This document shows positions 1-38,526 of a stretch of 38,526 nucleotides of DNA, in pieces. Position 1 is the first letter of the stretch; each line of letters opens with the position of its first letter. The position numbers and the translations under genes are program-made. Origin of the DNA: an uncultured Puniceicoccaceae bacterium (GTDB lineage Bacteria; Verrucomicrobiota; Verrucomicrobiia; Opitutales; Coraliomargaritaceae); NCBI GenBank assembly GCA_905479975.1, contig CAJQOS010000111.1, forward strand, positions 1 through 38,526, written 5' to 3'. The notes below the pieces were generated by a model. That model was not told the DNA's origin and searched no databases. It saw nothing but the letters and a program-made list of their open reading frames with translations.

Positions 1-212
1 ACAGCAAAACGACAACCAGCACCTTCTCAACCCTCTAAATCACTACAATGAGCGGACTCATTGACGCCTCGAGTTCCAGCCAGATATGCGGCAAAGAAAG
101 TAGACTTCAGGCGACTCTTGTCCGAAATCCGTGAAGAACCCCATTTAGGGTGATATTACATTTTTCGATATTCTACCAGATTCTCTGGGGACTGTCGCGC
201 GGTTAAAAAATC

Positions 213-1271
213 TCAGCGCGCAGGCTTGACCCGTTTCGCCTTCAACTGACCACAGCCAGCAGCGACATCAATGCCCCGCCGTTGGCGAATGGTGCTAGGA
301 ATTCCGGCATCCTGAATAATTTGCTGAAACGCACGTGAGCGCTGCTCCGTCGGCATGGTGCCATCAAACCCTTCGGTCGGGTTGAGCGGAATCAGATTCA
401 CGTGTGCATCCATGTCTTTCAAAAGCGCCGCCAGTCGATGCGCATGATCGTCGCTATCGTTCACGCCGCCGATGAGCGTCCACGCAAAGAACACACGCGC
501 ACGCTTGATCGCAGAATATTCGTGACATGCTTCGAGCAAATCACTCAACGGCCAACGCTTATTAATCGGAATCAATTTACCACGCTCTTCATCACTCGCG
601 CCATGAAGGCTAACCGCCAGCGAATAGCGCTTCGGGTGACGTGCGAGTTTCTGAATGCCGGGAATGTAGCCGACCGTGCTGATCGCCACACGCGCAGGGC
701 CGATATTCAAACCGCGGTTGTCGGTGATGATATCCAGCGCCTCCATCGTCGGCTCGAAGTTATGCAAGGGCTCGCCCATGCCCATCATCACGATATTGCG
801 CAACGTATCACCTTGAGTGCGGCGCAGCTCGCGCTCCACATGGTGCGCCTGTGCTACGATTTCGCCAGCAGTCAGATTTCTGGAAAACCCCATCTGCCCG
901 GTCGCACAAAACACACAACCCATCGCGCAACCGACCTGACTACTGAGACAGGCGGTATAACGGCCCGGAAAGCCCATCTGCACCGACTCGACCTCAGTGC
1001 CGTCGTGCAGGCGCAGCAAATACTTCCGGGTAAATCCATCCGAGCTGGCCGTATCGTCGACCGAATCGAGCACGCACGGCTTCACCGCCTCCTCGCTGGC
1101 CAACCAACGCTGCACCGGTGGCAAAATCCCCTCTGCCGACGTCAGATCGCCTCGAAGTAAACGCCGTTGCACCGCACCAAATAGCGGCTTCGCATGCACC
1201 GGATTTACCCCCGATGCAGCCAGTTCTGCTTCCAGCGCCTCATAGCGCAGCCCTTCCAACGAAATACTCAT
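213..1271 (-). CDS. rlmN: 23S rRNA (adenine-C2)-methyltransferase RlmN
   Basis: A 352-residue radical-SAM enzyme that methylates C2 of A2503 in 23S rRNA; the family also modifies A37 of some tRNAs. The radical-SAM cluster motif CAMGCVFC gives Cys115, Cys119 and Cys122. Cys340 in the C-terminal AAGCGQL segment matches the methyl-carrying cysteine of the family, and Cys108 just before SSQVGC is the other conserved catalytic cysteine. The length is normal and the ATG at 1269-1271 fits the family N-terminus. The gene is alone on the minus strand. The plus-strand frames over it are shadows. The family assignment is secure. Confidence 0.97.
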   Translation of the reverse strand: MSISLEGLRYEALEAELAASGVNPVHAKPLFGAVQRRLLRGDLTSAEGILPPVQRWLASEEAVKPCVLDSVDDTASSDGFTRKYLLRLHDGTEVESVQMGFPGRYTACLSSQVGCAMGCVFCATGQMGFSRNLTAGEIVAQAHHVERELRRTQGDTLRNIVMMGMGEPLHNFEPTMEALDIITDNRGLNIGPARVAISTVGYIPGIQKLARHPKRYSLAVSLHGASDEERGKLIPINKRWPLSDLLEACHEYSAIKRARVFFAWTLIGGVNDSDDHAHRLAALLKDMDAHVNLIPLNPTEGFDGTMPTEQRSRAFQQIIQDAGIPSTIRQRRGIDVAAGCGQLKAKRVKPAR

Positions 1272-1394
1272 ACTGTCATTGCGTGTGTGCAGATCGCATC
1301 CACGTCAACTCCGTAACGCACTCGAAGTCAGAAGTCGCACTCATGGTCATTATTAGCTCCCGTTCTTTAACCCACAAACTCCTAACGACTAGAA

Positions 1395-1423
1395 TTGACA
1401 TTCATTTATTCAATCCGCATGAT
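1395..1423 (+). promoter_or_regulatory. candidate sigma70-type promoter for the small lipoprotein gene
   Basis: A perfect -35 box TTGACA (1395-1400) is followed after 17 bp by CATGAT (1418-1423), a 4/6 match to the -10 consensus. It lies about 70 bp before the start codon of the small lipoprotein gene in an AT-rich intergenic stretch. This is sequence match only. Confidence 0.4.
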
Positions 1424-1490
1424 AACAAGCCTCAAGACTTCATCTAACTAATGGAAGGAGTCATTTATAACCAACGAATATACATATATT

Positions 1491-1658
1491 ATGGAACTCA
1501 AAAAACTATCTACTCTCTTCATTGCTTCTCTCATGCTTGCTGGCACTTGCCTCATGACTACTGGTTGTGGCGAAAAGAGCGATGCAGACAAAGCTGCGGA
1601 TGCAGTTGAAGAAGCTGGCGACAAAGCTGCGGATGCAGTTAAAGATCTTACCAAGTAA
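1491..1658 (+). CDS. small entericidin-like lipoprotein (55 aa)
   Basis: A 55-codon gene that starts at ATG 1491 and ends at TAA 1656-1658. The product has a basic start (MELKK), a hydrophobic core (about residues 6-23) and TTGC, a plausible lipobox with Cys26 as the lipidated residue. The mature part holds a tandem repeat, DKAADAVEEAG then DKAADAVKD, which would form a short Ala/Asp/Lys-rich amphipathic helix. It looks like an entericidin-type or small outer-membrane lipoprotein. A promoter-like sequence precedes it and a strong terminator follows, which supports a real monocistronic gene. A GGAAGGAG run at 1453-1460 is too far upstream to be a normal ribosome-binding site. The function is unknown. 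Confidence 0.75.
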   Translation: MELKKLSTLFIASLMLAGTCLMTTGCGEKSDADKAADAVEEAGDKAADAVKDLTK

Positions 1659-1681
1659 GCATCCCATTTGATTCACACGAA

Positions 1682-1708
1682 GGCGCTCCCTAGGGAGCGC
1701 CTTTTTTT
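1682..1708 (+). terminator. intrinsic terminator after the small lipoprotein gene
   Basis: A 9-bp perfect stem, GGCGCTCCC (1682-1690) with GGGAGCGCC (1693-1701), has a 2-nt centre and is followed directly by seven T residues (1702-1708). Confidence 0.9.
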
Positions 1709-1724
1709 GGGGTCATCGTAGTCC

Positions 1725-1853
1725 AGTTCCTTTAGGTGCTCGACCGATACGGCAACCGAGACCATCGCCTCCAAGCGGGTGCCCACCCATTCGACACTTC
1801 GACAAGCTTAGGGTTTGAAACAAGCTCAGGATCTACCTGACCTAAAGGAAGCC
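1725..1853 (+). repeat. dispersed repeat, copy A (MITE-like, inverted relative to copy B)
   Basis: This ~129 bp element starts TTCCTTTAGGT (1727-1737) and ends ACCTAAAGGAA (1840-1850), so it has 11-bp terminal inverted repeats. The interior contains CACCCATTCGACACTTCGACA and CAAGCTCAGGATCTACC segments. The reverse complement is found at 5005-5115 with many identical blocks. Copy A carries an extra ~18 bp around 1808-1826 that partly duplicates the CAAGCTNAGG motif. It ends 12 bp after the stop codon of the CreD-like gene. No transposase is present, so it would be non-autonomous if mobile. Confidence 0.8.
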
Positions 1854-1864
1854 AGCAACTTTGA

Positions 1865-3097
1865 TCATACCTTGGAAGGCATCGGAGGTGGGCTTTCTCC
1901 TCGGCGCTTTCTCGACACAAATACCTCCGACCAATCCATTTTCGCGGTCGCTACCATCAACACGGCCAAGGTCGCGACTGCGCCGACGGCAATCGTCACG
2001 CCGCTCAGTCCATCAAAAAAGAAGCTATAGCTGAACAGCACCATGTAGGCGAACTGTGCTGGCAGGGCGATGCGTGTCAGTTGCCGCCCACCGACTGCAT
2101 GTAGATAGCCACTGACCAAAGCGAGCGATACGCCGGCCGATAAGAAAAAGCAGAGATGGATCGGCATCAGATCCACTGTATAGGCGAACAGCAGTTGAAA
2201 CGCGAAGCAACCGGCAGCGAGAAAGAAGTAGTTCATCGGATGTAGGTTCACCCCCGTCACCGCACCAAAAATCAGCAGCACCGCAAAAAAGAACAACAAT
2301 GACACCGGCGCGAAGAAACTGATACGGCTCGCCACTGGCCCGGGATTCAGCACCTTCGGCATATCCATCCCGATCGATTGAGCGCCAATCACATCTGGAT
2401 AGTCCCACGTCAAATCCCAACCTCCCTCTGTAATGACACTACGATCCGTGGGCGATCCCGTGCCCGATGGGAAATTGATTTCTTCAAAGTCACTCTGCAT
2501 CGTCAGCATGAAATTTTGCACACGATCTGCATTGCCCAGACTATAGTCCCAACGATTCAAGCCACGGGCATGATAGGTCACCTTCAGCGGTGCGCTGCCA
2601 TGTGCAGGAATCACCACCGCCTGCGTAATCGTGCCGTCGTGCAGCACCGGCTCATCCACACCAGCACCATCGAGTTCGAAGGTGAATGCATTAAAACTCG
2701 CGTCCTGCGAGGGTAAACTGAACGCCACATAGACCGTCTGCTCTATCGGTGTCGGGTTCGGGATTTCATAGTACGCCTCAAATTCGGTGTTATAGGTGCG
2801 ATACCAAAACAGCCCCTTACGTTTTGGCTCATATCCCAACTTTACATCGATGTCGCTCGCACTCGGGCTCACCTCGCTACGCCCCGACGCACCCGCCGGC
2901 GAATCATACCAGGCGATGGGATGCACTTGCCGCAGCTCCGGCCCCCAGCCCTTCATCACTTCATGGGTGAACTCACCCGAACGATCCATGGAGCGATGCG
3001 TCAACGCACCCCCAAGAATAAACCACGCAACGGCGGTGCAGATATAGACAAACCCTACGGCAAGTAGAGACAGGACTGTTAGTTTATGTGTATGCAT
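1865..3097 (-). CDS. CreD-like inner-membrane protein
   Basis: A 410-residue membrane protein. One transmembrane helix lies near the N-terminus (about residues 8-30), followed by a periplasmic domain of about 230 residues and then a run of about five to six hydrophobic helices (about 260-395). This layout matches the CreD inner-membrane family. The segment GVNLHPMNYFFLAAGCFAF is typical of the first part of the CreD C-terminal membrane block. The C-terminal tail (RKRRGESPPPMPSKV) is basic and cytoplasmic. It is the second gene of a two-gene unit, 32 bp downstream of a secreted protein. No creBC-like regulators are nearby. CreD proteins are linked to envelope stress in Proteobacteria; the role here is unknown. 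Confidence 0.7.
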   Translation of the reverse strand: MHTHKLTVLSLLAVGFVYICTAVAWFILGGALTHRSMDRSGEFTHEVMKGWGPELRQVHPIAWYDSPAGASGRSEVSPSASDIDVKLGYEPKRKGLFWYRTYNTEFEAYYEIPNPTPIEQTVYVAFSLPSQDASFNAFTFELDGAGVDEPVLHDGTITQAVVIPAHGSAPLKVTYHARGLNRWDYSLGNADRVQNFMLTMQSDFEEINFPSGTGSPTDRSVITEGGWDLTWDYPDVIGAQSIGMDMPKVLNPGPVASRISFFAPVSLLFFFAVLLIFGAVTGVNLHPMNYFFLAAGCFAFQLLFAYTVDLMPIHLCFFLSAGVSLALVSGYLHAVGGRQLTRIALPAQFAYMVLFSYSFFFDGLSGVTIAVGAVATLAVLMVATAKMDWSEVFVSRKRRGESPPPMPSKV

Positions 3098-3129
3098 AAT
3101 GTTTTAAAAGTTGTTAGTTAAATACGTCC

Positions 3130-4803
3130 TCATCGCTCCAGATCCTTTCGCGTGTAATAGAGCGCGGCCTGTGGCACCTCGTCGTCGCAGATCTGTTTAC
3201 TCAGGTAAATCGGCTTACCGTTTGCCCCGCCGGCATCGATCACGACATTGCCCTCCAGCGCTGTGGCTTGATATTCCGCAGGTAATTGCACCTGCCACTT
3301 CACCTCATGAATAAACAGCGGTGTGCGTGGCAACTCCAACTGCGCCTTGCCTTCGACCGGATCCAGTTTGCTGCCTTTGGTGGTGTAAACATAGGTGACT
3401 TTTGTCTTCGTATTTTTCGACGTCACCTTTGACAGGATGAGCGCCAGGCCACCCTCAGCTTCGATCAACGGCTCCACCGGACGATCATTGACCGAGCACG
3501 TGAGCAACTTTCCGCCTGCGGGTAAGGTGAAGTTGTAACGCGTTTGCGAACGATGATCGATGGTGACTTGCGCTTTGTGCAACATACCACCCTCTCTCAC
3601 CACATCCGTCCAATACTGCGCAAGCGACACAGTAGAGTCCGACGTCTTCAAGCGTGGTAACACCTTTGCAGATAGACGTAGCACACCCGCCTCCTGCGCT
3701 TGCGCGGCATATACCTCCTTCGAGCCAACAAGGCTCGCCATCCACGTCGGCACGTGCCCCACGTTCGCCCAATCCGCACCCACTGGTCGCATCGCATAGT
3801 CTTCGAACGGCAACACATAAAAGGCCTCATCCCAATACGCCGTATTCGCAACGGACAGCCCCCGCACCTCCCAGACATCTCCCGCACCGACAACCGGCAA
3901 CACATAGGTCAACCGAACATCCCGTGACATCACCCTGTCATCGTCCCAGCGTAAACGAACCAACGGCCCGTCTACAGTGAGCGCCAAATCGTAGCGCCCC
4001 GCCAGGCCCGCACTACTCAACGCGAGCAACTCGGCCAGCGGCGGCAATTGTAAGCTCACCTCCGACGTGCGGCCATTATCCGAAGCCGTCAAACGCACAC
4101 GGCACTGCACCTCCATCGCACCTTCGTGATCGTGCACCAAATACTGCGTCGCACCTTTCCATGTCGCGGGCTCCAAGGCCTGCGGCTCATACAAAGTCAC
4201 TCGCACCCGGCCACCGGCAGATGGCAGTCCGAACGTGGTCTGGTCCGTATTCGCACCGACCGCCCCCGTCACCACTAACCCAGCCGGATCACCTTCATAT
4301 TGAATCGTCAACGCACTCCGCGCCGCAGACACAGCCTGAAAGTCAGTCACCGTTCGACGACTGCCCGACGCACTGCCACCCGCTCCCATCAACCCGACCC
4401 GAATCGAAGCCTCCGCGCCAGGCTCCAACAAGGCACACAGCATTCCGTCACTGGGCACCAGTTTAGCATCCAATGGTTCAACCGACGTCAGCACCATACT
4501 CGTCGGCACCAGCGGCACAGCCTGCCAATCCTCCGACAGATTCGAAATCGAGAAGCTCGCCTGCAACTCAGGCGATTCCACCGCTTCACAATTCAGCGCA
4601 TAGTTTGCAGAGTGAATCACCACTGCAACCGGCGGCTTCGGCGCCTCCGACTCCAAACTCTTCTCCACCTCGCTCACACGATCTAGCAACCCCGCCAATT
4701 CGGCATACGGCATCGTTACCGACGCCTGCTGCAACTCTGAGGCCGCCACACACAGCGCCCCCGCACACACTCCAATCATTAAGTAGGCAATTAATTTTCT
4801 CAT
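3130..4803 (-). CDS. secreted protein of unknown function, partner of the CreD-like protein
   Basis: About 557 residues from ATG 4801-4803; a TTG two codons upstream is in frame but less likely. The N-terminus MRKLIAYLMIGVCAGALC followed by VAASEL looks like a Sec signal peptide, so the product should be periplasmic or exported. A short helical, possibly coiled-coil segment (about residues 35-53) is followed by a long beta-rich region without recognisable catalytic motifs. It lies 32 bp upstream of the CreD-like gene on the same strand, so the two are probably co-transcribed. The CreD-like protein also has a large periplasmic domain, so the two products may contact each other; this is inference. 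The function is not recognised. Confidence 0.65.
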   Translation of the reverse strand: MRKLIAYLMIGVCAGALCVAASELQQASVTMPYAELAGLLDRVSEVEKSLESEAPKPPVAVVIHSANYALNCEAVESPELQASFSISNLSEDWQAVPLVPTSMVLTSVEPLDAKLVPSDGMLCALLEPGAEASIRVGLMGAGGSASGSRRTVTDFQAVSAARSALTIQYEGDPAGLVVTGAVGANTDQTTFGLPSAGGRVRVTLYEPQALEPATWKGATQYLVHDHEGAMEVQCRVRLTASDNGRTSEVSLQLPPLAELLALSSAGLAGRYDLALTVDGPLVRLRWDDDRVMSRDVRLTYVLPVVGAGDVWEVRGLSVANTAYWDEAFYVLPFEDYAMRPVGADWANVGHVPTWMASLVGSKEVYAAQAQEAGVLRLSAKVLPRLKTSDSTVSLAQYWTDVVREGGMLHKAQVTIDHRSQTRYNFTLPAGGKLLTCSVNDRPVEPLIEAEGGLALILSKVTSKNTKTKVTYVYTTKGSKLDPVEGKAQLELPRTPLFIHEVKWQVQLPAEYQATALEGNVVIDAGGANGKPIYLSKQICDDEVPQAALYYTRKDLER

Positions 4804-4859
4804 CGCCAACCATCCTAACCGCTCTCTTTGAAAACAGTATGAACTCTGTGTGAAATTGG

Positions 4860-4893
4860 GATGGAATCAGTCTTAATCCTACTCTGACTCCTG
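4860..4893. repeat. short motif shared with the argS downstream region
   Basis: The sequence here contains TCTTAATCCTACTCTGACTC. Related words (ATCATACTCTAACTCTT and, reversed, ATTAAGAGTAGGAT) occur at 13086-13129. This suggests a short dispersed repeat of the ACTCTTAATC type, but only two sites are visible in this window. Confidence 0.3.
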
Positions 4894-5004
4894 CCCTCGA
4901 ATCCACGTCAAAGCCAGGCTGAGTGAGCACATCGCCCTGAAATACCATTTCATGTAAATAGTGCGCCTAACTGAGAGTGATAAATGTATGGCGTCTCAGT
5001 AGGA

Positions 5005-5115
5005 GGCTTCCTTTAGGTCGGGTAGATCCTGAGCTTGTCGAAGTGTCGAATGGGTGGCCTCCCGTTTGGAGAAAGTGGTGCCTCTCGCAGTGTCGGTCGA
5101 GCACCTAAAGGAACT
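5005..5115 (-). repeat. dispersed repeat, copy B (inverted relative to copy A)
   Basis: The reverse complement of this segment matches 1725-1853: shared blocks include TTCCTTTAGGTGCTCGACCG, CACCCATTCGACACTTCGACA, AAGCTCAGGATCTACC and GACCTAAAGGAAGCC. It has the same 11-bp terminal inverted repeats and about 35 divergent bases in the centre. With copy A it brackets the CreD-like two-gene unit. Apart from this repeat and the terminator at 5152-5183, nothing else was recognised in 4810-5206. Confidence 0.8.
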
Positions 5116-5151
5116 CAACTACGAGAACCGCTTCTCTCGCGAGGCTAATTC

Positions 5152-5183
5152 AAAAAAAGCCCGCCGAAATCGGCGGGCTTTTG
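5152..5183 (-). terminator. intrinsic terminator of pyc (possibly bidirectional)
   Basis: The stem AGCCCGCCGA/TCGGCGGGCT (about 5159-5180) is flanked on its left by AAAAAAA (5152-5158), which gives a T-run for minus-strand transcripts. TTTT on the right would serve plus-strand transcripts weakly. Confidence 0.9.
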
Positions 5184-5206
5184 TATTCAATATTCGAAGC
5201 GATGTG

Positions 5207-8200
5207 TTAGCGCAGCTTGACCAGCAAGTCCTTGCTGTCGACTTGATCGCCAGCCTGCACTTCGATGACGTCTACGACACCATCAGCGAGTGCGTAAACG
5301 GTGGTTTGCATCTTCATCGCTTCAAGCACACAGAGTTTGTCCTTCTGCTTCACTGCTTGGCCGACGGTGACACACACGCTACTCACCATTGCCGGGATCG
5401 GTGCGCCGACTTGCATGCGGTCGGCTGGATCCGCCTTTGTCCGTTTCTTGGTTTCGGTCTTAATTGACTTATCCAGCACCACACATTCACGTGCACGGCC
5501 ATTAAGCTCGAAGGTCAACGTGCGTTCACCATCTTCATTTGGCTCCGATACATTGATCAGTTTTACGATCAAGGTTTTGCCTTCTTGGATCTCGACTGAG
5601 ATTTCTTCGCCGATCTTTAATCCGTAAAAGAATGCTGGTGTCGGCAGGGAGCGCGCATGGCCATAGGTGTTTACGTATTTATCCATGTCGGTATAGACCT
5701 GTGGATACATGAGATACGCAAACAGATCGTCGTCGTTGATCTCACGCTTGAACTTCTTCGTCAGCTCTTCGCGTGTGACTTTCAAGTCGACCTTCTCAGC
5801 GCGTGCGCCAGGACGACCACGGAATGGCTTGCGGTCACCCAGAACAACCTTCTGCACTGGCTTTGGCCACCCACCCTTCGGCTGACCAAGGCCGCCGGAA
5901 AGCATATCAACCACTGACTCTGGAAAGGCAGTTCCCGGCTCGAGATTGACGAGATCGGATGGCTCTACGCCCTTCGTCAATAGGAACATGGATAAATCGC
6001 CGACCACCTTAGACGAGGGCGTGACCTTTACGATATCACCCAGCACGTGATTGACCTCGTGGTAATAACGCACGACCTCAGGCCAACGCGCACCGAGCCC
6101 GAGGGCACGTGCTTGCTCGCGTAAGTTCGTGTATTGTCCACCCGGCATTTCATGCGTGTAAACTTCTGCAGAGCCAAATTTCGGACTCGTATCAAAAGGT
6201 TCGTAGAATTGACGCACCGCTTCCCAGTAGATGGAAAGTTCGTTCAAGAATCCTAGGTCGAGTTTCGTGTCTCGTTTATCGCCGCGCAGTGCGTTGACGA
6301 TCGAGTTGAGATTTGGCTGCGAGGTGAGACCAGAGAGCGATGCAGTGGCGAGATCGACCACGTCGACGCCCGCTTCGGCCGCTTTAATAATCGACGCGCC
6401 GGCAATGCCAGAAGAATCGTGCGTGTGGAAATGCACCGGAATGCTGATTTCACTGCGCAACGCTTTAACCAGTTTGTAGACTGCATTCGGCGTGCAGAGT
6501 CCCGACATGTCTTTGAGTGCCAAAATATGCGCACCCATCTTCTCAAGCTCCTTCGCCATATCGACGTAATATTTCAGCGTATACTTATCGCGCTTCTTAT
6601 CGAGAATGTCACCAGTGTAGCAAATCGTAGCCTCACAGACTGAATTCGTATCATTCACGATCGATTCCATCGCGACTTTGAGGTTCGGCAAATAGTTCAA
6701 CGAGTCAAAGACGCGAAAGATATCCATGCCCGATTCCGCGGAATGCTTAATGAAGCCGCGAATCACATTGTCTGGGTAGTTTGAGTAGCCCACCCCGTTG
6801 GCACCCCGCAGCAACATTTGAAAACAAACATTGGGAATGCGCTCGCGCAGACGACGAAGACGCTTAAACGGATTTTCGTGCAGGAAGCGCATCGATGTAT
6901 CGAAAGTCGCCCCACCCCAGCACTCTAGCGAATAGAGGTCGCCCGCGCGCTGTGCGATGGAATCAGCCACTTTCATTTGGTCGTAGCTACGCATACGTGC
7001 AGCCAGTAGTGATTGGTGCGCATCGCGCATCGTAGTATCCGTCACCAGCAGCTTCTTTTGGTCACGTGTCCATTGAGCAAATTTCGCCGGGCCGTGCTTA
7101 GTCAGATAGTCCTTTGTGCCCTTCGGTAATTTCGATGTGTGGTCATGCGCAGGCACGATCACTGGTAGATCCATCATTGGCACCGGACGGCCTTTGACCT
7201 GATCGTTGCCATTCACGATGGTCTCACCAAGTAAGTTGAGCAACTTAGTCGCGCGGTCACGACGACGCTTGAAGTTGAACAACTCTTTTGACGTATCAAT
7301 CAGAGTCGTCGTCGCCTGCCCGGATACGAAGATCGGATGGTTTACCACATTTTCAATGAACGGGATGTTGGTCTTCACCCCACGGATGCGCATTTCACTC
7401 AGCGCACGATCCATGCGCTGAATTGCCAATTCGAAGGTGCTCGCCGAGGCGGTCAATTTCACCAGCAGCGAATCGTAGAACGGCGTGATCACTGCGCCGG
7501 TGTCGCCCATCGCACCGTCCAAACGAATGCCAAAGCCCGCAGCCGATCGGTAATTCACGATCTTACCATAATCAGGTGCAAAATTCTTTTCAGGGTCTTC
7601 GGTCGTGATACGTGCCTGAATCGCCACGCCATTGCGCGGGATGTCTGCCTGCTGTGGAATGCCCACTTCTTTCGAGTGCAGGCTATGTCCCTCTGCGATC
7701 AGCACTTGGCTGCGCACAATGTCGATCCCCGTAATGACCTCGGTCACGGTGTGCTCCACCTGAATACGTGGGTTCATTTCGATAAAGAACCACTCATGCG
7801 TATCCAAATCATATAAGAACTCAACCGTGCCGGCACTGTAATAGCCGATGGATGACGCGATTTGCACCGCTGCATTACAAAGCTCTTCACGCACTTTATC
7901 CGGCAGACCAATTGACGGTGCAATTTCCACCACTTTTTGGTGACGACGCTGCACCGAGCAGTCGCGCTCGTGTAGGTGCACCACATTACCCTGCTTATCT
8001 CCCAAAATCTGCACTTCGATGTGTTTCGCACGCTCGACATAGCGCTCCAAGAATACAGACGAATTACCAAATGCACGTTGCGCCTCCCCCTGCGCTTCTT
8101 CGAGCGATGCCTTCAGATCTTTAGGATCTTTAACCACACGCATGCCACGACCACCACCACCAAAGGCCGCCTTAATGATCAACGGGAAGCCAATCTTCTT

Positions 8201-8644
8201 TGCGGTTTTCAGTGCTGTGTTAGGATCGGTAATCGGATCCTCCGTGCCTGGTAGCACTGGAACGCTTGCTTGGTTGGCAATCTTGCGCGCTTCGATTTTA
8301 TCGCCCATGCGACCAAGTAAATCTGAGCTCGGACCAACAAATGTGATGCCATTGGCTTCACAAGCACGCGCAAAACCAGCATTCTCAGAGAGGAAGCCAT
8401 ATCCAGGATGGACGAGGTCGACCTTCTTTTCTTTGGCTAAATCAACGATACTCTCGATATCAAGATAGGCAGCAACTGGCCCTTTTCCCTGCCCGACTAG
8501 GTAGGATTCATCCGCCTTAAAGCGGTGGACGCCGAGGCGATCCTCATTGGCGTAGATAGCGACAGTTCGGCAACCAAGCTCGGTTGCACTGCGGAAGATG
8601 CGCACAGCGATTTCACTGCGATTCGCGGCAAGTAGTTTTCTCAT
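5207..8644 (-). CDS. pyc: pyruvate carboxylase, single-chain
   Basis: A 1145-residue biotin enzyme that makes oxaloacetate from pyruvate, bicarbonate and ATP. Domains in order: biotin carboxylase (about 1-450) starting MRKLLAANRSEIAVRIFR and containing the glycine-rich ATP-grasp loop GGGGRGMR; carboxyltransferase (about 530-810) with the DTTMRDAHQSLLA motif; and a C-terminal biotinyl domain with EAMKM, where Lys1111 is the biotin site. The start is ATG 8642-8644. The frame is open a further 94 codons upstream, but that extension is not conserved-looking and is rejected. Full length shows the alpha4 (single-polypeptide) type. It feeds the TCA cycle, which fits growth on compounds that yield pyruvate or lactate. 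Confidence 0.97.
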   Translation of the reverse strand: MRKLLAANRSEIAVRIFRSATELGCRTVAIYANEDRLGVHRFKADESYLVGQGKGPVAAYLDIESIVDLAKEKKVDLVHPGYGFLSENAGFARACEANGITFVGPSSDLLGRMGDKIEARKIANQASVPVLPGTEDPITDPNTALKTAKKIGFPLIIKAAFGGGGRGMRVVKDPKDLKASLEEAQGEAQRAFGNSSVFLERYVERAKHIEVQILGDKQGNVVHLHERDCSVQRRHQKVVEIAPSIGLPDKVREELCNAAVQIASSIGYYSAGTVEFLYDLDTHEWFFIEMNPRIQVEHTVTEVITGIDIVRSQVLIAEGHSLHSKEVGIPQQADIPRNGVAIQARITTEDPEKNFAPDYGKIVNYRSAAGFGIRLDGAMGDTGAVITPFYDSLLVKLTASASTFELAIQRMDRALSEMRIRGVKTNIPFIENVVNHPIFVSGQATTTLIDTSKELFNFKRRRDRATKLLNLLGETIVNGNDQVKGRPVPMMDLPVIVPAHDHTSKLPKGTKDYLTKHGPAKFAQWTRDQKKLLVTDTTMRDAHQSLLAARMRSYDQMKVADSIAQRAGDLYSLECWGGATFDTSMRFLHENPFKRLRRLRERIPNVCFQMLLRGANGVGYSNYPDNVIRGFIKHSAESGMDIFRVFDSLNYLPNLKVAMESIVNDTNSVCEATICYTGDILDKKRDKYTLKYYVDMAKELEKMGAHILALKDMSGLCTPNAVYKLVKALRSEISIPVHFHTHDSSGIAGASIIKAAEAGVDVVDLATASLSGLTSQPNLNSIVNALRGDKRDTKLDLGFLNELSIYWEAVRQFYEPFDTSPKFGSAEVYTHEMPGGQYTNLREQARALGLGARWPEVVRYYHEVNHVLGDIVKVTPSSKVVGDLSMFLLTKGVEPSDLVNLEPGTAFPESVVDMLSGGLGQPKGGWPKPVQKVVLGDRKPFRGRPGARAEKVDLKVTREELTKKFKREINDDDLFAYLMYPQVYTDMDKYVNTYGHARSLPTPAFFYGLKIGEEISVEIQEGKTLIVKLINVSEPNEDGERTLTFELNGRARECVVLDKSIKTETKKRTKADPADRMQVGAPIPAMVSSVCVTVGQAVKQKDKLCVLEAMKMQTTVYALADGVVDVIEVQAGDQVDSKDLLVKLR

Positions 8645-9031
8645 AGATGCTAGTAGTATCGATAATAGGTAGACTACGAACCAAATGCAGCCAATTGCGC
8701 AAGTCAAGGCAGTCTCGCAAGACTTTGAAAGCCGCTCACCGATCTCGCTGTGCATATAGCAAAAATGACGCAAACTACGAGAGCTTTTCAGGCTGAAGTT
8801 TAACCGCAAAGTTCGCCGAGGACGCCGAGCTGGTCGATTATAACGAAGCCGACAATCAAGTCTACTTGCGCATCCGCGAGCAGGATGACAGTTACTACAG
8901 ATTGGAATGGCGGCTGGCTCGGCCACAGCAAATACATCGCCGATAGCTACCGGGCGATGAAGGTCAGGCGGACAAGGATAATGGCGTGATGCTCCTGATC
9001 GCAGTGCAGGAGCGCAAGATGCGGATCGCGA
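8645..9031. other. gene-poor stretch between pyc and the lytic transglycosylase gene
   Basis: About 390 bp without an intact gene. The 5' part (8645-8810) shows nothing recognisable. From about 8830 short open segments occur in different frames, including a 40-codon stretch ending at TAG 8944-8946. The right end holds the TPM-domain fragment listed separately. The pattern of short frames broken by stops suggests decayed coding sequence. Confidence 0.5.
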
Positions 9032-9048
9032 CTAGTCGGCTACGATGA
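8956..9048 (+). pseudogene. fragment of a TPM-domain (YgcG/Psb32-type) gene
   Basis: The plus-strand frame from 8956 reads DEGQADKDNGVMLLIAVQER then KMRIAT before running to TGA at 9046-9048. The core DNGVxLLxAxxERKxRI is the hallmark of the TPM domain found in YgcG and Psb32 proteins. An in-frame TAG at 8944-8946 cuts off everything upstream, and the frame departs from the family right after MRIAT, so no intact protein can be made. It overlaps the 3' end of the convergent transglycosylase gene. I read it as a remnant. The match was made by eye. Confidence 0.55.
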
Positions 9049-9598
9049 TTTTCGGCGGTGGCACCGGGCGCACGTTACCGGAAAAAATACGTTTATAAAT
9101 TTCGTTTTTCGGCGATTTGATCTGCTTGATGTCAAACTCTTTAGCCTGCACATAATACGGCCCGTAGCGATAGCTCGCGGCTAGCAATGGATAGCTGAAG
9201 GCATCATGCGACTTTAAATACGCTCGGCAATATACCAGATAGTCGATGGCGATGCGTATGCTCATTTGCCATTCCCACGCCAAGCGATACGACTCATCCG
9301 TGACTTGCTCCCATGCGGGGCGGGTTAACTGCATCATGCCGCGTGCGACGGAGGTGCGGGCTTTGGCATTGAGACTACTCTCAGCCCAAGCCAAGGCATA
9401 GACGAATTCCGGATCTAAATTTGCCTGGCTGGAAAGTTCATACACGAGCGGCCAAACATCTTCCGGTAATACTTGTTCACGAGGTGGGCTGAATTTCTGA
9501 GTGAGAAATATCGTGAGACACCCAAGCAGCACTCCTAACACCACTGCCACCCGAATGATCAGGCGCTCGTCACGGTGGTAGTGATGATCAATCGGCAT
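9032..9598 (-). CDS. membrane-anchored lytic transglycosylase (SLT domain)
   Basis: A 188-residue protein from ATG 9596-9598; an in-frame TTG at 9632-9634 would add 12 residues. A transmembrane anchor lies at about residues 14-33, then a single SLT-type lysozyme-like domain. Glu73 in AWAESSLN is the expected catalytic acid, and [10 protein letters not shown] matches the conserved GxMQL motif. It should cleave the MurNAc-GlcNAc bond of peptidoglycan from the periplasmic face. The domain is short, and the proline-rich tail ([12 protein letters not shown]) is the end of the protein. The gene is followed convergently by the TPM remnant. Confidence 0.85.
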
Positions 9599-9664
9599 GT
9601 CGGAGAGTGAAACATGCTTCGTCGGATCTAACAAACAAAAGTCGCCATTATGTCGGAACCGAAA

Positions 9665-9696
9665 ACAAAAAAGCCCCCATCATGACGACGGGGGCT
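9665..9696 (-). terminator. intrinsic terminator of the thymidine phosphorylase gene
   Basis: The stem AGCCCCC (9672-9678) with GGGGGCT (9690-9696) is followed on the minus strand by a T-rich run (AAAACAAAA on the plus strand at 9662-9670). Confidence 0.85.
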
Positions 9697-9718
9697 TTTG
9701 TTAAACTTGAAGTGTGCG

Positions 9719-11053
9719 TTAAGCGACGCGCTCGACGATCAGTTCCGGTGGATTCGGACGCTTTGGAGCGAGGCGGTAAGCGGTCTTGAGGTATTCAAGT
9801 GCTTCTTCCATCTTCGCTTCGTCGTTATAGTGAATCATCATCAGCGGCTCGCCTTGCTTGACTTGCGTGCCGACCTTCTTGATTTCAGAAACACCGACCG
9901 CTGGGTCGTATTTGCCGTTCTTCTTCATTGCGAGTTTCTGGACGCCTTCGGCGATCAGACCTGCATTGATGGTGTGAACGTAGCCACGCTTTGGAGCTGG
10001 CAACTTACGAACATGCTTCGCGGTTGGGAACTTATCGACATCATCGACCACGGACGAGTCACCTCCCTGAGCTTCGATCATATCCTTAAACTTCTGTAGG
10101 GCAGAACCATCCTTGAGGTGACGCTGCACAGTCTGCTTCGCAGAAAGCGTCGAACCGGCAACACCTGCGAGGCGCACGATTTCCATACCGAGCTTAAGCA
10201 CCAATTCTTGAAGATCCTCTGGACCTTCGCCCTTGAGTAACTGAATGGCTTCCTTAATTTCAAGTCCAGTGCCGACCGTATCCCCCAGCGGTTGATTCAT
10301 GTCAGTGACTAGAGCCACACAGCGGCGCTTCATTGAGCGACCCACGCGTGTGATGGAGCGTGCCAATTGCTTGGCTTGCTCGACGTCTTTAATGAAAGAG
10401 CCGTTGCCCCACTTCACATCGATCACCAAGCCTTCAGCACCTTCAGCCAACTTACGGCTGAGCACAGAACCAGTAATCAGTGGCAAGCTCGGGATCGTGC
10501 CAGTCATTTGACGCAGTCTGTAGAACTTCGCATCGACCGGAGAGATTTCCGGGTCTTGCTTGATAAAGGTGCAGCCGACTGTCTTCAACTGAGCCTTAAA
10601 GCCGTCCAAATCAAGGATCGGATTAAAGCCTGGAATCGAAGAGAGCTTATCGAGATTGCTGATCACATGCTCTTCGTCCACGCCATTCATAGTCGGCATG
10701 ACGACACCACAAGCAGCTGCGAGCGGGCCGAGAACAAGTGTCGTTTTATCACCAACGCCACCAGTTGAGTATTTATCAATCTTTGGACGAGAGATACCAG
10801 TCAGGTCAATGACCTCACCCGAAAGCATCATCTCCTCGGCAAAAATAGCGGTCTCCTGAGCAGACATGCCCTGGAAGAAAACAGCCATCGCGAGAGCTGA
10901 TTGTTGAAATTCAGGGAGATCATCATCCAAAATGGAATCGACGATATAACGAATCTCCGCGTCGGAGAATTCGCCACCGTCGCGCTTCTTTTCAACCAAA
11001 TAGGTGAAGGAAGGCTTGATGAACTTACGAGCGCTTATAATATTCTTTCTCAT
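9719..11053 (-). CDS. deoA: thymidine/pyrimidine-nucleoside phosphorylase
   Basis: A 444-residue enzyme of nucleoside salvage that splits thymidine (or uridine) with phosphate into base and (deoxy)ribose-1-phosphate. The phosphate-binding segment DKYSTGGVGDKTTL (about residues 92-105) is the family signature. The N-terminal helical domain and C-terminal alpha/beta domain have normal length. The start is ATG 11051-11053. It is monocistronic, with its own terminator. Sequence alone does not separate DeoA (thymidine) from Pdp (broad pyrimidine) specificity, so the symbol is the more common name. Confidence 0.9.
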   Translation of the reverse strand: MRKNIISARKFIKPSFTYLVEKKRDGGEFSDAEIRYIVDSILDDDLPEFQQSALAMAVFFQGMSAQETAIFAEEMMLSGEVIDLTGISRPKIDKYSTGGVGDKTTLVLGPLAAACGVVMPTMNGVDEEHVISNLDKLSSIPGFNPILDLDGFKAQLKTVGCTFIKQDPEISPVDAKFYRLRQMTGTIPSLPLITGSVLSRKLAEGAEGLVIDVKWGNGSFIKDVEQAKQLARSITRVGRSMKRRCVALVTDMNQPLGDTVGTGLEIKEAIQLLKGEGPEDLQELVLKLGMEIVRLAGVAGSTLSAKQTVQRHLKDGSALQKFKDMIEAQGGDSSVVDDVDKFPTAKHVRKLPAPKRGYVHTINAGLIAEGVQKLAMKKNGKYDPAVGVSEIKKVGTQVKQGEPLMMIHYNDEAKMEEALEYLKTAYRLAPKRPNPPELIVERVA

Positions 11054-11229
11054 TCAATAAAATTGCTGATACCGATCATTTTGCCTATCGAGAAGGCATA
11101 AACATTTATGTATTAGGCTATTACAAGGTGTCTTGTCGAGCCTAAATAACGGGTTTCCCTAAATATAACCCTAAGCCATACGAGCAGGAACCGAGATAAG
11201 TTCTGCATAAAGGCGAAAACTTCGCAAAA

Positions 11230-11267
11230 GCAGAGCTTGACGCCACGCACTCAGGTTTTTGCTCTGC
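11230..11267 (+). promoter_or_regulatory. leader hairpin just before argS
   Basis: GCAGAGC (11230-11236) can pair with GCTCTGC (11261-11267), closing a 24-nt loop and ending 4 nt before the argS ATG. The stem would cover the ribosome-binding region and could affect translation. No known leader family is recognised. Confidence 0.25.
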
Positions 11268-11271
11268 CCTC

Positions 11272-13050
11272 ATGAAAGTTTGGTTTAATCCATCTAAAGC
11301 AATCGAAAGTGCGCTATCGACAATCGCAGCTCAGACAGAGGGCTTTGGCCCAGAGTTCGTGCCCGGCGTACGCCCAGCAGATCCTCGTTTCGGCGACTAT
11401 CAGGCCAATGGCGTGCTCGCCTTTGCAAAACGCAACAAGGTCAATCCCCGCGAGCTAGCGACCCGATTGATCGCCGCCGCCGAAGCATCCGGCGAGTTTG
11501 ACTCATCACTGGTCACCCTCGACATCGCCGGCCCGGGCTTCATCAATTTTACACTCACGCCCGAGTTCATCTGGCAGTGGCAACTCGCATTCTCCACGAA
11601 AGAGGACTACCAGAGCGGCGCAAAAGAGCTCAAAGACGGCCGCAAAGTCATCATCGACTACCCGAGCGCCAACACCGCGAAGCAGGCACACATCGGCCAC
11701 CTTCGCCCAATGGTGATCGGCCAAGCCATCGCTCGACTCCTCGATTTCTGCGGAGCCGACCTCACCCGCGACAACCATATCGGCGACTGGGGCACCAACT
11801 TCGGCACGTTGATCATGAAGATCAAGCGCGACGGCATCGACCTGACACAGCTCGGCGACAATGCACTCGTGGCACTCGACCAACTTTACAAAGACGGCAG
11901 CGCACTCGAAGTCGATCAACCTGAGCTGCGCGACATCTCCCGCAACGAGCTTGTGCTCCTGCAGAACGGCGATGCTGAGAACACCGCGATCTGGGAGCAA
12001 ATCGTCGATATCTCCAAAGTCGCCTTTGATAAGCTCTTCGCGCAAATGGGCGTCGAGATCGACATCACCCTGGGCGAATCCTTCTACCGTGATCAAGTGC
12101 AGCGTATTTATGACGAGTTGACCGAAGTCGGCCTCGCCGAAGAGAGCGATGGCGCACTTGTCGTCTGGCACGACGAAGTGAAGAAATTCGCGCGCGACAA
12201 CGAACGCCCCTTTCCATTCAACATCCGCAAAAAAGACGGCGCGAGTAATTACGCCTCCACTGATTTGGCGACCGTGCTCTATCGCCTCGAAGAATTCAAG
12301 GCCGACGAGATCATCTATCTCACCGACGCGCGCCAGCAGGATCACTTCCAGCAACTCTTCCTGACCACTGAAAAATGGTTCAAGGCAAAGGGCTATGCAC
12401 AGCCAGAAATGAGCCACGTCTTCTGGGGCACGATTTTGGGATCTGACAAGAAGCCCTTCAAAACCAAGTCCGGCGAGTCGATCAAACTGCAAGAACTCCT
12501 CGACGAAGCACGTAGCCGCGCATTCGACGTCGTCACTGAGAAAAACCCCGACCTCGACGAAGCGGAGCGACGCGAGATCGCCGAATCCGTCGGTGTTGGT
12601 GCAATGAAATACGCCGACCTTTCCAGCAACCGCACGCAAGACTACGTCTTCAGTTGGGATCGCCTGCTCAGTTTCGAAGGCAACACCGCGCCCTACCTGC
12701 TCTACGCAGTCGCCCGCATCAACAGTATCTTCCGCAAAGTCGGCGTCGATCCCGAAGCCCCAATCGAAGGCGCTTCGCAGCTCGAAACTGACACCGAACA
12801 AGCACTGGCTCGCAAGATCATGGGCTTCGTGACCGCATTGGAACTCACGCTCAACGACCTGCGGCCACACTTCCTCTGCACCTATTTGTATGAACTGGCA
12901 GGCGCTTACAGCAGCTTCTACAACGCCGACAAGGTTATGGTCGACGATCCGGCCGTCAAAGCCCGACGTCTCCTACTCTGCGCCCGCACCCGCACCGTCT
13001 TAAAGACTGGCTTAGAGCTTCTCGGCATCAAACCACTGGAGCGGATGTAG
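11272..13050 (+). CDS. argS: arginyl-tRNA synthetase
   Basis: A 592-residue class I aminoacyl-tRNA synthetase. An N-terminal Arg-tRNA-synthetase additional domain (about 1-100) precedes the catalytic Rossmann domain with HIGH at residues 140-143 in the context SANTAKQAHIGHLRP. The ASTDLATVLYRLEEF and FKTKSGESIKLQELLDEA segments are typical for ArgS, the latter standing where other class I enzymes have KMSKS. The DALR anticodon-binding domain ends in LELLGIKPLERM. The start is ATG 11272. It is monocistronic, with a terminator ~90 bp downstream. Confidence 0.97.
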   Translation: MKVWFNPSKAIESALSTIAAQTEGFGPEFVPGVRPADPRFGDYQANGVLAFAKRNKVNPRELATRLIAAAEASGEFDSSLVTLDIAGPGFINFTLTPEFIWQWQLAFSTKEDYQSGAKELKDGRKVIIDYPSANTAKQAHIGHLRPMVIGQAIARLLDFCGADLTRDNHIGDWGTNFGTLIMKIKRDGIDLTQLGDNALVALDQLYKDGSALEVDQPELRDISRNELVLLQNGDAENTAIWEQIVDISKVAFDKLFAQMGVEIDITLGESFYRDQVQRIYDELTEVGLAEESDGALVVWHDEVKKFARDNERPFPFNIRKKDGASNYASTDLATVLYRLEEFKADEIIYLTDARQQDHFQQLFLTTEKWFKAKGYAQPEMSHVFWGTILGSDKKPFKTKSGESIKLQELLDEARSRAFDVVTEKNPDLDEAERREIAESVGVGAMKYADLSSNRTQDYVFSWDRLLSFEGNTAPYLLYAVARINSIFRKVGVDPEAPIEGASQLETDTEQALARKIMGFVTALELTLNDLRPHFLCTYLYELAGAYSSFYNADKVMVDDPAVKARRLLLCARTRTVLKTGLELLGIKPLERM

Positions 13051-13068
13051 TCCCTGAGCGAAAATCAG

Positions 13069-13135
13069 ACACCTTAATCCGAATCATACTCTAACTCTTC
13101 CACACACTGGATTACGATTAAGAGTAGGATGAAGG
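13069..13135. repeat. imperfect inverted repeat downstream of argS
   Basis: ACACCTTAATCC plus TACTCT on the left match the reverse complement of AGAGTAGGATGAAGGTGT on the right (13118-13135), with a ~6-nt interruption. Part of it resembles a word at 4860-4893. It lies just before the argS terminator and may be a short dispersed repeat. Confidence 0.35.
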
Positions 13136-13142
13136 TGTGGGC

Positions 13143-13182
13143 AAAAAAACGGCCGCAGTGCGCAATGCACTGCGGCCGTTTT
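13143..13182. terminator. bidirectional intrinsic terminator (argS / 6S-like RNA)
   Basis: A 12-bp perfect stem, CGGCCGCAGTGC (13050+100 to 13161, i.e. 13150-13161) with GCACTGCGGCCG (13167-13178), has a 5-nt loop. TTTT follows on the plus strand and seven A residues precede it (T-run for minus-strand transcription). It would stop argS transcripts and also any read-through from the minus-strand RNA to its right. Confidence 0.9.
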
Positions 13183-13202
13183 CATGATAACTACCCTTTA
13201 TA

Positions 13203-13402
13203 AAAAAGGGCCCCACATGTGCCGGTTAAGGGGGAGTTCTTGGGCCTTTTGTGTCTAAGGTGGGAACCTCCTTGTCAGTCTTTGTCTTCCGGTTGACGGC
13301 TGGACAGCCACCTCCAAGGTTTCAGTTCCCGATTTCAAAAGAGTAAAGGACAGATACTCCGATTAAGATCGAACACCGCAGGGTTGACAGAACAGTAGCC
13401 CG
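13203..13402 (-). ncRNA. ssrS: probable 6S RNA
   Basis: A ~200-nt stretch folds into a single interrupted rod. In plus-strand coordinates the nested complementary pairs are 13208-13211/13398-13401, 13223-13226/13375-13378, 13233-13237/13356-13360, 13246-13251/13336-13341, 13262-13267/13325-13330 and 13270-13274/13315-13319. Size and rod shape with internal bulges fit 6S RNA, the RNA polymerase regulator. Read on the minus strand, the 5' side has GCGGTGTTCGATC, like the GTGTTCG of proteobacterial 6S RNAs, and the 3' side has GGTTCCCACCT, which I recall from several 6S RNAs. The minus strand ends GGGGCCC and six T residues, a natural 3' end. That choice of strand is therefore favoured. A covariance-model search is needed to settle it. 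Confidence 0.6.
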
Positions 13403-13699
13403 CGATCCCACCAGCGCAACCCGGAAAGCAGACAAATTTGGCTGATTGTGAAACGCGCGTCTCCCCATTTCCTATCCCAGCCCACTACCCATCGAGTCCG
13501 CCGCGTTTGCCCACATAAATCAGATGCTCCAATAAAAGATAAGCGCATCTTATTTAGGCGACCAGCGCAGCTCAAAAGCGCTTATAGATCAAAAAATGAA
13601 GGTGCTTTGTTTTGAAAAAAGCGCCATCAATACACTAGGTTTAGTCAACCGGCATGAACCTAGCACTACATATAGTAACAATATCTAACCAACGCCCAA
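13403..13699. other. nrdJ upstream region
   Basis: About 300 bp without a gene. A hairpin GGTGCTTT/AAAGCGCC lies at 13601-13625, about 75 bp before nrdJ, with no T-run. I looked for a cobalamin riboswitch because nrdJ is B12-dependent, but found neither the GCCACTG B12-box core nor the usual flanking motifs. The left part should contain the promoter of the minus-strand 6S-like RNA. Confidence 0.4.
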
Positions 13700-16603
13700 A
13701 TGAAAGAAAACAACAACACGCCTGATTCTACCGCCTCAAAGGCCCCAAAGCACTACCTGAGCATCCCCAGGACCTTCTCTTCCGACACTGTTCATCCCTA
13801 TGATGACATCGAGTGGAGCTACCGCACCGCCGAGATTACCGACGATAAAGGCAAAGCGATTTTCAAGCAGGAAAATATCGAAGTCCCCGCCGCATTTTCA
13901 GACCTCGCCGCCAAAATCCTGTCCTCCAAATATTTTTACGGCGACATCGACCACGGCACCGATCCACTCACCGGCGGTCGCGAATCCTCTTTCAAACAAG
14001 TCGTCGATCGTGTGGCTGGCACCATTACAAAATGGGGGCTCAAAGACGGCTATTTCAAAGACAAGAAGCAAGCCAAGGTATTTGACGACGAGTTAAAGTG
14101 GCTGCTGATCAATCAATACGGCGCGTTCAACTCCCCCGTCTGGTTTAACCTCGGGCTCTACGAAAACTACGGCATCGGCAAAGACTCCGGCAAGGGCAAC
14201 TACTACTGGGATCAGGAGCACGACGTCGTGATGCGCGCCGAGAGCCAATACGAATATCCACAATGCTCCGCCTGCTTCATCCAACACGTCGATGATGATA
14301 TGGACTCGATCATGGAACTCGCACGCGCCGAAGCCATGTTGTTCAAATTCGGCTCCGGCTCCGGCACCGACCTTTCCACCATCCGCTCCACCCGCGAAAA
14401 GCTCTCCGGCGGTGGCAAGCCTTCCGGCCCTCTCTCCTTCCTCTCCGTTTACGATGCCGTGGCCGGCGTGGTAAAGAGCGGCGGCAAGACCCGTCGCGCC
14501 GCTAAGATGAACGTGCTCAAAGACTGGCACCCCGACATCGAAGAATTTATCGAAGCCAAGCAAGTCGAAGAGCGCAAGGCCTGGGCACTCATCGAGCAAG
14601 GCTACGATCCGTCCTTCAACGGCGACGCATACGGCTCGATCAAATACCAGAACGAGAATCTCTCGATCCGTGCTTCCGACGAATTCATGCAATCTGCCAT
14701 CGACGGCAATAAATTCTTCACACGCCGCGTGACCGACGGTCAGCCATGCGAAGAAAAGGACTCCTCCTACCTGCTCGATAAGATAGCCGAAGGCACCCAC
14801 ATCTGTGGCGACCCCGGCATGCAGTTTGACGACACCATCCACAAATGGCATACCTGCAAAGGTTCCGGCCGCCAGAACTGCACCAACCCGTGCAGCGAGT
14901 ATCTCTTCCTCGATAACTCCGCGTGTAATCTCGCCTCGCTCAACTTAATGAAGTTCCGCACGCCGGAAGGGCTCGACGCAGAGCGCTTCGCCGCAGCCGC
15001 CAAGATCTTCATCATCGCGCAAGAAATCGTCGTTGATCGCTCCTCCTACCCGACCGAAGGCATCACTTACAACAGCCACTGGTTCCGCACACTCGGCCTC
15101 GGCTACGCCAACCTCGGCGCACTGCTCATGTCTTACGGCTATGCGTATGCATCCGACTCGGGACTCGGTCTCGCGAAGGCCATTACCGCCAGCATGACCG
15201 GCATCGCTTACAAGACATCTGCCGAGCTCGCGGCACTCAAAGGGCCGTTCGCCGGCTATCACGAAGCCGCTCACTATGGTGTGCCAAATCCACCAGAGAC
15301 AGACAACGTCGCCTCCATGCAGGGCGTCATCGCGCTCCATAAGAGCCACGCCGAATCACTCGACCACAACTCCCCCAAGCCGCTGGTTGACTTTGCAATC
15401 AAGGCCTGGAAGGAAGCGTCCGACCTCGGCATGCGTTATGGCTACCGCAACGCCCAAGTCACCGTGCTCGCCCCGACCGGCACCATCGGTTTTCTCATGG
15501 ACTGCGACACCACCGGCGTTGAGCCAGCCATCGGCCTCGTCGCTTACAAGACACTCGCAGGCGGCGGCATGATGACCATCCCCATCAAGTCCATCCCACT
15601 CGCGATGGAAACCATGGGCTACGCAGCAGCTGCCATCGAACAAGTCTGCAAGCACGTCGAAGAATACGGCACCGTCGAAGACGTCAAGGTCGGCGGCAAA
15701 GCACTCAAGTCAGGCCTCAAGGAAGAACACTTCGAAGTGTTCGACTCCGCCTTCCGCTCCGGTCTCGGCCAACGCTACCTGCACTACACCTCACACATCG
15801 ATATGATGTCTGCCGTGCAACCGTTCCTCTCCGGCGCGATTTCCAAAACGGTCAACATGCCACAGGAAGCCACCATCAAGGAAATCCGTGAAACGTATAT
15901 TCACGCGTGGAAGAAAGGCATCAAAGGCATCGCTATCTACCGCGACGGCTCCAAACGCTCGGCACCCATCAAGACGACTAAGGACGTCGCTGAAGAGAAG
16001 AAGCCAGAGGTGCAAGTCGTCACCGAGCCGTATCGCCGCAAGCTGCCCGACACGCGCCAGTCGCTCACACACAAGTTCTCGCTCGGCGGCACCGAAGGTT
16101 ATATCACCGTCGGTAAATTCGAGGACGGCAAGCCGGGTGAAGTCTTCATTCAAATGGCGAAGGCAGGCTCCACGATTAACGGCCTCATGGACACCGTCGG
16201 CACCCTCGTTTCGCTCTGCCTCCAATACGGCGTGCCACTCGAAACACTGGTCAAGAAATTCAGCCACGTCCGCTTCGAACCGGAAGGCATGACCAAGAAT
16301 CCGCACATCCCATTCGCAAAGTCCGTGATCGATTACGTCGCCCGCGAGCTCGGCATGGAGTTCATCCCTGGCTACAAAGAAAAGATGAGCCCCCTCGCCC
16401 AGATGGACGACGCCTTCGAAGACCAAAACCCAAGCAGCTCCACCATCGAAAAAGAGGCCACCAAGATCGACACCGAGCAGTTAGAATTCCTTACCCAGAG
16501 TGAAGGCAACCTAACCTGCCCTGAGTGTGGCAGCGGTAAAGTGAAAGTCACCGGCACCTGTGCCTGTTGCTTGAACTGCGGGACATCACTCGGCTGTAGC
16601 TGA
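13700..16603 (+). CDS. nrdJ: adenosylcobalamin-dependent (class II) ribonucleotide reductase
   Basis: A 967-residue enzyme that reduces ribonucleotides to deoxyribonucleotides using a B12-derived thiyl radical; oxygen-independent. PQCSACFI (Cys189/Cys192), NPCSEY (Cys398) and ACNLASLNL (Cys409) give the expected thiyl-radical and redox cysteines. PTGTIGF belongs to the substrate/phosphate-binding part of the barrel. The C-terminal 38 residues form a Cys-rich tail (CPECGSG, CACCLNCG, ending LGCS) typical of class II enzymes and used to re-reduce the active site. The start is ATG 13700. It is monocistronic with a terminator at 16670. The organism therefore needs B12 for this step or carries a second reductase elsewhere. 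Confidence 0.96.
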   Translation: MKENNNTPDSTASKAPKHYLSIPRTFSSDTVHPYDDIEWSYRTAEITDDKGKAIFKQENIEVPAAFSDLAAKILSSKYFYGDIDHGTDPLTGGRESSFKQVVDRVAGTITKWGLKDGYFKDKKQAKVFDDELKWLLINQYGAFNSPVWFNLGLYENYGIGKDSGKGNYYWDQEHDVVMRAESQYEYPQCSACFIQHVDDDMDSIMELARAEAMLFKFGSGSGTDLSTIRSTREKLSGGGKPSGPLSFLSVYDAVAGVVKSGGKTRRAAKMNVLKDWHPDIEEFIEAKQVEERKAWALIEQGYDPSFNGDAYGSIKYQNENLSIRASDEFMQSAIDGNKFFTRRVTDGQPCEEKDSSYLLDKIAEGTHICGDPGMQFDDTIHKWHTCKGSGRQNCTNPCSEYLFLDNSACNLASLNLMKFRTPEGLDAERFAAAAKIFIIAQEIVVDRSSYPTEGITYNSHWFRTLGLGYANLGALLMSYGYAYASDSGLGLAKAITASMTGIAYKTSAELAALKGPFAGYHEAAHYGVPNPPETDNVASMQGVIALHKSHAESLDHNSPKPLVDFAIKAWKEASDLGMRYGYRNAQVTVLAPTGTIGFLMDCDTTGVEPAIGLVAYKTLAGGGMMTIPIKSIPLAMETMGYAAAAIEQVCKHVEEYGTVEDVKVGGKALKSGLKEEHFEVFDSAFRSGLGQRYLHYTSHIDMMSAVQPFLSGAISKTVNMPQEATIKEIRETYIHAWKKGIKGIAIYRDGSKRSAPIKTTKDVAEEKKPEVQVVTEPYRRKLPDTRQSLTHKFSLGGTEGYITVGKFEDGKPGEVFIQMAKAGSTINGLMDTVGTLVSLCLQYGVPLETLVKKFSHVRFEPEGMTKNPHIPFAKSVIDYVARELGMEFIPGYKEKMSPLAQMDDAFEDQNPSSSTIEKEATKIDTEQLEFLTQSEGNLTCPECGSGKVKVTGTCACCLNCGTSLGCS

Positions 16604-16610
16604 GTGATTC

Positions 16611-16636
16611 GCGACCCTGAGCCTGCCGAAGGGCAG
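16611..16636. repeat. short palindromic dispersed-repeat core
   Basis: GACCCTGAGCCTGCCGAAGGGC resembles the CTGAGCTTGTCGAAG core inside copies A and B of the long repeat (1795-1835, 5028-5045). Such CTGAG-N-CGAAGG words are common dispersed palindromes in bacterial genomes. Confidence 0.4.
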
Positions 16637-16669
16637 AGCATCGTTAGGCTGTAGTAAACTTAAACTCCT

Positions 16670-16700
16670 GAAGGGCGTCCAAACGAGGACGCCCTTCTTG
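16670..16700 (+). terminator. intrinsic terminator of nrdJ
   Basis: An 11-bp perfect stem, GAAGGGCGTCC (16670-16680) with GGACGCCCTTC (16687-16697), has a 6-nt loop followed by TTGTTGG. Confidence 0.8.
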
Positions 16701-16850
16701 TTGGACAGCAAGAATGCCGGATTCGACTCTTGTTCCAGATCGCACGGCATGCGAGGGTCGCGCCGTCTAGCATCAGCAGAAAAGCGTGACAATATCCGCA
16801 GGTGCGTCTTTAACGTTTCAAATCGTATTAAACACTGACCGCATAAAGAA

Positions 16851-17297
16851 ATGAAATTAGAAGCCGCCAACACAGACGCTTGGAATATTGCCAAAGGAAA
16901 GAACCCTGAACGCCCGACTGTCTTGCGCTTTCGCCCTAGCCTTGAGGCATTTTTGGGCGATGAGGCCTACCCCCGACGGCTGACGATCGTCTGGCAATTT
17001 GAGGCAGCGGATGCCACTGGCATGCCGACCGACACGCAAAGTGCGGACATGAAGGATTTCGAAGACATGTTGATTGCTGCGCTCGATCCGGATCGCTTGG
17101 CGATCCTTGCGTTCGTCTTCACCACTGCGGGCACCCGGGAGTGGAATTTCTATCTATCAGACGTCAGCGAAGTCGGCATTCGGATCAACCAAGCGCTTTC
17201 AACGATTCCGCAATTACCCATCGATCTCACAGTCGAAGACGACCCGAACTGGGACGAATTACGGCAAGTCTTCCAAATGTGCAATCAAGGGGCTTAG
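16851..17297 (+). CDS. DUF695-domain protein
   Basis: A 148-residue soluble protein. TIVWQFEA, then a DFEDMLIAAL segment, FTTAGTREWNFYLSD, and an end with EDDPNWDEL match the layout of the DUF695 family (short cytoplasmic proteins of unknown function). No signal peptide. The start is ATG 16851. It stands alone between nrdJ and the methyltransferase gene. No biochemical role is known to me. Confidence 0.75.
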   Translation: MKLEAANTDAWNIAKGKNPERPTVLRFRPSLEAFLGDEAYPRRLTIVWQFEAADATGMPTDTQSADMKDFEDMLIAALDPDRLAILAFVFTTAGTREWNFYLSDVSEVGIRINQALSTIPQLPIDLTVEDDPNWDELRQVFQMCNQGA

Positions 17298-17567
17298 TGG
17301 CTACTTAATCGAAGACGACCGACCAATTGCCCGACTCGGTCAAAGACCTCAGCTGAGGACTAGAGCAATTAGCTGGGCGACAAGTAGATACAACTCGATT
17401 ATGTCGCGCAAAAGGTTACGTCGGTTTGACGGATGCCCTCGTTCAGGGCACTGTTCTTCACTCGCACTGGCACGGGCCGAAGTGTGAGTTGGTCGATGAT
17501 TGCGGCCACGCATCTCACGATGCTCTTTGCCTCGTTGCCACTGATCGAAACTTACTAAATCGCCACG

Positions 17568-18329
17568 ATGCCGCTGACCATGACTCCTAGAAATGCAAAT
17601 GCTGCCGCTTCTTTCGGGGAAAAGGCGAGCAGCTATGAGGCACATGCATTTGTGCAAACACGTGCGGCCCAGTGGCTGGCGCAGTGGTTGCCATCGGCGA
17701 CTGATGCTGGGCGCTGTTTGGAGTTTGGCGCTGGCACGGGCTTATTAACCCGCCATCTAGTGGATCAAGTTGAGCATTTGGAAAGCAGCGACATCGAGCC
17801 TGCCATGGTCGAGATTTGCCAGGAAAAGTATCCCTCGGCGACGCATTGTGTGCGCGATGCATGGGCAGCCCAGCCTGAAGACCGCGGGCAATGGGATCTT
17901 ATCGCAGCCTCAAGTGTGCTGCAATGGGCGAAAGAGCCTGTGCAGGTCATGCAGCACTGGCGCGAGTTGCTGAAATCCGACGGGCGTATTCTGGCTGGCT
18001 TCTTTATTGAGCCGAGTTTGCCAGAGATGTTTGCGGTGACAGGCGGCGACAGCCCTCTGATCTGGCGCAATGACGAGGCTTGGCGGGCGGTATTTGCATC
18101 CGCGGAGCTAGAGATCGTGCGCATGGAAACTGATGAGCGCCGCTACCACTATCCGAGCGCACTGGATTTCTGGAAATCGCTGCACAGCACGGGCACGGCG
18201 GTTTCGCGAAAAATATCGCCCAGTCAAATGATGCGTTTTTTTCGAGACTATGAGTTGCAATTTCGCGATGCGCAGGGAGTCTATGCGACTTGGACATTGT
18301 GCCGTGTGGAATTGAAGGCTAGCTCGTAG
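17568..18329 (+). CDS. bioC: BioC-like SAM-dependent methyltransferase
   Basis: A 253-residue class I methyltransferase. The N-terminal FGEKASSYEAHAFVQTRAA is the pattern of BioC (malonyl-ACP O-methyltransferase, first step of pimeloyl-ACP synthesis for biotin). LEFGAGTGLLTRHL is the SAM-binding glycine loop, followed by SSDIEPAM (acidic residue for SAM) and SSVLQWAKEPVQVM. The C-terminal FWKSLHSTGT segment also fits BioC. No other bio gene is nearby, so context does not confirm the role; a general methyltransferase remains possible. ATG 17568 is used; ATG 17580 is an alternative. Interestingly, the biotin enzyme pyc is also in this window, though not adjacent. Confidence 0.7.
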   Translation: MPLTMTPRNANAAASFGEKASSYEAHAFVQTRAAQWLAQWLPSATDAGRCLEFGAGTGLLTRHLVDQVEHLESSDIEPAMVEICQEKYPSATHCVRDAWAAQPEDRGQWDLIAASSVLQWAKEPVQVMQHWRELLKSDGRILAGFFIEPSLPEMFAVTGGDSPLIWRNDEAWRAVFASAELEIVRMETDERRYHYPSALDFWKSLHSTGTAVSRKISPSQMMRFFRDYELQFRDAQGVYATWTLCRVELKASS

Positions 18330-18383
18330 CCGTAATATTTGCATGGTGTGTTCACTACCAGAAACGCTACCTAACTTTACACT

Positions 18384-19172
18384 ATGCAACCAATTGACCT
18401 CGAAGCCCACTGGGGCGAGATACGCCACGAAGCCGCACAAATCGTCGCCCGAGAGCCTGCGCTCAAGCCTTTATTGAAGGAGACCGTTCTGGATCGGAGT
18501 TCATTTGCCGAGTGCCTGACTTTCCGCCTCGCCCGTAAACTGGTGAATCACTCGACTTCGGTCAAGGTGCTGCACGATGTGTTCATCGAGGCATTTATGC
18601 ATGAGCCAATGATTTTGCAGCATGTCGCGTGTGATATGATCGCAGTCTATGAGCGTGATCCCGCCTGCCCGGATGCGCTCACGCCGCTGCTCTATTTTAA
18701 GGGCTTTCAAGCGTTGGTCTGCTACCGAGTCGCTCACCACCTCTGGCTGCACGACCGCAAGGAATTGGCACTGTATTTGCAGAGCCTCATCTCTGAGACG
18801 TTCTCGGTGGACATCCACCCTGCAGCCAACATCGGCTGTGGAATCTTGCTTGACCACGCCACTGGCTTTGTCGCTGGTGAGACGACGGTGATCGAGAGCA
18901 ACGTCTCCATTTTGCACGAAGTCACACTCGGCGGAACGGGCAAGGATCGCGGTGACCGTCACCCGAAAGTGCGCTCTGGCGTGCTGCTCGGTGCGGGCGC
19001 AAAGATTCTGGGCAATGTCGAGATCGGCGAAGGTGCCAAGGTCGGTGCAGGCAGCGTCGTGCTCAAAGACGTGCCGCCGCATACCAGTGTGGCTGGCGTG
19101 CCTGCGCAAGTGATTGGTAAGGCTTCCGAAGTCTCGCCAGCCCTGGGCATGTGCCAGAATTTCGAGAGTTAA
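18384..19172 (+). CDS. cysE: serine O-acetyltransferase
   Basis: A 262-residue CysE: acetylates L-serine with acetyl-CoA, the first step of cysteine synthesis. An N-terminal helical domain (about 1-140) precedes a left-handed beta-helix of hexapeptide repeats. The segments GCGILLDHATGFVAGETTVI and LGGTGKDRGDRHPKV carry the conserved Asp/His active-site residues and the CoA loop. The C-terminus (LGMCQNFES) is the tail that in this family binds cysteine synthase and carries feedback inhibition. The start is ATG 18384. It lies between bioC-like and the antiporter gene with no cys partner near. Confidence 0.95.
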   Translation: MQPIDLEAHWGEIRHEAAQIVAREPALKPLLKETVLDRSSFAECLTFRLARKLVNHSTSVKVLHDVFIEAFMHEPMILQHVACDMIAVYERDPACPDALTPLLYFKGFQALVCYRVAHHLWLHDRKELALYLQSLISETFSVDIHPAANIGCGILLDHATGFVAGETTVIESNVSILHEVTLGGTGKDRGDRHPKVRSGVLLGAGAKILGNVEIGEGAKVGAGSVVLKDVPPHTSVAGVPAQVIGKASEVSPALGMCQNFES

Positions 19173-19279
19173 GTCGGAGCGTGGTGACTCGTTGAAGATT
19201 GATCGTTGATTGCTTGCAGCATTGATCCACTTCAGCCGAGCCAAACTAACAACAATCAGCGAACAACGATATCAACACT

Positions 19280-21505
19280 ATGTTCACACTCGCCATGGCC
19301 ACGACTCAACACGCACTCTGGGCGCTCTGCCTAGCTGTCGGTGCGGGTTGTTTACTCACGGTCTTATCGCGCCGTCTGCACCTGCCCACAATCGTGCTGC
19401 TGTTACTCGGCGGCTTTGCACTTGGTTCTGAAGGCCTGAACCTTCTGCACCCAAATGAATTGGGCGAATTCCTGCCGATGATCGTATCGCTGGCGGTCGG
19501 CCTGATTCTATTCGAGGGCGGACTGACGCTCGACATTAAGGATTTCTCGCACACCTCGACTGTCATTAAACGGCTATTGACGATCGGCGTATTGATCACA
19601 TGGCTGGGCTCGGCGCTCACGGCCTTTCTGGTGTTTGATCTCTCGCCCTCCTTCGCGTTGTTGATGGGCAGCCTGATTATCGTGACCGGCCCGACCGTGA
19701 TCGTGCCGTTGCTACGTAGGATTCGTGTCGAGCAAAAGATTGGCAGCATTTTACATTGGGAAGCGGTGCTGATCGATTCGATCGGTGTATTCATCGCGAT
19801 TCTGTGCTTCGAGTGGGTGGTCGAAGGTGGCGGCACCGTGGCGTTGCCGAATTTCTTGATCCGTATCGTCAGTGGCGGCGGAATTGGATTCATCGGCGGC
19901 TATATCATTTACTGGTTTATGAAGCACGACTGGGTGCCTGATAACATCGTCAATGCCTTTGCCCTTGCCAGCGCGATGTTACTCTTCGGCGCTACGGAAT
20001 TGATCAAACCTGAGGCAGGCCTACTCGCGGTGACCATTGCGGGGCTGATCGTCGGGCTCAACAAGCCGCGTCAATTACGTGAGGTCAAAGCTTTCAAAGC
20101 TGAGATCGTCGATCTGCTGATCGGCTTACTCTTCCTGTTACTGGTCGCGCGACTCGAACTGCAGCAGTTCGTCGATTTCTTTAATGCAGGCGGCGGCTGG
20201 GTGCTGTTCTCCGTTATTTTGTTAATTCGCCCGATCGGTGTCCATGTGTCCTCTTGGGGCACATCGCTCAACATCCGCGAAAAGGCGTTGCTCAGTTGGG
20301 TCGCACCGCGTGGTGTCGTGGCGGCTTCGATGGCATCGCTATTCGCCTTGTCGCTACAATCCAAAGGCGACGCCGAAGGCGCGGCTCTGATGGAGTCTTT
20401 CGTGTATTCCATCATATGTGCGACTGTGCTGATACAGGGGCTTTCTGCTGGAATCGTTGCCAAAATCCTCCGAGTGCAACGCCCTGCTCCCAATGACTGG
20501 GTCATCATCGGCGCACATCACTTTGGTCGCGAACTTGCACGGCAACTGATACGCGAAGATGAGCAAGATGTCATCCTGCTGGATACCAATGCGCGTAATA
20601 TCGCCCTGGCCCGAAAGGAAGGCCTCCCTGCCCTGCTTCGCGATGGTATGGAAGCGGAAAAACTTTACGAAGAGGAGCAGACTCTTTTTGGCACAGGCTA
20701 CGTGCTGGCGTTGACTGACAATGTCGAGCTGAACCAAATCCTCATGCAACGCTGGGCGCACGAACTTGATAATGAGAAGGTATTTGGCTGGATTCCCAAC
20801 GATAGTCCCACCAAAGAAGACCAACTAACCGGTCAATCCGTCTTCGGCGACCTCTCCCGCCCAGCCGTGATCGGCGGCGAACTACTCCAAGAGGAAAGCA
20901 GCTTCGAATCCGTCACATGGGAGGAAGGCATGACCTTGCCCTCAGGAGACTGGCACCCGCTTTACATACGCCGCGGCAAACAGCTCAAAGCGATTCCGCA
21001 AGACGCGGCGCTCAAGGAGTTGGTCAAAGAAGAGGACGAAGTGATCTGCCTACGTCGCTCCGAAGGCTTCCTCCTGCGTGCACTGCAAAGCGGTGGCTAT
21101 CTCACGCTCGAGTGCGAGACGATTGAGCAGCTCTATACGCAACTCGCCCACGTCGCAGCCGAAGCCATTGAAGGCATCTCCGAAGAAACCATACTCGAAG
21201 ACCTCGGCGCTCAAGGCCGTGTCTTCCCGGCTTTCCTCGGTCACGGCATTGCGATTCCGCACGTTTACAGTCCCGATCTGAATTATCGCGCATGCTACAT
21301 TGCTTCGCTCAAGAATGGACTCGAAATTCCCGGTCAAGATGAAGCCATTGACTTTGTCTTCTTCCTACTCAGCCCGACTGGCGATACTGAAGGGCACCTC
21401 TCCACGCTCGCAGAGATTGCCAAGAGTTGCCATTCGGAGCAGCGCCGCAAGCAGTTAAAAGCCGCCCAACGCGTCGAAGATGCCATTGCTGTGATCGGGA
21501 GTTAA
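19280..21505 (+). CDS. NhaP-type cation/proton antiporter fused to TrkA-N and PTS EIIA domains
   Basis: A 741-residue protein. Residues about 10-395 hold a CPA1-type antiporter with around 12 membrane helices (TGPTVIVPLLRR, then WEAVLIDSIGV with Glu161 and Asp166, matching the ion-binding region of NhaP proteins). Residues about 404-520 form a TrkA-N/Rossmann domain (VIIGAHHFGREL, acidic Asp435), though the second glycine of GxGxxG is His. A linker with a TrkA-C-like part follows. Residues about 612-740 are an EIIA type-2 (PtsN/fructose-like) domain; His661 in GHGIAIPH is the expected phosphorylation site. This suggests antiport of Na+ or K+ against H+ controlled by nucleotide binding and by PTS-Ntr phosphorylation; that control is inference. 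The start is ATG 19280. Confidence 0.9.
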   Translation: MFTLAMATTQHALWALCLAVGAGCLLTVLSRRLHLPTIVLLLLGGFALGSEGLNLLHPNELGEFLPMIVSLAVGLILFEGGLTLDIKDFSHTSTVIKRLLTIGVLITWLGSALTAFLVFDLSPSFALLMGSLIIVTGPTVIVPLLRRIRVEQKIGSILHWEAVLIDSIGVFIAILCFEWVVEGGGTVALPNFLIRIVSGGGIGFIGGYIIYWFMKHDWVPDNIVNAFALASAMLLFGATELIKPEAGLLAVTIAGLIVGLNKPRQLREVKAFKAEIVDLLIGLLFLLLVARLELQQFVDFFNAGGGWVLFSVILLIRPIGVHVSSWGTSLNIREKALLSWVAPRGVVAASMASLFALSLQSKGDAEGAALMESFVYSIICATVLIQGLSAGIVAKILRVQRPAPNDWVIIGAHHFGRELARQLIREDEQDVILLDTNARNIALARKEGLPALLRDGMEAEKLYEEEQTLFGTGYVLALTDNVELNQILMQRWAHELDNEKVFGWIPNDSPTKEDQLTGQSVFGDLSRPAVIGGELLQEESSFESVTWEEGMTLPSGDWHPLYIRRGKQLKAIPQDAALKELVKEEDEVICLRRSEGFLLRALQSGGYLTLECETIEQLYTQLAHVAAEAIEGISEETILEDLGAQGRVFPAFLGHGIAIPHVYSPDLNYRACYIASLKNGLEIPGQDEAIDFVFFLLSPTGDTEGHLSTLAEIAKSCHSEQRRKQLKAAQRVEDAIAVIGS

Positions 21506-21576
21506 GGGTGAACTCCGGTTTGACCTTTAGAGCCAACGAGGCCATCAATATCTGTAATAATCAACCCCATTGTTAG

Positions 21577-22575
21577 ATGACCGTAAAACACCTCCTTCAC
21601 GTCATACTCGCTAGCTGCCTACTTCATCAATTTGTCACAGCAGCGGAAAATGCCGGCATCAAGCATGATCCTCCAGCTGCGCCAACCGTAGTGCAGGTGT
21701 CTGCCTACATCATCGACATCCTTAAAATAGTAGGTGCCGATCAATCATTCACAGGTGATGTCACTGTGCTGATGACATGGACAGATCCACGACTAGCACA
21801 TGACAACGAGCAAGCCCAGGTCCTCTCCTTGCACGACATCTGGAATCCGCAAATGCTCATAGCGAACTCAAGAGGCACCACTACCACGCTCCCTGAAACT
21901 GTCGAAGTTCAGCAAGATGGCACTGTCAGCTATCGTCAGCGCCTAATCGGCACCTTCACCTCACATTTTGATTTGCACCGTTTCCCCAACGACCACCAAA
22001 TACTCTCCATCGAATTTCTCTCTCGCGGCCATAAAACCCACGAAGTGCAACTCGTGCGTGATGACACATGGACCGGGCAAGCGGAGCGTTTAACGATTGC
22101 AGACTGGTCCGTGGGTGAAGTGACGTTGGTCGAACGGCCTTACACGATTCCCAGTCTCGGCATATCCGTCCCCGGGCTACGACTCGAACTGCCGGTGCAG
22201 CGCCTCGTCGGCTATTACGCAGGATCAGTCTTATCCTCTGCAACGATCATCGTGTGCATGGCTTGGCTCGTATTCTGGATACCGCCCGCATCGATCAACC
22301 CACGCATCAGTGTCTCCGTGACTTCAATGCTCACGCTCATTGCGCACCGCTTCGTCATTCAGGGCGAACTCCCCAACTTGCCCTACTTAACCACGATGGA
22401 CTACTTCTTGCTCGGATCGACACTAATGGTGCTTCTTGGTCTCATCGAAGTCGTCACCGTTTTTCGGGTGCACAGTCATGGACACGAAGCCAAGGCGCTA
22501 CGACTCAATCACTTCTGCCGCTGGAGCTACCCCATTCCCTTCCTTGCCCTACTTGCCTTCATCTTGCTCCGATAA
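21577..22575 (+). CDS. prokaryotic pentameric ligand-gated ion channel
   Basis: A 332-residue homologue of GLIC/ELIC and of Cys-loop receptors. A signal peptide (about 1-22) is followed by an extracellular beta-sandwich (about 35-205) with the family motif FPND at 136-139, where animal receptors have FPFD. The paired loop cysteines are absent, as usual in bacteria. Four helices follow: M1 about 211-235, M2 about 243-262, M3 about 274-297, M4 about 317-332. The M2-M3 stretch (MLTLIAHRFV, then LPNLPYLTTMDYF) aligns gaplessly with ELIC as I remember it. M4 ends at the C-terminus and there is no large cytoplasmic loop. The ligand is unknown. The start is ATG 21577, 71 bp after the antiporter gene; they may share a transcript. 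Confidence 0.92.
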   Translation: MTVKHLLHVILASCLLHQFVTAAENAGIKHDPPAAPTVVQVSAYIIDILKIVGADQSFTGDVTVLMTWTDPRLAHDNEQAQVLSLHDIWNPQMLIANSRGTTTTLPETVEVQQDGTVSYRQRLIGTFTSHFDLHRFPNDHQILSIEFLSRGHKTHEVQLVRDDTWTGQAERLTIADWSVGEVTLVERPYTIPSLGISVPGLRLELPVQRLVGYYAGSVLSSATIIVCMAWLVFWIPPASINPRISVSVTSMLTLIAHRFVIQGELPNLPYLTTMDYFLLGSTLMVLLGLIEVVTVFRVHSHGHEAKALRLNHFCRWSYPIPFLALLAFILLR

Positions 22576-22688
22576 GTGGGTGTTCATTGCCCCTCAGGCA
22601 GACGGCAGAGCATCATCGAAATAAAATCGAAATTCTTCACACCCAGATATTGACAAGGGACGATCCAGCAGCCACATACATCAGCTTC

Positions 22689-22763
22689 ACTTTCGCTCGG
22701 GTGGTGTTCCGAGTTTCGTCCGCGAAACGACAACCACAATTGGCTTGCCAATTTTACCACCCG
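22689..22763. repeat. partial direct and inverted copies of the tRNA-Leu 5' end
   Basis: ACTTTCGCTCGGGTGGTG at 22689-22706 is identical to 22802-22819, which spans the tRNA-Leu 5' end. CCAATTTTACCACCCG at 22748-22763 is the reverse complement of tRNA positions 22811-22826 with one mismatch. Together these give one direct and one inverted partial copy just upstream of the intact tRNA. Confidence 0.7.
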
Positions 22764-22807
22764 ACACACACATCATGGCCCGCAAGAGGCCACTACATAA
22801 AACTTTC

Positions 22808-22889
<82 letters not shown>

Positions 22890-22898
22890 TTTTAAAAG

Positions 22899-22925
22899 GC
22901 TCACTGTTCGCAGTGAGCTTTTTTT
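22899..22925 (+). terminator. intrinsic terminator after tRNA-Leu
   Basis: GCTCACTG (22899-22906), loop TTCG, CAGTGAGC (22911-22918), then seven T residues. Confidence 0.92.
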
Positions 22926-22980
22926 GTGCGATTCTGCAGCATGGCAGTCACAGCACCTTGCCCCCCTCCGCTCTGACCCA

Positions 22981-23418
22981 CTAAGTTTCGCATTCCCACT
23001 TTAGCGCAGTCTGATAGGTATGCCACGGCAGAGTGGCGCACTTGATACGTGCAGGGAATTTCCGCACACCGGCAAGCGCGGCGACCTCGCCATCCACCGA
23101 CAAATCGACCTCGATATCCGTTGATAAAAGCTCAGTAACGCGCTGCTGCATCGCGGCGGCTTCTTGCAGAGACTTCCCCAGCAGCGCTTCGGTCATGATC
23201 GAAGCCGACGATTTACAAATCGCACAACACGCCGCCTCAAACTGCACCGCTTCGATGCGCCCGTCCCGCACCACTAGATACACTGTAATCTTATCACCAC
23301 AGATCGGATTGTAGCCCTCCGCAGTATGCGTATAATCGGCCAACGCACCGTAATGCCTTGGCCGCTTATTGTGGTCGAGAATGATGTCTTGGTACAGGTC
23401 GTGTAGGTCGTCGGACAT
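22981..23418 (-). CDS. sufU: SufU-type iron-sulfur/sulfur-transfer protein
   Basis: A 145-residue SufU. Zinc/sulfur ligands are visible: Cys40 and Asp42 in NPICGDKI, Cys64/Cys65 and Cys68 in [13 protein letters not shown], and Cys127 in [14 protein letters not shown]. The insertion between the second and third ligand regions marks SufU rather than IscU. SufU accepts persulfide sulfur from SufS for Fe-S cluster assembly. The extra cysteines (CCAIC) next to the second ligand stand out. It lies 30 bp downstream of sufS on the same strand, so a sufS-sufU operon is likely. No sufBCD is in the window. Confidence 0.93.
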
Positions 23419-23448
23419 GGGCGCTGCGCTAGATGACTAATTGCTGAT

Positions 23449-24681
23449 TTAGCAGAAGAACTGCTTCATTTTGGTTAACGCGGCGACCAAGCGCTCCACA
23501 TCTTCGAAGTCATTATAAAATGCAAAGGACGCACGCGCCGTCGCTGGCACGCCGAAGCGCTTGAGTAAGGGTTGAGTGCAGTGATGCCCCGCTCGAATTG
23601 CAACGCCGCCCGCATCCAGGAAGGTGCCGATGTCATGCGGATGAATGTCGTCGATTAGAAACGAAATCACTGAAGCCTTTTCAGGCGCGGTGCCGATAAT
23701 GCGCAATCCATCAATCGCACTCAGTTGCTCCGTCGCGGCTTTTAACAGCGCCAGCTCATGCGCCAACGCTCCCGCACGATCGAGACCGTTCAAATAATCA
23801 AAAGCTGCCCCCATTCCAATCACACCCGCGATGTGCGGCGTGCCTGCTTCGAATTTACCTGGGATGCCCTTGTAAGTCGTGCCGTCGAAATCGACCTTCT
23901 CGATCATATCACCACCACTCTGATACGGCGGCAGCTTTTCGAGCCACTCACGCTTGCCCCACAACACTCCGATGCCAGTGGGGCCGCAAACCTTGTGACC
24001 GGAGAAGACGAAGAAATCACAGCCCAACTCGGCCACGTCCACTGGCATGTGTGGAGTCGATTGCGCGCCGTCCACTAGAACTGGCACGCCAAGCGCATGG
24101 GCCTTCTCGATGATGGTCTTCACCGGATTGACCGTGCCGAGCGCGTTGGACACATGCACCACCGAGACGAGCTTAGTCTTTTCCGACAGCAGCGCTTCAA
24201 AAGCCTCCATATCGAGCACGCCACGATCATCGACCGGAGCCACTTTCAAAATGGCGCCCGTCTTTTGCGTAGCGATCTGCCACGGCACGATGTTTGCATG
24301 GTGCTCCAGGTGCGTGATCAGAATCTCATCACCGGCCTGCAGCACGGACTCGGTAAAGCCGTGCGCAATTAAATTGATCCCCTCGGTCGTGCCACTGGTA
24401 AAAATGATCTCATCCTGATCCGCGGCTCCAATAAACGCCGCAGCCTTGGCACGCGTCGCCTCATAGGCATCCGTTGCTTGCTCGCTCAGATAGTGGACGC
24501 CGCGATGGATGTTGGAATTCTCCGCGCGATAGTAGCGATCCACCGCTTCAATCACGGAGAGCGGCTTTTGTGCGGTCGCCGCACTATCCAAATACGTCAA
24601 CGGCTTGCCGCGCACTTCCGTAGCGAGGATAGGAAAATCTGCCCGCACACGGCGGGTGTCGAATGTCAGTGCATCAGTCAC
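23449..24681 (-). CDS. sufS: cysteine desulfurase SufS
   Basis: A 410-residue class V PLP enzyme that takes sulfur from cysteine. Lys230 in [11 protein letters not shown] binds PLP, and Cys368 in [14 protein letters not shown] is the persulfide cysteine. [15 protein letters not shown] is the PLP-phosphate loop. The length and the short Cys loop fit the group II (SufS) type. The start is GTG at 24679-24681 (reading MTDALTF), which matches the family's N-terminal length. It is first gene of the sufS-sufU pair. Any Fe-S protein of the cell, including RlmN here, depends on such a system. Confidence 0.95.
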
Positions 24682-24731
24682 GACAGCAAAGTCACCGACT
24701 TACGAAGAAATCTCAATTGTAATATTACAAA

Positions 24732-25550
24732 TTAAACGACTGGCGCCTTCTGGTTCGCCAACCAGCGCTCAATGCGGCCGATGGCTTCTTTGAGGCGTGG
24801 GTCTTCGGGCTTCATACGATCGAGCACGTTGATGGCGGTATCGGCGTAGTCCAATGCCGTCGCAGAGTTGAGCTTATCCAGCTCCGAGTGCTTGATCTCG
24901 CCATTACGGATCATGATCTTGGCATCTTGCTCGATCTCGGCATTGCTGCCACCGGGCGCACCAAACTCGCCCTTCCCTTTGCCGCTACTACGGCCACCGC
25001 CGCCTTCGCCCTCGCTGGAGCTACGCTCGGACTTGCCGCGTGGTTGCTGCTCAATGCCGGTGGGATACTGCTTGCCGTCCTTGCCGGTGACACTCTCTTG
25101 AGGCGCGATGCGCTCCATTTTCTCCATGGCAATACGATTACGGCGCACCAAATCACCCGACACGCGGCAGAGCTCGGCAATTACACTGTTCGACATGTTC
25201 GGCCACTCTTCCAGAGCGATCTCGACGGCATTACGCTTATCGGCGTTGGAGCGGTAGATGCCGTTGGTGGAATTCGCCCCGAGCGCATGACGCAACGCAT
25301 CGGTGCGGGAGCCTTCATGCACTTCGGCAGCAATCGACTCTGCCTCATTACGCTGCACGGCCAAGAAGCGGTGAAAGCCGTCTGCCAGCCAGTATTTTGC
25401 ACCGTCGTAGAACACGGTGATTGGCGGAAACACCGCGCCGCCAGCCATTTCATCAGCGTAGCTATTAATCGCGTCATCATTGGTCTCCACACGTGTCTGT
25501 GTGCCACCATAGATGTCAATATTGTCGAGGGTCAGATCTTGGGTTTGCAT
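24732..25550 (-). CDS. orphan ParB-like protein (ParB/Srx nuclease fold plus HTH)
   Basis: A 272-residue protein from ATG 25548-25550; an upstream open extension to 25631 begins at a non-ATG codon inside the neighbouring terminator area and is rejected. Residues about 8-80 form a ParB N-terminal/sulfiredoxin-like domain with LADGFHR (about 55-61), equivalent to the DGHHR-type motif. Residues about 105-142 (DKRNAVEIALEEWP, then SVIAELCRVSGDLVRRNR) fit a helix-turn-helix. Residues about 165-205 are low-complexity (Gly/Ser/Glu/Lys), and the C-terminus is helical. No parA is nearby, so it is probably not the chromosome-partition ParB; a free-standing DNA-binding regulator is more likely. Confidence 0.75.
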   Translation of the reverse strand: MQTQDLTLDNIDIYGGTQTRVETNDDAINSYADEMAGGAVFPPITVFYDGAKYWLADGFHRFLAVQRNEAESIAAEVHEGSRTDALRHALGANSTNGIYRSNADKRNAVEIALEEWPNMSNSVIAELCRVSGDLVRRNRIAMEKMERIAPQESVTGKDGKQYPTGIEQQPRGKSERSSSEGEGGGGRSSGKGKGEFGAPGGSNAEIEQDAKIMIRNGEIKHSELDKLNSATALDYADTAINVLDRMKPEDPRLKEAIGRIERWLANQKAPVV

Positions 25551-25620
25551 AAATATAAAAAGAGAATTTGTGAGCGCTGCCCTGCCAGTTGACAAGTGAG
25601 AATACGCGCTACCGCTCAAT

Positions 25621-25655
25621 AAAAAAACCACTCCCGCCGCATGGCAGGAGTGGTT
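25621..25655 (-). terminator. intrinsic terminator of the BMC operon
   Basis: AACCACTCC (25626-25634) pairs with GGAGTGGTT (25647-25655). Minus-strand transcripts then read a run of seven T (25621-25627 region). It lies ~65 bp beyond the stop codon of the alcohol dehydrogenase gene and separates the operon from the ParB-like gene. Confidence 0.88.
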
Positions 25656-25720
25656 CTAAATATAAGATTTGGAGAGTGTTGAAACGCAAGCGAATAGACC
25701 GCAACCGTGCCCCCGCCGCC

Positions 25721-26959
25721 CTACTCGCCCGACATCTTCGCCTCAACGACGACTTTCACACCTTCTTGGCGAAGATTCACCTGAAAGGCTTCGTCGATCT
25801 GATCGAGCGGGAATTTGTGCGTGACCAGCGAAGAGACTGGCAGTCCGATACGCTCGGCACGCTGCAAGAAGTGATAGGCGCTTGGATACTCAAAGCTATT
25901 GTAAACCCAACTGCCGACTAGAGAAATCTCCTTGGCACATATATCACGGTGTGGGTTGATCGCGCATTCACCACCATCGACAAAGTGGCCAACTTCACAG
26001 ATACCTCCGCCACGACGGATGAGCTTGTAAAGGTTGGCGTGAGCCACAGGCACGCCTGTCACTTGGAAGCCCCAGTGTGCTCCGAGTCCCTTGGTCAGGC
26101 TCTGCACCTTCTCGGCGATCTCATCGATACCGGAATATTCTTTGTAATTGATCAGCTCATCTGCACCGAGACGACGAGCCATTTCTAGGCGGCTCGGGTT
26201 GCCGTCGAGTGCTATAATGTTATTCACGCCTGCAGTGCGCAACACGGCGATCATGAGCAGGCCAATCGGGCCACAACCTTGCACGACGACGCGTGAGCGG
26301 AAGTTCAGGCGATTGTTACCACAGCTACGGGCACGCTCGAGCGCGTGGCACACCACGGCCGCCGGCTCGATCAAGCAACGCAGCTCGACGCTCATATCAT
26401 TCACGACGAAGAACGATGAGCCTGGGCGGATGATCATATACTCGGCGAAATAACCATTTAAGTGATCATTTGGCTCATCCGGTAATAAACCATACACCTT
26501 GAGTTCGTCACTGAGGTTTGCCTTTGCTGGATTGTATTTAGCGACCAAGCAATTCGGCGAGGTCTCCATGAGGCTGGTGACTAGTTTGTCGCCGACCTTC
26601 ACAGCCTTGCCAACGCTGTCCATTTTCACGTTTTCGCCAACCTGCACCACTTCGCCCGTGCCTTCGTGACCGAGGACGTTTGGAGTGAGGGCGAACGGAT
26701 CGGACTTGTAGCAGTGCACATCGGTGCCACAGACGCCACAAGCTTCGACCTTGAGGAGAATTTCGTCGGGACCGATCTCACGGATCGGAAATTCTTTGAT
26801 CTCAAGCTTACGCGGCTCGACCAATACGGCGGCGCGCGCCGTCTTACCGACGGGAGCGGTGCCAGTCGGTTGAGCTGCGGGCTGAGGCGTGGCGGCAGCA
26901 GATGCACCTGCGATGACCTCGCTGACGATGCGGCTGATATCTTCTTCACTGATACTCAT
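25721..26959 (-). CDS. zinc-dependent alcohol dehydrogenase with N-terminal encapsulation peptide
   Basis: A 412-residue medium-chain dehydrogenase, last gene of the BMC operon. Residues 1-19 (MSISEEDISRIVSEVIAGA) are an amphipathic helix like that on the aldehyde dehydrogenase here, followed by an Ala/Pro/Gln/Thr linker to about residue 40; this is the layout of BMC encapsulation peptides. The catalytic zinc region is ACGVCGTDVH with GHEGTGEV, and the NAD-binding loop is GCGPIGLL. The four-Cys structural zinc loop common in this superfamily is not visible. The probable role is lactaldehyde reduction to 1,2-propanediol, recycling NADH inside the shell. Substrate and direction are inferred from context. 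A hairpin with T-run precedes the gene. Confidence 0.88.
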   Translation of the reverse strand: MSISEEDISRIVSEVIAGASAAATPQPAAQPTGTAPVGKTARAAVLVEPRKLEIKEFPIREIGPDEILLKVEACGVCGTDVHCYKSDPFALTPNVLGHEGTGEVVQVGENVKMDSVGKAVKVGDKLVTSLMETSPNCLVAKYNPAKANLSDELKVYGLLPDEPNDHLNGYFAEYMIIRPGSSFFVVNDMSVELRCLIEPAAVVCHALERARSCGNNRLNFRSRVVVQGCGPIGLLMIAVLRTAGVNNIIALDGNPSRLEMARRLGADELINYKEYSGIDEIAEKVQSLTKGLGAHWGFQVTGVPVAHANLYKLIRRGGGICEVGHFVDGGECAINPHRDICAKEISLVGSWVYNSFEYPSAYHFLQRAERIGLPVSSLVTHKFPLDQIDEAFQVNLRQEGVKVVVEAKMSGE

Positions 26960-27013
26960 ATAAAATTGATTTTTTCTGATTGTTAAAGAGGACTCGATTA
27001 GTCAGTAGCAGAA

Positions 27014-27046
27014 ACAAAATCAGGCGCCCGATTAAAGACGCCTGAT
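27014..27046 (-). terminator. internal terminator/attenuator between mdh and the alcohol dehydrogenase gene
   Basis: ATCAGGCG (27019-27026) pairs with CGCCTGAT (27039-27046). The minus-strand continuation after the stem is T-rich (TTTTGTTT). It lies in the 109-bp gap after mdh and could partly stop transcription before the alcohol dehydrogenase gene. Confidence 0.65.
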
Positions 27047-27068
27047 GATTTAAAAAGCATACGCTCGA

Positions 27069-28064
27069 TTAGATGCTCAAGCCGAGTTGACCGAAGGCCA
27101 TCTCACGCTCGTCGAGCAATTCTTGATTCGAAGCAGCGATCTTCTCTTTCGCGTAATCTGTCAGGCTGATACCTTCGACGACGCGCCATTTACCAACAGC
27201 GTCCACCTTGATTGGTAGCGATGTAATGATGCCAGCCGGTGTGCCGTATTCTCCACTGGAGATCACACAAACACTATGGAAGTCACCACGAGTTGGCGTG
27301 CTAAGATCACGAACGGTATCGACGATCGCATTGGCAGCGGAAGCCGCAGAAGACGCACCACGTGCAGCAATGATTGCCGCACCGCGTGTGCCAACTTCTG
27401 GCACGAAGGTGTTTTTCAACCATGCTTCGTCGGTAATCACGTCAGTTGCTTTATTACGGCCGATCTTGGTGTTGTAGAAGTCAGGAAACATTGTCGGGCT
27501 ATGATTCCCCCAGATGCACAGTTCGGAGACTTCAGCAACTGGCACGCCAGCTTTTTGAGCGAGTTGAGTCTTCGCACGATTCTCGTCGAGACGAGTCATG
27601 GCGAAGAACTGCTCATCAGGAATGCTTGGAGCACTCTTCATGGCGATCAGGCAATTCGTGTTACACGGGTTACCGACGACAACAACGCGCACACTTGGCT
27701 TTGCGTTGTCGTTGATCGCTTTGCCTTGGCCAACGAAGACCTTACCGTTGATACCGAGCAAGTCAGCACGCTCCATACCTTTTTTACGAGGCACGGAACC
27801 GACGAGCAATGCCCAGTCGATGTCCTTAAAGCCAACGCTCAAATCCGAAGTCTGAACGATTTCAGTGAGCAGCGGGAAAGCGCAGTCATCAAGCTCCATA
27901 GCGACACCCTTAAGGGCGCCCATACCAGGCTCGATTTCTACGAGGTTCAAAGCAACCGGTTGGTCTGGGCCAAACATGGCACCCGACGCAATGCGGAATA
28001 GAAGTGCATAACCAATGTTACCAGCTGCTCCAGTAACTGCGACGCGAATAGGATCTTTTTTCAT
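27069..28064 (-). CDS. mdh: malate dehydrogenase family protein in the BMC operon
   Basis: A 331-residue NAD-dependent 2-hydroxyacid dehydrogenase of the LDH/MDH superfamily. TGAAGNIG (11-18) binds NAD, with an acidic Glu43 that favours NAD over NADP. Arg93 and Arg99 in [13 protein letters not shown] match the malate-type substrate loop; lactate dehydrogenases have Gln at the specificity position. [11 protein letters not shown] carries the catalytic His. No encapsulation helix is seen at either end, so it probably acts in the cytoplasm. By sequence it interconverts malate and oxaloacetate; its place in a lactaldehyde operon leaves open activity on lactate. It starts 29 bp after the aldolase gene. 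Confidence 0.9.
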
Positions 28065-28093
28065 AGGTAGTATATGTCTTTGGTTGAAAAAAA

Positions 28094-29176
28094 TTATTTC
28101 ATTTTGTCCAAGATCATATCAGTGATCTTCTGGACAAGTGCTTCGTCAACATCGCCTGTTGGGAGGTCGCAACCACAAGCTTCAGCGCTGGGCTGTGGCT
28201 TCGTGTGCACTGTGTAAGCAGCGGCGTCGCAGAGTTCACACTCCTTGAGTTCGTCGAGGCGGTGATCCGGCATGCCGAGCTTTTGGCGAATTTCGATAAG
28301 TTCCTTGAGCTTGTCTGGACCGTATTGCTTTGGACCACCGATTTGCATGGTGATCGTTACAGTGTGGCAGAATGCATCCGTGTTTTCCATCTTCCAGTAA
28401 GCGTCTTCGACGTCCTTACCCCAGCAGATCACACCGTGATTTTGCATCAGGATGGATTGGTGCTTCTTAGCAAGCTTAGCAACTTCACTCGCGTTCTCAG
28501 GAGAACCTGGAGTCTGGTAGCTAGCGAAACCGATTTCACCGAGGAAGACTTCTGGCTCAGGGATGAGGCAAGAAGGAGGTGTGACACCGGCAACGGCAAA
28601 GGCGGTTGCGTAAATTGGGTGAGCATGCACGCAAGACTTCGCATTTGGCTCATTCTTCATAATCGCCAAGTGAGTGTTCACTTCAGATGTGCGAGGACGT
28701 GTGCCTGCGACTTGGTTACCATCGAGATCTACCATGCAGATATCGTCAGGAGTCATGAAGCCTTTAGAGATGAGTGTCGGTGTGCAAAGCACGAGGTTGT
28801 CACCCACGCGGACAGTGATGTTACCACCGTTGCCATCGACATAACCTTTGTTCCAGATACGCTCACCGATTCCACAGATGCGCTCTTTGAGTGCCTGAAC
28901 CTCAGGAGAGTAGAAAAATGCTTCGAGCTCTGCGGCTGTCTTTGGGTCAGCGCCAGGAGTCCAATCAAATACTGCGTTTGGCAATACTGGGCTGTGGATA
29001 CGTGGGCTGCTACCACTCGCGGCAGGAGCTGCAGCTGCAACTGGTGCGGACTTCTTATGCTTACGTAGGATGTCGCGTGCCATCGGCGTGAGCTTTGCAT
29101 TTGAGGGAACGGTCGACAGGCATTGGCCTTGCGCGATCATTGCTTCGAGATCTTTCGCTGTGTATAGTTTGCTCAT
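28094..29176 (-). CDS. BMC class II aldolase (fuculose/rhamnulose-1-phosphate type)
   Basis: A 360-residue aldolase. The core (about 90-300) is an AraD/FucA-type class II aldolase: [10 protein letters not shown], the zinc HxH in [12 protein letters not shown], Glu in [10 protein letters not shown] and a third His in [11 protein letters not shown]. It should split rhamnulose- or fuculose-1-phosphate into DHAP and L-lactaldehyde. The extra N-terminus ([11 protein letters not shown], then [14 protein letters not shown]) resembles helices fused to BMC proteins such as EutQ, followed by an Ala/Pro linker. The C-terminus has four cysteines (ECELC and ACGCD) and ends in an amphipathic helix, [16 protein letters not shown], a likely encapsulation peptide. 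This gene is diagnostic for PVM-type BMC loci. Confidence 0.92.
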
Positions 29177-29215
29177 AATATTTTGTCTTTAGTTTTTTAA
29201 AAAAGTAACTGGGAT

Positions 29216-29233
29216 CGGCGACTTTAGTCGCCG
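29216..29233 (-). promoter_or_regulatory. intercistronic hairpin between BMC-P and aldolase genes
   Basis: CGGCGAC (29216-29222) pairs with GTCGCCG (29227-29233) around a 4-nt loop in the 108-bp gap after the shell genes. The T-run on the minus strand is ~11 nt from the stem, so termination is doubtful; it may act in mRNA processing or stability. Confidence 0.35.
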
Positions 29234-29284
29234 CATTGGCAGGGAAAATGGGAGGCAGCTGAAGCAGCCGGTCCTTGATTTAAA

Positions 29285-29584
29285 TTATTCTGTCGGTGGT
29301 GTGTATTGATAGGAATCAAGCAGTGCGACGGTGATCGCATCTAATGGGATCGGGCGGTCAAACGGCTGCATCGCTTCGGCTCCTTCGACGTAGAGAACGG
29401 CGTCCCCTACTCCAGCTCCGAGATCGTCATAGGCAACGAGTGACCATGCACTGGAAACATCAGTCGTATTCTTCCCTGTCAACTCGTCAGCTCCCATCGG
29501 AGAGATGACCACCCAACGTCCACCGCGAAATGCGGGATCGCGAACGCCGAGCGTGACAGTTCCAATTACTTTTCCTGGTTTCAT
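29285..29584 (-). CDS. BMC-P (EutN/CcmL) pentameric shell vertex protein, copy 3
   Basis: A 99-residue EutN/CcmL-fold protein. It starts with KVIGTVTLGVRDPAFRGGRW, has VAYDDLGAGVGDAVLYVEG in place of the family's VAxDxxGAGxGExVLxxxG, and ends with PLDAITVALLDSY. Pentamers of such proteins cap the vertices of the icosahedral shell. It carries a longer middle loop than the canonical copy at 31357. It starts 3 bp after the stop codon of the preceding BMC-P gene, so the two are translationally close. Three different BMC-P paralogues occur in this operon. Confidence 0.9.
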   Translation of the reverse strand: MKPGKVIGTVTLGVRDPAFRGGRWVVISPMGADELTGKNTTDVSSAWSLVAYDDLGAGVGDAVLYVEGAEAMQPFDRPIPLDAITVALLDSYQYTPPTE

Positions 29585-29587
29585 GAA

Positions 29588-29842
29588 TTAATCAACGATC
29601 CCCATTATTTGGTTACGAATCGGCGAATGATTATCGTGCACGGTGCCTTGTGTCCAAGAACCGTCCGTTGTAATAAACACTCGCGCATGAATGCCTGCGC
29701 CCATTGGATCGATGGCCGCAAACGGTGCGCCCGCGTCCGCGCCAGTCTCATCGATCGGAGTGCAAAGCACTATTGTCCGACCTGTGAGACTGGGATGACC
29801 GAAGCTGGTTACAGCATGGCCGTCTACGCGTGCGAGGATCAT
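29588..29842 (-). CDS. BMC-P (EutN/CcmL) pentameric shell vertex protein, copy 2
   Basis: An 84-residue, short EutN/CcmL-type protein. MILARVDGHAVTSFGHPSLTG and GRTIVLCTPID correspond to the first two strands of the fold; FAAIDPMGAGIHARVFITTDG matches the conserved GAGxG region with the second Gly and Glu altered; the end PIRNQIMGIVD fits the final strand. It lies between the aldehyde dehydrogenase gene (47 bp away) and the next BMC-P gene (3 bp). It is shorter and more divergent than the other two copies, but the fold signature is clear. Confidence 0.87.
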   Translation of the reverse strand: MILARVDGHAVTSFGHPSLTGRTIVLCTPIDETGADAGAPFAAIDPMGAGIHARVFITTDGSWTQGTVHDNHSPIRNQIMGIVD

Positions 29843-29889
29843 TTACTCAGAATTAGGAATTAATAATTAGGAATGAGGAATCCCTAGAA

Positions 29890-31332
29890 CTATCGAACGA
29901 TGTTCAGGTTATTCACCAAGGTGCAACGGCGGTAACGTGTGAAGGTGCGTGGCGTTGTAATGCCCTCACCTGTTGTGGTTGCGATGGAGAAGCTGATAAA
30001 GCCTTCACCACCGAGACCTAGACCAGCCAAACAAGGGCCGTTCTTAACGAAAATCGTAGTGTCCATCGCTTGTCCCATCTCAGTCATACGTGAGACATTC
30101 ATGGTGTGGATCATCGCGGAGTGCTTATCACCGTGCTCAGATTGCTTAGCGATGCTAAGACCTTGAGCGAAGTCATTGGCACGAACGATTGGCAGCAACG
30201 GCATCATTTGTTCTTCTTGAACGAATGGATCGTTGGCATCAGTCTCAGCGATGAGCATTTCAACCTTAGTGTCGATATCCAGACCAGCGATGCGTGCGAG
30301 TGCGTCGGGGTTTGCGCCGACCCACTTACGGTTAAGAACCGGAGTGCCACAGCCTACGCCGTTCTTATAATCAAAGACTTCGTTTTTAATTGCTTCGAGC
30401 TGCTGCGCATTGAGGAGCACCGCACCTTGGCGTTGCATCGCTGCAAGCGTCTTTTGATACGAGTCACCGACTGCGATGATTTGTTTCTCACCGATGCAGA
30501 GCAAGTTGTTGTCGAAACCACCACCAGCGATGATGTCGCGAGCGACACGGTCGAAGTCGAGTGCATTGCAATCGTCAACCAGAACAGGAGGATTACCAGG
30601 ACCTGCGCAAATTGCGCGCTTGCCAGTCTTCATCGCAGCATCCACCACACCAGGACCGCCAGTGATGCAGAGCATATTGACGTCGTCATGCGTGCAGAGT
30701 GCATTGAAGGAGTCGATGGAAGGCTTCTCAATCGTGCAGAGCAGATTAGAGATACCAGTTTCGGCTTTAATCGCTTCGTTGAACTCGTTAATTGCGAGTG
30801 CAGCGACGGCGGCACCACCTGGATGCGGATTAAAGACGATCGAGTTACCGGCAGCGACCATGTTGACGATGTTACCAGCGATGGTCGGCACAGAGTGCGT
30901 CAGCGGAGTCACACCAACGATGACGCCCCAAGGAGCGGCTTCGTCCATTGTGATACCGAAATCACCACTCATGCCTTGCGGCGTGAGGTATTCTGGTCCG
31001 AGCACATTTTGCACACCCTGAAGTTTCGCAGGTTTGTGCGCAAGGCGACCGATCTTGGTTTCGTTAAACTCGATCTGCCCCCAACGCTCAGCGTTAGCGA
31101 CACACATTTTCTTAACGAGATCGACGATCTGTTTGCGAGCGGCCCAGCCTTTTTTCTGGAGCTGCTCAAAACCACCACGTGCTGCTGCCACGGCTTGATC
31201 GGCGTCGTCAAAGACACCGTGCTTACCGGGACGAGTTTGGATGGTCGGCATCGATAGCCCACCGTTGGATTGCATCTGCGCGAGCACTTCACTCACTACA
31301 TTACGAATCGCTGCTTCATTCAATTGACTCAT
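29890..31332 (-). CDS. CoA-acylating aldehyde dehydrogenase (PduP-like) with encapsulation peptide
   Basis: A 480-residue enzyme that oxidises an aldehyde with CoA and NAD+ to acyl-CoA. Residues 1-20 (MSQLNEAAIRNVVSEVLAQM) form an amphipathic helix followed by a flexible linker, the usual N-terminal encapsulation peptide. The catalytic Cys279 lies in FDNNLLCIGEKQ. PWGVIVGVTPLTHSVPT and FNPHPGGAAVAALAI are typical of PduP/EutE enzymes. Here the substrate is most likely L-lactaldehyde, giving lactoyl-CoA for PduL. It starts 24 bp after the BMC-P gene upstream, preceded by AAAGGA. Confidence in the family is high; the substrate is inferred. Confidence 0.95.
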   Translation of the reverse strand: MSQLNEAAIRNVVSEVLAQMQSNGGLSMPTIQTRPGKHGVFDDADQAVAAARGGFEQLQKKGWAARKQIVDLVKKMCVANAERWGQIEFNETKIGRLAHKPAKLQGVQNVLGPEYLTPQGMSGDFGITMDEAAPWGVIVGVTPLTHSVPTIAGNIVNMVAAGNSIVFNPHPGGAAVAALAINEFNEAIKAETGISNLLCTIEKPSIDSFNALCTHDDVNMLCITGGPGVVDAAMKTGKRAICAGPGNPPVLVDDCNALDFDRVARDIIAGGGFDNNLLCIGEKQIIAVGDSYQKTLAAMQRQGAVLLNAQQLEAIKNEVFDYKNGVGCGTPVLNRKWVGANPDALARIAGLDIDTKVEMLIAETDANDPFVQEEQMMPLLPIVRANDFAQGLSIAKQSEHGDKHSAMIHTMNVSRMTEMGQAMDTTIFVKNGPCLAGLGLGGEGFISFSIATTTGEGITTPRTFTRYRRCTLVNNLNIVR

Positions 31333-31356
31333 GTAAAAATCCTTTTTCCTTTAGGT

Positions 31357-31671
31357 TTAACCGTTCTTCGCTTCGTAAGTCTTGTTACCAAGAATGCTTA
31401 CGTTATCGACGAGACCGACAATGGCTGCATCTACCGGTAGTGCTTTGAGGCCATCGGCCTGACGAGCAGAACTACCTTGGGCAAACATCACGAGCTCGCC
31501 CTCTCCGGCGCCCAGCGTATCAATCGCGACAATCGTATTGCTGCCGGCTTTGAGTTTACTGGGATCTTCCGGATCGACCAACATCGGACGAACCATGAGG
31601 AGCTTACGCCCCCGCATGCTCTCGTCCTTCTTCGTCGAAACGACGGACCCTATGATTGTTCCCAGATACAT
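31357..31671 (-). CDS. BMC-P (EutN/CcmL) pentameric shell vertex protein, copy 1
   Basis: A 104-residue canonical EutN/CcmL protein: MYLGTIIGSVVSTKKDESMR, GRKLLMVRPM, then VAIDTLGAGEGELVMFAQGS, SSARQ and PVDAAIVGLVD. These match the family closely, including the GAGxGE loop that lines the pentamer pore. It begins 5 bp after the stop of the BMC-H gene at 31677, so the two shell genes are tightly coupled. It is the most typical of the three paralogues. Confidence 0.95.
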   Translation of the reverse strand: MYLGTIIGSVVSTKKDESMRGRKLLMVRPMLVDPEDPSKLKAGSNTIVAIDTLGAGEGELVMFAQGSSARQADGLKALPVDAAIVGLVDNVSILGNKTYEAKNG

Positions 31672-31676
31672 CGGAT

Positions 31677-31982
31677 TTACTTAGTTGCGCGCTTAGCGGA
31701 AGCTTTAAGAGCAGGAACGATTGTTTCTACATCTTCGTGCGGACGAGCGATTGTGTGTGCGCTCACAACTTCGCCATAACGGCCAGCTGTTTCTGCACCA
31801 GTTTCGATCGCAGCATTAACTGCAGCAACGTCACCTGTGATTACTACACTTACAAGAGCACTGCCGACACCCTTCATAGGGCCGGTAAGTTCGACGTTTG
31901 CTGATTTGAGCATTGCGTCTGTGCCTTGGACAAGAGCGACAAGGCCCTTAGTTTCGAGAATTCCGATTGCTTGTTTTGCCAT
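31677..31982 (-). CDS. BMC-H hexameric shell protein, copy 3 (C-terminally extended)
   Basis: A 101-residue single BMC domain protein that should form hexameric shell tiles. It has AIGILETKGLVALVQGTDAM at the start, VVSVxxxGDV-type strand VSVVITGDVAAVNAAIETGA, and the ARPHEDV end motif. The pore loop region reads MKGVGSALV, unlike the KIGSGLV and SIGGGFL of the other two copies, so pore chemistry should differ. About 16 extra residues rich in Ala and Lys follow the BMC domain. It is separated from the other two BMC-H genes by ackA. Confidence 0.95.
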   Translation of the reverse strand: MAKQAIGILETKGLVALVQGTDAMLKSANVELTGPMKGVGSALVSVVITGDVAAVNAAIETGAETAGRYGEVVSAHTIARPHEDVETIVPALKASAKRATK

Positions 31983-32031
31983 GATATTATGTGGGTTGAT
32001 TTGAATTAATTATTACTTGTTTAGAAATTTG

Positions 32032-33216
32032 TTAGCTTGCCTCGATGTTGCGAACGACTTCGCGAGCGATGACGAGCTCTTCGTTTGCCGGGATGACGAC
32101 CACCTTGATAGTGGAGTCGTCGGCACTGATGACACCTTCCGCACCACGAATGACTTTCGCGTTACGCTCGGCGTCGATTTTCACGCCAAGACCTTCGAGG
32201 CCGGCGCAAACTGCTGCACGCAGTTCGGGATCATTTTCTCCCATACCTGCGGTAAATGAGATCACTTCGGCTCCGCCCATCTTGAAGAAGAACGAACCTG
32301 CCCAGTGACGAATGCTGTCGATGAGGACATCGATAGCGAGTTGAGCATCCTTATTGCCAGCGGCAGCGGCTTCGCCGATATCGCGTGCATCGTTACTCAC
32401 CTTTGAGAGACCCAGAAGACCACTCTCTTTGTTGAGCTGACGTTCAGCTTCCTCGACGGAAAGCCCGAGCATCTTACTCACATAAGGAATCGCCATGGAG
32501 TCGAGATCACCAACGCGGTTGTTTTGCGGTAAACCGCTTTGCGGGCTGAAGCCCATACTCGAACCGATTGCGACACCATTGTTGATGCCAACTACGGAAC
32601 TACTACCACCGAGGTGGCAAGAGATCACTCGAACTGGATCACCTGTGTATTCGCCTGGCCCATCGACATAGAGACGACGTGCACGTTCGGCCACGACATC
32701 ATTACCAACCATCTCAGCAGAGCGTTCGGCAATGAATTTGTGACTCGCACCGTGAAAGCCATAACGACGAATCCCCAAATCACGCCAAGCTTGTGGGATG
32801 GCGTAAGTGGTGAATGCCTCGTCTGCCCACTGGAAGAACGCAGTCTCGAAAAGAGCGACACGTTTTACAGAGGGAAGCTTTTCAGCGAAGCAGCGAATAC
32901 CTTCAGAGTAGGCCGGATTGTGTGCGGGAGCGACCTCCTTGAAGCCATCAAGAGCTTCAAGGACGCGCTCATCCGCAGTTACACAACCACTGAGATCCTT
33001 ACCGAGGACGGTTTTAAAACCGACCGCGTCCAGATCTTGACCGGATTGAAGATGCCCGTCGCCAACCAGAGTTTCGAGCATTTGCTCAATACACGGGGTG
33101 TATTCAGTGACGCGCTCAAAGCCTCCATCAGCCAACAGGGTGGCGACAGTATCGCTCATCTCAAAAAGACGATACTTGAAGGAGGTGGAACCAAGGTTGG
33201 CGATTAGGATCTTCAT
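32032..33216 (-). CDS. ackA: acetate kinase family protein, divergent BMC type
   Basis: A 394-residue ASKHA-fold kinase that transfers phosphate from an acyl phosphate to ADP. NLGSTSFKYRLFE (7-19), YGFHGASHK (152-160), SCHLGGSSSV (199-208) and NRVGDLD with Arg234 mark the family. However, the stretch that reads HRVVHGG in typical acetate kinases reads FKTVLGK here (67-73), and the APLHNP motif reads APAHNP (Ala98). Both lie in the acyl-binding site of known enzymes. In a locus making lactaldehyde, lactoyl-phosphate is a likely substrate, giving lactate plus ATP; this is inference. No encapsulation peptide is visible. The gene lies between shell genes, with a hairpin in its leader. Confidence 0.9.
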   Translation of the reverse strand: MKILIANLGSTSFKYRLFEMSDTVATLLADGGFERVTEYTPCIEQMLETLVGDGHLQSGQDLDAVGFKTVLGKDLSGCVTADERVLEALDGFKEVAPAHNPAYSEGIRCFAEKLPSVKRVALFETAFFQWADEAFTTYAIPQAWRDLGIRRYGFHGASHKFIAERSAEMVGNDVVAERARRLYVDGPGEYTGDPVRVISCHLGGSSSVVGINNGVAIGSSMGFSPQSGLPQNNRVGDLDSMAIPYVSKMLGLSVEEAERQLNKESGLLGLSKVSNDARDIGEAAAAGNKDAQLAIDVLIDSIRHWAGSFFFKMGGAEVISFTAGMGENDPELRAAVCAGLEGLGVKIDAERNAKVIRGAEGVISADDSTIKVVVIPANEELVIAREVVRNIEAS

Positions 33217-33234
33217 TAGAAAAATGTTAAGCTG

Positions 33235-33279
33235 TTTTCGGTTGACCAGTTCTCAGTAATAAAACTGAAAACCGGAAAA
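33235..33279 (-). promoter_or_regulatory. leader hairpin between BMC-H and ackA genes
   Basis: TTTTCGGTT (33235-33243) pairs with AACCGGAAAA (33270-33279) with one bulge, and CAGTT (33247-33251) with AACTG (33263-33267) inside it. It lies in the 83-bp gap after abundant shell-protein genes and before ackA. It may act in mRNA processing or set the lower expression of the enzyme. Confidence 0.4.
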
Positions 33280-33299
33280 CCAATCACTGAAAAACTGTG

Positions 33300-33578
33300 T
33301 TAGCCAATCCAGCTACCGAGTTTCGAAAGGTCGTCATGTGGACGAGGGATCACCTGAACGGCAACCACTTCACCCATTGAACCTGCAGCGTCGGCACCTG
33401 CTTCAACCGCAGCTTTAACAGCAGCGACATCGCCAGAGAAGAAAGCAGTCACGAGACCACTTCCGATTTTTTCCCAGCCAGTCAATGTAACGTCAGCTGA
33501 TTTTAGTGCGGCATCGGATGCTTCCATGAGGCATACGAACCCCTTGCACTCGATCATTCCTATTGCTTGTTTAGCCAT
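33300..33578 (-). CDS. BMC-H hexameric shell protein, copy 2
   Basis: A 92-residue single BMC domain protein. It starts AIGMIECKGFVCLMEASDAA, has the pore-loop region EKIGSGLVTAFFSGDVAAVK and the IPRPHDDL end motif of canonical BMC-H. Cys11 and Cys16 near the start are unusual next to the other copies. It lies 21 bp after BMC-H copy 1, with AAAGGGA before its ATG as ribosome-binding site. The two adjacent genes probably give the bulk of the shell. Confidence 0.96.
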   Translation of the reverse strand: MAKQAIGMIECKGFVCLMEASDAALKSADVTLTGWEKIGSGLVTAFFSGDVAAVKAAVEAGADAAGSMGEVVAVQVIPRPHDDLSKLGSWIG

Positions 33579-33599
33579 AATATTTGTTTCCCTTTAGGG

Positions 33600-33869
33600 T
33601 TATGCTTGAAAGTATTTAAGCAGGTCGTCGTGTGGACGTGCGATAACGTGCGATGCAACCAATTCGCCTGCGCGATTTGCTGCTTCAGCACCAGCTTCGA
33701 CGGCTGCTTTGACGCTGCCGACATCACCTTTGACGAGAACGGTCAAAAAGCCGCCGCCAATGGAGATTTGTTTTACAAGGCTAATGTTAGCTGCCTTAGC
33801 CATAGCGTCACTAGCTTCGATTGAGCCAGTGAGCCCTTTTGTTTCTACCAATCCGATGGATTCACTCAT
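33600..33869 (-). CDS. BMC-H hexameric shell protein, copy 1
   Basis: An 89-residue single BMC domain protein: SIGLVETKGLTGSIEASDAM at the start, pore region QISIGGGFLTVLVKGDVGSV, and VIARPHDDL near the end. It is the second gene of the operon, 44 bp after pduL. The pore loop SIGGG differs from the other two copies. Canonical length and fold; hexamer formation follows from the family. Confidence 0.96.
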   Translation of the reverse strand: MSESIGLVETKGLTGSIEASDAMAKAANISLVKQISIGGGFLTVLVKGDVGSVKAAVEAGAEAANRAGELVASHVIARPHDDLLKYFQA

Positions 33870-33913
33870 GATATATTTTGGTTTGTGGTTATGTGTGTTG
33901 AAATGAGAGTTAT

Positions 33914-34588
33914 TTATTTGATGAGCTCACAAGGAGTGTCATCACCGAAGCCGCAAGCGTTGCCTTCGTCTGTGTCGATGTGGACTTCCAATTTAAAAGA
34001 AGGATCCACACGAACGAAGAGATTATCGAAGGTGACACCAATGTCGCCTCCCACGCGGAGCTTCATGTAAGATTTATTTTCGACGCCGTAATGCGCTGCA
34101 TCATCTGGATGCATATGAACGTGCGGTGCAGCGCGAATCACGCCCTGTTCCATCTTGAGGAAGCCGGCAGGCCCCATCAGCATGCAACCGGGTGTGCCTT
34201 CGATATCGCCGGAGTTACGAATTGGAATCTTAAAGCCAAGCGAGATCGCATCTGTATAAGCGAGCTCGACCTGATCGAAATCACGGCAAGGACCGAGAAT
34301 ACGCAGGTTCGAAATGACGCGACTGCGCGGGCCGATCATAGTGACCGATTCCTTCGCAGCATATTGACCGTCCATGTATAGATCCTTCATCGGCGTGAGC
34401 TGGTGCCCCTTGCCGAAAAGAACCTCAACAGAGGCCTGAGAAAGGTGACAGTGGCGTGCACTGATATTAACGACCAAAGGATTCGGGCCACCGGCAGGCT
34501 TCAATGCGCCACTCGCAACAGGATTACGCTGGAGACTGGTGCGAACCATCTGCTCGACCTGTGCACGATTTAAAAGTTGATTACTCAT
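33914..34588 (-). CDS. pduL: PduL-type phosphotransacylase
   Basis: A 224-residue phosphate acyltransferase of the PduL family, unrelated to Pta. It swaps CoA for phosphate on the acyl group made by the aldehyde dehydrogenase and frees CoA inside the shell. The zinc ligands lie in SARHCHLS and HVHMHPDD. MIGPRSRVISNLRILGP and GCMLMGPAGF are typical of the family. The N-terminal ~22 residues (NQLLNRAQVEQMVRTSLQRN) form an amphipathic helix that fits an encapsulation peptide, followed by a Gly/Ala/Pro linker. The start is ATG 34586-34588; the open frame upstream to 34768 overlaps the divergent regulator and is rejected. It is first gene of the BMC operon. Confidence 0.95.
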   Translation of the reverse strand: MSNQLLNRAQVEQMVRTSLQRNPVASGALKPAGGPNPLVVNISARHCHLSQASVEVLFGKGHQLTPMKDLYMDGQYAAKESVTMIGPRSRVISNLRILGPCRDFDQVELAYTDAISLGFKIPIRNSGDIEGTPGCMLMGPAGFLKMEQGVIRAAPHVHMHPDDAAHYGVENKSYMKLRVGGDIGVTFDNLFVRVDPSFKLEVHIDTDEGNACGFGDDTPCELIK

Positions 34589-34703
34589 ATTGAAGTGATT
34601 GGAGAAATGTTGGAATTCCTGTAAAATCCAAATAAACCAACATAAGTCAACATATATCTTGCAAAAACAAAGAAATACCCAAATAAACACACTCACACAC
34701 GTC
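34589..34703. promoter_or_regulatory. divergent promoter/operator region between pduL and the deoR-family gene
   Basis: This 115-bp AT-rich gap has CAACAT at 34638-34643 and again at 34648-34653, exactly 10 bp apart (one helical turn), and the inverted form ATGTTG at 34607-34612. TTGACT on the minus strand (34645-34650) could be the -35 box of the BMC operon and overlaps the second CAACAT. These are good candidates for binding sites of the DeoR-family protein, which would control both directions. No clear -10 box was found. Confidence 0.5.
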
Positions 34704-35465
34704 ATGCTCGCCCAAGAACGCCACCAACAGATCCTGCAACTCCTTGAAGAACAAGGAACTGTCCGCACCGTAGACCTTGCGGAGCAATTTCAATGCACCG
34801 ACGAGACGATTCGGCGCGATCTACAGATACTGTCGGACAACAATCAGCTCGCCCGTGTGCACGGTGGAGCCAGCAGCCTGAACGGCCGCCCCCTACTACA
34901 GTCCTTTACAGAGCGCCGCGCACAGAACGTCGAGCACAAGCAAGCGATCGCAAGAGCAGCCCTAGAGCTAATCACCCCCGGGCGGACATACGCTTTCGAT
35001 AGTAGCACCACAGCCTTTGAGCTGGTATCCGCGCTACCTGACCTGCCCTACCGCGTCGTGACGAATGCCTTTGCCGTGATGGAGCACATTGCCCGCATGG
35101 GCAGCGTGGAGCTCATCTCAACCGGAGGTCGCTACCACCCAAAGACGCAGACATTCACTCGCAGCGACAGTTACGTCACACTGCAGCGCCACAACATCAA
35201 CATCGCCTTCATCTCCTGCATCGGCCTGGACACGCTCCGTGGCGCCAGCGAAGGCTTCGAAGAACAGGCCGGATTCAAAGAAGTGCTCGTGCAATTTGCC
35301 CAAGAGGTCGTGCTGATGGTCGATTCGAGCAAATTAAACACCTGCTCCGAGTATTTTTTCGCAGAACTTAAAGACCTAACCCACATTATCACTGATAGCG
35401 ATGCCTCCCCCGAATGCGTCGAAGCGCTCAGAGCTCAAGGCTGCAAAGTGACACTCGCCCAATAA
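34704..35465 (+). CDS. DeoR-family transcriptional regulator of the BMC locus
   Basis: A 253-residue regulator. An N-terminal winged HTH (about 5-57, with RHQQILQLLEEQGTV and CTDETIRRDLQIL, RVHGGAS) is the DeoR signature; the DeoRC sugar-phosphate sensor domain (about 75-235) follows. DeoR proteins usually repress sugar genes until a sugar phosphate binds, so rhamnulose- or fuculose-phosphate or DHAP is the likely effector; this is inference. ATG 34704 is chosen because the family begins with this MLAQERHQQIL-type start; the frame is open from 34599. It is first gene of the deoR-rhaB-mqo unit and divergent from the BMC operon. Confidence 0.93.
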   Translation: MLAQERHQQILQLLEEQGTVRTVDLAEQFQCTDETIRRDLQILSDNNQLARVHGGASSLNGRPLLQSFTERRAQNVEHKQAIARAALELITPGRTYAFDSSTTAFELVSALPDLPYRVVTNAFAVMEHIARMGSVELISTGGRYHPKTQTFTRSDSYVTLQRHNINIAFISCIGLDTLRGASEGFEEQAGFKEVLVQFAQEVVLMVDSSKLNTCSEYFFAELKDLTHIITDSDASPECVEALRAQGCKVTLAQ

Positions 35466-35488
35466 CACCCACTCACAACTACCCAACC

Positions 35489-36964
35489 ATGAGTCAAAAT
35501 AAAGTATATCTCGCAGTCGACCTCGGCGCCGGCAGTGGTCGAGTCCTCGCCGGAGAATTCGACGGCAACCGCATCGAACTCCACGAGCTCAATCGCTTCG
35601 ATAACATTGGACTCCAACTTCCCACTGGAGTGCATTGTAATATTACACAGCTTTACCAAAACATTCTTGAGGGTCTTAGAATCGCGGCTGACACGTATGG
35701 TGATTCCGTTGTCAGCATCGGCATCGACACATGGGGCGTGGACTATGGCCTGTTCGACAAAGACGGTCGCCTGCTGGGTCTTCCCTACAACTACCGCGAC
35801 AGCCGCACCGACGGCATGATGGAAAAAGCCTTTGAGAAAGTCTCAAAAGAAGAGATCTACAACAAGACAGGTGTGCCGTCCCTGTTCTTCAACTCACTCT
35901 ACCAGCTTCTCTCAGAAGTTGAAAGCAGAAGCCCCGCACTCGAAAGCGCAGAGGACATGCTCTTCATCCCCGACATGCTGGGATATTGGCTGACGGGCAA
36001 GAAGACACAGGAACGTAGCTTTGCCAGCACCACCCAGCTGTATAACCCCACGACAAAAGATTGGGACTTCGAGCTCATCGAGACACTCGGGCTTCCCAAG
36101 CGCCTCTTTAAAAAAATCAGCGATCCCGGCACCGTGCTCGGCGAGCTACGAGACAAGGTCGCCACAAGAACAGGCCTAGAGGGCGTGAAAGTCATCACAG
36201 TTGCAGGGCATGACACAGCAAGCGCCGTCGCAGCAGTGCCGAGCCAAGCTAAGACGCCAGCCTTTCTCAGTAGCGGCACCTGGTCACTACTCGGACTAGA
36301 GCTACCGAAGCCAGTCATCAATGAGCAGTCCCTCGCAGACGGCTTTACCAACGAGATCGGCGTCAATAACACCGTCCGCTTTCTCAACAACATCTGCGGG
36401 CTCTGGCTCATCCAAGAAACCAAGCGTTACTGGCGCGCTGGCGGCGAAGATGTCCCCTACAGCAAAATGGCAGGCTTCGCAGCCGAAGCCACGCCCTTCC
36501 GCAGCCTGATCAACCCGGACGACAAGCGCTTCATTGAGGCTGATCGCATGCCGGAAAAGATCCAAGCCTTCTGCCATGAAACTGGGCAACCCATCCCTGA
36601 GACAAAGGGAGAAATCATCCGCTGCATTTACGAAAGCCTCGCGCTGCGCTACGCAACAGTCTGGCAGAAGTTGATCCAATACACCGAGCACAAACCGCAG
36701 ACACTCCACATCGTAGGAGGCGGCTGCCAAGACAAACTCCTCAACCAATTTGCAGCCAATTCAATCGGCGTAAGAGTTGCAGCCTGCCCGGTTGAAGCGA
36801 CCGGCCTAGGCAACATCCTCGCGCAAATGCTGGCCGATGGTGAAATTAACAATCTCTCTGAAGGCCGCAAAATCGTCCTCAACTCTTCACTCGTCGAAAC
36901 ATTCGAACCCGAGGATCAAGTCATCTGGAGAGAGGCCAAAGCCAAATTCGCGAACATCACTTAA
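35489..36964 (+). CDS. rhaB: rhamnulokinase
   Basis: A 491-residue FGGY-family sugar kinase. AVDLGAGSGRVLAG at the start and SIGIDTWGVDYGLFD (about 78-92) are typical of RhaB; GHDTASAVAAVP carries the catalytic Asp, and FLSSGTWSLLGLE is the nucleotide-binding part. It phosphorylates L-rhamnulose to L-rhamnulose-1-phosphate, the substrate of the BMC aldolase. Related kinases act on L-fuculose, so this substrate cannot be excluded. ATG 35489 is used, 23 bp after the regulator gene; the longer frame overlaps deoR. No rhamnose isomerase or mutarotase is in the window. Confidence 0.92.
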   Translation: MSQNKVYLAVDLGAGSGRVLAGEFDGNRIELHELNRFDNIGLQLPTGVHCNITQLYQNILEGLRIAADTYGDSVVSIGIDTWGVDYGLFDKDGRLLGLPYNYRDSRTDGMMEKAFEKVSKEEIYNKTGVPSLFFNSLYQLLSEVESRSPALESAEDMLFIPDMLGYWLTGKKTQERSFASTTQLYNPTTKDWDFELIETLGLPKRLFKKISDPGTVLGELRDKVATRTGLEGVKVITVAGHDTASAVAAVPSQAKTPAFLSSGTWSLLGLELPKPVINEQSLADGFTNEIGVNNTVRFLNNICGLWLIQETKRYWRAGGEDVPYSKMAGFAAEATPFRSLINPDDKRFIEADRMPEKIQAFCHETGQPIPETKGEIIRCIYESLALRYATVWQKLIQYTEHKPQTLHIVGGGCQDKLLNQFAANSIGVRVAACPVEATGLGNILAQMLADGEINNLSEGRKIVLNSSLVETFEPEDQVIWREAKAKFANIT

Positions 36965-36989
36965 CTTTAAGTGAAAAATTAATAAGTAA

Positions 36990-38492
36990 ATGAAAAGCGA
37001 AATACACATTGAAAATCCTGACGTCATCTTAATCGGAAGCGGGATCATGTCTGCCACACTCGGAGCCGTTCTGAAAGAGATGGATCCGAGCCTACGTATT
37101 CAACTCTACGAAGTCACCGATGGGCTCGCCTGCGAGGCATCCAACGGCTGGCACAATGCAGGCACTGGGCACGCTGGACTCTGCGAACTGAGCTACACGC
37201 CCGACTACGGCGCCGACGGCGAAGTCGATGTCAGTAAGGCCATCGAGATCTTCCACCAGTTCGAGCACTCGCTACAATTCTGGGGCCACGCCGTGCGCAC
37301 TGGTATGATTAAAGATCCAAAGGATTTCGTCAACCCAGTGCCACACCTAAGCTTCGTCTATGGACAGGAACAAGTCGACTTCCTGCGCTCACGTCACCGC
37401 CAGCTCACCAAGCACCACTTCTTCAAGGAAATGGAATACACGGAAGACCGTGACACTATCCGCAAATGGTCACCACTCATCCTGGAAGGCCGCGACAACG
37501 AACCAGTCGCAATGACACGCATGCCGCACGGCACTGACGTCAACTTCGGCGCACTAGCAGATGGGCTAATCCAATGGCTTGGCAAACAAGAAGGCTGTGG
37601 ATTTGCGACACAAAGCCGCGTCACCGACCTCACCAAATGCGGCGAAAAATGGGAAGTTAAAGTAAAAAACCTTCAAACAAAACAGACAATCACCAACACC
37701 GCGGAGTTCGTCTTCATTGGTGGCGGTGGGGGCAGCCTTCCACTACTTCAAAAATCAGGTATTGCCGAAGCAAAAGGCTTCGGCGGATTCCCGATCGGAG
37801 GCCAATGGTTGATCTCCGAGAAGCCAGAACTCGTAAACCAACACACGGCAAAAGTCTACGGCATGTCCCCCGGAGCGGCACCAACAATGGCAGTCCCACA
37901 TCTGGACACCCGCATCATCGACGGCAAGAAGGCACTGCTCTTTGGACCCTACGCATCATGGACTACTAAATTCCTACATGAGAAAGGTAGCGCATTTGAT
38001 CTTCCAGGTTCCATTCGCCTAGATAACATCGGGTCATTGATCAAGGTCGGCTTGCACAACATTCCACTCGTCCGCTACCTAGTTCAGCAAGGCACTCAGA
38101 GCATGGAGACGCGCCTAGGCGAATTGCGCAACTTCTACCCAGACGCGAAAGCTGAAGACTGGAAACTCATTGACGCTGGCATTCGCGTCCAAGCGATTAA
38201 AAAAGAAGATGGTGACGCTGGTATCGTTCACTTTGGCACCGAAATGGTGACCAGTGCCGACCGCAGCCTCACTGCTCTCCTCGGCGCCTCGCCAGGCGCA
38301 TCAGTGTCGACTAACGTCATCGTTCAAATCGTGCAGAAGTGCTTCGCCGACAAGCTCAAGACTACTGACGGACACAGACGAATGAAAGCAGTCATCCCAA
38401 CATTCGACGAGGATCTCACCCTAGCAAACATGGCTGAACGTCAGAAAACGGTCAGCGACGAAGCGATGCAATCCTTACGCATACTATCCTAA
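36990..38492 (+). CDS. mqo: malate:quinone oxidoreductase family protein (possibly lactate:quinone)
   Basis: A 500-residue FAD enzyme of the Mqo family, peripheral to the membrane, passing electrons from a 2-hydroxyacid to quinone. DVILIGSGIMSATLG (about 11-25) is the FAD-binding loop, NGWHNAGTGHAGLCELSYT is a family hallmark, and GASPGASVSTNV lies near the C-terminus. It starts 25 bp after rhaB and so belongs to the sugar operon rather than to a TCA cluster. The family includes a lactate:quinone oxidoreductase in Staphylococcus aureus. Because the BMC pathway ends in lactate, lactate is a real candidate substrate here. Family certain, substrate open. Confidence 0.92.
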   Translation: MKSEIHIENPDVILIGSGIMSATLGAVLKEMDPSLRIQLYEVTDGLACEASNGWHNAGTGHAGLCELSYTPDYGADGEVDVSKAIEIFHQFEHSLQFWGHAVRTGMIKDPKDFVNPVPHLSFVYGQEQVDFLRSRHRQLTKHHFFKEMEYTEDRDTIRKWSPLILEGRDNEPVAMTRMPHGTDVNFGALADGLIQWLGKQEGCGFATQSRVTDLTKCGEKWEVKVKNLQTKQTITNTAEFVFIGGGGGSLPLLQKSGIAEAKGFGGFPIGGQWLISEKPELVNQHTAKVYGMSPGAAPTMAVPHLDTRIIDGKKALLFGPYASWTTKFLHEKGSAFDLPGSIRLDNIGSLIKVGLHNIPLVRYLVQQGTQSMETRLGELRNFYPDAKAEDWKLIDAGIRVQAIKKEDGDAGIVHFGTEMVTSADRSLTALLGASPGASVSTNVIVQIVQKCFADKLKTTDGHRRMKAVIPTFDEDLTLANMAERQKTVSDEAMQSLRILS

Positions 38493-38526
38493 AAGCTCAA
38501 ATTACTCCCCGATGCCGCTCTACATA

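Follow-up and report, generated by a model that had tools for sequence, protein, structure and literature searches.

The window analysed here (38,526 nucleotides, the whole of its contig) carries a locus that, judged by the families of its genes, is a metabolosome of the already known PVM type in a Verrucomicrobiota genome. It probably serves the breakdown of L-rhamnose and/or L-fucose, its entry and exit steps being encoded on the far side of a shared control region. In the light of related genomes, the genes opposite the shell operon seem to provide the entry step and the burning of lactate, and to be exchangeable units grouped around a single control site.

All 15 genes listed by the first-pass annotation were re-found by family matches: 12 minus-strand genes opposite plus-strand deoR-rhaB-mqo, with a 115-bp gap (34589–34703) between pduL and deoR (Table 1). 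The arrangement is kept in relatives and is thus not due to chance. The same annotation had called the locus complete, which holds for the shell operon but not for the divergent operon, as the contig stops 34 bases past mqo and so cuts it.

Family matches and the literature support both the PVM assignment and the predicted lactaldehyde chemistry. The window encodes a PF00596 class II aldolase (153.5 bits, cut-off 22.2), the aldehyde dehydrogenase, PduL and acetate kinase core, three BMC-H and three BMC-P shell proteins, a DeoR regulator and a lactate/malate dehydrogenase gene, and its genome falls within the Planctomycetes/Verrucomicrobia, where such loci occur. A PF00936 search of the whole genome returned nothing beyond the window's BMC-H genes; PVM shells are not known to contain BMC-T proteins. 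The class II aldolase, acylating aldehyde dehydrogenase, PduL, AckA, DeoR regulator, Ldh/Mdh-family gene and BMC-P and BMC-H shell are shared with the PVM metabolosomes of Planctomyces limnophilus and Lentimonas, while the putatively tagged zinc alcohol dehydrogenase and the divergent rhaB-mqo(-lutABC) arm are additions not named for PVM loci in the portions of the literature available to us. BMC-H and BMC-P genes are equal in number, likewise in the loci covered by the available part of PMC8857213. According to the accessible sections of PMC4207490, the GRM5 fucose/rhamnose microcompartment has a homologous class II aldolase, a DeoR regulator and, as in the window locus, a zinc-type alcohol dehydrogenase, there a predicted core enzyme, but it differs in having a glycyl radical enzyme and an anaerobic propanediol route, both absent from the window locus.

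Table 1. Features of the metabolosome locus and its divergent operon (positions within the window)
Feature	Position	Strand	Matches and remarks
Zinc alcohol dehydrogenase	25721..26959	-	PF08240/PF00107; N-terminus resembling an encapsulation peptide; optional gene; probably recycles NAD+ in the lumen (lactaldehyde to 1,2-propanediol)
Malate dehydrogenase mdh, PRK05442 type	27069..28064	-	NF003916 489.7 bits, cut-off 271; no targeting extension
Class II aldolase, PVM signature enzyme	28094..29176	-	PF00596 at residues 99-272 of 360; N- and C-terminal extensions
BMC-P shell vertex protein	29285..29584	-	PF03319
BMC-P shell vertex protein	29588..29842	-	PF03319
CoA-acylating aldehyde dehydrogenase	29890..31332	-	NF011927 558.3 bits, cut-off 403; encapsulation-peptide-like N-terminal helix
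BMC-P shell vertex protein	31357..31671	-	PF03319
BMC-H shell protein	31677..31982	-	PF00936
ackA, acetate/propionate-type kinase	32032..33216	-	TIGR00016 297.3 bits, cut-off 293.4; predicted lactyl-phosphate to lactate + ATP
BMC-H shell protein	33300..33578	-	PF00936
BMC-H shell protein	33600..33869	-	PF00936
PduL phosphotransacylase	33914..34588	-	PF06130; NF011652 239.7 bits, cut-off 209; encapsulation-peptide-like N-terminal helix
Operator-like site CAACATATATCTTGCA	34648..34663	.	Conserved CAA[CG]ATN4CTTG pattern, between both operons
DeoR-family regulator	34704..35465	+	PF00455/PF08220
FGGY methylpentulose kinase, RhaB family	35489..36964	+	TIGR02627 500.4 bits, below cut-off 527.95
Mqo-like quinone oxidoreductase; proposed L-lactate:quinone oxidoreductase	36990..38492	+	PF06039 651.6 bits; TIGR01320 586.7, cut-off 549.95
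141-base overlap with start of contig C9	38386..38526	.	C9 carries lutABC-khk-DUF4432

The notion of one shared control region is supported by a conserved site upstream of deoR, at which DeoR may bind. The operator-like pattern was found there in 25 of 28 regions, plus two more; it matches the window once, and the palindrome-like site is retained when the neighbouring genes are swapped. A promoter scan around the site returned no promoter, its one weak site lying at 34600–34627 (0.4 expected), and divergent -35 boxes that had been read by eye on either side are not claimed because the scan did not return them. A wider DeoR regulon was also rejected: a first set of loci gave 25 matches (20 at deoR, five elsewhere), and rhaA, fucI and other stretches gave five, two at deoR (L276, L282) and three in loci of weak fucI-like matches (L180, L183, L185). 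No second operator was detected in the window's own genome, where 14 matches with up to three mismatches equalled the 14 of a reversed-pattern control.

The continuation of the divergent operon is probably found on contig C9, whose first 141 bases are identical to those that close the window, a sequence present at these two places only in the assembly. After the overlap, C9 encodes lutA-lutB-lutC-khk-DUF4432 (LutB: TIGR00273, 448.5 bits, cut-off 444.8). Because lutABC opens a contig that shares this unique overlap, the window's genome probably has both mqo and lutABC; the putative operon link rests on the 141-base overlap.

The comparison set comprised 56 relatives and the window's own genome (57 genomes, 31 shell-bearing). 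Among the shell loci of the same family, 20 lie on contigs that continue beyond deoR, and in 19 of these the deoR-rhaB pair and pduL are divergently oriented. In the 19, the slot after rhaB is taken by mqo in 13, by lutABC in five and by the contig end in one. In all seven RhaEW-bearing family members, none of which has a shell, this fused aldolase/lactaldehyde dehydrogenase lies opposite deoR-rhaB in place of the shell operon. Full-length RhaEW above the TIGR02632 cut-off was found in 10/57 genomes and in 0/31 shell-bearing ones; the G040 match is near full-length and below the cut-off, and that of G019 is cut by a contig end. Named locus L296, which has shell genes and RhaEW together, counts against our best explanation. 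In a tree of rhaB (25 rows with trimmed N-termini, leaving out loci that lacked either gene of the rhaB-deoR pair or whose rhaB was less than 55 % identical), well supported branches force at least three switches of the mqo label or at least four of the lutABC label, and these labels show no more clustering than after shuffling (equally low values in 198 and in 500 of 500 shuffles).

The mqo clade, LutB or a full-length FMN_dh protein (LldD type) was found in 37 of 41 genomes with a module (shell or RhaEW), as opposed to 2 of 16 others (Fisher p 4e-8; the Fisher tests ignore kinship). Among module genomes at least 90 % complete, the window's own included, the figure is 28/28, with G053 counted only via a family-level FMN_dh match. 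The mqo clade occurs together with LutB/FMN_dh once among the 41 (p 1e-6), and generic mqo has no link to the module (6/41 vs 1/16, p 0.66). Plain replacement of lutABC by mqo without overlap was rejected, as the window's genome probably has both.

In the pathway that we propose, isomerases encoded elsewhere in the genome (rhaA on contig C17, fucI on contig C33) would form the ketose, the RhaB-family kinase would convert it to the 1-phosphate and the class II aldolase would cleave this to DHAP and L-lactaldehyde. Within the shell, aldehyde dehydrogenase, PduL and AckA would turn lactaldehyde into lactate with a yield of ATP, while the zinc alcohol dehydrogenase may divert part of it to 1,2-propanediol and thereby recycle NAD+. 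The Mqo-like protein and LutABC, from the deoR-rhaB side, would oxidise lactate to pyruvate, and a single DeoR-bound site between the operons would govern both.

A lactate:quinone oxidoreductase is a plausible identity for the Mqo-like protein because its slot swaps with lutABC and because of its co-occurrence pattern in relatives. The first-pass claim that mqo oxidises lactate fits this context; however, by family the protein matches a malate enzyme, and LutABC, the established oxidase for lactate, seems to come after mqo on C9. Sequence models did not serve to assign the substrate. The window protein scores 500.5 bits against the lactate model NF040844 (cut-off 915), lower than with malate models, and the ratio of lactate-model to best malate-model score decides nothing, being 0.79 here and 0.75 in the generic Mqo from G010. 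The enzyme behind NF040844, from Staphylococcus, likewise belongs to the Mqo family and has a lactate role. The window protein's clade, found mostly in Verrucomicrobiota, retains each of the 11 basic residues that generic Mqo conserves (48/48 rows; 47/48 at K404), and a reading of the pocket from lost basic residues was dropped, none being lost in the window protein. The clade is marked by N68S, P299T, S301A and Q398I relative to 55 generic rows and 9dm1, and no residue settles malate versus lactate. This comparison used 48 clade rows (three duplicates) and 55 generic ones; L324 (48 % identical) and two short sequences, L307 and L310, were not included. The mqo tree omitted five duplicates or near-copies (L284, L287, L290, L035, L038) and, of the 53 named rows of generic Mqo, 44. 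The two Mqo groups in the 57-genome count were split by bit scores, a split borne out by sequence for 24/24 clade members and, of seven generic ones, for G010 and G013.

The protein may instead be a true malate:quinone oxidoreductase, either cycling malate and oxaloacetate with mdh, passing metabolosome NADH to the quinone pool, or simply serving the TCA cycle and parked at this position; we give this reading real weight while leaning against it. An mdh-mqo couple operates in Corynebacterium, and the shell operon holds a malate-type mdh. The malate model TIGR01320 is passed and the generic basic residues are kept, some clade members adjoin uracil phosphoribosyltransferase (G037, L293), and 15 of 26 named clade loci have no methylpentose genes visible in the surrounding stretch. 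Generic mqo also accompanies LutB in module genomes (5/6 vs 10/35, p 0.018), so a single Mqo of either kind may be all that a genome requires. However, the exchange partner, as far as seen, is lutABC and not malate genes, clade members are present in RhaEW operons where the surrounding stretch lacks mdh (G019, G024, G030, G032, L301, L302), and G027 has a clade member in the operon as well as a generic mqo at another place. A bolder joint proposal, to which we give a probability just short of even, is that the Mqo-like protein represents a novel type of L-lactate:quinone oxidoreductase (not LldD, LutABC or the staphylococcal enzyme) for methylpentose breakdown in Verrucomicrobiota, and that deoR-rhaB is a socket in which the shell organelle and cytosolic RhaEW have been swapped more than once, each with a lactate burner.

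With both isomerase genes outside the window, on other contigs, the locus may act on rhamnose, on fucose or on the two together. Rhamnose, as first annotated, is too narrow, since FucI-only relatives retain rhaB and the window's genome has both isomerases. That the locus is for L-fucose rather than L-rhamnose, rhaB being in effect a fuculokinase or dual-ketose kinase, is possible if somewhat doubtful. Five genomes at least 90 % complete (G014, G016, G018, G019, G025) have strong FucI, no RhaA and a retained deoR-rhaB, and mqo is followed by fucI and fucU in G002 and G018 and by fucI in G019. The window kinase, despite falling below the RhaB-family cut-off, nevertheless scores 500.4 bits as RhaB against 155.7 as FucK; RhaA is also present in its genome, and G001, G008 and G013 have RhaA with no strong FucI match, G001 and G008 being incomplete.

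An encapsulation-peptide-like N-terminal helix motif, composed after inspection of the three proteins, is present in the zinc alcohol dehydrogenase, the aldehyde dehydrogenase and PduL and absent from mdh; these helices may act as targeting tags. A second, slightly different motif, picked after DHDPS tails had been seen, was run on 506 ORFs. The previously suggested output of 1,2-propanediol would fit the putatively tagged zinc enzyme, but no more than 9 of the 31 genomes with a shell yielded this gene, once as a fragment and once in two pieces (8/57 genomes at E 1e-60 or better, plus the fragment in G023). It is unlikely that mdh is the shell's core redox partner, reducing lactaldehyde to recycle NAD+ as had been predicted for PVM according to the available text of Axen et al. 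2014 (PMC4207490), or an L-lactate dehydrogenase, as PMC11596606 in its accessible part reads the gene of its organism: every shell locus of the family that reaches that far has mdh within the operon, but it has no tag-like extension, retains a malate-type specificity loop resembling that of a second mdh copy on contig C110, and is the only Ldh_1-family gene (PF02866) in G014, G016, G018 and G025 (all at least 96 % complete), including the shell-less G014 and G018, which implies general work for it there.

A similar tie between lactate oxidation and rhamnulokinase in a shell-bearing verrucomicrobium is described for Chthoniobacteraceae SH-KS-3, with a rhamnulokinase-lutABC operon and a metabolosome, although, unlike in the window's family, mqo and the RhaEW swap go unmentioned in the available sections (PMC11596606). 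In the RhaR regulon, the RhaEW pathway is likewise extended to pyruvate by a co-regulated lactate dehydrogenase (lldD/lldEFG); that system is from other phyla, and a shell and an Mqo-like enzyme are not described in the part accessible to us (PMC3870299). Whether shell-based breakdown of these sugars beats the cytosolic route is posed as an open question in the discussion of PMC8857213, as far as available, and close relatives that share regulator, kinase and lactate exit while having either a shell or RhaEW would be natural paired experiments. If true, a lactate role for a protein labelled by models as malate:quinone oxidoreductase would mean that metabolic reconstructions of bacteria degrading algal polysaccharides need correcting.

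By the sequence features tested, which bear out the type given in the first-pass annotation, the window locus is a PVM locus. This metabolosome type is described as acting in the aerobic degradation of L-fucose and L-rhamnose via lactaldehyde (PMC4207490). A catalogue from 2021 lists 285 members (PMC8217296), and its expression by Verrucomicrobiota is reported for periods of algal bloom (PMC8857213). All genes listed in the annotation were found in the order that it stated; the shell operon runs pduL, BMC-H, BMC-H, ackA, BMC-H, BMC-P, acylating aldehyde dehydrogenase (AldDH), BMC-P, BMC-P, aldolase, mdh and zinc alcohol dehydrogenase (ADH). The window corresponds to contig C111, and a search of the rest of the source genome (2.85 Mb in 117 contigs) returned no further BMC-domain matches outside this operon.

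Coordinates of selected genes at the window locus and of one gene in a relative
Feature	Location	Coordinates	Strand
zinc ADH	window	25721-26959	minus
mdh	window	27069-28064	minus
class II aldolase	window	28094-29176	minus
AldDH	window	29890-31332	minus
rhaB	window	35489-36964	plus
mqo	window	36990-38492	plus
23S rRNA-intervening-sequence-type protein gene	L037, between aldolase and mdh	15553-15927	

An N-terminal helix motif is present on the zinc ADH, AldDH and PduL. Of the ORFs of 200 aa or more in the loci compared (506 in total), 44 carry it within the first 25 residues (26 AldDH, 10 PduL, 6 zinc ADH and 2 others). The mdh product has no N-terminal helix motif and retains a malate-type loop; mdh is the only Ldh_1-family gene (PF02866) in relatives G014, G016, G018 and G025. 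Searches found the zinc ADH in 8 of 57 genomes (the window's own and its relatives), the G012 copy being split in two, and G023 has a fragment; each of these genomes is shell-bearing. No model above cut-off names its substrate. For the GRM5 fucose/rhamnose type, the literature already includes a zinc-type alcohol dehydrogenase (PMC4207490).

The window aldolase carries ~95 additional N-terminal residues with an 11-residue motif, the core of which is conserved even in distant loci. The intervening-sequence-type gene was Pfam-tested in L037 only, and similar ORFs occur in L038, L040 and L053. The window AldDH shares 98 % identity with its counterpart in G016, from a different genus, versus 91-95 % within its own genus, while rhaB is 90 % identical to that of G010, 84-86 % to those of G016 and G027 and 75-76 % to the rest of the genus. 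These identities suggest recombination inside the locus.

The divergent arm reaches the window end, 34 bases beyond mqo. The last 141 bases are identical to the first 141 of contig C9, with no third copy in the assembly, and after the overlap C9 encodes lutA, lutB (product above the model cut-off), lutC, a ketohexokinase-like gene (khk) and a DUF4432 gene (both named by comparison with relatives) and a SpoIIE-type phosphatase. Judging from this overlap, deoR-rhaB-mqo likely runs on into the C9 lutABC genes.

BMC proteins are encoded in 31/57 genomes, the window's own included, and we compared the shell region of every shell-bearing relative (30 genomes). A deoR-rhaB pair divergent from pduL was found in 19 of 20 same-family shell loci with contig past deoR (the exception being G012), and in 0/8 shell-bearing genomes of other families in the stretch examined per genome. 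In those 19, rhaB is followed directly by mqo (11, including the window), by khk-DUF4432-mqo (2; G027 and G028), by lutABC (5) or by the contig end (1). G036 carries deoR-rhaB-lutABC-khk-DUF4432 on a different contig, and G054, from another family, has deoR-rhaB-rhaEW-lutABC as a single run. Loci L034, L189 and L191 encode fucI on the same strand downstream of mqo (with fucU in L034 and L189), and no match to rhaA was found in these relatives, which suggests that the sugar there is fucose and not rhamnose.

Shell and RhaEW (fused aldolase/lactaldehyde dehydrogenase) versions alike have the site CAA[CG]ATN4CTTG 45-67 bases upstream of deoR, in 25/28 regions (absent from G021, G025 and G019); it also precedes deoR in G036 and G034. 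The site is a near-palindrome (6/7 pairs) with 25 occurrences in 1.10 million bases, both strands counted, 20 of which are at deoR, and a shuffled 203-base region contains it in 0.1 % of trials. We infer that DeoR binds it.

Opposite the same deoR-rhaB pair, rhaEW takes the place of the shell genes in G014, G018, G019, G024, G030, G032 and G034, followed by a second class II aldolase in 6/7; the G019 contig stops within rhaEW. The G018 protein passes the models (1044.7 versus a cut-off of 634; 944.7 versus 567.75). Shell proteins were found in 31 of the 57 genomes, RhaEW above cut-off in 10 and both in none (P=1.2e-4, kinship ignored); beyond the 57, the named locus L296 is a counterexample with both. 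The shell/RhaEW label requires four changes on the rhaB tree, at least two forced by well supported branches, and the shell label six on the mqo tree, at least four forced. We found no report of this swap in the titles and abstract openings of the open-licence papers listed.

Six shell-bearing relatives encode a two-domain BMC-T on a separate contig (L063, G049; L064, G021; L065, G028; L066, G056; L067, G027; L068, G048, in part). A DHDPS-family aldolase adjoins it in 5/6 (Pfam-tested in L063 and L064, by similarity in the other three), and its C-terminus forms an encapsulation-peptide-like helix in 5/5 versus 0/506 background ORFs, using a motif chosen after viewing those tails. Neighbours include an amidohydrolase (L065, L067), an SDR and an enolase-family dehydratase (L067) and an altronate dehydratase (L064); the single neighbour tested in each of L063 and L066 is not a sugar gene. 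These loci read as a putative non-phosphorylating deoxysugar route that would supply the PVM shell with lactaldehyde and pyruvate.

The first-pass annotation had proposed mqo as the lactate exit. Two Mqo groups were identified, the window's clade (24/57 genomes) and generic Mqo (7/57), with ~50 % identity where compared (G010, G013); G027 has both. Full-length LutB occurs in 14 genomes (9 above the curated cut-off of 444.8, 5 at 429-442.7 bits) and full-length FMN_dh in two. At least one of clade mqo, LutB or FMN_dh is present in 37/41 genomes with shell genes or RhaEW versus 2/16 others, a stronger link than for the mqo clade alone (23/41 against 1/16, P=7e-4) or LutB/FMN_dh alone (15/41 against 1/16, P=0.024). 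The four module genomes with none (G009, G012, G049, G052) are all <90 % complete. Generic mqo shows no link to the module; within module genomes it accompanies LutB/FMN_dh (5/6 versus 10/35, P=0.018).

Scanning named genomes with the clade alignment gave at least 80 loci. Among the matches listed, 27 were closest to the window's clade, and setting aside L324 (48 % identical) left 26, three of which (L284, L287, L290) look like genomes already among the 57. Four of these 26 have shell genes and seven RhaEW (one has both), and in one further, L291, rhaA adjoins mqo; 15/26 have no shell genes, RhaEW or rhaA, and 0/26 lutABC, in the stretches examined, several of which are short. Clade mqo adjoins a uracil phosphoribosyltransferase gene in L293 and G037 and ferrochelatase in L297; L304 groups with generic Mqo on the mqo tree. 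Because of these mixed contexts, the clade overall cannot be regarded as specific to the methylpentose pathway, and a lactate role for the Mqo-like protein, which gene context favours, is putative rather than proved. The association of rhaB-lutABC in a metabolosome-bearing organism (PMC11596606) and of lldD/lldEFG with RhaEW regulons (PMC3870299) is already published; titles and abstract openings of the open-licence papers listed yielded no report of a Mqo-like lactate enzyme in PVM loci.

The mqo clade and LutB/FMN_dh occur together in 1/41 module genomes, the window's own. In the rhaB tree, sister genomes carry different genes (G016 lutABC, G027 mqo; G020 lutABC, G028 mqo; window both, G010 lutABC), and the mqo/lutABC labels scatter over this tree as much as shuffled labels. 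Genome size may also contribute to the pattern, since lutABC genomes tend to be larger. The scatter gives no sign of inheritance and fits frequent exchange between mqo and lutABC.
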